A DNA stretch of 64,000 bases from Owenia fusiformis (taxonomy: Eukaryota; Annelida; Polychaeta; Sabellida; Oweniidae): NCBI GenBank assembly GCA_903813345.2, contig CAIIXF020000002.1, positions 13,288,150 through 13,352,149 on the forward strand, given 5' to 3'. The stretch's first letter is position 1. Each line of letters begins with the position of its first letter. The notes beneath the pieces were generated by a model. That model had not been told where the DNA came from. It made no database searches and worked only from the letters and a program-made list of their open reading frames with translations. This document shows, in pieces, positions 1 to 64,000 of this stretch. A program made the position numbers and the translations under genes.

Positions 1-140
1 TTTGTCTCCATTAGGGGACTAGGTTGAGTTTCAATGACTTACTGTAGATGTCGCTTTTGACCAGTTTTTATCTCTTGCAATCAGTTGCATCCCATTAGCA
101 GGGGGCTGCTCCCAGTACTATTCCAGTTTTTCTTGGGGGG

Positions 141-480
141 AAGTCAAACAACCAGACAACCAACCAACCAACTTACCGAACATCCAACCGACCAACCAAT
201 GACCCAATAGGCTTAATCTATTAACTAACCAACCAACTAACCAACCAACTAGACAACCACCAGACCACCCAATAGGTTAAAACTAACCAACCAACTAACT
301 AATTAATCAACAAACTAATCAACACTCCATCCAACGAACCAAACAACCAACGAACCAGACAATCAACGAACCAGACAAGCAACGAACCAGAAGACCAAGA
401 TCATGGATCTAGTGCTTAGTATTGTATTCTATTGTATTGTATAGTTTTGTATTGTTTTGTTTTGTATTGTATTGTATTTC
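141..480 (+). repeat. CCAAC-rich and TTGTA simple-sequence tracts (unit 1 example)
   Basis: About 250 bp of degenerate ACCAACCAACTAACC-type sequence, almost without G on this strand, is followed by a short TTGTATTG tract. The same pair opens every unit (about 3030-3375, 5920-6260, 9155-9495, 11,885-12,215). The number of TTGTA steps differs between units. Confidence 0.8.
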
Positions 481-704
481 GTTAACCAGTACTTACTCAG
501 TAATGATTCAATTTTAAAGTTGACTTCAAGTACTACTCCAGATCTAAATTTTGAAGGTCTGAAGTCTTGTGTTCATTTTAGCTACAGTTGTAGATTGAAG
601 GGTCTTTTCTTTTGGGTTTTCATGTTAAAATTGTGGGCTTAGTTTCGGGGTTTCTTTCTTTTTAATTGAACCATCGCTGATCTTTTCCTTAAATGTACTT
701 TCAG

Positions 705-916
705 GTGCAGTCCTCTTGCCTTGGAGAGAACAGAAAGAACCACAAAGGGAAAACCACAGAGAATCTACAATTTGTGCTACCTACCTGCAGCATTTGTGAT
801 CTACATACCTCTTGCCTTGGAGAGAATAAAAAGAAACACAAAAGGAAAACCACAGAGAATCTGCAATTTGCGCTACCTATCTGCAGCATTTATATCTACA
901 TACCATCTTGTTAAAG
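705..916 (+). other. Exon-like block A (unit 1)
   Basis: A 212-bp block bounded by a good acceptor (TACTTTCAG before 705) and a donor (AAAG|GTACTG at 916/917). It is an internal tandem duplication with a ~96-bp period, each half starting CTCTTGCCTTGGAGAGAA and ending with the CTGCAGCATTT motif. Two plus frames are open through it: one contains SCLGENRKNHKGKTTENLQF, the other LERTERTTKGKPQRIYNLCY. Neither matches a family I know. The block could be a coding exon of unknown function or an exon of a long non-coding RNA. Confidence 0.4.
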
Positions 917-1384
917 GTACTGTAACACATAATCAGTTCTATCATTTGATGATTTTGCTCTCTGGTTCAGTACGGTTATTCCACACGACACATTTTTCAA
1001 TTGTTGGGATTCTAATCCCATTGTTGGCACATGTATGTTTGGCAAACATTTTTTCTAAGAAATACACTAAAAGAGGACTGCCTTGATTTCACTTAATGTA
1101 CAGATGTACCATGAAGCCATGTTTCATTATTTTCACATGTGGTCTGTGTTCTTAAAGAATATACATATGCTCAACTATTCCATTCTTCCTACAGAGTTAC
1201 ATCTGCCCAAGCAGTTAGTTGACTTGATGATATAAATCTTGAGCCAGGAGGGGTATAAGGCTATGACAGATTTACTAGAGTCAATGAAAGGAATGTCTTT
1301 GCATTCCCTCCTCCGCTTGTATTGGAAGTGACTCGACCAAGTTGCATCCTTGTATTTTTCATTTTCTTATCTTGTATCTTTCAG

Positions 1385-1666
1385 GTACAACAATGAGAGA
1401 GATGCAGCAAACACACCAAGTTAGGGCGACAGCTGGATCAGTCTTTCGACAACTTTGAGCCATCAGGTCCGGTCCACGTAAACAGTATCATGGGCGAGAG
1501 GTGTTCGTGTTCCTGTCACCAAAGCACCAAAGTAAGTACATTTTTTTTCTATTCAATTATTACAACAGGTTAGTTCCTCTGTTTTCAGGTTCCCTTTCAG
1601 CTTGGAGATGAGGAGCCCGATGACCAACGACACAACCGAGACAACAGCTGCGTTCCTGCTACCTAA
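1385..1666 (+). other. Exon-like blocks C and D with a spliced open frame (unit 1)
   Basis: Block C (1385-1531) follows TATCTTTCAG and ends AAA|GTAAGTAC. Block D starts at 1589 after CTGTTTTCAG. Joining them in phase 0 gives one frame, open from codon 5 of block C to a TAA at 1664-1666. It includes LDQSFDNFEPSGPVHVNSI, MGERCSCSCHQSTK and, across the junction, VPFQLGDEEPDDQ. The first ATG in this frame (1491) would give a 39-residue peptide. An in-frame TGA lies at the start of block C, so it is either a small protein or a 3' coding end reached from another frame. I recognise no domain. The 57-bp gap is very short for an intron. Confidence 0.35.
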
Positions 1667-2039
1667 GTTAAGTATTCCTTCCTGGTTTTGCATAGGGATG
1701 GGGGGCGCCTCCCAGTTTGATATTTACTTGTGGACTTTTGTTGGCCGACCCATATTTTTGGTGGAGAAACTTGGACTCTAAGGTAAAGTGGGAGGGGGGT
1801 GGTTGGGTTTCCGGGGGGATAGAGTTCATGTTTCAAAATCAAAAATATGGAAGTCTACTGGTTTATATCAAATTGGGAGAAATAAATTTTATCTTTTGTA
1901 ATATTCTGTAAATTTTTAGTAGTGTAGAGTAAAGTATAGTGTAAAGTTTTATTTAAAGTTTTTATGTAAAGTTTTATGTAAAATAACAACTACTACAACA
2001 TGGTTTGTCTATTTGTAGCACAGATGGTGAAGTCCCTGC

Positions 2040-3026
2040 GAAAAGACGGTCCTGTTGGAATCACATTTTTTCGACGAGGGGACTAGGTCAAGTTTCCAGG
2101 ACTTACAGTAGATGTCGCATTTTGACCAGTTTTATCTCTTGCAATCAGTTGCATCCCATTAGAAGGGGGGGGGGAACTCCCAGTACTATTCCAGTTTTCC
2201 TGCGGAATAACAGTCCTGTTGAAATCACATTTATCTCCATTAGGGGACTAGGTTGAGTTTCAAGGACCTACCGTACATGTCGCTCTGACCAGTTTTTATC
2301 TCTTGCAATCAATTGCATCCCATTAGCAGGGGGGGGGGGGGAATCCAAGTACTCTTCCAGTTTTCCTGCGGAAAGACAGTCCTGTTGAAATCACATTTGT
2401 CTCCATTAGGGGACTAGGTTGAGTTTCAAGGACTTACCGTAGATGTCGCTTTTGACCAGTTTTCATCTCTTGCAATCAGTTGCATCCCATTAGCAGGGGG
2501 GGGACTCCCAGTACTATTCCAGTTTTCGTGCGGAAGGACGGTCCTGTTGAAATCACATTTGTCATCATTAGGGGACTAGGTTGAGTTTCAAGGACCTACC
2601 GTACATGTCGCTCTGACCAGTTTTTATCTCTTGCAATCAATTGCATCCCATTAGCAGGGGGGGGGGGACTCCCAGTACTCTTCCAGTGTTCCTGCGGAAA
2701 GACAGTCCTGTTGAAATCACATTTGTCTCCATAAGGGGACTAGGTTGAGTTTCAAGGACTTACAGTAGATGTCGCATTTTGACCAGTTTTATCTCTTGCA
2801 ATCAGTTGCATCCCATTAGCAGAGGGGGGGAACTCCCAGTAGTTTTTCAGTTTTCCTGCAGAAAGACAGTCCTGTTGAAATCACATTTGTCTCTATTAGG
2901 GGACTAGGTTGAGTTTCAAGGACTTACTGTAGATGTCGCTTTTGACCCGTTTTTATCTCTTGCAATCAGTTGCATCCCATTAGCAGGGGGCTGCTCCCAG
3001 TACTATTCCAGTTTTTCTTGGGGGGA
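2040..3026 (+). repeat. ~163-bp tandem repeat array with poly-G runs (unit 1)
   Basis: Six copies spaced 163, 167, 162, 164 and 164 bp, measured at the recurring CCTGTTGAAATCACATTT. Every copy has the CATCCCATTAGCAG motif followed by a run of about 5-13 G, then ACTCCCAGTACT. Two alternating subtypes (GACCTACCGTACATGTCG and GACTTACCGTAGATGTCG) suggest expansion in pairs. Confidence 0.9.
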
Positions 3027-3604
3027 AGTCAAACAACCAGACAACCAACCAACTTACCGAACATCCAACCGACCAACCAATGACCCAATAGGCTTAATCT
3101 ATTAACTTACTTACTTACTAACCAACCAACTAACCAACCAGACAACCACCAGACCACCCAATAGGTTAAAACTAACCAACCAACTAACTAATTAATCAAC
3201 AAACTAATCAACACTCCATCCAACGAACCAAACAACCAACGAACCAGACAAGCAACGAACCAGACAAGCAACGAACCAGACAAGCAACGAACCAGATGAC
3301 CAAGATCATGGATCTAGTGCTTAGTATTGTATTGTTTGGTATTGTATTGTATTGTATTGTTTTGTATTGTATTGTATTTCTTTGACCAGTACTTACTCAG
3401 TAATGATTCAATTTTAAAGTTGACTTCAAGTACTACTCCAGATCTAAATTTTGAAGGTCTGAAGTCTTGTGTTCATTTTAGCTACAGTTGTAGATTGAAG
3501 GGTCTTTTCTTTTGGGTTTTCATGTTAAAATTGTGGGCTTAGTTTCGGGGTTGCTTTCTTTTTAATTGAACCATCGCTGATCTTTTCCTTAAATGTACTT
3601 TCAG

Positions 3605-3814
3605 GTGCAGTCCTCTTGCCTTTTAGAGAAAAAAGAACCACAAAGGGAAAACCATAGAGAATCTACAATTTGTGCTACCTACCTGCAGCATTTGTGATCT
3701 ACATACCTCTTGCCTTGGAGAGAACAAAAAGAAACACAAAAGGAAAACCACAGAGAATCTGCAATTTGTCCTACCTATCTGCAGCATTTATATCTACATA
3801 CCATCTTGTTAAAG
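3605..3814 (+). other. Exon-like block A (unit 2)
   Basis: Copy of block A with both splice-like boundaries kept. Small indels in the A-rich part change the open frame relative to unit 1, which argues against strong coding constraint. Confidence 0.4.
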
Positions 3815-4283
3815 GTACTGTAACACATAATCAGTTCTATCATTTGATGATTTTGCTCTCTGGTTCAGTACGGTTATTCCACAACGACAGATTTTTCAAT
3901 TGTTGGGATTCTAATCCCATTGTTGGCCCATGTATGTTTGGCAAACATTGTTTCTAAGAAATACACTAAAAGAGGACTGCCTTGATTTCACTTAATGTAC
4001 AGATGTACCATGAAGCCATGTTTCATTATTTTCACATGTGGTCTGTGTTCTTAAAGAATATACATATGCTCAACCATTCCATTCTTCCTACAGAGTTACA
4101 TCTGCCCAAGCAGTTAGTTGACTTGATGATATAAATCTTGAGCCAGGAGGGGTATAAGGCTATGACAGATTTACTAGAGTCAATGAAAGGAATGTCTTTG
4201 CATTCCCTCCTCCGCTTGTATTGGAAGTGACTCGACCAAGTTGCATCTTTGTATTTTTCATTTTCTTATCTTGTATCTTTCAG

Positions 4284-4564
4284 GTACAACTATGAGAGAG
4301 ATGCAGCAAACACACCAAGTTAGGGCGACAGCTGGATCAGTCTTTCGACAACTTTGAGCCATCAGGTCCGGTCCACGTAAACAGTATCATGGGCGAGAGG
4401 TGTTCGTGTTCCTGTCACCAAAGCACCAAAGTAAGTACATTTTTTTCTATTCAATTATTACAACAGGTTAGTTCCTCTGTTTTCAGGTTCCCTTTCAGCT
4501 TGGAGATGAGGAGCCCGATGACCAACGACACAACCGAGACAACAGCTGCGTTCCTGCTACCTAA
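4284..4564 (+). other. Exon-like blocks C and D (unit 2)
   Basis: Copy of the unit-1 pair with the same boundaries, the same in-frame TGA near the start and the same TAA end. Confidence 0.35.
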
Positions 4565-4937
4565 GTTAAGTATTCCTTCTTGGTTTTGCATAGGGATGGG
4601 GGGCGCCTCCCAGTTTGATATTTACTTGTGGACTTTTGTTGGCCGACCCATATTTTTGGTGGAGAAACTTGGACTCTAAGGTAAAGTGGGAGGGGGGTGG
4701 TTGGGTTTCCGGGGGGATAGAGTTCATGTTTCAAAATCAAAAATATGGAAGTCTACTGGTTTATATCAAATTGGGAGAAACAAATTTTATCTTTTGTAAT
4801 ATTCTGTAAATTTTTAGTAGCGTAGAGTAAAGTATAGTGTAAAGTTTTATTTAAAGTTTTTATGTAAAGTTTTATGTAAAATAACAACTACTACAACATG
4901 GTTTGTCTATTTGTAGCACAGATGGTGAAGTCCCTGC

Positions 4938-5917
4938 GAAAAGATGGTCCTGTCGGAATCACATTTTTTCCACGAGGGGACTAGGTCAAGTTTCCAGGAC
5001 TTACAGTAGATGTCGCATTTTGACCAGTTTTATCTCTTGCAATCAGTTGCATCCCATTAGAAGGGGGGGGGGAACTCCCAGTACTATTCCAGTTTTCCTG
5101 CGGAATGACAGTCCTGTTGAAATCACATTTATCTCCATTAGGGGACTAGGTTGAGTTTCAAGGACCTACCGTACATGTCGCTCTGACCAGTTTTTATCTC
5201 TTGCAATCAATTGCATCCCATTAGCAGGGGGGGGGGGAATCCAAGTACTCTTCCAGTTTTCCTGCGGAAAGACAGTCCTGTTGAAATCACATTTGTCTCC
5301 ATTAGGGGACTAGGTTGAGTTTCAAGGACTTACCGTAGATGTCGCTTTTGACCAGTTTTCATCTCTTGCAATCAGTTGCATCCCATTAGCAGGGGGGGGG
5401 GACTCCCAGTACTATTCCAGTTTTCGTGCAGAAGGACGGTCCTGTTGAAATCACATTTGTCTCCATTAGGGGACTAGGTTGAGTTTCAAGGACCTACCGT
5501 ACATGTCGCTCTGACCAGTTTTTATCTCTTGCAATCAATTGCATCCCATTAGCAGGGGGGGGACTCCCAGTACTCTTCCAGTGTTCCTGCGGAAAGACAG
5601 TCCTGTTGAAATCACATTTGTCTCCATTAGGGGACTAGGTTGAGTTTCAAGGACTTACAGTAGATGTCGCATTTTGACCAGTTTTATCTCTTGCAATCAG
5701 TTGCATCCCATTAGCAGGGGGGGAACTCCCAGTAGTTTTTCAGTTTTCCTGCAGAAAGACAGTCCTGTTGAAATCACATTTGTCTCCATTAGGGGACTAG
5801 GTTGAGTTTCAAGGACTTATGTAGATGTCGCTTTTGACCAGTTTTTATCTCTTGCAATCAGTTGCATCCCATTAGCAGGGGGCTGCTCCCAGTACTATTC
5901 CAGTTTTTCTTGGGGGG
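4938..5917 (+). repeat. ~163-bp tandem repeat array (unit 2)
   Basis: Same repeat and same order of subtypes as in unit 1, six copies, with different poly-G run lengths. Confidence 0.9.
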
Positions 5918-6487
5918 AAGTCAAACAACCAGACAACCAACCAACAAACTTACCGAACATCCAACCGACCAACCAATGACCCAATAGGCTTAATCTATTA
6001 ACTAACTTACTTACTAACCAACCAAATAACCAACCAGACAACCACCAGACCACCCAATAGGTTAAAACTAACCAACCAACTAACTAATTAATCAACAAAC
6101 TAATCAACACTCCATCCAACGAACCAGACAAGCAACGAACCAGATGACCAAGATCATGGATCTAGTGCTTAGTATTGTATTGTTTGGTATTGTATTGTAT
6201 TGTATTGTATTGTATTGTATTGTATAGTTTTGTATTGTTTTGTTTTGTATTGTATTGTATTTCTTTGACCAGTACTTACTCAGTAATGATTCAATTTTAA
6301 AGTTGACTTCAAGTACTACTCCAGATCTAAATTTTGAAGGTCTGAAGTCTTGTGTTCATTTTAGCTACAGTTGTAGATTGAAGGGTCTTTTCTTTTGGGT
6401 TTTCATGTTAAAATTGTGGGCTTAGTTTCGGGGTTGCTTTCTTTTTAATTGAACCATCGCTGATCTTTTCCTTAAATGTACTTTCAG

Positions 6488-6699
6488 GTGCAGTCCTCTT
6501 GCCTTTTAGAGAAAAAAAAGAACCACAAAGGGAAAACCACAGAGAATCTACAATTTGTGCTACCTACCTGCAGCATTTGTGATCTACATACCTCTTGCCT
6601 TGGAGAGAACAAAAAGAAACACAAAAGGAAAACCACAGAGAATCTGCAATTTGTCCTACCTATCTGCAGCATTTATATCTACATACCATCTTGTTAAAG
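6488..6699 (+). other. Exon-like block A (unit 3)
   Basis: Copy of block A with the same acceptor. The donor side reads AAAG|GTACTA. It shares the unit-2 variant in the first half-repeat. Confidence 0.4.
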
Positions 6700-7166
6700 G
6701 TACTAACACATAATCAGTTCTATCATTTGATGATTTTGCTCTCTGGTTCAGTACGGTTATTCCACAACGACAGATTTTTCAATTGTTGGGATTCTAATCC
6801 CATTGTTGGCACATGTATGTTTGGCAAACATTGTTTCTAAGAAATACACTAAAAGAGGACTGCCTTGATTTCACTTAATGTACAGATGTACCATGAAGCC
6901 ATGTTTCATTATTTTCACATGTGGTCTGTGTTCTTAAAGAATATACATATGCTCAACTATTCCATTCTTCCTACAGAGTTACATCTGCCCAAGCAGTTAG
7001 TTGACTTGATGATATAAATCTTGAGCCAGGAGGGGTATAAGGCTATGACAGATTTACTAGAGTCAATGAAAGGAATGTCTTTGCATTCCCTCCTCCGCTT
7101 GTATTGGAAGTGACTCGACCAAGTTGCATCCTTGTATTTTTCATTTTCTTATCTTGTATCTTTCAG

Positions 7167-7444
7167 GTACAACTATGAGAGAGATGCAGCAAACACACCA
7201 AGTTAGGGCGACAGCTGGATCAGTCTTTCGACAACTTTGAGCCATCAGGTCCGGTCAACGTAAACAGTATCATGGGCGAGAGGTGTTCGTGTTCCTGTCA
7301 CCAAAGCACCAAAGTAAGTACTTTTTCCATTCAATTATTACAACAGGTTAGTTCCTCTGTTTTCAGGTTCCCTTTCAGCTTGGAGATGAGGAGCCCGATG
7401 ACCAACGACACAACCGAGACAACAGCTGCGTTCCTGCTACCTAA
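7167..7444 (+). other. Exon-like blocks C and D (unit 3)
   Basis: Copy of the pair. The intervening spacer is a few bases shorter (pyrimidine-tract difference), while the exon-like parts are unchanged apart from single substitutions. Confidence 0.35.
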
Positions 7445-7817
7445 GTTAAGTATTCCTTCCTGGTTTTGCATAGGGATGGGGGGCGCCTCCCAGTTTGATA
7501 TTTACTTGTGGACTTTTGTTGGCCGACCCATATTTTTGGTGGAGAAACTTGGACTCTAAGGTAAAGTGGGAGGGGGGTGGTTGGGTTTCCGGGGGGATAG
7601 AGTTCATGTTTCAAAATCAAAAATATGGAAGTCTACTGGTTTATATCAAATTGGGAGAAATAAATTTTATCTTTTGTAATATTCTGTAAATTTTTAGTAG
7701 TGTAGTGTAAAGTATAGTGTAAAGTTTTATTTAAAGTTTTTATGTAAAGTTTTATGTAAAATAACAACTACTACAACATGTTTTATCTATTTGTAGCACA
7801 GATGGTGAAGTCCCTGC

Positions 7818-9150
7818 GAAAAGACGGTCCTGTTGGAATCACATTTTTTCCACGAGGGGACTAGGTCAAGTTTCCAGGACTTACAGTAGATGTCGCATTT
7901 TGACCAGTTTTATCTCTTGCAATCAGTTGCATCCCATTAGAAGGGGGGGGGGGAACTCCCAGTACTATTCCAGTTTTCCTGCGGAATGACAGTCCTGTTG
8001 AAATCACATTTGTCTCCATTAGGGGACTAGGTTGAGTTTCAAGGACCTACCGTACATGTCGCTCTGACCAGTTTTTATCTCTTGCAATCAATAGCATCCC
8101 ATTAGCAGGGGGGGGGGGACTCCCAGTACTCTTCCAGTTTTCCTGCGGAAAGACAGTCCTGTTGAAATCACATTTGTTTCCATTAGGGGACTAGGTTGAG
8201 TTTCAAGGACTTACCGTAGATGTCGCTTTTGACCAGTTTTCATCTCTTGCAATCAGTTGCATCCCATTAGCAGGGGGGGGGGACTCCCAGTACTATTCCA
8301 GTTTTCGTGCGGAAGGATGGTCCTGTTGAAATCACATTTGTCTCCATTAGGGGACTAGGTTGAGTTTCAAGGACCTACCGTACATGTCGCTCTGACCAGT
8401 TTTTATCTCTTGCAATCAATTGCATCCCATTAGCAGGGGGGGGGGACTCCCAGTACTCTTCCAGTTTTCCTGCGGAAAGACAGTCCTGTTGAAATCACAT
8501 TTGTCTCCATTAGGGGACTAAGTTGAGTTTCAAGGACTTACCGTAGATGTCGCTTTTGACCAGTTTTCATCTCTTGCAATCAGTTGCATCCCATTAGCAG
8601 GGGGGGGGGGGGGGGGAACTCCCAGTACTATTCCAGTTTTCGTGCGGAAGGACGGTCCTGTTGAAAACACATTTGTCTCCATTAGGGGTCTAGGTTGAGT
8701 TTCAAGGACCTACGGTACATGTCGCTCTGACCAGTTTTTATCTCTTGCAATCAATTGCATCACATTAGCAGGGGGGGGGGACTCCCAGTACTCTTCCAGT
8801 ACTCTTCCAGTTTTCCTGCGGTAAGACAGTCCTGTTGAAATCACATTTGTCTCCATTAGGGGACTAGGTTGAGTTTCAAGGACTTACAGTGGATGTCGCA
8901 TTTTGACCAGTATTATCTCTTGCAATCAGTTGCATCCCATTAGCAGGGGGTGGGGAACTCCCAGTAGTTTTTCAGTTTTCCTGCAGAAAGACAGTCCTGT
9001 TGAAATCACATTTGTCTCCGTTAGGGGACTAGGTTGAGTTTCAAGGACTTACTGTAGATGTCGCTTTTGACCACTTTTTATCTCTTGCAATCAGTTGCAT
9101 CCCATTAGCAGGGGGCTGCTCCCAGTACTATTCTAGTTTTTCTTGGGGGG
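7818..9150 (+). repeat. ~163-bp tandem repeat array (unit 3)
   Basis: About eight copies. The extra pair repeats the alternating subtypes. One copy carries the longest G run of the array (about 16 G near 8600). Confidence 0.9.
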
Positions 9151-9722
9151 AAGTCAAACAACCAGACAACCAACCAACCAACTTACCGAACATCCAACCG
9201 ACCAACCAATGACCCAATAGGCTTAATCTATTAACTAACTTACTTACTAACCAACCAACTAACCAACCAGACAACCACCAGACCACCCAATAGGTTAAAA
9301 CTAACCAACCAACTAACTAATTAATCAACAAACTAATCAACACTCCATCCAACGAACCAAACAACCAACGAACCAGACAAGCAACGAACCAGACAAGCAA
9401 CGAACCAGATGACCAAGATCATAGATCTAGTGCTTAGTATTGTATTGTATTGTATTGTATAGTTTTGTATTGTTTTGTTTTGTATTGTATTGTATTTCGT
9501 TGACCAGTACTTACTCAGTAATGATTCAATTTTAAAGTTGACTTCAAGTACTACTCCAGATCTAAATTTTGAAGGTCTGAAGTCTTGTGTTCATTTTACC
9601 TACAGTTGTAGATTGAAGGGTCTTTTCTTTTGGGTTTTCATGTTAAAATTGTGGGCTTAGTTTCGGGGTTTCTTTCTTTTTAATTGAACCATCGCTGATC
9701 TTTTCCTTAAATGTACTTTCAG

Positions 9723-9934
9723 GTGCAGTCCTCTTGCCTTGGAGAGAACAGAAAGAACCACAAAGGGAAAACCACAGAGAATCTACAATTTGTGCTACCT
9801 ACCTGCAGCATTTGTGATCTACATACCTCTTGCCTTGGAGAGAATAAAAAGAAACACAAAAGGAAAACCACAGAGAATCTGCAATTTGTGCTACCTATCT
9901 GCAGCATTTATATCTACATACCATCTTGTTAAAG
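9723..9934 (+). other. Exon-like block A (unit 4)
   Basis: Copy of block A nearly identical to unit 1, with both splice-like boundaries kept. Confidence 0.4.
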
Positions 9935-10402
9935 GTACTGTAACACATAATCAGTTCTATCATTTGATGATTTTGCTCTCTGGTTCAGTACGGTTATTCC
10001 ACACGACACATTTTTCAATTGTTGGGATTCTAATCCCATTGTTGGCACATGTATGTTTGGCAAACATTTTTTCTAAGAAATACACTAAAAGAGGACTGCC
10101 TTGATTTCACTTAATGTACAGATGTACCATGAAGCCATGTTTCATTATTTTCACATGTGGTCTGTGTTCTTAAAGAATATACATATGCTCAACTATTCCA
10201 TTCTTCCTACAGAGTTACATCTGCCCAAGCAGTTAGTTGACTTGATGATATAAATCTTGAGCCAGGAGGGGTATAAGACTATGACAGATTTACTAGAGTC
10301 AATGAAAGGAATGTCTTTGCATTCCCTCCTCCGCTTGTATTGGAAGTGACTTGACCAAGTTGCATCCTTGTATTTTTCATTTTCTTATCTTGTATCTTTC
10401 AG

Positions 10403-10683
10403 GTACAACAATGAGAGAGATGCAGCAAACACACCAAGTTAGGGCGACAGCTGGATCAGTCTTTCGACAACTTTGAGCCATCAGGTCCGGTCCACGTAAA
10501 CAGTATCATGGGCGAGAGGTGTTCGTGTTCCTGTCACCAAAGCACCAAAGTAAGTACATTTTTTTCTATTCAATTATTACAACAGGTTAGTTCCTCTGTT
10601 TTCAGGTTCCCTTTCAGCTTGGAGATGAGGAGCCCGATGACCAACGACACAACCGAGACAACAGCTGCGTTCCTGCTACCTAA
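10403..10683 (+). other. Exon-like blocks C and D (unit 4)
   Basis: Copy of the pair with splice-like boundaries, frame and stop kept. Confidence 0.35.
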
Positions 10684-11056
10684 GTTAAGTATTCCTTCCT
10701 GGTTTTGCATAGGGATGGGGGGCGCCTCCCAGTTTGATATTTACTTGTGGACTTTTGTTGGCCGACCCATATTTTTGGTGGAGAAACTTGGACTCTAAGG
10801 TAAAGTGGGAGGGGGGTGGTTGGGTTTCCGGGGGGATAGAGTTCATGTTTCAAAATCAAAAATATGGAAGTCTACTGGTTTATATCAAATTGGGAGAAAT
10901 GAATTTTATCTTTTGTAAAATTCTGCAAATTTTTAGTAGTGTAGTGTAAAGTATAGTGTAAAGTTTTATTTAAAGTTTTTATGTAAAGTTTTATGTAAAA
11001 TAACAACTACTACAACATGTTTTATCTATTTGTAGCACAGATGGTGAAGTCACTGC

Positions 11057-11880
11057 GAAAAGACGGTCCTGTTGGAATCACATTTTTTCCACGAGGGGAC
11101 TAGGTCAAGTTTCCAGGACTTACAGTAGATGTCGCATTTTGACCAGTTTTATCTCTTGCAATCAGTTGCATCCCATTAGAAGGGGGGGGGGGAACTCCCA
11201 GTACTATTCCAGTTTTCCTGCGGAATGACAGTCCTGTTGAAATCACATTTATCTCCATTAGGGGACTAGGTTGAGTTTCAAGGACTTACGGTAGATGTCG
11301 CTTTTGACCAGTTTTCATCTCTTGCAATCAGTTGCATCCCATTAGCAGGGGGGGGGGAACTCCCAGTACTATTCCAGTTTTCGTGCGGAAGGATGGTCCT
11401 GTTGAAATCACATTTGTCTCCATTAGGGGACTAGGTTGAGTTTCAAGGACCTACCGTACATGTCGCTCTGACCAGTTTTTATCTCTTGCAATCAATTGCA
11501 TCCCATTAGCAGGGGGGGGGACTCCCAGTACTCTTCCAGTTTTCCTGCAGAAAGACAGTCCTGTTGAAATCACATTTGTCTCCATTAGGGGACTAGGTTG
11601 AGTTTCAAGGACTTACAGTAGATGTCGCATTTTGACCAGTTTTATCTCTTGCAATCAGTTGCATCCCATTAGCAGGGGGGGGGGAACTCCCAGTAGTTTT
11701 TCAGTTTTCCTGCAGAAAGACAGTCCTGTTGAAATCACATTTGTCTCCATTAGGGGACTAGGTTGAATTTCAAGGACTTACTGTAGATGTCGCTTTTGAC
11801 CAGTTTTTTATCTCTTGCAATCAGTTGCATCCCATTAGCAGGGGGCTGCTCCCAGTACTATTCCAGTTTTTCTTGGGGGG
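11057..11880 (+). repeat. ~163-bp tandem repeat array (unit 4)
   Basis: About five copies. One subtype step present in units 1-3 is missing, which explains the shorter unit. Confidence 0.9.
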
Positions 11881-12880
11881 AAGTCAAACAACCAGACAAC
11901 CAACCAACTGGACATCCAACCGACCATCCAATGACCCAACAGGCTTAATCTATTAACCAACTTACTTACTAACCAACCAACTAACCAACCAGACAACCAC
12001 CAGACCACCCAATAGGTTAAAACTAACCAACCAACTAACTAATTAATCAACCAACTAACCAACACTCCATCCAACGAACCAAACAACCAACGACCAGACA
12101 AGTAACGAACCAGACAAGCAACGAACCAGATGACCAAGATCATGTATCTAGTGCTTAGTAGTGTATTGTATTGTATTGTATTGTATTGTATTGTGTAGTT
12201 TTGTATTGTATTGTATTTCGTTGAACAGTACTTACTCAGTAATGATTCAATTTTAAAGTTGACTTCAAGTACTACTCCAGATCTAAATTTTGAAGGTCTG
12301 AAGTCTTGTGTTCATTTTAGCTACAGTTGTAGATTGAAGGGTCTTTTCTTTTGGGTTTTCATGTTAAAATTGTGGGCTTAGTTTCGGGGTTTCTTTCTTT
12401 TTAATTGAACCATTGCTGATCTTTTCCTTAAATGTACTTTCAGGTGCAGTCCTCTTGCCTTGGAGAGAACAAAAAGAACCACAAAGGGAAAACCACAGAG
12501 AATCTACAATTTGTGCTACCTATCTGCAGCATTTGTATCTACATACCTCTTGCCTTGGAGAGAACAAAAAGAAACACAAAAGGAAACCACAGAGAATCTA
12601 CAATTTGTGCTACCTATCTGCAGCATTTGTATCTACATAGCATCTTGTTCAAGGTACTGTAACAAATAATCAGTTCTATCATTTGATGATTTTGCTCTCT
12701 GGTTCAGTAGGGTTATTCCACAACGACCTTTTTTTAATTGTTGAGATTCTTATTCCATTGTTGGCACATGTATGTCTGGCAAACATTTTTGTCTAAGAAT
12801 TACACTGAATGATGACTTCCTTGATTTCATTTAATGTACGAATGTAGCATGAAGCCATGATTCATTTTTTCACATGTGGT
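11881..12880 (+). repeat. 3-kb array, partial unit 5
   Basis: The last unit keeps the CCAAC tract, the TTGTA tract and block A (12,444-12,653). Similarity then decays after about 12,780, before blocks C-D. It is more diverged than the others, as expected for the edge of a homogenising array. Confidence 0.8.
12444..12653 (+). other. Exon-like block A (unit 5)
   Basis: Last tandem copy of block A. The two 96-bp halves are more alike here than in the other units. It has an acceptor at 12,441-12,443 and the donor CAAG|GTACTG. An intron-like stretch then leads to the candidate terminal exon at 13,526. Confidence 0.4.
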
Positions 12881-13001
12881 CTTTCATGCTTGGGTGAATA
12901 ATCATACCTACTGCACAATGGGCACTAGGATTCAGATAGTAATAAAACTAACAAATCAAAATCTAACTGTAAACCTGTCATAATAGTACTCACCAATTCT
13001 A

Positions 13002-13194
13002 ATTATTGAAAATGGATTCTAGTTATACTCTCCCTCGTGAATCTACTCGTTGAGACATGTTGTATGCATTCTCATGTTAAGTCAATGGTACCCTTGCTGA
13101 AATCCTCATTTTCTCAGAAGAACTTAAGTTGATCGCGTCTCAACAAGTAGATTCATGTGGGAGAGAATTGCTTGGATCCATTTTCAATAGTAAT
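13002..13194. mobile_element. Small fold-back element (MITE-like)
   Basis: Two arms of about 55 bp are inverted copies: ATTATTGAAAATGGATTC at the left and GGATCCATTTTCAATAGTAAT (last 19 bases matching) at the right. A ~80-bp loop separates them. It sits in the spacer between block A of unit 5 and the candidate terminal exon. No clear target-site duplication was seen. Confidence 0.7.
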
Positions 13195-13525
13195 AGGGGT
13201 TCTTCAACAGGACATTAGACTAGCTTTTTAGAACTATATATGTTGGTGCTTTGGGAATGGACCCTATCACAAAACCATGATCTCACATGAAAAGAAATAA
13301 TGGCTTACATCCCCCTTCCCCCTCCAATCAAGAACCAATATCACAATCCAGTACCAAAACACAAAGGGGCATTTCATTTTCATTCATACTGAAATCATTA
13401 CAATATTTGTTGAAGAAAAAATTGAAAACCAATAACATCAAAAACAGTTGTAGACACTAGTACTCATAAAGATGGAGCAAAAATTAAATCCTAATCCTGA
13501 TTTCTTTTCCTTTTTTTATTTTCAG

Positions 13526-13990
13526 GTTCACTCCTCTTACCTTGGAGACAACATTTGTGCTACATGTCTGCAGCATCTACATTCATATACTGTATTGTCA
13601 TGCACTGCTTCAATCGACAAATTGGTGACTGTTTGCATGCAGACCATCTAGTCTATGGAATTTAAATTGTATCAATATTGGACATGCTAAATCCAGTGAA
13701 CTCTGTGGCAGACGGCATAAATCACCCATGGGACTTCACACATAGTGTAGTGTTACACCAGTTGGTAGATTTTGCCTAAGTTACACGACTCATATTTATG
13801 CTAGTTTTGGACTATGAACTATGTTCATGAATTTTATTTGATGCTATAGCCTTCTTGTGTGCTGTTATTCCTTAATGTCTCGCTATAAATGTACAAATGC
13901 AATAATTTATATGTGCAAAATCTATATTGATTATTGAATCAAAATGGACACTATATAAATGTATTCCTTAATCATAGATGAATAAAATGA
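13526..13990 (+). other. Candidate terminal exon related to block A, with poly(A) signal
   Basis: Follows a strong acceptor (poly-T then TTTTCAG at 13,525). It begins as a shortened, diverged copy of block A (CTCTTACCTTGGAGACAAC and CTGCAGCATCTACATTCATA). One frame is open from 13,526 to a TAG at 13,649-13,651 (41 codons, including SSYLGDNICATCLQHLHSY). AT-rich sequence with AATAAA at 13,981-13,986 follows, consistent with a 3' UTR. This suggests the array belongs to a transcribed locus ending here. The product is unknown. Confidence 0.4.
13981..13986 (+). terminator. Candidate poly(A) signal AATAAA
   Basis: A canonical hexamer about 330 bp after the stop of the frame in the candidate terminal exon. 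No further plus-strand exon-like block was found before 18 kb. Confidence 0.35.
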
Positions 13991-14284
13991 GTAATTTTAA
14001 ATTTAAGATGTTTATTTAAAATCAATTAAATGAAAAAAATCACATGCCAAACCCATAGAAAGATAGTATTTGAAGACTGAATCTGTCAAAAGATGACATG
14101 ATTGATGAATTTCACTGAAGATTTTATTATTGTGTACATTAGAAATTGTTCTCTTTTCTTCAAAAATATGCAAAATTGAACCGATGTTAGAACAGAATGA
14201 AGTAATCCGTCATACCATCTCTTGCTTGGAATCCAAGTAATTTTTGAAAATATATTCTGCAACAAGAACACAAATGTGTACAAC

Positions 14285-16560
14285 ATGTCCCCACCAACTG
14301 ACCAATGGGTGATCCTATATACTGCAAATTTTTCATCCTGAATGCCTCAATTGAAAAGACAAGATTTTATGAGAAAAATCCAATGTGGCCACCTTAAAAT
14401 TTAGCAGGACTACCTAAAAACTAAGTAGTTTGAGATTTTTATTCAAAGAATCCTGGAAAGGATGAGTCTGGGAATGAGTATGGTATCGACTTAGAAAATA
14501 TCTAAAATTGTAATGTTCGAAAAACCAACTCAATCACACATATTATTTAACTTTAATATCTTATCCTTCTTCTGAGAGTACAAAAATATCAATTTGTACA
14601 CATCACAATTGATGAAGAATATTGGCATCAAAGAGTATGCATATGACTATGCCACAATTGAAAAAAAAAGCAAGTGCAAATACTAAATGAATAATTTATA
14701 CAAAAAGTTTGAAACATATCCTCCAAAACATTGCTTGCTTTCTTTGTATAGACATTGAATGGTAATTCTTGATAAGTGAAATGGTGTTTATCTGAGTAAT
14801 CAAGGGATTATAGTCACTCAAACTTACTGAGCATCCAGTTTTGACACTTCAATTGTGTTGGTGAAATTATACATATTTCAGTCAAATTCATGCTGAGCAC
14901 AACATTTTGGTTTCAATTTTATAATCTCTATACATGACCCTGGTGACGAAGAGTCAGAATCAGTCAAAAAACCCAAACCGGAAAACTGTGCTCATTGTGA
15001 AAACTAAAAGTGAAGCTACTTTTTTCTGATATTTCTTATACCAAATGGCAGCCATCTTGCTTTCCCACTTCAAATTAAACTGGCGGGAAATTCAAAACTT
15101 TGAAAAAAATTAAATCCTAAAATATATTTAAAAATTCTTCATGGGTCTTTTAAGTTATTTCTATTTTACATGTCATACATGTTGCAATTGGTGTTTTTTT
15201 CTATGATAATGATTATTTGTTTTCTGTTAGGATACTTATTTTGACTCTCAGCAGGGGGTTAATTATGCATCAAAACTCATGAAAATAAGTAAATATACTT
15301 AACAAATATAACTAAGACAGTTATAAAAATCATATTTCACATACATTTAACTGAGGGACCAAAAGGGCATATATCCAGACTCATCCTTTAAATTGATCTG
15401 TAAAGACTTTCAGACTTTATAGAGAGGATTTCAGAGTGGAAAATCCAAAATGGCCACTTTAAGATTTACCCAGAATGTAGAAAAACTAATCATTTCAAAG
15501 ATTTTCATACTAAGGATTCCTCAAACGGTTAACCTGGAAATGTAAAGGCAAGACTACAGACAAGATTTCAGGACAGAAAATCCAAAATGGCTGCCTTAAC
15601 ATTTATCCGGAATGCCGAAAAACTAGTCAAATCTAGATTTGCATACTAAAAATCATCCCTGTAAAGGACCATATGCATATTTCATTAGGATCTCCCCATG
15701 AGAAAAAAATAATTCGTCTGATTTTTCAAAATGAGTATTCTGCTTTAATTATTACATTTATATGCACACGAGTATCTTGTTGACCTATATTCAACACTGT
15801 ATAGGCCACTTATTAGGGTAAATTATTAAGTTTGCAATCGATTCAGGTCATTGTGTATTTTTGGTATTTTTGTGATAATCAATGGAAACTAATGGCCTCT
15901 ATTGGGATCTGCTGATATCCTCATGTTAAGTCAATGATGCACAGCCCCATGTAAGTCAATACAACCTTACTGAAAAATGGCCCCTATCTCAGCCTATGTG
16001 TGCCCGAGCTCTTTAATATTTTCCAAAGAGTTATATGACATTCTATTCTTCATGTTACACCTAACAATGATTCATTTTGACCATAGGGGTATTTGCCAAA
16101 AAATGCACTTCTTCCTTTGAAATTGTCAAATGGTTATCCTGAAAATGAGTAGAAAACACTTTACTGTCACAATTTTAGGATGGGAAATCCAAAATGGCTA
16201 CCTTAAAATTTACCCAAAATGCCCAAAAATTAGTCAGTTCTATATTTTCATACTATACATTTAACATTGTTTAACCAGCCCTGAAAATTTGAAATTGATC
16301 TACCAAACTGTTCACCTGAAAACACGTAGACAAGACTTTACAGACAAGATTTTAGGATGGAAAATCCGAAATGGCTGCCTTGAAATTTACCCAGAATTCC
16401 AAAAACTAATCCGATCTAGATATTCAGTACTAAGAATCATCCCTGAAAATTTGAAATTGATCTACCAAACAGTCAACCTGAAAACGCGTAGACAAGATTT
16501 TAGGATGGAAAATCCAATCTAAATTTTCATACTAACAATCATCCCTGAAAAGGTACAGTC
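14285..16560 (+). repeat. Dispersed TGTCCCCACC-family block with internal ~135-175-bp repeats
   Basis: Opens with ATGTCCCCACCAACTGACC and TGGGTGATCC, the end sequence of the element at 42,519-43,925. From about 15,440 it carries diverged copies of a repeat reading AAAATGGCTGCCTTAA, ACTAGTCA, TTTTCATACTAAGAATCATC, CCTGAAAATTTGAAATTGATC and GTAGACAAGACTTTACAGAC. The same repeat recurs at 21,480-21,750 in this orientation and at 43,020-43,890 and 54,350-54,720 in the opposite one. No intact right end is visible. The block probably abuts or was overgrown by the next array. Confidence 0.65.
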
Positions 16561-16609
16561 TTATTATATATTAGGATCCCTCATGAAAACGCAATTATAG
16601 ATTTTTGAA

Positions 16610-17955
16610 AAAAAATTCAAAAAACTGGAATCCTATCGACAGAGGTTTCAAGGCAAATGGTCCAAAAGTGGATTTCGCGAGACAGATGAACAAATCAATG
16701 TTCACTAAAATGGCTGAAAATAAAAAAAACGAATATAATTTTTTGCCGATTTTTTGTAACAAAATTATATCATACATCTACTCTTTACAGTGACATGGAT
16801 TTTCACAATGCAGGACAACTGAAATTATTTGTAAAGCTAGGAAATGGGCCAAAAGTGAATTTCGCAAAACAAAAATGGCGGCCATTTTGAAAATAGGTGA
16901 GCTTTCGAACCAGGGGTCATAGGGGAGTTTTTTGTATTGATGTTGAACAAAAATAACTTAAAACAGGAATCCTTTCGACAGAGGTTTTAAGGCAAATGGT
17001 CCAAAAGTGGACAAATCAATGTTAACTAAAATGGCAGAAAATAAAAAAACGGATATAATTTTTTGCCGATTTTTTGTAACAAAATTATTTCATACAATTA
17101 CTCTTTACATTGACATGGAATTTTACAATGCAGGAAACCTGAAATTATTTGTAAAGCTAGGAAATGGGTCAAAAGTGAATTTCGCGAGACAAAAATGGCG
17201 GCCATTTTGAAAAAAGACGAGCTATTGAACCAGGAGTCATTGGGGGGTCTTCTGTATTGATGTTGTACAGAAATAACCTAAAACAGGAATCCTATCGACA
17301 GAAATTTTAAAACGTGCCATGGAATTTTACAATGCAGGACACCTGAAATTATTTGTGAATCTTGGAAATGGGTCAAAAGTGAATTTCGCGAGACAAAAAT
17401 GGCGGCCATTTTGAAAATAGGCGAGCTTTTGAACCAGGAGTCATAGGGGAGTCTTCTGTATTGATGTTGAATAGAAATAACCTAAAACAGGAATCCTATC
17501 GACAGAGGTTTTAAAATGTGACACTATTGTTGACAGAAAAGTGGATTTTGCGAGTCAGATGGACAAATCAATGTTAACTTAAATGGCTGAAAATAAAAAA
17601 ATGGATATAAGTTTTTGCTGATTTTTTGTAACAAAATTATATGATACATCTACTCTTTACATTGACATGGATTTTTACAATGTATGACACCTGAAATTAT
17701 TTGTAAAGCTAGGAAATGGGTCAAAAGTGAATTTTGCGAGACAAAAATGGCGGTCATTATGAAAATAGGCGAGCCTTTGAACCAGGAGTCATAGGGGAGT
17801 TTTCTGTATTGATGTTGAACAGAAATAACTTAAATCGGGAATCCTATCGACAGAGGTTTTAAAACGTGCCACTATTGTTGACGGACGGACGGACAGACGG
17901 ACAGACAGACGGACAAGTGAGTGATTGCAAAAGCTCACCATGTGAGCTAAAAACA
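16610..17955 (+). repeat. Tandem array of ~320-348-bp units ending in GGAC runs
   Basis: Units start at GGAATCCTATCGACAGAGG (16,627; 16,966; 17,286; 17,490; 17,838), spaced 339, 320, 204 and 348 bp; the 204-bp unit is internally deleted. Most units contain the palindrome AAAATGGCGGCCATTTT and GAACCAGGAGTCATAGGGG. The array ends in a GACGGACGGACGGACAGAC run and AGCTCACCATGTGAGCT, which resembles the start of the GGCTCACACAG family. A separate fragment lies at 19,380-19,745. Confidence 0.8.
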
Positions 17956-18992
17956 TCAGACACAGACTTGTACATACAAATAAAGTTGTTGAAAGCCTAC
18001 AACAGAAGAGGCAAAGGCTAACTTCTCAGATGCCAAAGTCAAAATCTAATTCAAATTGAATTCTTTCCTTATTTTTGCGATCCTGACAATTGCCTACACT
18101 TTAATAGTTTTCTTTGAAATATAGCATACCGATACCGAAGAGTATGCATGTAATAGTACTAGCCATCAGGCTTTTGGCCCAGTTTTGAGATATGCAAAGT
18201 TATAGCAAAATGACCACCATGCAGGTTAGGTTTCAAGCTTTGATATTTTCAGAAAAGGGGTTTATGTTCAATATCAAAGAACTTACTTCACTTCACAAAA
18301 TTGCAGACAACCTTCACTTTTGTTTGAAGTCCAATAATTCTAAGAGTTACACTTATTAAAAACAGACTTGCATATATGTAGCGTATAAATAGTGTTATTA
18401 GCCTGTAAACAAAAGATGAATACCCATTACATGGAGTAGGTTAGTTTCTTTCAACAATTTTTAATGAGATATGATTCATTTTGTATGATGTATATTTCTT
18501 CCAAGATGTCAGAAATTGGGCTAACTAAATCACTTTATTCAGACCAAATTTTGTTTTATGGGATAATCAAAAAGATAGATGATGATACTTTTTAAATAAC
18601 AAATTAATTTTATTACAGTACAATAGGCTGTGACAAATGACAATGTGAGGGTTTATGGAAAGTTAAATGAACAATTACTCATCCTTATTTCAATTGATAT
18701 AACCTGGACTTATATAAAATATAAGAATTATTTCCCAGTCTTTATCAAAGTCTCTCAAACGTGATCCCTGAAATAAATGGTTTATCATTTTCGACCTATG
18801 TGTTCCAAAGCAAAAGTATCCTGTCATATTGTTATTCTATTATTGTGTTCATACAAAATAGATTTAGGAAAGTGTCTCTAATCCTCAAACATATTAAGAA
18901 GTGGATATGTCCACATCAGTTGGGACTTATTGTACACGATTCACACTTCAATTGTTTTAAATTCTATAATAATTGTCCTAAGCACCCCATTT
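17956..18992. other. 3' flank and probable 3' UTR of UQCRQ
   Basis: AT-rich sequence with no recognised repeat or plus-strand gene. On the minus strand, AATAAA hexamers (complement of TTTATT) lie at 18,609-18,614 and near 18,534, within reach of the UQCRQ stop at 18,993. Nothing else identifiable. Confidence 0.5.
18609..18614 (-). terminator. Candidate UQCRQ poly(A) signal
   Basis: AATAAA on the minus strand about 380 bp downstream of the UQCRQ stop codon. The choice between this and another hexamer near 18,534 is open. Confidence 0.35.
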
Positions 18993-19087
18993 CTATTCAT
19001 CATTGACATAATCCTCTGGGTTTTTTCGGCACAGACGTAAGTATTCTTTGTTTCCCCAGTCATAGATCATGTAGCCGGCGACTAAAG
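18993..19087 (-). CDS. UQCRQ: UQCRQ terminal coding exon (residues 53-83)
   Basis: Acceptor CTTTCAG, first complete codons LVAGYMIYDWGNKEYLR, stop TAG at 18,995-18,993. Alignment with the family runs straight across the splice junction (VAP|PLVAGY against VVPQFVVFY), which confirms the join. Confidence 0.95.
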
Positions 19088-22000
19088 CTGAAAGTAAAAA
19101 AGAATTATGAGTACATTGTGGAAGTTTTGTGTAAGAAATGAAGAATGGCATAACATATAATACCTGGGAACTCCTAATTTCAATTTATAGAAAATAAGGC
19201 AGAAAAGTTTGTCTCGAGGTGAAGTTTTATCTTTCAATTCATATGCCCTAAAACCTGAATAATACATTTTTAGCAGCCTCCTCTTTTCTCATTTAAAAAT
19301 TCTCTTAGTTTCTCCAATTTGGATAAATGAAAATTTCATATATTTGATTAAAGATAAAATCAGATCTGATCAGATAATAAAAAAATGGATATAATTTTTT
19401 GCCCATTTTTTGTAACTTAATTATTGAATACAACTACTCTTTACAGTTACATGGCTATTTACAATGCAGGACACCTGAAATTATTTGTAAAGCTAAGAAA
19501 GGGGCCAAAAGTGAATTTCGCGAGACAAAAATGGCGACCATTTTGAAAATGGGCAAGCTTTTGAACCAGGAGTCATATGGGAGTTTTCTGTATTGATGTT
19601 GAACAAAAGCAAATGGTCCATAAGTAAATTTTGCGGGACAAAAATGGTGGCCGTTTTGAAAATAGCCGAGCTTATGAACCAGGAGTCATAGGGGGTTTTC
19701 TATATTGATGTTGAACAAAAATAACTAATAAAAACGGGAATCCTATTCACCTTTCCCCAAAGTCCAAAGTGTACTCATTTGACCGCTGCGCCGATTGGTC
19801 GGTGAAAATCAATGACGTCAAAGCAGGGCACTTTTCGCGCGAAAACTTCATTTACTATTAGATCGCCCAATGAGTAAAATAAATCTCATCTAAAATGATA
19901 TCAAAACTAATTGAAATTTATTTTTCTGACTATTTTGTCTTCAACTGTGTCTTAAATACACTACCCGATAAATGAAACCATAGGAATAATTGTGATATGA
20001 GTGCTTGTCTTCGAATAAATTGAATCCAATTACCGTACCAAAGACAAACAATTATTCAGACATCAAGACTGTACATATTATTGGTCGTGAACTATTAATT
20101 CATTTTAGATGCAATTTGAAGTAACGAATAGTCAAACATCAAAGCTTGTATTTTTAAACTTCTCCCTTGAAGATATTATTGTCCATAAATATCGTGACTA
20201 TTCTCTCAGCAGTTCTATATTTAAAAAGAATGCCCATGGGCTTTTTAAGAGGTAAATCTCATTCAAATAGACGATCGTGGGAAAAACAGCTAGAAACTTT
20301 GTCTCAATAAAACAACTTTAACATTGTTCAATGAAATTAATCATCAATTATGTAACCATTATCAAATTCTTCGGCAGACATAAAAGTAACATTGTCTTGT
20401 GAAATAATAGGTGGCTGAAAAAGGGAAAGTAACGCACTGCTAGCCCAGATTTGATTGATAGATGCGAAAAGATTGATCGGGATTGCTCGATCAAAGATGT
20501 GGTTATTTTTCACTTTATTAATACTACGTTCCACATGTATTCTTTCTGCGGCAATCTGCTGTGTTTGATACACATCGTTGGCATCCATTTGATCATTCTG
20601 GCCATGGAATGGGCCAGGGGGAATATTTATATTCACGCCAAGTGGATCGAGCAAATCTTTTATCAATTATTATCAAGCACTGATTCAAGAGTCGAAAATG
20701 TTTTCTTTAAGCCCCCCCCCCCCCCCCTCCGGCGTTAATTAGGTCCCGAATTAAGCCTCTTGTTCAATCTCCCCATTTTAATTTATATTTCCCTAGTTGG
20801 ATGTACATCAATACTTGTTCATTAACTGGAGTGTATGCACGACTCTAGTAGGCCAAAACCTTGATAATTTACCCCCCCCCCCCGATACATGTCTCGTTTT
20901 TACTGTTGATTGATCAATTAATATCTATTTCTATATAGCACAAGCGTATTATTACAGTGCAGTAGTCAGTGGTATGTTGCCAGTCAAGAAGTACATATCA
21001 GGGTCGATGTGCTGTAAACATCGAACTCTTCACATCAATATTACTCTATTCATTTGATTTCTCAGAACAGTATAATGAAGGGAGAATATGAATGAGAGTG
21101 TAATCAATTAAATTCCATCACATTTATGATACAGATTATTAAGTAATCACCATGATTCAACAATTAAATGAGCCCGTCGTCTCTGTCGCGATTCACATTG
21201 ACTTGTAATGTGTTCAGATTTTGCCGCGAAAATCTGCCCTACTCTGACGTCAGAGATTCTAGATTTGCTAATTATAATATTCATGAGCTGACTTTGGGGA
21301 AAGGTGAACTGACAGAGGTTTTAAAACGGGCCAATTGTTGACAGACAGACAGACGGACGGACGGATGGACAAGAACACAAAAGTTTACAACATGTTCCCA
21401 CTGATGGGTGATCTTACATAATTTTTTCATCCTGAAAGCCAAACAATAATTATCATTTGAAGAAAACCTTTTAGAAAACAATTCAAAATGGCCACCTTTC
21501 CTTTTACAATTAGCCTGAAAACGTGTAGACAAGACTTTACAGACACGATTTTAAGATGGAAAATCCAAAATGGCTGCCTCAACATTTACCCAAAACACAA
21601 CACAACACCCAAAACAGTTGAAGTGTATCGATTCATACTAAGAATTATCCCTGAAAATTTGAAATTGATCCTTAAAACAATTTGCCTGAAAACACTAAAC
21701 AAGACTTACAGACATGATTTTACGATGGAAGACACCAAGATGGCCGACAATAAGAAAGCAGACATAAAAGACCACGTGCAGTATGGCAAGTGATTTTAGA
21801 CAGTCATATCTTTCATCATGAGTACTTTCTGGCCATAAATACAATGGCTTTTATGAAAACAATATGTTTTCTTTCAAGGGAAGTCCCCATGATAGTAAAA
21901 TATCAATCCAACTCTCTGAAAAATTATGGATGAGGGCCCCACCTTGGCACTTTTTGAAAGATGTTAGGCTTATTTTCTAAAAAGAGGATCTTGTTTTTCT

Positions 22001-24941
22001 CAATTTAAACATATCGAAAGTCTCATCTACACTATATTATCAATTTCTGAAAAGGGGATGGGTATTGAAATGAGTTAAAGTTAAAAACCATATATCCCAT
22101 GTTATTTTCCCATAGGGAAAACCCGTGCAATCCATTGTTTTCAGCATAATTTTGGTCATCGAAAATTGATATCTTCAAAACTAGACTTTCAATACCATTC
22201 TATTTTTGAACATGTCTTAGACCCCTTGTTGAATAATGTTTTCATGCAATAAAAATCAGAAAAAGAAAATCCTCTTTTGAGTAAATAGGTTCAATATTTT
22301 GAAAAATATGTGGTTCATATTCATGATTTTTCGAATTGTTTGATTTATATTTTTATCATCATGTGTGCTTCACTTGAAAGAAAACATATTGTTTTAATAA
22401 AAAAAACACTGTATTTATGCTCAGAAAGTACTCATGGTGAAAGATATGACCGTCTAAAATCACTTGCCATACTGCATGTGGTCTTTTTTGTCAATTTTAA
22501 ACAAAATTATCACATATAGCTACTGTGAACTGTGATATGCCGGTTTTTATAATACAGGTCACCTGAAATTATTTTTAAAGCTATCAAATAGTTAAATTAT
22601 GAGAATTGAAAAACACCTATTAACATGATACAAAGTATTATCACTCGCTGAATTTTCTTAAGACATTCAAAATGGCTGCCATGACTGAGCCAACATGTCC
22701 AAAACCTAATCAGAAGTGAGTTGAACAAGATGTTAAAGTTTTAAATGTAACTGTGAATTAGTTACTGTGAACAGTAGAGGTGTCACTGATACCCGATTTT
22801 GTTCCGATCCGCGGAATAGACTAGATGCGAGTAGACATAATTTTGATTTACGGCATTAATATTCAAAATTCAGTCAAAGCGATGTCATATTTGAAATCTG
22901 CATATAAAAGTACATCTAAAAGTATGGTTTCGAAAATCGTCTATCAACTTTGAAAATTTAATTTTTTTTGAAAATGTGACTTCTTGTTCGGGTTGATTCC
23001 CCATAGACCCCATGTTACAAAATCACAAAAAGTGAATTATCTTTTCTTGTATTGGACATATAACATTTTCTTTTACTGGACATATTTTAATTTGCATAAC
23101 TATTAGATACATAAGGGTTATATGAAAATTGAACCACGCAAATAGATGTAATTTAAGTTAAAGGTAACTTTCTACTATACCTGCCATGCTATCTGACCCG
23201 AACAAGCCATCTGGTGGTGAATCTGGAAACTACCTACTCGCATCTGCGTTATTATGCCCTCGGAACGGAACACGGAACAAAAATTAAGAATTTCGGTTCG
23301 GTTCCGGAACAAGTACATTTTACTTTTTCACAACTTCTGGCCCTTGAATCGCCACAAAACAGCATTTTTCTTGTAATATTTTGTACCAGAAGAGGTTCAT
23401 TCTTTTTACTCCTTCTATTTGAAGGGTTTTGAAGAACTTTTCGCTACCAAATAAACCTAGATGATCAAATTATTTTAATCTAATACACGCAGTCACTCTG
23501 TTCCGAACCGTTCCGAAATTGTTCCGTTCCGAAGCAAAATGTTCCGAACCGAACCGTTCCGATTTTTTTTTGTTCCGTGACATCTCTAGTGAACAGGATT
23601 TTAGAATCGGACTTCAAAGTGGTAGACAGGAAGAAGGTATTGAGTCGAAATTTTTTCTACCAGATCTGTATACCCATAAGTTATCTCTGAAAATTTGAAG
23701 GTGAAACCTGTAGCGGTTTTGGAGAAATATAACTGTCGGACGTATGGATGGACAGACAGCCGGATGCGCCTAGGCCGACAATATGGCCCCACACTATGTG
23801 GTAGGGATATAAAATCAACCAAGCAGCAGTATAGTAAATTGCATTCTTATGGAAAAATCTGAGTCAACGATGTGATATGATTTATGGTATACTGCTCAAG
23901 AAGAGGTCCTTAGCTCAAGTACATGTATCTAAAATTTGAACCCGGTCAACTGGCATTTATATACAATGCAGGCCTGTCAACTTGGGAACACCTAACATGA
24001 GTGACTTGGAAATGTTGAACACCTCCCCTCAAAATGTGGACACCTTGGTCCAAATCTGAACACCTTGATCCACATTTTATTACACCTTGCCAAATTTTGA
24101 ACACCTCAAATTTTTCGCGCTCGCTACGCTCGCGTTTCAAACATTCATCAGCTAGGGGGGGGGGTAGGTACGACATATACGTAATTCGCGTGAAAAGTCC
24201 GAACGAAATGCGTACATTTTTTTCGGCATTCGTATTTTTGCTGTGTAGACGATCTTTTTTAGAAATTTTTCTACAGAAATATTTTTGCTTGACAATTACC
24301 AGGTAAAATGCGTATTTGCGTGACATTTTCTGTCACGCAAAAATAACTGCCGTGACTTCAAATTCTTCAGCAAATGCGTGACAAATACGCAAATTGCGGG
24401 ACAGTTGACAGGCCTGACAATGTATAATTTGAAAATACCATATTTTGTGTGAAAGTTGTGTTAAAGGTGAGAAATGTTAAAGAGAAATGTGAAATGTGAC
24501 AATCTTTTGATTGAGTTGAATATCTGTATATATTTTTGAAGGTGTATTCACCGCAGCCCAAAGGGCGAGGTGAATACATCCCTTAGAAATACAGATATTA
24601 AACAATCTTTGACTTCTTATACATATGGGCGCTTATTAGAATGGTCTGAAGCATATATTTTCAATTTTCTAAATGACCCGAGTACAGCTTCTTTGATAAA
24701 ATTATTGCAAAGAATGTGCTCTGTGTCCAAATGGATCCCAAAAACTATTTAAGGGTTAATCCTAAATAAAGTAGTTTTACTCACGTGGTGCAACTATAAG
24801 TGCCTGGCCTCGTATTCGCTTAAGGATGTTGGGAATTCCTATTTTAACAGCATTGGCAAAAGCTCTTTGTTCAAAAGGAGAAAGGCTGTATGAGACGATC
24901 CCAGATACTTTGACACCAAGAGCTCCAAAATGTTTCCCCAT
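18993..24941 (-). CDS. UQCRQ: Cytochrome b-c1 complex subunit 8 (ubiquinone-binding protein QP-C)
   Basis: The coding sequence is spliced from 24,941-24,785 and 19,087-18,993 on the minus strand: 252 bp, 83 residues, against 82 in human UQCRQ. The protein is a small single-span subunit of respiratory complex III in the inner mitochondrial membrane, next to cytochrome b. Seen directly: start MGKHFGALG, the family signature SYSLSPFEQRAF, then GIPNILKRIR, the membrane part IVAPPLVAGYMIYDWG and the C-terminus KNPEDYVNDE, all matching the family in order. The intron is phase 1 (CAC|GTGAGT ... CTTTCAG|CTT) and splits the proline-rich start of the membrane segment. An acceptor (GGATTTCAG) 14 bases before the ATG implies a non-coding first exon farther upstream, which I could not locate. 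The frame is intact, so this is probably a working gene despite its transposon-filled 5.7-kb intron. Confidence 0.96.
19380..19745 (+). repeat. Fragment of the 320-348-bp repeat family
   Basis: Diverged copy of the unit arrayed at 16,610-17,955 (TTTTTTGTAACTTAATTATT, TGCAGGACACCTGAAATTAT, AAAAATGGCGACCATTTTG). It lies just inside the UQCRQ intron. Confidence 0.75.
19744..19870. repeat. Copy of a TATTCACCTTTCC-start dispersed repeat
   Basis: Shares TATTCACCTTTCC, CAAAGT, GCGCCGATTGGT and AATCAATGACGTCAA with the region at 57,512-57,610. It contains a CRE-like TGACGTCA core. Ends are not defined. Confidence 0.5.
19871..20336. other. UQCRQ intron, no feature seen
   Basis: AT-rich intron sequence. 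No open frame of interest, tandem repeat or inverted ends were identified. Confidence 0.5.
20337..20666 (-). pseudogene. DDE_Tnp_4-type transposase C-terminal fragment
   Basis: A minus-strand frame of 109 codons reads DLLDPLGVNINIPPGP, DVYQTQQIAAERIHVERSI, NQIWASSALL and FQPP. This is the C-terminal third of a Harbinger/ISL2EU-like transposase (DDE superfamily 4), including the HVER segment that carries the last acidic catalytic residue. Sequence upstream has stops in this frame and no recognisable N-terminal part, so it is a truncated relic inside the UQCRQ intron. It has no bearing on UQCRQ splicing that I can see. Confidence 0.8.
20710..20890. repeat. Poly-C tracts
   Basis: Two runs of C (about 17 from 20,712 and about 12 from 20,872) near the truncated end of the transposase relic. 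G/C runs of this kind often sit near the ends of hAT-like elements in this window. Confidence 0.6.
22775..23588. mobile_element. Non-autonomous hAT-like element, 814 bp
   Basis: Ends TAGAGGTGTCAC (22,775) and GTGACATCTCTA (to 23,588) are inverted copies with one mismatch. They are flanked by a perfect 8-bp direct repeat GTGAACAG at 22,767-22,774 and 23,589-23,596. An 8-bp duplication with TAGAGGTGTCA-type ends is the hAT hallmark. The interior has many GTTCCG/CGGAAC motifs (e.g. GAACCGTTCCGAAATTGTTC near 23,510) and a nested inverted-end block at 22,823-23,245. No transposase frame was seen. Confidence 0.88.
22823..23245 (+). mobile_element. AGATGCGAGTAG-ended repeat nested in the hAT-like element
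   Basis: Starts AGATGCGAGTAG and ends CTACTCGCATCT, a perfect 12-bp inverted repeat around 423 bp. Related copies: 52,070-52,487 (inverted), 61,655-62,047 and 62,379-63,457 (inverted). The copy at 52 kb shares a few bases beyond both ends (GAATAGACT, GCGTTATT), so the true ends may lie slightly outside the 12-mers. Confidence 0.75.
23969..24416. mobile_element. CAGGCCTGTCAACT-ended MITE, copy 1
   Basis: 448 bp with a perfect 14-bp terminal inverted repeat (CAGGCCTGTCAACT ... AGTTGACAGGCCTG), flanked by ACAATG on both sides (23,963-23,968 and 24,417-24,422). It has tandem GAACACCTT phrases near the left end, a TTCGCGCTCGCTACGCTCGCG palindrome (first 20 bases the core) and a G run. hAT-like by its ends. 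Copy 2 is at 34,229-34,735. Confidence 0.85.
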
Positions 24942-24955
24942 CTTAGAAAATGTAT
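24785..24955 (-). CDS. UQCRQ: UQCRQ exon with start codon (residues 1-52)
   Basis: Acceptor after TTCTTGGATTTCAG, 14 bases of 5' UTR, ATG at 24,941-24,939 in the context AAGATGG (A at -3, G at +4), donor CAC|GTGAGT at 24,784. An upstream in-frame ATG exists (MFSWISDTFSK...), but it lies in the intron-side sequence. The family start at MGKHFG decides the choice. Confidence 0.95.
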
Positions 24956-25302
24956 CTGAAATCCAAGAAAACATATGTTGAATATCGAATACGTTTTATT
25001 TTATCCATATGATTTGTATCATCTAACACATGATTAACATATTCAATTAAGAAACTAGATATAATTGAGAATTTACAGAACAATCACTTAAAAACTACAT
25101 TGGATTAGTTCTATTCTCAAAATAATTATTTGAAATCATATTGGTGCATATAGGCTGAAATCTTAGCGACTGGAGAATACAAATTATTTGACAGCAAAAC
25201 CTAAATTCACCACAAAAATAACAATATTTTGTTTGATGTCTTTCAGTAAATTATGCATCAACAATGTTAATTTAACCAGTGTACTGTTGGAGGATACAAA
25301 TC
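24956..25302. other. Upstream intron of UQCRQ, no feature seen
   Basis: Lies 5' of the start-codon exon on the minus strand. No promoter, exon or repeat could be defined. Confidence 0.45.
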
Positions 25303-25307
25303 ACATG

Positions 25308-27201
25308 CAGGGGCGTAGCCACATATACGCAGAATACGCAGCCGCGTACTATTGAGAGTCAGAAACCAAAAGTGCAAATTGAAATAAATCATTTATTTTA
25401 ATCCAACAGTTGTTATGTTTTTAATTAACAAGTGATCAGAGTTTATTTAAGCCCAGTCTGCCTTTGAACCCTATGCAAACATCTTTTTGGGGCTATTGTG
25501 AGGATGGACTGCGTTTTCCTGTCATATCCCCAGATCATATCATTCTAACGAGGGTGCCCTTTTCTCCGTTGTCTGCAACTATATTGAAAACGGGTAATAC
25601 ATGTCGCACGAAAATGGGGACAATGCATTAGCGTAACATTATGGCGTCAAAATACCAAAACAAAACAATAGGGCGCAAACAGCCTTACAACGTCAAAACG
25701 ACAAGCGTCACATTTTTAAAAGTTTAATCAACCTAAAAATGAAATACTTTATCCTTATTTAATCATGATAAAATTCACAGGGTAGCAAGATCTCGAGGAT
25801 AATATTTCTAAAATGTTATTGAATTTTGAAAAACGGTCAGGATATCCGCTTATGGCGTTAGTAAAAATTGATATGTATGGAATTTGGGGTAAAAAATCGT
25901 AGCGTCACATTTTTTCAAGTCTCGAAAATCAGCTCTTATTTTAACATTATTTGCAAAATAAACAAACTTGTTTTTGTTTTGTAAATTTCGCAGTGACGAT
26001 ATTGTACAGCTGTACAGTTAATTTTTCTTTCAAATCAGACCTAAAGAAGGTTAAATGAAGGTAAACTTACTGCTCGTCCCCTTCCCTTCAAAACCTAATG
26101 ATACAATTCAAAATCGTTTAGACTAGGTGAGAGATGAAATATAAATATGTATTCAATAATGATACAATTCAAAAGCGTTTAGACAAGGTGAGAGATGAAA
26201 TATAAATATGTATTCAATAATGATACAATTCAAAAGCGTTTAGACAAGGTGAGAGATGAAATATAAATGTATTCAATAATGATACAATTTAAAAGCTTTT
26301 AGACTGGTAGGTGAGAGATGCAATTGTATTGTATTCTTTATTTACCTCTTATATAAGAGAGTTACAATTGTACATTAATTGTGAATTAATACATAAATAA
26401 GAAAATAGATAAATTATTTGCTCATGTTTATGAAATGAGCGAAGTTGCGAGCGTTGCTTGTCTCTTGATATACATTGAATGATTTATTAAGACAGCTTGC
26501 AATGCAAGATGCAATGCAAATGTATTCAATAACGATACAATAAGTGAGAGAATGGATGATCGTCAAGCATACTCTCACTCGAACATGACAACGTAGATTG
26601 ATTAAGATAAAGAAGATTGATTCAAAATACAGTATTTGTATCACTTATTGGATAGATTAACACTTAAAAGTACGTACAATTATTCTCGATTTACACCAGA
26701 GGATTTAAATCACCAGTTACAACTCAAAACAGTTAAAGATACTGTAAGTCTAAATTACGCAAAACAAGTAACGTTAAACTTTTCGGACCCTTTAAATAAC
26801 AAGGTCCCGGGAACAAGGTACCATAAACAACGAGTCTAAACAACTCGTTTGGGTGTTTTTCAAATAATTATCATAGCATGGGTTGGCGACTCGGTATTGT
26901 CCTAGGGTCTGTAGATCCCGGCTGTAGAAACTTCAAAATGGAAATAGATGAATAATTATGTACGTTTTTCTACTTTTATTGTTTGTACCTGGAGTTCATG
27001 GCTTGGAAATCTACGAGAATTTTTTTTACGACAACTCAAACACTATTTTCAATACTTTAGAATAGCACCTAGAATCGCTCAGAACGCGCCAAATAAGCCC
27101 AAAAATCCTAAAAATTCTGGGGGAGCATGCCCCCGGACCCCCTAGTTTGGCTCGGCCTGCGGCCTCGCGTACTACCACCACTAATCCTGGCTACGCCCCT
27201 G
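25308..27201. mobile_element. CAGGGGCGTAGCCA-ended element, 1.9 kb
   Basis: Perfect 14-bp terminal inverted repeat (CAGGGGCGTAGCCA at 25,308; TGGCTACGCCCCTG ending 27,201), flanked by ACATG at 25,303-25,307 and 27,202-27,206. The right end has the CCCCCGGACCCCCTAG and GGCCTGCGGCCTCGCGTAC sequence typical of this class. No transposase was recognised. It contains the 61-bp minisatellite at 26,097-26,320. The ends resemble hAT-like elements of animals, but the 5-bp flanking repeat is short for that superfamily, so the assignment is tentative. Confidence 0.8.
26097..26320 (+). repeat. 61-bp minisatellite, 4 copies
   Basis: Copies start at 26,097, 26,158, 26,219 and 26,278 with AATGATACAATTCAAAAGCG and contain GTGAGAGATGAAATATAAAT. 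The last copy is diverged. It lies inside the 25,308-27,201 element. Confidence 0.9.
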
Positions 27202-27576
27202 ACATGGACATGATAAAATGTATTCTGTTTTATGAGTATGATTTATCAAACAATCCCCTGTTGAGGGCTGGTTGCAAACATACTTAGAAATTATTGAAGC
27301 ACATGATACATTATTTGTTATGTTGTCTGAGTTTTCATTAGTAAATGTCAAAAATCATCATTAAAGGTGTTTTTAAGAATCAAAAAACAATACCATAAGT
27401 GTGATCTATCGTAAATGTCCTTCAATTTGAGTATAATATAGCCATACTTGAAAGTATCAGGTTAATTTCCGACATTTAATTTTACATGGCAAAAATCATG
27501 CAATAGGCAAATTTTAAATGATTCAGCAAAATTATCACTTATACAGTATTGGACGATTTTATCTAAAAGGGCTGAC

Positions 27577-28090
27577 AGTTCGTTTGAACACTGTCTAAAA
27601 CTTCTTAAACCTTCTAGAAAACATGACACTTTCTTGAAAATAATGATAATTTTTCATGCAAATCATCATAGTTTTTACAATTTTAGCCCTATCATCTTGA
27701 AATATTGATAAGATTAAACAATACATTTTTACGTATCATCCGGACACTTCAGTTTCCCAAATTCTGGGGAAATTAATTTTTCTTTGAACGTGAGCAACGT
27801 AAAGTACAACGTTCAAGGAATTAAAATCTACAATGAAATGCCGTATACCCCCTTTACATCATATACTTTCAAAGAAAAATTCATTTTTCGAAATTCTTTC
27901 ATTGATTTGGGAAACTGAAGTGTCTGGATGATATATAAAACATGTATTGTTAATCTAATCTTGAATATTTCAAGATGAAAGAGTTAGAATTATAGAAACT
28001 ATGATGATTTTTTGTGAACAATGATCATTTTTTCAAAAAGATGTTGTGCTTTCTAGAAGGTTTTACCATGTTCAGATGAAATGTTGAGAC
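27577..28090. mobile_element. Fold-back element with ~195-bp arms
   Basis: The left arm (27,577-27,770) and right arm (27,893-28,090) are inverted copies. Shared landmarks are CCTTCTAGAAA, ATCATCATAGTTT, CATCTTGAAATATT and, innermost, GACACTTCAGTTTCCCAAAT. The ~120-bp loop is itself bounded by TTTCTTTGAA/TTCAAAGAAA. No coding potential. Confidence 0.75.
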
Positions 28091-28728
28091 GTAGTGATAC
28101 TAGAGGTATATCTGCATGGTATGGTCAATGTTTCTACGAAAAGGTAAGAACCATATTCTGTCTTACAATTGAGTATTGAGTACTTACAAACCTCCAGCCA
28201 TTTACTTGTATAACGTCGTAAATTTCCAATGCTACAACGTATAAGAGAATGGGGTGTGTATATGGGAGTAGTAAAACTGATTGAAGGTTAAAGCAGAACT
28301 CTGTTATCTTAGTTACAAAAATTCTAAAATCTCCATGTTTTTTTCATTTTCTGTTTGGTGTAAATTTCTGATAACTTACCCCGAGACCTTAATTCAAAAT
28401 GGTCAACCCCGGAAATTTGAATAATCGGCAATGGAAATAACACCATGGTCGAGGTAGCCCCATGACGAAGTAACCCCATACATCGAAGTTCAACGGATCT
28501 CCCCTAGGAAATTAAAAAAAATCTGGGGGGTGAACATGTACCTCTCTTTTAGGGGCTCGATTGACTCACTGTTATCCAAACCCAAAAATTCAAACCCCCT
28601 TGACATTTGCTACACTCCTGTTTAATTTAGACCGAGAGGGGTTATCCCGTTCCCGGACTATAGTCCTGCACTGATCGCATTCATTTGCCTGTAGGATTAC
28701 AACTTGGGAGAATTATCTACGCCCCTTA

Positions 28729-29102
28729 CACTTAAGATACCTACCTCAATGCATTATAGAACTCAAGATGTAACTTCTAATATATTGGAACCGCCGATTG
28801 TCTGGGTATATCGGCAGAACGGGAACATTTTCTCTTTTTCATCGAGAGAGATTCCATCACTTTTCAAAATGGCGGTTGGATTTAAAAGGGGAATCCCCCG
28901 TTTGGCTGTCCCGGATGTAGCCCGGAAGTACCAATATGGAGGAATTTGACGGTTGAAATAAGTTAAATGTTACACGCAAATATTGCGATCAAAAACGAAA
29001 ATGTCTTCGTTCTGCCGATAAACCCAGACAATTGTGGATTCAACTACACGAAAAGAATGCTAAATTACCAAGGAATCTATTGAAGTAGGTATCTGAAGTG
29101 TT
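28729..29102. repeat. Inner inverted-repeat block
   Basis: ACACTTAAGATACCTACCTC at the left pairs with GTAGGTATCTGAAGTGT at the right. A second pair lies inside, GATTGTCTGGGTATATCGGC (28,796) against GCCGATAAACCCAGACAAT (about 29,014). It looks like a ~375-bp fold-back unit within the larger block. Confidence 0.65.
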
Positions 29103-29110
29103 AGACGGTG

Positions 29111-29165
29111 AACACCGCCTCTAATGCGTTGGATTGTCGTATGGACTTGCATTAGAGGCGGTGTT
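29111..29165. other. Perfect 17-bp-arm hairpin
   Basis: AACACCGCCTCTAATGC and its exact complement GCATTAGAGGCGGTGTT are separated by 21 bases. GC-rich arms in an AT-rich surrounding would form a stable stem in DNA or RNA. Confidence 0.85.
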
Positions 29166-29501
29166 TATCCTTGTAAATTCATGCCAATCTAAGTTTTTCT
29201 TGATTAGTTTTGACGGTTCACTTTAGTTTAATCTTCCGCTTAAATCTCTGCGTCATTTACAGAGAAATATAAACAAAATGGATACATTGATGATTTATAC
29301 CAAAATTTACCATACCTTTGTGGTTGTAGAAGGTTGAATTGTGCTAATTTTGAAGCAAAATCGCCGTTTGTCGCTACTGTTCACAAAATCTTTATGGCGG
29401 CTTCAGTTCTCACGAGATTTGACGAGAGTAGCCATTGAATATTGCTGCCACCTATGTTACTATACAGAGTTTATATCATTCATTCGAGCATCATGTATTC
29501 G

Positions 29502-29873
29502 ATGGAAGAAATCAATGATCTCTATTCGCATAACATAAAACCAAAGTTTGGATTTGATTTGAAGCCAGAACAGTTACAAGTGATAACAAACATATTGAAT
29601 CAAGAATCCACTATAGCAGTTTTACCAACTGGTTATTGGAAAACATTACAAGTGATCGTCAAATTACGTCACGTGATCATCTCACTGATTTATGCAACGC
29701 ATGCGCACTTGAAATTAGGTCAGCGAAAATGTCAAGAAGACCGGTCAGAAATGTAATTTTGTCTTATCTGCAACGATTACACATAATTACTGTAATAAAG
29801 CGAAGCATTTATGGGTTCATTTTGAAGATTTTTGGTCCCGGTGTCCAGTGGTGAAAGAATTTTCAAGATCGAG
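29502..29873 (+). pseudogene. RecQ-helicase-like N-terminal fragment
   Basis: From the ATG at 29,502, about 50 codons resemble the start of RecQ-family helicases: FGFDLKPEQLQVITNIL, then STIAVLPTGYWKTLQ. The latter aligns with the Walker A motif LPTGYGKS, with W in place of the second G, so ATP binding would be lost as read. A second block (29,719-29,873), preceded by TTAG and followed by GAG|GTAAGA, is open for 51 codons (CNFVLSATITHNYC, HLWVHFEDFWSRCPVVKEF). I do not recognise it, and whether it was spliced to the first is a guess. Enclosed by the inverted ends at 28,642 and 30,108. Best read as a captured or decayed gene fragment. Confidence 0.5.
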
Positions 29874-30236
29874 GTAAGATCTTTGGAGAAAAGTCAAAAA
29901 CATCAGATCCGGACTTTTCAGCATTTCTTAAATTTGATAAATTTACATTGCACGTTATGCACCCCTGGGTCCAACACGATCCTCAGAGACCCAGAGGGTG
30001 CATGAATGCACCTACTGAAGTGTAAGATCAGTAAAAATTTTCCCATGTTGTAATCGCACAGGCAAAAGATTGAGATGTTCACAGGACCATAGTCCGGGAA
30101 CGGGATAAGAGAGGGGGATCTTGCTCTCCGTACAAACAAAACTGTGAGCATTGTAAATAAGGTTATTCTTTCCAAACAACATTTTTGAAAAAATCCGCTA
30201 GCGACCTGCATGTTATTTTCTGGTACAAAATAAAGT

Positions 30237-31100
30237 ACAGGGTGGTCAAAAAAGTGAACCCCTAAAATATAGTTTACTTATACTTGCATGAATAGACTCA
30301 TATTATCACATGTTGTAGAGAAAGGTCTAAAATTTTGTTTGATGCCATAATTTAAATTTTGAAGATTCACAAACATGCCTGAAAATTAGATATTGTGCAA
30401 AATTTTACCAATGTCACTGGTGATCCACTCGATTACGCTGGTTACCGAAACGGTTCGATTATTTAGTAAATCTGGTAAGAGGTCAATGGTGTACAAAAAA
30501 TAACTTCAACAATCCAAATCCTACCTGAAATGTGAGCTCTCGTAAAATACTTCTGTTATTTTTGTAATACAAAATGGCGTCAAGGTCATCGGTGATTATG
30601 GTGTTACTACGGTAATTCATTGAAAATGAAATGGGAGTACTTCATTCCCATGATTCAAATTGGTTTTCTGCGATCAGTTCGGTTTGAATTTGTACATCAA
30701 GCGTCCACAAATTAGGAGCCAGCTCAATAAGGATTGGCTCCCGGAGTTCAACATCGATATCCTGTCCCATATATGGGCATGTCGTGATACAAAATTTGAA
30801 TTCAAACAGCCACCATTTTGTTCAATTCAACATTTCAATCGTAGATTTTGGTCTTATTTACGAAAAATCGCAAAACTCACGAGAAATGATCGAGATATTG
30901 GTTCAAATATTACTTGAAAATAAAGACATTCCGACGTTTTCATTGGAAAATATCGGGTGTCGATCCTGGGAGGCAATCCTCCTTGGGGCCGTGTTAGGAC
31001 CTGCCCATATTCTGTCATTACATTTCTGTTTGGTGTATGCTTTTTGTTTTCATACTAAGCTAGATGATCACTCGACTTTCTTGGCGATTAAAAGTCTCTG
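30237..31100 (+). mobile_element. Probable Tc1/mariner-like relic, one end only
   Basis: TACAGGGTGGTCAAAAAAGT at 30,232 resembles the TA-flanked end CGGGGTGGTCCAAAAAAATG seen at 48,906, where transposase sequence is present. Downstream are short open frames (e.g. 30,660-30,917) without a motif I can assign. The right end was not found, so the stated end is only where the frames stop. Confidence 0.35.
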
Positions 31101-31167
31101 ATTGCATTTCATAGTTAAACATTGTTCCATGGATATAATTTTGAAACCATATACCCTATTTATTTCA

Positions 31168-31704
31168 CCATGGGCTTTCAACTAGAAGGGTACGCAACTT
31201 CCCATATTTCATACATAAACATTGCCATGGGTTTTCAAAATTGGAGAATGTACACATTCCAAGAAAATCTTATTTTGTACTTTTTATTGATGATTAAAAG
31301 AAATAACTCAAAAATAAAAACATGATCTTCTACATACATCTTGATAATTTAATAAAAATTGGAATTCATCATAATTATGACAATACAGAAAGTGAACATT
31401 CTCCCACAAATTATGTTTTTATTGGAATGTGTTCTTGAATAATTACCCACAATGCAATACTCAAGAGAACATCTTGATAACTCTTATTCTTATTGGTCTC
31501 TTTTGTTTACTTTTATATGATATTGAATATATTTTATGCTTAAATCATATTTAAAAATTGATTTTTATTCAAAATAATACTAAAACATATACATTTATCT
31601 AATACTTTTTGAAATATTGCCATAAAAGGGAAGCATGTCATTGCTCATTTTGAAGGTCTCATGTTATTACATAGAGTTGCATACCCTTCTAGTTGAAAGC
31701 CCAT
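31168..31704. mobile_element. Fold-back element, ~30-bp arms
   Basis: CATGGGCTTTCAACTAGAAG and GGGTACGCAAC at 31,169-31,198 pair with GTTGCATACCC and TTCTAGTTGAAAGCCCATG at 31,676-31,704. The interior is AT-rich and non-coding. A related half-site (TCCTAGTTGAAAACCCATGA) lies at 32,580. Confidence 0.65.
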
Positions 31705-32942
31705 GATTTCACAAACCTTTTGTGGATTCGCAATAATATTCTATTTGTAAATTAACAGCATTTAGCTTTTTTAAGTGGGAAATCTTTTGAAATTTTCAAA
31801 ATGGCTTCCAAGTGATCTTAAAATTCACAAAAAGTCAGTCAATATTAAAGGTTGAATAAATAGTGCAGAGATGTATCCAACGATCATGGTCCTGGTGTCA
31901 AAATATATCGAATTTTGAATATTTCATCAAGGCTAACATCTATTTTCATTAGCTACAAAGAAAACCCCTGAACGTACCTAATTTCTGCCGATATTCACAA
32001 TCACTGGCATCCTAAATCCCCGGGAATCTTCTCCCGACATCGACAGAATGATTTCCCGGTTATATTGTCATTGGATTCCAGCCCCGTTTTCACCTAACGT
32101 TCTATCCAACATTCTGTTTCCTTTATACCATGCGCGTGTCAAGAAGACCTTGAATATGGGCAGATTTGAGGTGTTTTAGTCTTAGATTTTTTTTGATTTT
32201 TCTTCGTCAGCGGATCAGATTAACTGCAAGAGTCGCCGGTAATAGACCGTCAACGGCGGTCATATCGTGTACCATGCATACGGTTATATTAGACAACCAC
32301 GGTTATACTGTAACATGCGGTCTTACCTATCTCAGCTGCAGCAAGATTTTTAAATGGCGGAGATTTAGAAATGTTTAAAAAAACAAAATGCGGGACGTCC
32401 AACCTTTATAGGTATGGCGAAGAAGACATTAGGCCAAACGTTGCACTAATAGCTCGGGAAAGGTAAAATGACTCCCAAATTTCTTAGGCCAGGGCGCATG
32501 TTGGGAAATTATCTGCATTCCTCTATTCAGTCACATGTTATTTTTCAAAGAAGAATTACTCCTTCCCCAAGGACTCTCATCCTAGTTGAAAACCCATGAC
32601 TTATGTGCCTAGAAAAGACTAGATTATTAGGTTGATTATAGTATATATTGATTAAGATGCAGTTTTAAGGCCTATCTGTATGTGATTTTTACTCCGAGAG
32701 TGCTCTTTTTACACGGATCGTGCGGATTTTGCAAGAATGTACTGTCTGATTACGACCTGTAATGAGGGGAGCACACTACAGTAAAATTTTAAATGTTTGG
32801 AACTACTTTGAATTTGTAAAATAAGCAATCAATGGACCATATTGAAACAGTATATGTAAAAATACAAACATTCATACATGTCCTAACTTTTGTATATTTT
32901 AGTTTGTTTTGTATAGCTATCATACCCGTTGCCAACCAAACC
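31705..32942. other. Region between fold-back element and MTMR 5' end, no gene seen
   Basis: Mixed-composition sequence upstream of the MTMR first coding exon. It may hold the promoter and a 5' UTR exon, but I see no convincing TATA box or exon. Confidence 0.4.
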
Positions 32943-32990
32943 CGTCTGGCCCAGTTATCTTCTCCCGACGTCGTAGATCTGGGCCAGACG
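32943..32990. other. 12-bp-arm palindrome upstream of MTMR
   Basis: CGTCTGGCCCAG ... CTGGGCCAGACG is a perfect 12-bp inverted repeat around a 24-bp spacer containing CCCGACGTCGTAG. It lies about 240 bp before the MTMR start codon. A regulatory role is possible but unproven. Confidence 0.6.
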
Positions 32991-33185
32991 AGCTCCAATG
33001 CAAAAAGGAGGGATTTACTCCGGGCAAGTAACCAACTGATGAACAAATTTAGGACCAACTTTAGAATGAGTCCCTATCTTGGCTTGGTACTCCGGATCAT
33101 GAATTTTGTGATTTTTTTCAATAATTTTCACTAAAAATTTACCGTAGTGACACCGTAAGTTAAAGTTTGTTACCGGATGTGCAAT

Positions 33186-33203
33186 ATGGAGGACAAATAT
33201 TGA
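33186..33203 (+). promoter_or_regulatory. Possible upstream ORF in the MTMR 5' leader
   Basis: ATGGAGGACAAATATTGA encodes MEDKY and stops 22 bases before the MTMR start codon. It would be in the leader only if transcription starts upstream of 33,186, which fits an ETS-like ACCGGATGTG at 33,172. If so, it could reduce initiation at the main ATG. Confidence 0.4.
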
Positions 33204-33225
33204 GAAAACCCACAGATCTTACAAC

Positions 33226-33249
33226 ATGGAATATATTCGAACACCAAAG
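33226..33249 (+). CDS. MTMR6: MTMR exon 1 (residues 1-8)
   Basis: ATG at 33,226 in the context ACAACATGG encodes MEYIRTPK and is followed by the donor AAAG|GTAATA. The matching family start (MEHIRTPK in vertebrate members) and the phase-0 fit to the next exon identify this 24-bp coding exon. Confidence 0.92.
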
Positions 33250-36200
33250 GTAATATACTCTATTCTTTTCTTCCGATAGGGACTAGATCAAAGTGTTTGT
33301 TCAATCAACATGTACCGCATATTTGATTTATAGTCAGGCAAAGGGCACTGAATCAGTACGCCCTCTCTACAGAAACACCAGAGTTCAAAGATGACATACG
33401 CTTACTAATATAAACCTGTATTGAGATGACACACATCTCTGATTGGTCAAAAGTTGACAAACAAATGATGTCATCAATAGCGGTTTCAAAATTTTCGAAA
33501 TACGCTTCGAATAATATTCGGACTGTCTCCCAGTCCGATAATTGCAATTGAGTATTTGCTTGGGTACTGACTTACTTCGGTCCAAAGCCTTCTCTATATT
33601 CCAGCTTTGAGGAGGAAGATTGAGCTGCCTTAGTATTATAAATATTGTAAATCATTGTGTCACACGCACAGTAAATATGGCATAATAATATGAAATATAC
33701 CTTTATGTATAGATTTGAAGAACATCAGCTCACATCCCCGTCTGAATCTATTGTTATATTTGATTTCTTTAAGCGAGAATAATTTCAAATGTTATTCACG
33801 TCCAGAACCGGAAGCCATTTTTAGCTACAGCGAGAAAATTTCACCATTTGTCAAACTCCGAAATGAAATTTTGAAATATCTAAATCCAGACAAGCAACGC
33901 TTCATCCTAAATATTATTAATATTCTTAAAAATATTTATAAAATTTATTAAAAATGAGTTCTAGGTGCGTGTAGGTGCGTGTAGCACATTACATACGAAA
34001 TCAATGAAGTTTCGTCTAGCTGTAAGCTAGAGACTCGAGTAAGTACTGACAATTGTCGTCACTCTATCGTCTCCTAGTAGGGCAAGATAGAGGACCGACA
34101 TTTTCAAATATAAATACACTAGATCTAGTGAGAAGTTCATATGGTCAAAATAACGAAATAATGAAATGTTACCATGGGTCTACTTAGCAGTTTGTTCTAT
34201 GTCATCCATCCTGCTAGGTTACATTGTGCAGGCCTGTCAACTTGGGAACACCTAACATGAGTGACTTGGAAATGTTGAACACCTCCCCTCAAAATGTGGA
34301 CACCTTGGTCCAAATCTGGACACCTTGATCCAAATTTTGAACACCTTGGTTTAAATTTTATTACATCTTGCCAAATTTTGAACACCTCAAACTTTTCGCG
34401 CTCGCTACGCTCGCGTTTCAAATATCCGTCAACGGGGGGGGGGGGGGGGGGGGGGGGAGTAGGTACGAAAAATTTCGAACGGAATGCGTGACATATACGT
34501 AATTCGCGTGAAAAGTCCGAACAAAATGCGTACATTTTTTTCCGGCGTTCGTATTTTTGCTGTGTAGACGATCTTTTTTAGAAATTTTTCTACAGAAATA
34601 TTTTTGCTTGACAATTACCAGGTAAAATGCGTATTTGCGTGACATTTTCTGTCACGCAAAAATAACTGGCGTGACTTCAAATTCTTCAGCAAATGCGTGA
34701 CAAATACGCAAATTGCGGGACAGTTGACAGGCCTGCATTGTGGAACACTGAAGGCAGTATTCTATGTCTATGTCAATAATCTGCAAAAGGCTAATAAGCC
34801 CATATAAAGCAGATATATAATTTAACAGTGATAGAATTTGAATAGAATATAATTTAAATCTATGGTTTACAACTCATTTTAAAATTGAAGGGAACCTTCC
34901 TGGTTGGCCCCTGTACCCCCCTAGGAAGGATGATACAACCTACATGTAGTGTTGGTATTGATCTGTTGGCGGAAGTATGGAGGCACGTCGATGGCTGCTA
35001 GGTTCTGCTTTCCTTTGTAGAAAAGGAAAACTCTAGCAGCCTCTCGACGCTCCTTCAGTGGCTCCCACTGTAGGTCTTGAAGAGTTTTGGTGACGCAGCC
35101 TGGTTCCCTCGAGTGACATTTGGTTACAAACCTGGCTGCTCTTCTCTGTACCTGTTCCAACATATCAATATCTTTTTGTCGGTATGGATCCCATGCCGAG
35201 CTGGCATACTCTAAATTAGGCCGGACTAGTGACTTATACGCCTGAGCCTTCACTTTTTCAGGGTATTGATGGAGGTTGCACCAGAGGAATCCAAGCACCT
35301 TATTGGCTTTGGATACAGTAGTTTGAATATGTGTAGTCCAGCGTAAGTTATTTGTGATGTCAATACCTAGGTATGGGATGTGTGTTACCGACTTAAGGTT
35401 TTCCCCTAGCATGGTGTAATTGTGAATGATAGGGGATTTACCTTTGTGAATATTTAGCACATAGCATTTTGATGGATGGAATTTCATTTGCCATGTTGAT
35501 GCCCAGGAGACCAGTTTATCAAGATTCTCCTGTAGTGTTAATGCATCTTGCTTGCTTTCGACTGTCATGAATAAAAGGCTGTCGTCAGCAAATAGCTTGA
35601 GACTGGCTGAGGATGATAGGCTATTGCCCATATCATTGATATAAACAAAGAAACAGAGTGGTCCAAGAACTGTTCCTTGAGGAACTCCTGATTTTACTGG
35701 AGTTTTTGAACTTGATTCGCCATCAAGCACTACCTGTTGTGATCTTCCCACAAGCCAGGATCTGTTATTATTGCGAATTCCATAATAGTTGAGTTTGAGC
35801 AAGAGGCGTTCATGAGCCACCGTGTCAAACGCTTTGGAAAAGTCTAATACCAACATGTCTGTTTGTTTATAAATGATTGTCAAGGGCCCGAGCTATATTC
35901 TCTATTGTATTACATACCCAGCGAAGCATTTGTATTGAAGTCAATGGAGCTGAAGGTCGGCTATATATTCCTGTATAGCCGCCAAACCTTTTACCATTAC
36001 AATCTTATGACGTCATCGGGACGTCATGTTTCATTTCTTCCTAATTTCACTCGCACACAAACACGTGGCGTCATTGATATAACGTAGCCATGATATAAAA
36101 GTATGTAATACAACAGTTATGTCCGTATCATTGAATATATGCCTTCGGTCTGTCGTAATATAACCCTCGCAAGCTCGGGCTATATTGGTGACAGACCTCA

Positions 36201-39200
36201 GGCATATATTCAATGATAGGGACATAACTGCTAAGTATTGACAAGTTGGGTTTCACATGAGTGCTTTGACCTGAATCCATGTTGGAAGTTTACTAGAATT
36301 TCATTGAGGTCAAAGTGGGCCATAATATGATGGAATATAATATGTTCCATTATTTTACATGGAACTGACGTCAGAGATTCACAGCCTCATCTCTTCGTCC
36401 CTTTTTGTAGATAGCAGTAACATTGGCATGTTTCCAGTCCATAGGCACTAAGCCTTCATCGATGGACTGTTGAAAAATTATTTGAAGGAATGGCGATATG
36501 CTGTCACTGCATTCCTTCAGGACCCTAGTCGGAATAAGATCGGGTCCAGTGGCTTTTGATGGATTTAGGCCAGTTAGCAATTTGTGAATTCCTTCTGTCG
36601 AAATTTTGATATTTGGCATTTCAGGAATTTGACTCCGGGGTACCATCATTGTCGGTAGAGTAGCATCCTCATCTGTGAATACAGAATTGTATTGGTCATT
36701 GAGGATGTTTGGTTTCGCCTCTTCCGTGCAGTCGGCCTCGGTGGTTCTGATTCAGTAGAATCAGATGATGATGACGAATTGTCAAGATCAGAGAGAGCGC
36801 TGAAGGAGTTTGTTACCGAGGAATGAGAAAGAGTAGAATCATTGAAGAAGCTGTTGGAAAAATTAGGTAGGGCACATCCAGGGCAGATCCAGCTGAAACT
36901 ACCCGCATTGAGAAAAACATTGTACTCAGCAGGGGAAACGTTGCCACATTTGATGTGTACCCATGTGCCGCATTCATCGCATTCAAGGGCGCGATGATTC
37001 TTGGCAACTGCTTTCTGTCACATACCGCAGGGAAATTTAACAGGACCTGGGTTTGGGTGGATGTCACCACTAAGAATAAGACATAGGAAAAGCAGTGGTG
37101 TAGACGATTTCTTGTGAAGGATTCCACGAGAGCCAACAATCTTATGGAAACGTCGCAGTTGCATCAACTGTGTGTATGACTCTGTTGAAGGTAAGTTGTT
37201 TCCATGATCACAGAAAAATGACTGGACTGCGAAAACAAAGCAGAGAAGGAGCAAACCATATCCTTGGAAACCCATGACAAAGAGGTAGGTAAAACCCGTT
37301 AGCTGAAAATAAGAAAAATTCGCGCAAAAATATGAAAAATGCCGCGAAAACTGAAGTTTGTAAAATACGAAAATTAAAACTGATTTATCCCCCAAAGGGG
37401 GTCCTGCTATTATTTAAATGTCGTTGATTATTAGAAGTAAGTATGTAAGTTATTAAAATCGGGAGGTTTTATCGAGAATAAATTAGAATTGCGCAGGTAA
37501 TCTATGTAATTATGATTTAATTTTCGTAAGAGAGAAGAAAACATCCGCCATTAATGACGCATGCGCACTTCCTGACGCTATAAAAGGTTATAAAATCTAA
37601 ATCTAAAAAAATTCCCATTTGCAGCCCCTTGGAGATTTCCAGAATTGAACAAAGTAGCGAACATTGCGATCTTTCAACTTTAGTTCGTTGTTTTTCACCA
37701 CTTTATGTGTAGTGTTTTCATTTTGGAGGCGGTCTTATTTGAATGCATCATATTCATTTCAGGTCTTTATGAATCAATAGATCAATAAGCAGACTAAAAG
37801 TACAATTTAGCAGTTTCTTTCATTGCGCACTGGGCCTGTTAGGCACGAAATACAATTTAGCAGTTTCGTTCGTTGCGTAATTGGGCCTTCTATAATCAGT
37901 AGCAAATGCTCGGAAAACATTTTCCAAAATATTTACTACAGTTTTCCTTGAAGGCATGGTTGGGTCGATAGAGTAACTAGTCACGTGATCAGACATGTGT
38001 CACGTGTCAGTCACGTGAGCTTGCAAAATGGACGATCTAAATTTCCAAGAATTCTGCTAAGATCAGTATCTATATGTTGTTGCCTTCATTGTCGTGTTTG
38101 GTTGCATTCCACAATGCAACCTAGCAGGATGGATGACACACAACAAACTGCTAAGTTGACACATGGTAACATTTCATTATTTCGTTATTTTAACCATATG
38201 AACTTCTCACTAGAATGAGTGTTTTATCTTTAGTTTCACCCTTGATTGTATTGTTCACTGATAGCGTAGTGGTTAGCGTCCCCGGCTACTATGCACATGG
38301 TACCGAGTTTGACTCCCGCTTTCGGATGTATTTTTTTCTGTGTCTAAATTATACATTCGTATATATTTAAAAAGTTACGAATGACTTACGAATTTGTAAA
38401 GTTATTAACAGAACACTTTCGTAAGTCATTCATAAGTTTAAACGTTCGTAAACGAATTTCAAATTGTGACGTCATCTTATATCATTATTTAGCACAAATA
38501 GAAATATGATGTCATTTAATATCATTGCGCGCTGTGATTAAATCTGTCTCCGCGATTTCAAAGATTCCCAGCTCAGGAACATATTTGCATCATGTAAGAT
38601 CTCTGAAAAGTAGTCAATGAACAGAATCTTTTGAAGTTTTCAGAAAATGTGCACAATGTATTGGTCTAAATGATACAATCTTTGAAAATTTGATATCATT
38701 CATAGAAATGAAAAAAGTGCAAAAAAGTGAATTCCTTTGTCAGAAGCCAAATATTGTCTAAGTTTGGGGGAAATTAAAAGTTTTCTATCCTTTATTTTTT
38801 TATTTAGCAATCTTATTTTGCACTTCCTTGTTTATGATTTGTACCTTATTTTCCATGGGACATGCAGATAAATGTATGATTAATGCAACTCTGTTCAACC
38901 AGTCACAGTACATCTTTCCAACAGGTGTAAAATTGTATTAATCAGTTAAAGGTTCAATATAAACTTTGGTTAATCTAATATTATCAAAGTGTGAAGCTTT
39001 TGTTCAAAATATCATGAATTTATTAAATACTAACTTTGAGGTTACACTAACACATAATTCACACCAATGCATAGCATTCATCCTCACTTTTTTTGCCGAC
39101 AAAATTAAGAAAATTGGTTGATAAATAAGCGAGCAATAAACTCCTTCATTGATGAAAGTGGTTCAGGGCAAATGCATTTCGAAATTTTAGTTCTCATAGA

Positions 39201-42200
39201 AACCAATGGTAATAATATTAAAAACATAATGTATCCATCCTTTAACCTGGTTAGACAGTCAACATTGATTTATTTTTTAGTTTAGCATAGAAAAAGATAG
39301 ACATGGAGAAATGTTGCCACCTAAATGGTGTCACGATGAGGTCACTCAGGTTGCAAAATATTTTATATGCTAAAACATTGAATTGGTACATCAGATATGA
39401 CATTTTATTTTTGAAATAGTGTGTCCTTTGTTCAATCTTTATATTGGTGTTAAAAAGATAATATTTTCTTGCACTGTATAGTGAAATATTTGATGATTAA
39501 AAAATTTCAACTTTATTTAAATGGCGGGAAAGGACGGGTGTCATTAAGGGCCTTTTTTAGCCCCCAAAGATATCTGATAATAATGCATATCATATTGAAG
39601 AAAAATCATTTGTGCTTTATAAAAATACAATTTCAGCAAATTTTGACCTTTGATGTTCACACAACAGTCATTTAAAGATCATATACCATTTTTGGTGTTT
39701 TTACCAAAATTTCTTTATTTAGTGTTGTCTAAGTAAATAATATATATATATAAACCAATTTAAATATATAAAAATGTAATATATGAAATACTGAAGAAAA
39801 GATACGATTAAAACTATTTTCATGGAAAAGCACATAGGGCAATATTGGCAAAATGCAAATGCTATTTTGGTAGATTCTGGGCTAGCAATGGGTACATTTC
39901 GACTGTGACTGTAATGGATTACTATTGACTTATATCAACATCACAGGGCAACACAGTAACTTAAATACAAGGAAAATCAAAAATTTCCTCTCATTTCTAA
40001 AACAAGGAACAAAAGCATGAATTCAAGGAAAAGAAATGATGGCCTGTGCCAAAATATAACATATGAGAAAGTTGTGGCACAGTAAAGGATATGTATAGGA
40101 TATCATATGATTTTGAATGATTTCATCTTTATCTCCGAGTTGATATCAATATCTTACCAAATTAGCATAGCTTATTAGCGCAGATATTGATATCAATGAG
40201 TGGATCAACACGTTATCATGAAAATTCATAGGATGTTCTATTTATCCCATAGTTCACCTATAAAACTAAACAACATATCAATACAACATCCATTCATTCA
40301 TTCATCCCCGTGATGTCATGAAATCACTATGTAACAAAACATCATATTGGTGGTAGTTTTCAAATCCCTGGCAAAAGGTGATATCTGTGAAATATTTTCC
40401 GTATTCTACAGATATCACTTTTTCCACGCATTTGCAAAATATCAAAAATATGTTTTCATGTTACCTAACAGAGCGGAACAGAGCTCAACTATGGGATAAA
40501 GAATAACAAATAGGTAAATAATTGAATTACCACTCCAAAAATATTAATAAATATGAGGGTTTAAAGAAAGAAAATTGAATATATGACTTATCTGCTTATA
40601 ATATGATTGTAATTGTGTCTCATAAGCCTTTGGAGGCTGGCCGTATAATTACGGGTGACACTGTAATAAATAAATAAATAAAATAAATAAATATAAGATT
40701 CAAAAAGTAGCAACTCATGTCTCACATTACCCAAACCCCAGATCCTCAATGCCATATATAGGATTAAATATGGAGTGCATAGCAATGGTCAATACGATAT
40801 TTCCAGAGGGAATATCTTTTTTCTCTAGAAGCGGAACCCAAACTCAGTCATGACATGGAAGCTTTTGCAATTACTAGAAACTTGTTTTTGGTTATATTTT
40901 GTGTTCTATATTTGAGATGAAATAATATGAGATTCATTTCTACAAGAGGATGGAATGAATGTGAACTTGTATATTGAACTATACTCCTTTTCTAAATAAA
41001 TAGAACAACATTTTATCCGAGCCAATTACTGTGTAATTTATGCCCAGGTAAACTAACACAATAACATCTTTTTGTCTGGACTCACTTATTATGTAATAGT
41101 GAATTGTATTACTGTTTACTGCATTAAATGTCAAGTTTACTATCTGTATTTAATTTCAAATGCCTATCTCACTTATCGAAGGTATACAAGAAATGTTATT
41201 TTGAAACAAATTAAGCACAACCAAAACCATGTCCACATATATGACAAATCCAAGATGGCCGCCACAATTTTAGATCCATGCACATGTAAAGAAGTTAGAA
41301 ATACACATGAATCACAAGTCCCATCCCCAATAAAATGGGAAGTTTAAGGTTCTCACACATATCAACTCTATTCCTATATACTTTATATTTGTGGTAAGGC
41401 TTGTGATCTAGGTAAACTTAGCATGTTCATGTACCTCCTATCATCTGAAGTTAAAAACAGAAATAGTGACTTCAATTGAGAAAAATGTATCTTATGGGCT
41501 CCATATACATTTTGAGTGGCTGTCCGGCTTAAGTTAGATAGTACTGTTAATCTGAGTTTGAAAATTATGTCAAGTTTTGTCCTCAGCCTCTCATAACCGA
41601 TAACTTAGAGGCAATTGTGATGTTACTGCAAAAACCTCTATTTCTCCATCACAAATCTACCATCTTTTGCATCTGTCAAAACCCCTCATTTCATGTTAAT
41701 TTTCAGACTTTTGCTTGTGCAATCATTAAATATATATATTCAACTTGTTATTCAGAATATTTTAAGAACTTTTCATGGGGTTTTTTATTTTCACACTTTT
41801 GAAAAAATGACTAAGTCAGAGAATGGCCTCTTAATGGCATGTCCCCTTTGGAATTTAAGAAATGAAAAGCTGACAACTTTCATTTCAAAAACATTTTTTT
41901 CAAAAATCTCTTAAATTAATTTTTCAGCGGGTGCATTTGGATTTGTAAACTGCAACCTATGTATGGTTAAGTTATCTCATAAAAGGTAAAGACATTCAAT
42001 ATAAGTTGCCACAGTCATTCCACAGTTCAAGGTGTCATTTATGTAGCCCATGTCTTGTGGTCAATCCAATTGACCCAATATCACATGGGGAAATGACTTT
42101 GACAAACTTGCAAAAAGTAAAATCCTGGACATCTTTTAAATCACCTCTTACACGCCTAACCATCGACAAGGTACAGTCACGTGACAGTGACAAAATATAC

Positions 42201-45200
42201 CGTAGTACACTTTTGATGTACGATGTCACTATTAACTGATTTTAAGCAAAGATTATTTTAGCTATTTTTCAGTCACATTTTCAGAATGTTGCAAAAGTTA
42301 TTTCATCATGTTTAGGGTCATTCTGACCAGTACATTGTGATCCTGAGGCCTCATCATCCGCTCGTCGCAACGCAGATTCGCAAGTGCAACGCAACGCAAG
42401 TTTTAGCGAATCGCAATCAGGATTTGTATCATCCGCTCGGCTCAACGCAACGCAATCGCAAATGGGAAGATGTTTCAATCGCAACTGACCAAAAAGTTGC
42501 AATATATAACTTTTATTATGTCCCCACCACATCTGTCTGTCTGTCCGTCCGTCCGTTTGTTTTCTCCAAAACCGCTACAGATATCACCTTCAAATTTTCA
42601 GGGATAACTTATGAGTGCATACAGATGTGGACGAAATTTTTTTAGCTCGATACCTACTTCCTGTCGGCCATTTTGAAGTCAAATGCTAAAATCCTTGTCT
42701 GCAAACTTTAAGAAAAACTGCTTCACGGTTATTTTTAAAACTTTAAAATCTTGTTCAGCTTACTTCATTCTACATCTGATTAGGTTTTGGACCTGTTAGC
42801 TCAGTCATGTCAGCCATTTTTAATGTCTTAAGAAAAATTAGCGCGCGATAATGCTTTGTTTCATATTGAACGGTGTTTTCGAGTTTTCATACTTTAACTA
42901 TTTAGTAGCTTTATAAATAATTTCAGGTGTAGTTTGTTGTAAAAGCCTATGTTATTGTTAACAGTGGTTATATGTGACAATTTTGTAAAAGGAAATCAGC
43001 AAAAACTCACAATCACTTTTTTATTGTCGGCCATTTTGGATTTTTCTGTCCTAAAATCTTGTATGTAAGGTCTTGTCTACGGGTTTTCAGGTGAATCGTG
43101 TTGTAGATCAATTTCAAATTTTCAGGGATGATTCTTAGTATGAAAATCTCGATCTGATTAGTTTTTTGGCATTCTGGGTAAATGGCAAGGCAGCCATTTT
43201 GGATTTTCCGTCCTAAAATCTTGTCTGTAAAGTCTTGTCTACGCGTTTTCAGGTGAACCGTTTGGTAGATCAATTTCAAATTTTTAGGGATGATTCTTAT
43301 TATGAAAATCTAGATCTGACTAGTTTTTTGGCATTCTGGGTAAATGTCAAAGCAGCCATTTTGGATTTTCCGTCATAAAATCTTGCCTGTAAAGTCTTGT
43401 CTATGTGTTTTCAGGTGAACCGTTTGGTAGATCAATTTCAAATTTTCAGGGATGATTCCTTGTATTAAAATCTAGAACTGATTAGTTTTTTGGCATTCTG
43501 GATAAATGTCAGGGCTGCCATTTTGGATTTTTACGTCCTAAAATCTTGTCTGTAAAGTCTTGTCTACGCGTTTTCAGGTGAACCATTTGGTAGATCAACT
43601 TCAAATTTTTAGGGATGATTCTTATTATGAAATTCTAGATCTGATTAGTTTTTTGGCATTCTGGGTAAATGTCAAGGCAGCCATTTTGGATTTTTACGTC
43701 CTAAAATCTTGTCTGTAAAGTCTTGTTTACGTGTTTTCTGGTTTACTGTTTGACGGATCAATTTCAAATTTTCAGGGATGATTCTTAGTATGAAAATCTA
43801 GAGCTGACTAATTTTTTGGTATTCTGGGTAAATTTTTGCATTTTCCATCCCAAAATTGTAACGGTAAAGTCTTGTCTACTCATTTCAGGATAACCATTTG
43901 ACAGGATCACCCATTGGTGGGGACATATTGTACATATTTGTGTTCTTGTTGACATCTTGTATCATAACATGATTACATAAGTCATAACTATGAAAAAACT
44001 AGATATCTAAATGCAAAAGTACAAAAATATATTCGAGATATACAAAAACACAAAATAAAAGGTAGTATACATCATGATGAAAGGACAAGGTTACATTTAA
44101 AGTGTGGTGCACATACCCTGCATTCTGACTACAAATTCTTAAATGAATGATAAATGAATTTTCCAATGTGTCTTTGTAATGTTAAGTTTTTACTTGAAAT
44201 GAGATTGACAAATAAATTTTCACTATTGAGGTCAAAGTTACTTAGAATTTCACGAGCCTTAGTGTACAATAATTGTATGCTCATCATAGCGTAGATGAAA
44301 ATGTTTGAAATCTAGCATGGTTTTGTCACTTCCTGTTTTCTCATTTTCTCTTAAGTACCACGACACTGTAAAGAGAGAATCAGATCTAGTGAGCAGCCCG
44401 ACAAAAAATTGTTTCAATTTTAGAATATTTCTGGCTCATGTCTTTCCTTTTCATGTCTTTTTTCTTAAAATCACCAAAGTGCATACTTTATTTCAGGAAA
44501 ACTAAAGATATTTACAATAATGTATTATTGGCTCACACAGTGAGCCTATGGGATCGACCAGGCATTCGTCTGTCCGTTGGTCCGTCCGTCCGTACGTCAG
44601 TCCGGGCAATAACTCAAATACTGTTAGCCTGATCCTGTTCATATTTTGTACACATATACCCTATGGCCGCTCATTTAAAAATGGTGGCCATTTTAGTGCC
44701 GATTTTACAGTAATTTAGGTACAATATGTAAAACTGTTATAGCAATACTGTACTCCGGGTATTGTTCGCGTGCGATTTAATTTCGCTTTGTTCGCAAATG
44801 TAGTTAAATCGCGAACATTTATTGTAGCGAAATTTGTCCTTTAAATCTCCGGGGATTTGACCCAGAACTTTTGATATGTTTTGTTCGGTGTAATACGTTT
44901 CGTCCAGTGTTGCTGGGTGATAATTCAAAAGAGACCTAAAATGTCTTAACATTTTGAATTGGCGTATTAGGCCAACAAAGGCAAGAACTATTGACGACAA
45001 TGATATCCTTCAAATTGAAGTTGAAAAAGCCATTCAAGAGTATTCAAATAAATTGAAAAAGTTAAAAAAATTCAACTAATGCAATCCTCGAAATGTCATC
45101 AACTCAAATCTGCGAAATTACATTGCCGCGAAATTGCAATTTTGAAAAATCGCGAAATTTTAAAGCGTCGAAATTTACCAGGAGTACAGTATGTTTTAAA

Positions 45201-48200
45201 TGTAAAAAAATTGTATTGAAAAATGGCAGCCTGAACTCGTTATTTTAACGTATTTTACTATAACTCGAAATGTAGTGGAGCGATTTTGTTCAAATTTGGT
45301 ATGTGAATACTTATAAGCATGGCACACTGTCTAATGACACTTTAGGTAGAAGGTGGCCATTTTGAAAAATGTGTCCATTTTGGAAAATGGTGGTCATTTT
45401 AATGTATTTTACTATAAAAAGTAGTGGAGCGATTTTTTCATATTTGGTAAGTGAATACTATAAACATGGCACTTTGTCTTATGATACTTTTGGTTGAAAA
45501 ATGACCGCCATTTTAACATATTTTACTATTACTCGAAAAGTAGTGGAGCGATTTTGTTTATATTTGGTATGTGAATACTACAAGCATGGCACACTGTTTC
45601 ATGACACTTGGAAGAAGGTGGCCATTTTGACATATTTTACTATAACTCGAACAGTAGTGGATTGATTTTGTTCATATTTGGTATGTGAATACTATAAGCA
45701 TGGCACACTGGCTTATGACACTTTTGGTAGAAGGTGGCCATTTCGAAAAAATGGCGGCCATTTTTGCTACATACGTTGTTTGTAAAAATGTTAGCCATGG
45801 CTGTTTGATGGGATTTGCTACGCTTTGGCGTTGCTGTTGTCTAGTTCTGATTGCTGCAATCAAACTCAATGGTGCTCAATTCTGACAATTGGTTGTCCCG
45901 TTGATTTTCTCAATATATCGGCAATAATGAAATATTTTAATGCTACATCACTGATTGTCCAGGAGAGAAACCTATTATGCATTTCAAAGTTTAGAGATGA
46001 AATAATACTTTGCTAATGTGTAAACTCTTTGAATTAGAAGCACCAAGGAATCAATACATATGATGATGATGATATTATAATACTTCTACAAATTTTATGC
46101 CATTTATTCCTTTATATCCATATATTTATTACATCTGTATTGATTTCATCTGTTTTATTGTCTTTTACAATTTTAATTGCTGTACATGTATATCTACTCT
46201 CCTCATTTCTCCTTGTATAATTTTTTACTATGAAATTGTTAAATATAAATAAATGGGCTTAATTTCAGCATTTATTTTCTGTAAGGAAATGATGATTCTA
46301 TTGGATTTTTTCTGATTGGGCTATCATTGTGTCCCTATACTGTAGTAGTCTGCATTGCAATGCACAAAACATCACAACTAATAACATGCCATGCCTAAGT
46401 TAAGTCTTACAATGATATAACCTGGAAATGGAGCCAGAATTTGGATGTTACAAACTGTAGTCTATTAATATTGCAACACATGAAATACTGCAACTAATAA
46501 CATAGATTGTCTGGGATATAACCTTGATATTGAGCCAGGATAAATTGGATGTCAGGAAATATTTAACTGAATCATTTCTTTCTCAGAAAAGTATATTGAG
46601 TTCTATTGTTAGAAACATGTTGAAATTTGAATACCACATGTAGAGAGTATATAATAAGAGTTAAGAATTAAAAAAACTTTAAATATTATTAAAAACTATC
46701 CGTCCAAGTTTGCCTGCCAGAGTCATAATGAGACCAACTTACACGAACTCATGATTGATATGAAGTTGGAGAGACATAGGGAAAATTGATTTTGCTGAAT
46801 ACTTGGATATTGGTACAGATCAATGATGGTCTTACTCTAATGATACCATGCCTGCAGTGAAGCTCATTGATATTCAGTAAATTAGGGCTAAGAAAAATTT
46901 ACCAATAACCAATGGAAACCACTCATTTTTGATTAAATTATCAATGTGAACAGGCCAGGAGATCAGGAATATTCGCAGACATACGCTAATAATGTAAAAT
47001 ATCAATAGAATATTTCACAAGTGAGGATAAAGCATATTCTGTTAAAAATTGGTGGAAAGAGGAGTACTCAGGGGTACATCTGAGAGGAAATGGTCATCAG
47101 TCATGGCTGAGTTACTTTGCTTAATATATTCAGTTAAACACATGTAAAACACTAATTTCTCAAAAATGTAGAAAATAGGTGGTGTAACAGTAACCATTTA
47201 CTGAGCAGAAAATATGACAATGATGTTAGCCTCATTGAAATGTTCCAACTATGATGCAAAAACTATACTTAAACATGGCTTCAAGGACTCTGTGGAAATG
47301 CAACGGAAAATGTTAGACCTTGTTCGTGATGTTGGATGGTCAACTTTTCATAACATCACCCACTTTAAGGATATGCACATCATGCCAGATGGTACAATTG
47401 AGGTAATGAACATGACAAGTGGCACTTGGCAGGGACAATGTTGTACCCATTTGGGAGATGTCATTAAGATTTATTTATCTAAACTACTATTTACAGACCC
47501 TGATAAAGTATTATACTTTTTATTTGTAGGTAGAAAATGTCCGCCTGATAGACCGATTCAATTCTAAAAAATCATCAAATGGGACATTGTATTTAACAGC
47601 TACACACTTGATATTTGTGGACCCTCAGGGGAAACAGGAGACATGGGTAAGTAGCAATGTCTATCTGAAATATTCATATACATCACAGTATTCTCCTTAG
47701 TATTGAGGTTGGCAGCAATATTTCCATTGAGGATTTTGAAAAAAGGCTATCACCTACCTGAAAGATTATTTGCGCCTACTTAAATAGGAAAAGAACCACA
47801 GAAATTAGGATGTTTTGACCAATTTTGTTTGGAATTTGAAAATCCGAAAACTACAATAGTGAAAACTGTAAATCAGAAAACCTCTCTTATTTGAACACCT
47901 CTGAAAGTGAACACTTTTTTAGCACAACTTCTGTTATCTCTCATTGACATCTGCTAATCTGAGCTCTTGTTGGGATAATCTGTACACTGAATTAGTCCGG
48001 TTTTAATATACACAGGTCGTTCAATAAGTTTTCAGAATGACATAAAAACTAAGTTAACAATGCCCAATCTCGTTGAAAATTTCAACATTTATTGAGCTAC
48101 ATATCAACTCTCTGAATATCATAAAATAGTTGTAAATCATGGAGATTCCTTTGAATTCATCACCCGAGAAATTCATTTTGAAAGTTTTTCAATAAATCTG

Positions 48201-51200
48201 ACAAGGTAATAACATTTTGTATTAATTGTTTATGCCAAGTGTGTGTCTGTTTAGTGGTGTGATTTCATTCAAACGTCATTCCTTGCTTTGATGAAATACT
48301 TCTTCTAGAGTAAACAAAAATTGCTAGGTTATTAGAGGTTGGCTCATCCTATATATACTAGTGCTTTTGTGGAGCTTGTTTTGTTTTTGGTCCAATTGTG
48401 TCTTCCTATACTGATCCTGGGTTGATTTTAATTGGTTGTATCAAAATGTAAAGGGTGTATATGTCAGTAAGCTTGTGAAATGAATTCCCTATACATGTAT
48501 TTGACTCCCATATGAATTAATTTAGTGATAGATATTGTTTATTCTGCGAATTAGCTTCTAAGAAGAGTCTGGCAGTCTGACAGATTGACAACCTGACTGG
48601 CAGTTAGTTATGTCCCAATGAATATAGTTTGAATAGGGATATAGAGAATCTGTCCATCCATCCACATTCTTTTACTGGTTCCAATTTTATAGACTTATAC
48701 CTTATGAGCATAGGACTTATTGGGCATCTTATCCTAGAGAAGGACATTTTACAATGGTCTTTCAATTCAAATAGCATGCAGTATTTTTCATTAAAAAATT
48801 GTAATCTTTGATAACTAGATTTGTTTCGTCCAGTATACACTCCAGAAAACTCATGATTTGCAAATGATCAGTGAAGTAAAGATCTCTTGTGTGGAAACAT
48901 GCAAATACGGGGTGGTCCAAAAAAATGGGACACTCGTATTTCAAAAATAAATATTGATTTTCTTGATGAAAACATGTTATATTATATACCATTGGATAGG
49001 GAATTAACTTATCTTTAATTTGGTATATCATAAGTTCAAATTAATTATAGTGTCTGTCAACCAGCGTCCATAATATAAATAAATGATGTCATTTTCATTT
49101 CAAAACAGGTTCTCAAAAACTTGCAAAAACCAAGTCAACTTTATTTACATAAACAGATATTCAATATGCCCACCATTTTGATCAAATGTAGCCCTCAGTT
49201 TTGGTCTAAATTAGTCAATAGCATCATTGATATGCTTCCGCATTCTACTTGTATTCACAGCCGACAGTCCGACGCTTAAGGCGTGCCCTGATGACCATAT
49301 ATGACATTTTCAAATGCTGCTTCTCTATTGGTTAACTGGGCTTTCCGCTAAGAATCGTATGACCATATATGAGCAGCATTTAAAAATGTTGCTTCTCTAT
49401 TGGTTAATTGGGCTTTCCGCTAACAAGAATCATATGACCATATATGAGCAGCATTTAAAAATGTTGCTTCTCTATTGGTTAACTGGGCTTTCCGCTAACA
49501 AGAATCATATGACCATATATGAGCAGCATTTAAAAATGTTACTTCTCTATTGGTTAATTGGGCTTTCCGCTAACAAGAATCATATGACCATATATGAGCA
49601 GCATTTAAAAATGTTACTTCTCTATTGGTTAATTGGGCTTTACGCTAAGAATCGTATGACCATATATGAGCAGCATTTAAAAATGTTGCTTCTCTATTGG
49701 TTAATTGGGCTTTCCGCTAACAAGAATCATATGACCATATATGAGCAGCATTTAAAAATGTTACTTCTCTATTGGTTAACTGGGCTTTACGCTAAGAATC
49801 GTATGACCATATATGAGCAGCATTTAAAAATGTTGCTTCTCTATTGGTTAATTGGGCTTTCCGCTAATAATCGTATGACCATATATGAGCAGCATTTAAA
49901 AATGTTACTTCTCTATTGGTTAATTGGGCTTTCCGCTAAGAAGAATCATATGACCATATATGAGCAGCATTTAAAAATGTTACTTCTCTATTGGTTAATT
50001 GGGCTTTCCGCTAACAAGAATCATATGACCATATATGAGCAGCATTTAAAAATGTTGCTTCTCTATTGGTTAATTGGGCTTTCCGCTAAGAATCGTATGA
50101 CCATATATGAGCAGCATTTAAAAATGTTACTTCTCTATTGGTTAACTGGTCTTTACGCTAAGAATCGAATGACCATATATGAGCAGCATTTAAAAATGTT
50201 GCTTCTCTATTGGTTAATTGGGCTTTCCGCTAAGAATCGTATGACCATATATGAGCAGCATTTAAAAATGTTACTTCTCTATTGGTTAACTGGGCTTTAC
50301 GCTAAGAATCGAATGACCATACATGAGCAGCATTTAAAAATGTTACTTCTCTATTGGTTAACTGGGCTTTATGCTCAGAATCATATGACCATATATGAGC
50401 AGCATTTAAAAATGTTACTTCCCTATTGTAATTGGGCTTTCCGCTAACAAGAATCATATGACCATATATGAGCAGCATTTAAAAATGTTACTTCTCTATT
50501 GGTTAATTGGGCTTTACGCTAAGAATCATATGACCATATATGAGCAGCATTTAAAAATGTTGCTTCTCTTTTGGTTAACTGGGCTTTATGCTAAGAATCA
50601 TATGACCATATATGAGCAGCATTTAAAAATGTTGCTTCTCTATTGGTTAACTGGGCTTTACGCTAAGAATCATATGACCATATATGAGCAGCATTTAAAA
50701 ATGTTACTTCCCTATTGGTTAACTGGGCTTTCCGCTAAGAATCATATGACCATATATGAGCAGCATTTAGAAATGTTGCTTCCCTATTGGTTAACTGGGC
50801 TTTATGCTAAGAATCGTATGACCATATATGAGCAGCATTTAAAAATGTTGCTTCTCTATTGGTTAACTGGGCTTTACGCTAAGAATCATATGACCATATA
50901 TGAGCAGCATTTAAAAATGTTACTTCCCTATTGGTTAACTGGGCTTTCCGCTAAGAATCATATGACCATATATGAGCAGCATTTAGAAATGTTGCTTCCC
51001 TATTGGTTAACTGGGCTTTATGCTAAGAATCGTATGACCATATATGAGCAGCATTTAAAAATGTTGCTTCCCTATTGGTTAACTGGGCTTTACGCTAATA
51101 ATCGTATGACCATATATGAGCAGCATTTAAAAATGTTGCTTCCCTATTGGTTAACTGGGCTTTACGCTAAGAATCGTATGACCATATATGAGCAGCATTT

Positions 51201-54200
51201 AAAAATGTTGTTCATATTTGGTATGTGAATACAGTAAAACTTGTGTATAGTGAACATTTTTTTGCCAAGAAAAAACGTTCACTGTAGGTAGGTGTTCACT
51301 AGAGAGAGGGTAATTTATACAGAAGTCAGTGGACTATGTGCGTAGGAATGGTGTCCACTAGGGACAGGTGTTCACTAGAGAGAGGTGTTCACTAAGACAG
51401 GTTTTACTGTACTATAAGCATGGCACACTGTCTAATGACACTTTTGGTAGAAGGCGCCAATTTTGAAAATTGGCCACCATTTTAACGTATTTTACTGTAA
51501 CTCTAAAAGTAGTGGAGCGATTTAGTTCATATTTGGTATGTGAATATTACAAGCATGGCATACTGTCTAATGACACTTTTCGTAGAAGGTGGCCATTTTG
51601 AAAATGGCTGGCATTTTTTTCAGACAATACACATAAAAGAACAATCCAAATCAGAAATGTTTGGGAGTTCCTTCTTTGACAAGCAGCCATTTGATAATAA
51701 TTAGCATTACAATAGCACACTCTCCAGAATTTTTGAGCTAAATAAAATATCTTAAAATACAATGAAGCATATAAAGCCACTGAGTTATGCACTCTGGATT
51801 GGGAATTAATATGAAATGCAAAATAATGGCATTTCAAGATATTCTATTTAACAGTTTGCAATTTTTTTCAAGCTTCAAAATGAAACACTTCTGCATTTCA
51901 CACATTTTTGTCCAGTTAAACCCATAAACCTCAAACTGTAAAATGAACATATATGTTCACATTAGTAACACTATTTTGAGGTATGAAAGGCTTTCTACTT
52001 ATACAAGTTTTACTGACTGTACTCTTATTACATAGTTACACGCTTTTCGTGAGTTTTGAAAAATAACGCAGATGTGAGTAGGTAGTTACCAGTTTCACCA
52101 CCAGGTGGTTCGTTCGGGTCAGATAACATGGCGGGTATGGTAGAAAGTTCCCTTTAACTTAAATTACATCTGTTTTAGTGGTTCAGTTTTTATATAACCC
52201 TAATGTATCTAATAGTTATGCAAATTAAAATATGTCCAGTAAAAGAAAATGTTATCTGACCAATACAAGAAAAGATATTTCACTTTTTTGATTTTGTAAC
52301 ATGGGGTCTATAAGGAATCAACCCGAACAAGAAATCACATTTTCAAAAAAAATTCAATTTTCAAAGTTGATAAACAATTTTCGAAACCATTTTTCTAGAT
52401 GTACTTCTACATGTAGATTTCAAATATGACATCACTTTGAATTTTGAATATTAATGATGTAAATCAAGATTATTTCTATTCGCATCTAGTCTATTCACAA
52501 GATATAACACCTATGAAATTCCAATAGGCCTAGTTCTAATTTGCAAAATAAATCAGTCGCAAAATCCCCAGCAATCCCAGGCTGCCATTTTTGCTATTTG
52601 TTTGTAAATATGCCGGCCATGACTGTTCGATTGGATTTGCTACACTGCTAGCCTTTGTGAAAACATATCCTCCTTAATTATACATGAGAGTTGGAAATTG
52701 TTTTAGTGCAATTGTTTCTTGAGGCTGTTGAGAATTCAATTAGAACGTGTGTTTGGCAGTAATATTGATGAGGTCGTAGTCTTAGAAGGAAGCTGCTGGC
52801 TCCAATATTTTTCATGGAAAGACCAATTTGATATATGATGAACTAATTGTACAAGGATAAAAAAAATTGTGTTTTTATAATAATTAACCCTCTTTAATGG
52901 GCCTTTTTGGGTATTACTTGACCTTTTTGAGCCTTATTTTTTCAATTTCAGGCCAAATTTTCAAAAACAGGCCCTAATTTTGGTTCTGGGGCCCTAAACA
53001 TTTTTACGCACGGCCCTAGGATGGGCCTAGAAAAAAAATGTTAGGCCAAAAATATTATAGGGCCTCTTTAGTTGGCCATTAATTGACCTTTTTGCCTGAC
53101 CCTTTTGGGCCTTATTTTTTCAATTTAAGGCCAAATTTTCGAAAAAACGGGCTTTGAATTTTCAAAGTTTTGGTTCTAGGGCCCTAAAAGGTTTTCTGCA
53201 CGGACATAGGATGGGCTCTGAAAAAAATGTTGGCCCAAAAATATTGTAGGGCCTCTTTAAGGGGCCTTTTTGGGCATAACTTGACCTTTTTGGGCCTTAT
53301 TTTTTCAATATTAGGCCAAATTTTAAAAAAATGTGCCATCGATTTTTTTATTTTTGGTCCAAATTTTGATTTTAAGGGCCCTGAAAAGTTTTTGAGCCCC
53401 CCCCCCCTTACAAAAAGTTGTTGTTCTCTTTAAAGAGGTTAACCGTGTCTCAAAAATGTAACATATTGATGCAAAAACAATTGAAAAAACAGGTGTGGAA
53501 AGGGCTGAAAATCAGAAGAACCTTTCAAAGAAACATGTTAGTGGGGCGTTTGTACGTTTTTTGTCTCAAGTCAAAATTATTTTATCAACGTTTTTCTGGA
53601 GATAATGCATTGGCTTAATGTGTGCAGCTGTTTAAATCCTGAATAAATAGCCACAACCCAACATATGACTGTCTAAAATCTGTTGTGATACCTTCCATGA
53701 TCCTTTAAATAAGATCTATGCTACAGTTCAAAAGTTATTCTCATATTTTGTATAAATTCCTTTTGATTTTATAAAACTTTTGTTATGTACCAACGCCCTA
53801 TTTATTGCAAATTTACATCATGCGTTATCCCCATTTTACAGACAACCAAATAAGCAAATTTTTTTTTTCTTGCTCGTTTCACAAAGATGGCATTTATTTC
53901 TAAGAACAGGGGAAGAATCTAAAGAAGTTTTTTCATTGCTTTAATGTATCATTTTGAAAAGTTGTCAATAGTACAGTTTCCATATAGCTTTTGAAATCTC
54001 GCTAAATCTCGTTTTTCGTAAGATTTTAAGAGATTTGCATATTTAACCTCTAATGACTTACATTACCTTCTTTTAAATGGCATATTTGAATTCAGTGAAA
54101 TGTTTTCTCCAAGAATAGCTTTGATTTACACAGTTATGTAATTTGAATAATTTTCTATGACAATTTAAAAAAACTTGGGCCAAATCTCCATAGATGCAAT

Positions 54201-57200
54201 GCTAAAAATCTTTAAAACCCTGGATTATTTGTATATCAACCAACATTTGCACGTTTAATCACAACATGTTCATAAACAGGGTCATCATGTGGTATATCAT
54301 TCAAGTTTTATACAGATTCAACTAATACTCTTTGATAAATTCTGGGCAAAATTTAAGGTGGCCATTTTGGATTTTCCGTCCTAAAATCTTCACTTTCAAG
54401 ACTTGTCTACAGGTTTCCAGCCAAACCATTTGAGGGATTCATTTGAAATTTACAGGGATGTTTCTACATATCAAAGTTAAGAACTGATTAGTTTTTGGGC
54501 ATTCTGGGTTAATTTTAAGGTGGCCATTTTGGATTTTCCGTCCTAAAATCTTCACTTTCAAGACTTGTCTACAGGTTTCCAGCCAAACCATGTGATGGAT
54601 TCATCTGAAATTTTCAGGGATGTTTCTACGTATCAAAGTTAAGAACTGATTAGTTTTTGGGCATTCTGGGTAAATTTAAAGGTGACCATTTTGGATTTTC
54701 TGTCCTAAATTCTTCACTGTCACACTGCTGTGTTTTAGGTACGATATTGTTCACGTCTGTGCCTTGTTATTTGATAGGGAAACAGTATCAAATTGACACA
54801 AATTAGAGATCGAGTTCACCCTATGCAGACAGAGCCTGTGGGAAATATTGGGTGCGGCGCAAATGAGCGGAGGGTGCGGAGCTAACGGTCATTTTTGAAT
54901 TTAAAATTGGGGTATTTCTGAAACTAAGCTGTTTTGGGACTTCAAATATACCAAGATATGTGTATTTGACACCAAATATCAATAAAATTGTGGAAATAGT
55001 AGTGCAATTCATTTTATAGCGACGCAGTATGCCTTAAACATTTCCCAGACCTATATATTTTGAGACTATCCTTTTAATACTGCGTCCCCAGCATTCATAA
55101 AAAATGGTGTTCAAGATACACTACCCATGCAAATTATTTTTGCATCTTGGAAGCCAGGCAGTATCAGTGTGATTTTATAAAAATTCGAATCACACTGATA
55201 CTGCCTGGCTTCCAAGATGCAAAAATAATTTGTATAGATAGTGTACCTTGAACACCATTTTTGGCTCACACAGTGAGCCTATGGGATCGACCAGGCGTCC
55301 GTCCGTTGGTCCGTCCGTCCGTTGGTCCCTCCGTTGGTCCGTCCGTCCGTTGGTCCGTCCGTCCGTCAACATTGGCCGCACAAATTAAAACTGCTATTCG
55401 GATTGAGTCATATCCACATTCATTTTATGCATATCCATAATGCCTATTTGACCTATCATCGCTATTTCCCAAGTTCGCCCGGTTTCCAAGAAATTGCGGA
55501 TCAAAAAGTCAAATTTTCTGTAAATACTAGACACTTTGTTGAAGTAGAACTTTCAAATAACTTTTAGTAGTTGGTGTATATACAACTTATATCCTCTGAA
55601 GATTTCAAAGCCCTTGGAAGTACGGATTTGGTGTTTACTCTATAAGATTTGAGAAAAGGTAGGACTTAGTCATTTTCAGGAAACTTTCTCATGTATAAAG
55701 TCAATGGCAGGTTTTGTGATTGACAAGATTCTTAAAGTTTGCCTTATACTTGATCATTTCCTGCAATAAATTACATCATTAATAGATTTAAGCATTCCCT
55801 ACATATTTCTCAATATATGTCAGCATCAAATTTTTACTGTTTTTGAGATATTTGACGTCAAAAAACAGTAAAAATAAGTTATTTTTCAACTTGCTTCAAT
55901 TTGACCAATTTTTTTTTGAAAATCATCGACAAGTTGCCAGGAGTTCAATCTGACATTAGTTTTAGGATTTGACATTTACTTGACCTTCAGTGACCTTCGA
56001 AAGGTCAAAAAAGTTGATTTTTCAAATTGATTTTTGGATGTAAATTTTGGTCAGCTTAATCACAAAAGACCTTACTGAGCTCTGAATAAGTAAAATTTTC
56101 AAGGTCAAAGGTCATCAAACTAGGTCACACAACTATGCTATCTAAGTTTCTCAAAGTTTCGAGACTAGAAATCCAAATCAATATTTTTGTTTGAAAGTCA
56201 GGATATAAATTCCTCTGAAGGTTCCAAACTGTGTGAGCACAGGACCGTGGGTCCTTCATTTATGAATGCTGGGGACTCAGTATTAAAAGGATAATTTCAA
56301 AATATATAGGTCTGGGAAAGGTTTAAGGCACACTGCGTCGCTATAGAATGAATTGCGCTACTATTTTCACAATTGTATTGATATTTGGTGTCAAATTCAC
56401 ATATCTTGGTATATTTGAAGTCCCAAAACGGCTTAGTTCCAGAAATATCCCAAATTTAAATTCAAAAATGACCGTTAGCTCCGCACCCTCCGCTCATTTG
56501 CTCCCCACCCAATATTTCCCACAGGCTCTGTCTGCATAGGGTGGAGTTGTAGGCGTCGTTCTGCTATATCACATTTATCACTAAACAAAACAATACTCTA
56601 TGGTTGCAATAGAAACCTTAATAGTGTGTTCTGTAGAGCAGTTTCATTTCATTATTAATTTTCAAATTAACAAGTAAATTAATACTGTGACAAAAAGATC
56701 GCAAGAAAAAGGAGAGGAGAGGCACACAGGTATTACATTAAGACTCCACCAATCCTTCAGTCCAAGAACCAGCAAAATCATTGGAAACTAAGCTATATCT
56801 CTGAATATTTTGAGTGAACAAAAACATGTTTACTGGTACCAGTTGATGTGAGTGCAATTATTGAGTAAATTGAATTGGTGGCATCTCACTTTTCTTGTCT
56901 GGTGGCCATCTTGGAAGTTTTCGGCAAGCCGCATTTCACTTTTCTTGTCATCTCAATTCCAAGAAAACCACATCATGAATTTACTTCAAATTTTCACACA
57001 CGTTACATGGTAAGAGGTTCTAGAGCTGATTAACCTTTCCGTGGCCATCTTGCATTCTGGTGGCCATCTTGGAAGTTTTTAGATAAATCTTGTCATTGCG
57101 ATTCCAGGAAAACCACTTTACGGATTTAAGACTTTATGCACACCTTTTATTGCGTCCAAGTTTCATTAGAATTTTATTTGAATTTATAATTAACAATGTT

Positions 57201-58064
57201 TTATTGAGCATCAAACTTCCCGTCGTCAGTCTTGGCAAATACAATTGGTTGCCGGGATATTGAGCCCAGGCAGCCAATTACAGATTGGAGCACATTGAAG
57301 TGGGTTATTTTAATTTAATTTCGAATTTCTACTGATGTAAGTGTAATGTTTTTTGGCCTGCTCCCAAATTCTATTAAAGTACGGCTATGTTATACTGAAA
57401 TTGGATGTTTTTTGATTATAGATCACATATATTTTATTTTTTCTGATTTGTGCCCTTGAAAATATCAAAATGGCTAGTCAAACATATATTTGGTAGGAAT
57501 TCTGAGATCATTATTCACCTTTCCACAAAGTAAAGAAAATCAATAATTTCCGGTGCGCTGATTGGTTGTATGCAAATGAGTCAAATCAATGACGTCAATG
57601 ACTGAAATTTTTAGTCGGCCCTCGGGCAGATATATTATATCCTGAACCTCATATAGGATAATCTCTATATATTTCTCAGAAATATATACTCTGTAGTATA
57701 TACTCTGTGGTATATACAGTTGAAAACGAGGCTGCAGCTGGAGACTGCAGGAAACAATGAAATATACCCTAATATTTTTAATCATGTGATCGGTTCTTAT
57801 CTAATGAGAAAGTGAGAAACATTTCAATATTAATTGTATAATATTATTTCAGATTCAAGAATATTTGTTATTTATTCTCCATATATTGCTATATTTTTCA
57901 GATCCTCCATATGCATGTAGCATCAGTGGAAAAGCTAGCATTGACCACTTCAGGTTCCCCTCTGCAAATCAAGTGCAAGACATTCCTCAATGTAACATTC
58001 ATCATCCCCCGAGAGCGTGATTGTCATGACATCTATTGCTCACTCATGAAACTAGCAAAACCAG
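33226..58064 (+). CDS. MTMR6: Myotubularin-related phosphatase, N-terminal PH-GRAM exons (MTMR6/7/8 type), partial
   Basis: Three coding exons join in frame: 33,226-33,249 (8 codons), 47,530-47,646 (39 codons) and 57,902-58,064 (54 codons plus one base). They give 101 residues of the PH-GRAM domain that opens MTMR6, 7 and 8, the phosphatidylinositol 3-phosphate / 3,5-bisphosphate 3-phosphatases of endomembranes. Seen: MEYIRTPK, VENVRLIDRF, GTLYLTATHLIFVD, KQETWILHMHVASVEKLAL, TTSGSPLQIKCKTF and IIPRERDCHDIY, in the family order and spacing. Introns 1 and 2 are phase 0, intron 3 phase 1. All donors and acceptors are canonical. The catalytic domain (CX5R) and C-terminus must lie beyond 64,000, as no further exon was found. 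One ancestral gene gave rise to vertebrate MTMR6/7/8, so the symbol marks the subgroup, not a strict orthologue. Introns of 14.3, 10.3 and >5.9 kb are filled with repeats. Confidence 0.95.
33250..34117. other. MTMR intron 1, proximal part, no feature seen
   Basis: No repeat or exon was recognised here. A short plus frame at 33,715-33,951 shows no family resemblance. Confidence 0.45.
34229..34735. mobile_element. CAGGCCTGTCAACT-ended MITE, copy 2
   Basis: 507 bp, with the same 14-bp inverted ends as copy 1 (23,969), a longer GAACACCTT-type tract and a 23-base G run at about 34,435. Flanking CATTGTG is at 34,222-34,228 and 34,736-34,742. The inverted arm at 38,103-38,120 has this sequence once (CCACAATGCAACC), an unoccupied site. 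Comparison with that site allows a 7- or 8-bp duplication (GCATTGTG). Confidence 0.88.
34921..35904 (-). pseudogene. LINE reverse transcriptase, catalytic and C-terminal part
   Basis: An open frame of about 320 codons. It contains LVLDFSKAFDTVAHERLLLK (RT block with the first catalytic Asp), SGVPQGTVLGPLCFFVYIND, the FADD catalytic box (LKLFADDSLLF), YLGIDITNNLRW, and the thumb/connection segment AYKSLVRPNLEYASSAWDPY. Motif order is that of non-LTR elements. It is continuous with 36,231-36,720 upstream once the MITE pair is set aside. Confidence 0.93.
35905..36113. mobile_element. MITE in the LINE (TTGTATTACATAC ends)
   Basis: 209 bp with perfect 13-bp inverted ends TTGTATTACATAC (35,905) and GTATGTAATACAA (36,101). 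It interrupts the RT frame between the ETQLVNT and ENIARALDNH segments. Confidence 0.75.
36114..36230. mobile_element. Palindromic mini-element next to the previous MITE
   Basis: CAGTTATGTCC ... GGACATAACTG: arms of about 42 bp (CATTGAATATATGCCT / GGCATATATTCAATG, GGTCTGTC / GACAGACC) around a ~33-bp loop. It directly abuts the 209-bp MITE, so the two may form one composite insertion. Confidence 0.75.
36231..36720 (-). pseudogene. LINE reverse transcriptase, N-terminal part
   Basis: Reads GLNPSKATGPDLIPTRVLKE, SISPFLQIIFQQSIDEG and WKHANVTAIYKKGRRDEAVN. After a frame break come CKIMEHIIFHHIMAHFDLNE and FQHGFRSKHSCETQLVN, the usual RT blocks before the DFSKAFD motif. About five residues (the YRPVS position) are missing at the break. 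Confidence 0.9.
36720..37395 (-). pseudogene. LINE N-terminal region with HPNPGP motif and PHD-like finger
   Basis: A hydrophobic stretch (GYGLLLLCFVFAVQSFF) near the start is followed by LCLILSGDIHPNPGP, close to the 2A ribosome-skipping consensus DxExNPGP but with H where E is usual. The finger reads ALECDECGTWVHIKCG and SFSWICPGCALPNF, with a stop codon where the second zinc-binding cysteine is expected, then a serine-rich linker. Family members commonly have such fingers before the endonuclease. Confidence 0.75.
37545..37600 (+). promoter_or_regulatory. Promoter-like cluster (NRF1-like, ETS-like, TATA)
   Basis: ACGCATGCGCAC (NRF1-like), CTTCCTG (ETS-like) and TATAAAAGG lie within 45 bp in the order of a core promoter, just outside the 5' end of the LINE. 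No transcript start or plus-strand exon can be assigned. Could be chance. Confidence 0.3.
37798..37888 (+). repeat. Short direct repeat pair
   Basis: TACAATTTAGCAGTTTC followed by TTCATTGCG or TTCGTTGCG occurs twice about 50 bp apart (37,800 and 37,850), each ending near TGGGCCT. Confidence 0.75.
37981..38022. promoter_or_regulatory. Triple CACGTG E-box cluster
   Basis: Three CACGTG hexamers within about 40 bp (37,982; 38,000; 38,012), the spacing region reading GATCAGACATGTGT. Each CACGTG is a bHLH-type binding core. The cluster lies between the LINE and the right arm of the inverted pair. Confidence 0.45.
38262..38330 (+). repeat. tRNA-like sequence (SINE head or tRNA relic)
   Basis: TAGCGTAGTGGTTAGCGTC resembles an A box and GAGTTTGACTCCCGC a degenerate B box about 35 bp later. 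The acceptor stem is not convincing, so this is not called as a functional tRNA. Confidence 0.4.
38381..38429. other. Hairpin with 12-bp arms
   Basis: ATGACTTACGAA and TTCGTAAGTCAT pair perfectly around a 25-bp spacer. TTACGAA-type motifs continue on both sides. Confidence 0.7.
38430..38949. other. MTMR intron 1 segment, no feature seen
   Basis: AT-rich, no repeat or exon recognised before the TTAA-flanked element. Confidence 0.4.
38950..39540 (+). mobile_element. TTAA-flanked MITE, older copy
   Basis: Begins AGGTTCAATATAAACTTTGG directly after TTAA (38,946-38,949). It matches the 62,541-63,221 element along its length: ACCAATGCATAGCATTCATC, CTCATAGAAACCAATGGTA, TTAACCTGGTTAGACAGTCA, GTGTGTCCTTTGTTCAATCT. 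The right end is eroded; CCCGTCC next to a TTAA near 39,541 is the likely limit. Confidence 0.75.
39541..42510. other. MTMR intron 1, mostly unassigned
   Basis: Holds an AATA microsatellite (about 40,657-40,690), a perfect 14-bp inverted pair TGATATCAATATCT / AGATATTGATATCA (40,141-40,195), and a CGCAACGCAA-rich stretch at 42,360-42,475. No gene was recognised. The short frames here show no family similarity. Confidence 0.45.
40657..40690 (+). repeat. (AATA)n microsatellite
   Basis: AATAAATAAATAAATAAAAT followed by further AATA steps. Confidence 0.9.
42519..43925 (+). mobile_element. TGTCCCCACC-family TIR element, best-preserved copy
   Basis: Left TATGTCCCCACCA and right TGGTGGGGACATA are perfect inverted copies; the outer TA on each side (42,517-42,518 and 43,926-43,927) may be a TA target duplication. 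The left end carries GTCTGTCTGTCCGTCCGTCC and ACCGCTACAGATATCACC. The right two thirds consists of five 163-bp repeats (landmark CCATTTTGGATTTT at 43,031, 43,194, 43,356, 43,518 and 43,681). No transposase. Tc1/mariner-like mobilisation is possible from the TA site but unproven. Confidence 0.85.
43020..43890 (-). repeat. 163-bp tandem repeats inside the TIR element
   Basis: Spacing 163, 162, 162 and 163 bp. Each unit has CTAAAATCTTGTCTGTAAAG, CAGGTGAACCGTTTGGTAGA and TTTTTTGGCATTCTGGGTAA. The same unit, also spaced 162 bp, recurs at 54,361-54,715. Confidence 0.9.
43928..44529. other. MTMR intron 1 segment, no feature seen
   Basis: AT-rich, no repeat ends or exons recognised. Confidence 0.4.
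44530..45860 (+). mobile_element. GGCTCACACAG / GTCC-rich family copy with MITE inside
   Basis: Starts GGCTCACACAGTGAGCCTAT, then a GTCC run and GGGCAATAACTCAAATACTG. It continues with repeats of GTAGTGGAGCGATTTTGTTC, ATATTTGGTATGTGAATAC and AAGCATGGCACACTGTCT. The end region TTTGATGGGATTTGCTACGC matches the right end of the 58,205-58,912 copy. Interrupted by the MITE at 44,748-45,189. Confidence 0.75.
44748..45189. mobile_element. TA-flanked MITE, 442 bp
   Basis: CTGTACTCCGGGTA at the left and TACCAGGAGTACAG at the right are inverted copies with one mismatch, flanked by TA (44,746-44,747; 45,190-45,191). The related repeat at 58,480 reads GTAATAGCAATATGTTTTAA without the insert, an exact empty site that fixes both ends. 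TA duplication fits the Tc1/mariner superfamily. The interior has several TTCGCGAT/ATCGCGAA motifs. Confidence 0.92.
45861..47213. other. MTMR intron 1 segment, no feature seen
   Basis: AT-rich, with a short GATGATGAT run near 46,062. No repeat family or exon identified. Confidence 0.4.
47214..47525 (+). other. Unassigned open frame just upstream of MTMR exon 2
   Basis: About 100 codons open from an ATG at 47,214 (e.g. LKHGFKDSVEMQRKMLDLVR, HIMPDGTIEVMNMTSGTWQG). The composition looks coding-like, with balanced charged residues, but the frame differs from MTMR and runs into the exon 2 acceptor. I recognise no family. It could be a decayed gene or transposon fragment. Confidence 0.3.
47530..47646 (+). 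CDS. MTMR6: MTMR exon 2 (residues 9-47)
   Basis: Acceptor TTTATTTGTAG, then VENVRLIDRFNSKKSSNG, TLYLTATHLIFVDPQGKQ and ETW, then the donor TGG|GTAAGT. It covers the first strands of the PH-GRAM fold. Confidence 0.95.
47647..48903. other. MTMR intron 2, proximal part
   Basis: No exon. AGGTCGTTCAATAAGTTTTC at about 48,015 resembles a mariner-type terminal sequence, but no partner end or transposase was found. Confidence 0.4.
48904..49275 (-). mobile_element. Tc1/IS630-like transposon relic (3' end)
   Basis: The terminal sequence TACGGGGTGGTCCAAAAAAA is at 48,904. On the minus strand, 49,150-49,260 reads MRKHINDAID, a stop, then FRPKLRATFDQNGGHIEYLF before the final stop. This is the conserved C-terminal tail of Tc1/IS630-like DDE transposases. 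The rest of the transposase is absent, replaced to the right by the minisatellite. Confidence 0.72.
49291..51210 (+). repeat. 72/75-bp minisatellite, ~27 units, with long in-frame ORFs
   Basis: Units begin ATGACCATATATGAGCAGCA and contain GCTTCTCTATTGGTTAACTG and GGGCTTTCCGCTAAGAATC. Unit length is 72 bp, or 75 bp when AAC or AAG is added, so the frame survives. Two open frames result: 49,314-50,447 (377 codons) and 50,458-51,228 (256 codons), repeating MTIYEQHLKMLLLYWLIGLS then AKNR, AKNH or NKNH. They are separated by a 2-base loss near 50,429. Three-unit blocks (50,602-50,817 and 50,818-51,033) are near duplicates. The array runs into TTCATATTTGGTATGTGAAT of the GGCTCACACAG family, so it probably grew within that element. 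No promoter or splice context supports translation. Confidence 0.95.
51232..51409. mobile_element. TA-flanked MITE, 178 bp (CAGTAAAACCTGT ends)
   Basis: CAGTAAAACTTGTGTATAGT at the left and AAGACAGGTTTTACTG at the right are inverted copies, with TA on both sides (51,230-51,231; 51,410-51,411). The host repeat without the insert reads GTGAATACTATAAGCATGG (58,645). Internal repeats of GGTGTTCACTA. Tc1/mariner-type. A second, one-ended copy is at 58,083. Confidence 0.9.
51411..51625 (+). repeat. Tail of the GGCTCACACAG-family copy hosting the minisatellite
   Basis: ATAAGCATGGCACACTGTCT, TAGTGGAGCGATTTAGTTCA and TGGCCATTTTGAAAATGGC match the 45 kb and 58 kb copies. Confidence 0.7.
51626..52069. 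other. MTMR intron 2 segment, no feature seen
   Basis: AT-rich, no identifiable repeat or exon. Confidence 0.4.
52070..52487 (-). mobile_element. AGATGCGAGTAG-ended repeat, inverted copy
   Basis: AGATGTGAGTAGGTAGTTAC to CTATTCGCATCT, 418 bp, the reverse complement of 22,823-23,245 along its length, with the same few flanking bases (GAATAGACT side and GCGTTATT side). It is followed by a GGCTCACACAG-family tail (TGACTGTTCGATTGGATTTG at about 52,620). Confidence 0.75.
52889..53400 (+). repeat. ~180-bp tandem repeat, 3 copies, ending in a C run
   Basis: Copies begin near 52,889, 53,062 and 53,253 with CTCTTTAA or CTCTTTAG and carry GACCTTTTTGGGCCTTATTT, AGGCCAAATTTT and ATGGGCCTAG. The array is dense in GGCC/GGGCC. 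It ends in a poly-C run at 53,398-53,409. Confidence 0.85.
53410..54340. other. MTMR intron 2 segment, no feature seen
   Basis: AT-rich, non-coding by eye. No repeat ends found. Confidence 0.4.
54345..54720 (-). repeat. 163-bp repeat fragment of the TGTCCCCACC family
   Basis: Three landmarks GGCCATTTTGGATTTTCCGT (or close) at 54,361, 54,523 and 54,685 give 162-bp spacing, with ATTCTGGGTAAATTT and CTAAAATCTTCAC. The flanking ends of the element are absent. Confidence 0.85.
55101..55263. other. Long hairpin, ~75-bp arms
   Basis: AAATGGTGTTCAAGATACAC and GCATCTTGGAAGCCAGGCAG, TATCAGTGTGATT pair with AATCACACTGATA, CTGCCTGGCTTCCAAGATGC and CTTGAACACCATTT. The loop is about 15 bp. Nearly perfect, so recent or extrusion-prone. 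Confidence 0.9.
55264..56238 (+). mobile_element. GGCTCACACAG / GTCC-rich family copy nested in the fold-back element
   Basis: GCTCACACAG at 55,264-55,273 and CTGTGTGAGC at 56,229-56,238 are exact inverted ends. The GTCCGTCCGTTGGTCC run is at 55,300-55,370. The interior (TGACCTTCAGTGACCTTCGA, AAGGTCAAAGGTCATCAAAC) differs from the 44.5-kb copy, so the family shares ends more than middles. Confidence 0.75.
56549..57511. other. MTMR intron 2 segment with diverged GGCCATCTTG repeats
   Basis: GGTGGCCATCTTGGAAGTTTT occurs twice about 160 bp apart (56,901 and 57,059), with CTTTTCTTGTC and TCCAGGAAAACCAC phrases. This is a diverged repeat relative of the other TGGCCATTTTG families. No exon. Confidence 0.5.
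57512..57800. repeat. TATTCACCTTTCC-start dispersed repeat with AT-rich palindromes
   Basis: Shares TATTCACCTTTCC, CTGATTGGT and AATCAATGACGTCAATG with 19,744-19,870. It has TATATACTCTGTAGTATATA and a TATCCTGAACCTCATATAGGATA-type palindrome (core bases). It ends about 100 bp before MTMR exon 3. Confidence 0.5.
57902..58064 (+). CDS. MTMR6: MTMR exon 3 (residues 48-101)
   Basis: Acceptor TATATTTTTCAG, then ILHMHVASVEKLALTTSG and, at the end, VTFIIPRERDCHDIYCSL and MKLAKP. Donor CCAG|GTGAGT leaves phase 1, as needed for a following valine-lysine-tyrosine codon series in the family. Confidence 0.95.
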
Positions 58065-58082
58065 GTGAGTATTGAATTACAG

Positions 58083-58170
58083 TAAAACCTGTGTATAGTG
58101 AACATTTTTTTACCGAGAAAAAAACGTTCACTGTTGGTTGGTGTTCACTACAGCAAGGATTGGATTTCGC
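58083..58170 (+). mobile_element. One-ended fragment of the CAGTAAAACCTGT MITE
   Basis: CAGTAAAACCTGTGTATAGT, then ACGTTCACTGTTGGTTGGTG, as in 51,232-51,300, but the right end is missing. It begins only about 20 bp after the MTMR exon 3 donor. Confidence 0.8.
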
Positions 58171-58204
58171 TGCATTTTGCCGTATTATATAGACCCCAGT
58201 TATT

Positions 58205-58912
58205 ATCCCATCGAACAAAGTTCGGAGGGATATAGGGAACGCCTCAGTCCGTCTGTCCGTCCGTCCGTCCGTACATACATCCGTCCGTCTGTCCAGGCAG
58301 TAACTCAAATACCGTTGGCCCGATTTTGTTCATATTTTGTACACATATACCCTATGGGGGTAGAAGTTCTGCTCGAAAGCCAATTTTCAAAATGGCCGCT
58401 CATTTTTTAAAAATGGCGGCCATTTTAGTGACGATTTTTCAGTAATTTTGGTGCAATATGGAAAACTGTAATAGCAATATGTTTTAAATGTAAAAAATTA
58501 TATAGGACATTGATAAAGCTAGAAATGTAGATATTAAAGAAGCACATGGCAGCCATCTTGAAAAATGGCGGCATTTACTAGTTATTTTACGATTTTTGCT
58601 GTAACTCAAGAAGTAGTAGGGCGATTTTGTTCATATTTGGTATGTGAATACTATAAGCATGGCTCACTGTCTAATGACACTTTTGGTAGGAGGTGGCTAT
58701 TTTGAAAAATGGCCACCAATTTTAAAAATGGCCGCCATTTTAACATATTTTACTATTACTCAAAAGTAGTGGAGCGATTTTATTCATATTTGGTTTGTGA
58801 ATACTATAAGCATGGTACACTGTCTAATGACACTTTTGGCAGAAGGTGGCCATTTTGATATTTGCTCTATATTTCGTTTGTAAAAATGCCAGCCATTTCT
58901 GTTCGATGGGAT
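58205..58912 (+). mobile_element. ATCCCATCGAACA-ended GTCC-rich element
   Basis: Perfect 13-bp inverted ends ATCCCATCGAACA (58,205-58,217) and TGTTCGATGGGAT (58,900-58,912). The interior shares GGCAGTAACTCAAATACCG, TTGTACACATATACCCTATG, AAAATGGCGGCCATTTTAG and TATTTGGTATGTGAATACTA with the 44,530 and 51,411 copies. It provides the empty sites for the MITEs at 44,748 and 51,232. Non-coding. Confidence 0.82.
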
Positions 58913-61654
58913 TCGCTACGCTTTGGCGTTGCCGTTGTTCTAGTTGAACAAGGCTAAAAGAGAAGAGGGAATAATCAATTTAATTTGTCGTATTTTCTAT
59001 TCATGATAAAACTTGACACTTAAGCTTTAAGGTCTTGTTTTGTTAAGTGTTATATAAATTGACTTATTTTAGACTGACTGTCATCTGAATGGTTCATCCT
59101 TTTCTTGTCAAATCTCTATATAATGCTTTTTAATCTCATCAAAATGATCCTTTAAACATGTTAAATAGTTGAATCCTTGACAGATTTGACTCAGTTGAAG
59201 GACTTAATTGAATTAATCAAAGGACATGACAGAGTCAATTAAGGGCGATCATTATATTTTTATTTCAATCTGTTTTTTAAATTGATGGGGATGAGATATT
59301 AAGTTGGGACTTAGCAGATAGAGGTAATAATAGTTAACCAGATTATCTTTAAAGCAATCAAGGCTAGACACTTTTCCTGTATTACAAAAACAAAGCTTAT
59401 TAAGAAATATAATTAGTCACACCTGTTTCAATAGATCAACATCCCAAATTGACCTTTTAATTATTTTTGGCGGGTAATATTAACATTAACTGTTTAACTC
59501 TGTTAAGGCAGTTGCAGAAAATCTGTGAGTAATCTTATATCTGATCCAATGTTCACTCGAGACAGGATAATTCTATTGATTTTGCCAAGATTTAATGTTC
59601 ACTGTTCAAACTAATATATTAAAATAAATGCAAAAAATGAACATTGTTCAAACATTCATACTTCGGGAATATTGGTTTTGGTAATGGTAGATCCACAGTT
59701 ATATTGTATGTTTCATCATGTACGAAAAATCAGAGACATATTTGAAAGATGAGATCATCACTACAGCACTTCCAAGACAAGAGTTTGTCTCGATGTTTTA
59801 AAAGAGTAATATTCGGTTCAGTTTTATTATAGTAATAATAGTAGTGGGCGACGCCCACTTTTGATCACTCATGTAATTGTATGTTCTTTGACACTGACCA
59901 ATCATGTAAATTGCAATATCCTTTATATTTAAACAAATGTTTGAACTGTACTGGTTATTTTGAGTGTGCTAAAATGTGCTGATATGTGTGGATTCAAAAA
60001 ATAATCCATATTCTACATGATGTACATGTTCAGGTTTTGCAAAATTTAGGATATTTTGAACGAAAATTGTGGTTTCCATGACAACCATGAGTGACAGAGC
60101 ATTGAAATTTTACATACTACCTCAGCATGATTCAATCAACTCCCCATAAAATTATTATGATGATTGAAGACTAACAGAATGATTTATTCAGTGATAATAA
60201 AGTACCCCATGTAATTTTCCATTTTAGGGTCGAAAACACCAATTTGACAACTTTCGCCCCGGATATGGCGCGTCAGACAAACATTTTCTGAAGTATCACA
60301 TAAAAATACATAAGAAACAAGTAATTTCAATTTGTTCACGAACTAATACATTTTTGGGTGCTAGCTTACTACCTATATAGTAATATGTGAAATGACTCAG
60401 GGCCTACCAACTAATTTGAAGGTGCATAAACTATTCTCAGTTTTATATTATGTCACCACCAAAAAGTGCTTGTCCATGAATTCTATGAATTCTATCAACG
60501 CTGATACTGATGCCTAGGGACAAAGAATATCTGTCAAAGAAAATCTTTTCAAGATGAGTGCTGTTACTGATTACCCAGGTTATCAGAATTGGTCCATATT
60601 CTATAGGCTGTGTTATGGCAATAAAACATCTGCTTAAAGTGCCTGATAAACTATAAAATGCGCATGCGTCCAGGTGTTGATAAACTATAAATAGCGAAAA
60701 CCCAGGGTTTGTCATCACAAGGTAAGCCAGGACGTGTTGAGCGAACATCTAGTGTTGATATTGAATTTACATGGAGCCAGATAATTTTCCTTATTGAAAT
60801 TACATATAGTTATTAGCAATACTTTGTAGGTGATAATTAATAAAATATGAGTATATATGAGAGAAATTGGCCATTTCGAACCTGTTGAAAGTTTGTGGTT
60901 CTCGGCTACACCGGGGAATTTACTTCCATGAGTACAGACACAAATGTGGGGCTCTCCAAGAGGTACGCGAGAAGGTGACCTGGCATCAAATGTACGACTA
61001 AATGCTTCTATCGAGTAGATAAAAGAACGAATACGACAATAAGTTATTGGAAACGACAATTCCAAGCATTCATCTCACTGAAGTATTTTGAAGTGAAGAA
61101 AATATGATTTTTGTTTTGAAACATGGATTCAGATGAACGTAACTTCATTCTGACAACTAATCAAAACTGAACAAAATTGATTATACGTAACAGACGATTT
61201 ATTGTTTTACAATGTTTTGATCGGCTAAACGAATGAAACCAAGAAATTATGACATGTAAAATGGCAATGGTAAAATTTAAAAGTGACAAACACAACCTCC
61301 CTATCCACTCTTTATGAGCCCTAATATGTACATGCAGCAGTGGTAGTGTACAGCTTATTATCACACTACTGGGCTTTGTATTCTAAAGCTTGTTGTTTTT
61401 AATAACACTGTTCACTCGACGTAAATGTTTTGTATGTGCGCAGTCAACGATAATCATTGTTTTATCCCGGTTATATGACCTCGGCAATTATAACAAAACC
61501 ATACTAAACGAAAAAAACGCAAATAAGAGAAAGCTTTCACACACATATAAAAAATGAACTAGTCTAATCCGCCAGTATAAACTCTTTTATATACGTAGCC
61601 AGGTCGGGCGCACACTTTAAGAAGAAATTTTGGAATATGACAACTCAATACCCC
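58913..61654. other. MTMR intron 3, mostly unassigned
   Basis: No exon of MTMR or other gene found. Holds a small palindrome GTGGGCGACGCCCAC at about 59,843 and the promoter-like cluster at 60,655. Otherwise AT-rich and featureless by eye. Confidence 0.45.
60655..60725 (+). promoter_or_regulatory. Promoter-like cluster with TATA and splice donor
   Basis: AAATGCGCATGCGTCCAGG (NRF1-like GCGCATGCG), 20 bp later CTATAAATAGCG (TATA box), then CATCACAAG|GTAAGC about 30 bp downstream. The order would suit a short first exon of an unknown transcript inside the MTMR intron. No later exon could be linked. Confidence 0.3.
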
Positions 61655-62047
61655 AGATGGGAGTAGAAATAATCTTCATTTACGTCATTAAAAGTTCAGT
61701 CAAACTGGAGTCTACATGTAAAATTACATCTAGAAATGTGGTTCTGAAAAGAGGTTATCAACTTTGAAAATTTAATTTTATTTAGAAATGTGACTTCAAG
61801 GTCGGGGAGATTCCCCATTGACCCCGGCCCATGTTTTAAAATCACAAAAAATGAAATATCTTTTCATGTGTTAGGCAGATAATATTTTCATTTACTGGAC
61901 ATATTTTAATTTGTATAATTATCAGGGAGATAAGGGTAACATAAAGAGTGAACCACTAAAACTGATGAATATTCAAGTTTAAGGGAATTTTGTAACACCC
62001 TGAATCAGCCACATGGTGGCGAAACTGGTAACTACCTACTCGCATCT
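61655..62047 (+). mobile_element. AGATGCGAGTAG-ended repeat, direct copy
   Basis: AGATGGGAGTAGAAATAATC to ACTACCTACTCGCATCT, 393 bp. Landmarks as in 22,823-23,245: TATCAACTTTGAAAATTTAA, GAGATTCCCCATTGACCC, ACTGGACATATTTTAATTTG. It pairs as an inverted copy with 62,379-63,457. Confidence 0.78.
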
Positions 62048-62378
62048 GAGAAATTGAAAATGCCTAACATTTTTCATAAAAAAATACATGTACTGTACTT
62101 AGACCTCTGAACACTTTCAGGATAGTAATTGAATTTAAAATGGCTACCATTTTTTATGAAAATATGTCACTTGAAATAGAAAAAATTAGCAAATTTTCAC
62201 AGGGGAAAATAAAAACAAAATTTTCATCAATAATTTAAGCAGAAATAAAGACATCGAAAAACAGGATTTTTTGTCGACTCCTGGCTCAATTTTTTAATCA
62301 AGTTTACTCTAATTTTCTTCACGACTTGAACCACTAATACTAATACCCCCAGGCCTTTCAAGGTGTTGGTAATTACCC

Positions 62379-63457
62379 AGATGCAAGTAGGTAGTTACCA
62401 GTTTCATCACCAGGAGTTAATTAACATGGCAGGCATAAAAGAAAGTTCCCTTAAACTTAAATAATATCAGTGTTAGTAGATCAATTTTCATATAATCCTT
62501 AGGTGTCTGATAATTATACAAACGAAAATATGTCCATTAAAGGCCCCATGTAAAGTTTAAACCACTTTGGCTTATATTGTAGTCTTACCCAATGTTATCA
62601 AAGTGTGATATGTGAAACTTTTTTTTTTTAATTTCAAAAAGTGGTTTTTGATAGACATTTTGTTCCAAAATTTGTGAATTTATTTAAAACCAACTTTTAG
62701 AGGTCACTCATATCTTCTAATTATCCACAATTCATACCAATGCATATAGCATTCATCCTCCCATGTTTTTTGCCGAAAAAGTTAAGAAAATCGGTTGATA
62801 AACAAGCGAGAAATGAACTTATCAGTGCATGAAAATGGTTCTGAGAAAAATGCATTTCAAAATTATAGTTCTCATAGAAACCAATGGTACAATGTTATCT
62901 AAAACATAATTTATTCTTCCTTTTAACCTGGTTAGACAATCAACATTGGTTTTTTATGAAAGTCTAGCATATTTAGAAAAGATTGACATCGAAAAAAATT
63001 TTTTTTTTCAAAAAGTTTTATTTGATAGGCTAAAACATTGAAGTGGCCCATTAAATATGGCATTTTATTATCGAAATAGTGTGTCCTTTGTTCAATCTTT
63101 GCATTGGTGTTAAAAAGATAAGTTTTTTTGAAATGCATTAAGGAATATTTGATGATTAAGAAATTTCTGACAAATAGTAAATGAATGATAAAAAAATATT
63201 TTCAAACTTTAGACGGGGACTTTAAAAGAAAATATTGTCTGCCCAACATAAGAAAAGATGTTGTAACATGGGGTCTAAGGGGAATCTCCCAAACCTAGAA
63301 GTCACATTTTCAAAGAAGAGTAAAGAAGAGAAGTTGGTAAATACTATTAACCACATTTCTAGATGCAATTTTACATGTAGACTTTAAAGAAAGATATCCC
63401 GTTAACTAAATTTTGAATATTTAATGAAGTAAATCAAGATTATTTCTACTTGTATAT
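62379..63457 (-). mobile_element. AGATGCGAGTAG-ended repeat, inverted copy split by a TTAA element
   Basis: AGATGCAAGTAGGTAGTTAC at the left; ATTATTTCTACTTGTAT at the right. The copy is interrupted at 62,541-63,221. Together with 61,655-62,047 it makes a large inverted pair with a ~330-bp spacer. Confidence 0.78.
62541..63221 (+). mobile_element. TTAA-flanked MITE, 681 bp
   Basis: AGGCCCCATGTAAAGTTTAA at the left pairs with TTCAAACTTTAGACGGGGACT at the right end (last 20 bases), with TTAA on both sides (62,537-62,540; 63,222-63,225). Removing the element and one TTAA restores TGTCCATTAAAAGAAAAT, matching the uninterrupted 52-kb copy (TGTCCAGTAAAAGAAAAT). TTAA targeting suggests a piggyBac- or Kolobok-like source. 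No transposase. An older copy is at 38,950. Confidence 0.9.
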
Positions 63458-64000
63458 TGTAATTTCAAACCCAATGTGACAAATAGCATTACTCTTTTGA
63501 TATTCATTTGACTTGACTAATATTGGCTCTTTTTACCTCATCCCTCACATGAAAACAATCAATTTGGCAATATTACGTTGTATGATCGTAAAGTGAGAGA
63601 AAATAGGCACTTGATCAAGCAGAGTTATAGATATCTTGAAATAATTTGATTCATGTCAGATATTGCCAAACTCTTAAGATTGATGATGATTGATTGTTTT
63701 GAAAGACAATAACTAAAAAAAGACTACTAGATAACAGGCCCGTCAGATGGGGGGGGGGGGTGCGATGGGTGCGACCGCACCCCCCTTTGACACCCCCCAA
63801 AAAAAATTTAAAAATTAAAAAAAAAAAAATGTTGAAAATTTTTTTTTGTATTTTTTTTCATCATCTCATACACTTTTAAAGTGCCCAGAAAGCATCAAAT
63901 AACATCTTAAAATTGTAAAATTTTCTAGAGGGAGTCGGCCACCCCTCACACCCCCCTCAATACAATGGAAAAGTTCTGAATTTATTTTATGTATTGTCTC
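63458..64000. other. Right edge of window, probable start of a G-run element
   Basis: From about 63,738, ACAGGCCCGTCAGATGG is followed by a run of about 12 G, GCGATGGGTGCGACCGCACC and C-runs. This resembles the ends of CAGG-type hAT-like elements in this window, but the other end lies outside. No MTMR exon. Confidence 0.4.

What the first reader, a model, noticed from the sequence alone, without database searches (positions are those of the whole stretch)
141..12880. Recently duplicated 3-kb units that each carry splice-bounded exon-like blocks
Four full units and a partial one are nearly identical, and in every copy the acceptor and donor dinucleotides of blocks A, C and D are intact. A gene whose 3' part is duplicated as whole exon cassettes, each with its own G-run satellite, would be an unusual and fast-changing locus. 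No protein family is recognisable, so it may be a lineage-specific gene or a long RNA.
Basis: partly seen in the sequence, partly recalled or inferred. Interest (0 to 1): 0.72.

Follow-up and report, generated by a model that had tools for sequence, protein, structure and literature searches.

The report
Forty-locus repeated-exon RNA gene family
The repeated 3-kb blocks are the body of one gene in a family of about forty related, apparently non-coding genes, crowded into one stretch of each of two chromosomes, whose start, last exon and end signal are kept while the repeated exon blocks are copied and re-copied.

Summary
In detail: four full units (95.5-97.2% to unit 1) and a partial fifth (93.0%), splice dinucleotides intact; the array starts about 4.2 kb left of the window. 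It is one gene of a dispersed family: 43 copies of a promoter element and 39 hand-merged terminal-exon places, mostly in C2 11.8-17.2 Mb and C12 18.3-23.9 Mb, and 361 copies of an exon-C 29-mer. Of 37 TATA-type 5' elements, 28 have a terminal exon 6.6-34 kb downstream, all same-strand. In 29 terminal exons, conservation rises at the acceptor and falls after AATAAA (0.89; intron 0.79; downstream 0.69). A CCAAT-like heptamer is invariant in 44 of 44 promoters. Exon C is closed in all frames in 29 of 30 copies; no protein or RNA family matches the array. Best reading: a family of long, probably non-coding Pol II genes with tandem exon cassettes, nearest in plan to IPW-A/SNORD116, but no C/D snoRNA found. 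Against: no RNA data; inside cassettes exons are no more conserved than introns; our array is no more uniform within than towards a neighbour array. Species unnamed.

The parts
1..140 (+). tail of the satellite of the unit upstream of the window; the array continues left to about C2:13283952 (L006 about 5803)
141..3025 (+). unit 1 (phase arbitrary)
3026..5917 (+). unit 2, 97.2% to unit 1
5918..9150 (+). unit 3, 95.5% to unit 1 up to 8800; longer satellite
9151..11880 (+). unit 4, 96.7% to unit 1 up to 11870
11881..12882 (+). partial unit 5, ends after block A, 93.0%
705..916 (+). exon-like block A, unit 1 (others: 3605-3814, 6488-6699, 9723-9934, 12444-12653)
1195..1213 (+). possible short block B behind a good acceptor (CATTCTTCCTACAG); donor and end uncertain, read by eye
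   Evidence: acceptor only
1385..1531 (+). exon-like block C, unit 1 (others: 4284-4430, 7167-7313, 10403-10549); stops in all frames
1589..1666 (+). exon-like block D, unit 1 (others: 4487-4564, 7367-7444, 10606-10683); an alternative donor would extend it to 1782
2035..3015 (+). 164-bp satellite with G-runs, unit 1 (others: 4933-5907, 7813-9140, 11053-11870)
13526..14005 (+). conserved terminal exon (3' end approximate); 39 hand-merged places in the genome
13981..13986 (+). AATAAA polyadenylation signal, present in 28 of 30 copies found with 3 mismatches or fewer

Best explanation
The window holds most of one member of a family of about 40 long, multi-exon RNA polymerase II genes that probably make non-coding RNA. 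Anatomy: a conserved promoter-like block (CCAAT-like box, E-box, TATA-like stretch) and possible 5' exons left of the window; then a run of cassettes of about 2.3-3.3 kb, each with blocks A, (B), C, D and a G-rich 164-bp satellite; then one terminal exon with AATAAA at 13526-14005. Shown by sequence: the plan recurs on two main chromosomal blocks, and the ends are conserved in the shape of a promoter and of an exon. Inferred: the gene is transcribed and spliced into an RNA carrying several near-identical modules, and module number changes by unequal exchange. Least certain: that the RNA acts through the multiplied modules, as a multivalent binding RNA or a precursor of many identical small RNAs.
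For: Exon-shaped conservation of 29 terminal exons: 0.891 in the exon, 0.790 in the intron before it, 0.687 after AATAAA; 0 of 20,000 label permutations on 20-nt blocks as large. Acceptor AG in 27 of 29. AATAAA in 28 of 30 copies of a 31-place pattern, 13 exact, although the 471-bp regions around are mostly 72-77% identical to ours. CCAAT-like heptamer TTGGTCA invariant in 44 of 44 promoter rows, best of 854 windows, and outside the 30-mer by which 43 of the rows were found. Genome-wide 30-mers: 37 TATA and 43 E-box elements, reversed-pattern control 0. 28 of 37 TATA elements have a terminal exon downstream, 28 of 28 same strand. Nine splice-signal windows are more conserved among 7 array representatives than random placements (140 of 10,000 as high; chosen after one search had shown them, one set one base off). 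Non-coding: C closed in all frames in 29 of 30 copies; 92 of 320 indels in terminal exons are multiples of 3, no clear codon periodicity; no Pfam match for array ORFs.
Against: No RNA evidence. Inside cassettes blocks A, C, D are not more conserved than introns (0.957 against 0.960, p = 0.46; likewise). Donors are ordinary. On the minus strand of unit 1 the satellite carries acceptors and the unit carries donors that score higher than any on the plus strand. One transcript model has a 123-aa ORF, above the shuffled 95th percentile of 103; A is open in frame 1 in 26 of 29 copies. The TATAAATA box is not unusually conserved in the 44-row alignment (285 of 853 windows as good). The putative exon 2 is poorly conserved or poorly aligned there (0.62-0.72). 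9 of 37 TATA elements have no terminal exon within 60 kb.
Confidence: 0.68

Rival explanations
1. Host gene (a special case of the best reading): the repeated exons are by-products and each cassette's intron makes a small RNA, as in the IPW-A/SNORD116 array.
For: Same plan: tandem non-coding exon cassettes with introns between; pre-A and A-B introns are at least as conserved as the exons (0.981 and 0.972 against 0.950-0.965).
Against: No C/D-box candidate in the 1.6-kb core of unit 1 (0 found, 0.08 expected); no Rfam match up to E 5 in unit 1; no stable 90-nt hairpin (best z -1.8 of 125 windows). H/ACA RNAs and unknown small RNAs were not tested.
Confidence: 0.12
2. Satellite-like repeat with no working transcript: segmental and tandem duplication of old gene debris.
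For: Exons inside cassettes show no constraint beyond introns; most sampled arrays are nearly uniform inside, like ordinary tandem repeats.
Against: Promoter box, terminal acceptor and AATAAA are kept while neighbouring sequence has diverged; the plan promoter - cassettes - terminal exon is kept in 28 of 37 loci.
Confidence: 0.15
3. Protein- or peptide-coding gene.
For: 123-aa ORF across D-A-terminal exon in one model, above 95% of 200 shuffles; a 57-aa ORF in D-extended is whole in 21 of 30 held copies, some counted twice; a 22-aa ORF MPIRK... recurs in exon 1 (15 of 31 rows).
Against: C is closed in all frames in 29 of 30 copies; the D ORF is cut short in 6 of 30 and reads another frame in 3 C11 copies; terminal-exon indels are mostly not multiples of 3; no Pfam match at E 0.1 and no PDB match better than E 0.26.
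Confidence: 0.07
4. A mobile element: the whole promoter-to-polyA block moves as a unit (not exclusive of the best reading).
For: Homology between loci mostly stops near the gene ends; for four other terminal loci it stops within 4 bp of one another at window 14270-14273; few members on C5, C11 and small contigs.
Against: No transposase or reverse transcriptase in the array ORFs tested; members crowd on two chromosomes and cluster by chromosome on the promoter tree (C12: 8 changes against 14.8 shuffled); two close relatives and other subfamilies share longer 3' flanks. Terminal repeats and target-site duplications were not searched.
Confidence: 0.08
5. The transcript runs on the minus strand through the satellite.
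For: By my reading each 164-bp monomer is, on the minus strand, an exon of about 92 nt plus an intron of about 72 nt; acceptors 8.55 (none as good in 98 kb background), donor 6.25 (0.07/kb); donor GTARGT in 25 of 26 monomers.
Against: Acceptor recognised in only 11 of 26 monomers, by a strict pattern; the conserved promoter boxes and AATAAA are ordered for the plus strand.
Confidence: 0.05

Closest known systems
IPW-A exons hosting SNORD116 (Prader-Willi critical region, mammals)
   Same: Tandemly repeated non-protein-coding exons separated by introns within one locus (abstract beginnings of PMC4742849 and PMC9369261, seen in the listing).
   Different: Here no C/D snoRNA candidate is found, and there are about 40 loci on two main chromosomes, most with their own promoter element and terminal exon.
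MHM RNA locus on the chicken Z chromosome
   Same: A non-coding RNA that accumulates near its site and is proposed to act on its chromosomal neighbourhood (passages of PMC2375040); that it is a 2.2-kb tandem repeat is recalled, not seen.
   Different: One locus, no spliced exon cassettes (recalled); no sex linkage is known here.
Satellite or long-precursor piRNA loci (mosquito tapiR, Bombyx Fem)
   Same: Repeated non-coding units as precursors of many identical small RNAs (recalled; one search gave a listing only, no paper opened).
   Different: Here a multi-exon gene plan with conserved promoter and polyA signal; small RNAs untested.

Membership tests
snoRNA host array (IPW-A/SNORD116 type) | tandem non-coding exon cassettes in one gene | tested here: inconclusive
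   cassettes and intact splice signals are there; splicing itself was not observed
snoRNA host array (IPW-A/SNORD116 type) | box C/D snoRNA in each intron | tested here: not met
   0 candidates in the core of unit 1; no Rfam match
long non-coding RNA gene | own promoter and polyA signal under constraint | tested here: met
   sequence conservation only
long non-coding RNA gene | no conserved coding frame | tested here: met
   exception: a 123-aa ORF above the shuffled 95th percentile in one model
long non-coding RNA gene | stable transcript | not testable with these tools
   no RNA data
transposable element | transposase or reverse transcriptase of its own | tested here: not met
   none in the array ORFs and peptides tested; not every ORF was scanned
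transposable element | precise termini with target-site duplications | not tested
   ends compared only roughly
protein-coding gene with repeated exons | open frame through each repeated exon | tested here: not met
   C closed in all frames in 29 of 30 copies

The most novel reading that the evidence does not exclude
The family is a chromosome-domain RNA system: about 40 co-regulated RNA genes, spread one every few hundred kb over one 5-6-Mb block on each of two chromosomes, whose multi-module transcripts mark or silence those blocks in cis, with module number per gene setting the strength.
Probability: 0.1. Interest if true: 0.85.

Novelty: new variant of a known kind. Interest (0 to 1): 0.52.

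Why it matters
To my knowledge large paralogous families of multi-exon non-coding genes are rarely described. One with about 40 members, two levels of growth (gene copies, and cassettes within genes) and measurable constraint on promoter and terminal exon would let one test which parts of a long RNA selection protects. The two-block distribution asks for a link to chromosome-scale regulation, small-RNA production or conflict between chromosomes. It is also a trap for annotation: short RNA reads from one member would map to dozens of others.

Tried and rejected
Rejected: coding gene (C closed, frame-breaking indels); C/D snoRNA host in the strict sense; exon-level constraint inside cassettes (looked for twice, not found); single locus or simple assembly artefact.

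Led nowhere: COX1 search to place the species (no match); finding the genome by its size in papers (two unrelated papers); literature searches for repeated-exon or multi-copy lncRNA families (listings only; one held no paper), nothing close seen in this open-access library. The first alignment of terminal regions mixed strands and was redone. The first units were best hits to window:1380-1680 and so understate divergence (about 1%); arrays fetched by place correct this. Rfam hits in L006 (23 hits, mostly miRNA families) are all below gathering scores and lie in fold-back repeats.

Dropped rows: of 39 hand-merged terminal-exon places 29 were aligned; ten were left out (insertions, fragments, a near-duplicate, or the 20-region limit). 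All 43 E-box places plus one TATA place gave 44 promoter rows; the tree kept 43. E-box conservation itself is biased because rows were found by it. The exon-C search lists only 100 of its 361 places, all on C2, so the chromosome split of exon C is not known from it.
Full report
What was checked. Unit 1 (141-3039) recurs three times in full and once in part within the finding, at 93.0-97.2% identity. Blocks A, C and D keep AG and GT in every copy in the window (5 A, 4 C, 4 D). The array runs on to the left: two more copies lie between about -4197 and the window start.

One gene of many. A 29-mer of exon C occurs 361 times with up to 3 mismatches, reversed-pattern control 0; only 100 places are listed, all on C2 at 11.5-15.3 Mb. 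The region 13520-13990 gave 49 matches, merged by hand to 39 places: 18 on C2, 18 on C12, 2 on C5 and 1 on C457. The 5' flanks of three other arrays, fetched by place, match the main piece L006 about 3.03-3.87 kb at 87-94%. A 30-mer around TATAAATA was found 37 times (14 C2, 19 C12, 2 C11, 1 C5, 1 C509) and a 30-mer around CACGTG 43 times (16 C2, 22 C12 with one at 25.85 Mb, 2 C5, 2 C11, 1 C509). Of the 37, 28 have a terminal exon 6.6-34 kb downstream (median 22 kb), 28 of 28 on the same strand; 9 of 37 have none within 60 kb.

Constraint on the ends. In 44 promoter rows the conserved block is L006 3201-3420 (0.94-0.97 agreement by 20-nt bins). A CCAAT-like heptamer is invariant in 44 of 44, and a TATA-like stretch is among the best 14 of 851 windows. 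The upstream TATAAATA is not exceptional there (285 of 853 windows as good), so the transcription start is more likely near L006 3330 than 3090; this is inference. Motif names are recalled; only their conservation was measured. Putative exon 2 has acceptors scoring 8.0-9.6 in three of four loci, but in the 44-row alignment that part shows only 0.62-0.72 agreement, so the 5' exon structure is uncertain.

In 29 terminal exons (of 39 places) identity is 0.891 over 443 columns, against 0.790 in 133 intron columns and 0.687 in 82 columns after AATAAA; block-label permutation 0 of 20,000. Acceptor AG is kept in 27 of 29 and GAATAAA in 25 of 29; a 31-place pattern over the signal finds 30 copies genome-wide, 28 with AATAAA. 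Indels in the exon are multiples of 3 in 92 of 320 cases, and there is no clear codon periodicity.

The cassettes. Units compared by array, mostly fetched by place, differ by 0.1-1.4% within five arrays and 3.9% within a sixth (C11), and by 1.0-7.1% between arrays. That is the pattern of concerted evolution in most arrays, with two results against it: our own array is as varied inside (1.4%) as it is from the array at C2 12.53 Mb (1.0%), and C11 is as varied inside as it is from one C12 array (4.1%). So homogenisation works at the level of subfamilies as much as of single arrays. Across 7 array representatives blocks A, C and D are no more conserved than introns (0.957 against 0.960); the C5/C11 comparison says the same. 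Nine splice-signal windows are more conserved than random placements (0.984 against 0.955 overall; 140 of 10,000), a test set up after one search had shown the sites. Splice dinucleotides are present in the representatives wherever the block is intact and aligned; one C11 cassette has lost the B acceptor. This fits RNA whose splicing matters more than its exon sequence, or young arrays with little power to show constraint.

Coding. Exon C is closed in all frames in 29 of 30 copies; exon A is open in frame 1 in 26 of 29. The D-extended ORF (57 aa) is whole in 21 of 30 held copies (some counted twice), cut short in 6 and differently framed in 3. A spliced model with short D contains a 123-aa ORF, above the 95th percentile of 200 shuffles (103); the model with long D has 57 aa, below the shuffled median of 67. 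Neither peptide matches Pfam at E 0.1; the longer one has no PDB match better than E 0.26. Of the ORFs scanned around the gene, those that matched are reverse transcriptase, transposase or PHD-finger pieces, plus doubtful hits in a 72-bp repeat; most matched nothing. Of 17 upstream ORFs printed, four were scanned and the rest only looked at, so a small-exon coding gene within 60 kb is not excluded.

Small RNAs. No Rfam match in the window at gathering scores nor up to E 5 in unit 1; no C/D-box candidate and no stable hairpin. H/ACA RNAs were not tested.

History. On a tree of 43 promoters the copies cluster by chromosome (C12: 8 changes against 14.8 shuffled, 0 of 500 as low), so most members probably arose locally. 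Some C12 cassettes are 99% identical to ours over 301 bp, while two C12 arrays fetched by place differ by 3.7% and 5.7%, so cassettes or whole genes have also passed between chromosomes.

Mechanism. Shown: gene-like plan and conserved ends. Inferred: transcription, splicing, a multi-module RNA. Guess: function through repeated modules. Closest in plan is the IPW-A/SNORD116 array (abstract beginnings of PMC4742849 and PMC9369261). The missing snoRNA fails the membership test but not the likeness of plan. The rivals 'host gene' and 'mobile element' can be true together with the best reading, so the odds given need not sum to one.

Noticed in passing
window 2035-3015 and the other satellites, minus strand: By eye each 164-bp monomer reads on the minus strand as a mini exon and a 72-nt intron with very good splice signals (scores); the donor is kept in 25 of 26 monomers, the acceptor recognised in 11 of 26.
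   Followed up: partly
window 49291-51210: 72-bp tandem repeat, 26.5 copies, with open frames of 380 and 272 aa made of a repeated peptide; the Pfam hits there have no single stretch passing the threshold and look like artefacts.
   Followed up: partly
window 34921-37413, minus strand: Pieces of a retroelement: a reverse transcriptase ORF and a PHD-finger ORF.
   Followed up: no
window 20337-20666, minus strand: Fragment of a DDE_Tnp_4 transposase.
   Followed up: no
window 43030-43833, 54339-54722, and stretches near 15.4-16.5 kb: 162-bp repeats containing GCCATTTTGGATTTT; similar-looking repeats lie near 15.4-16.5 kb and upstream in L005/L006 (similarity to the 162-bp unit judged by eye).
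   Followed up: no
L006 3908-4745: Nested fold-back (MITE-like) insertions inside the 5' part of this gene; Rfam hits below gathering scores fall on them.
   Followed up: partly
L005 2560-5721, minus strand: 1054-aa open frame with reverse transcriptase and zf-RVT, upstream of the gene.
   Followed up: partly
window 1881-1886 and equivalents: A second AATAAA about 100 nt after the D-extended stop, present in units 1 and 3 and changed in units 2 and 4 (sequence); a possible internal polyA site.
   Followed up: no
possible exon 1, L006 about 3340-3410: A short ORF beginning MPIRK or similar recurs in promoter copies; 31 of 44 rows gave an ORF at this place, 15 of them 22 aa long.
   Followed up: partly
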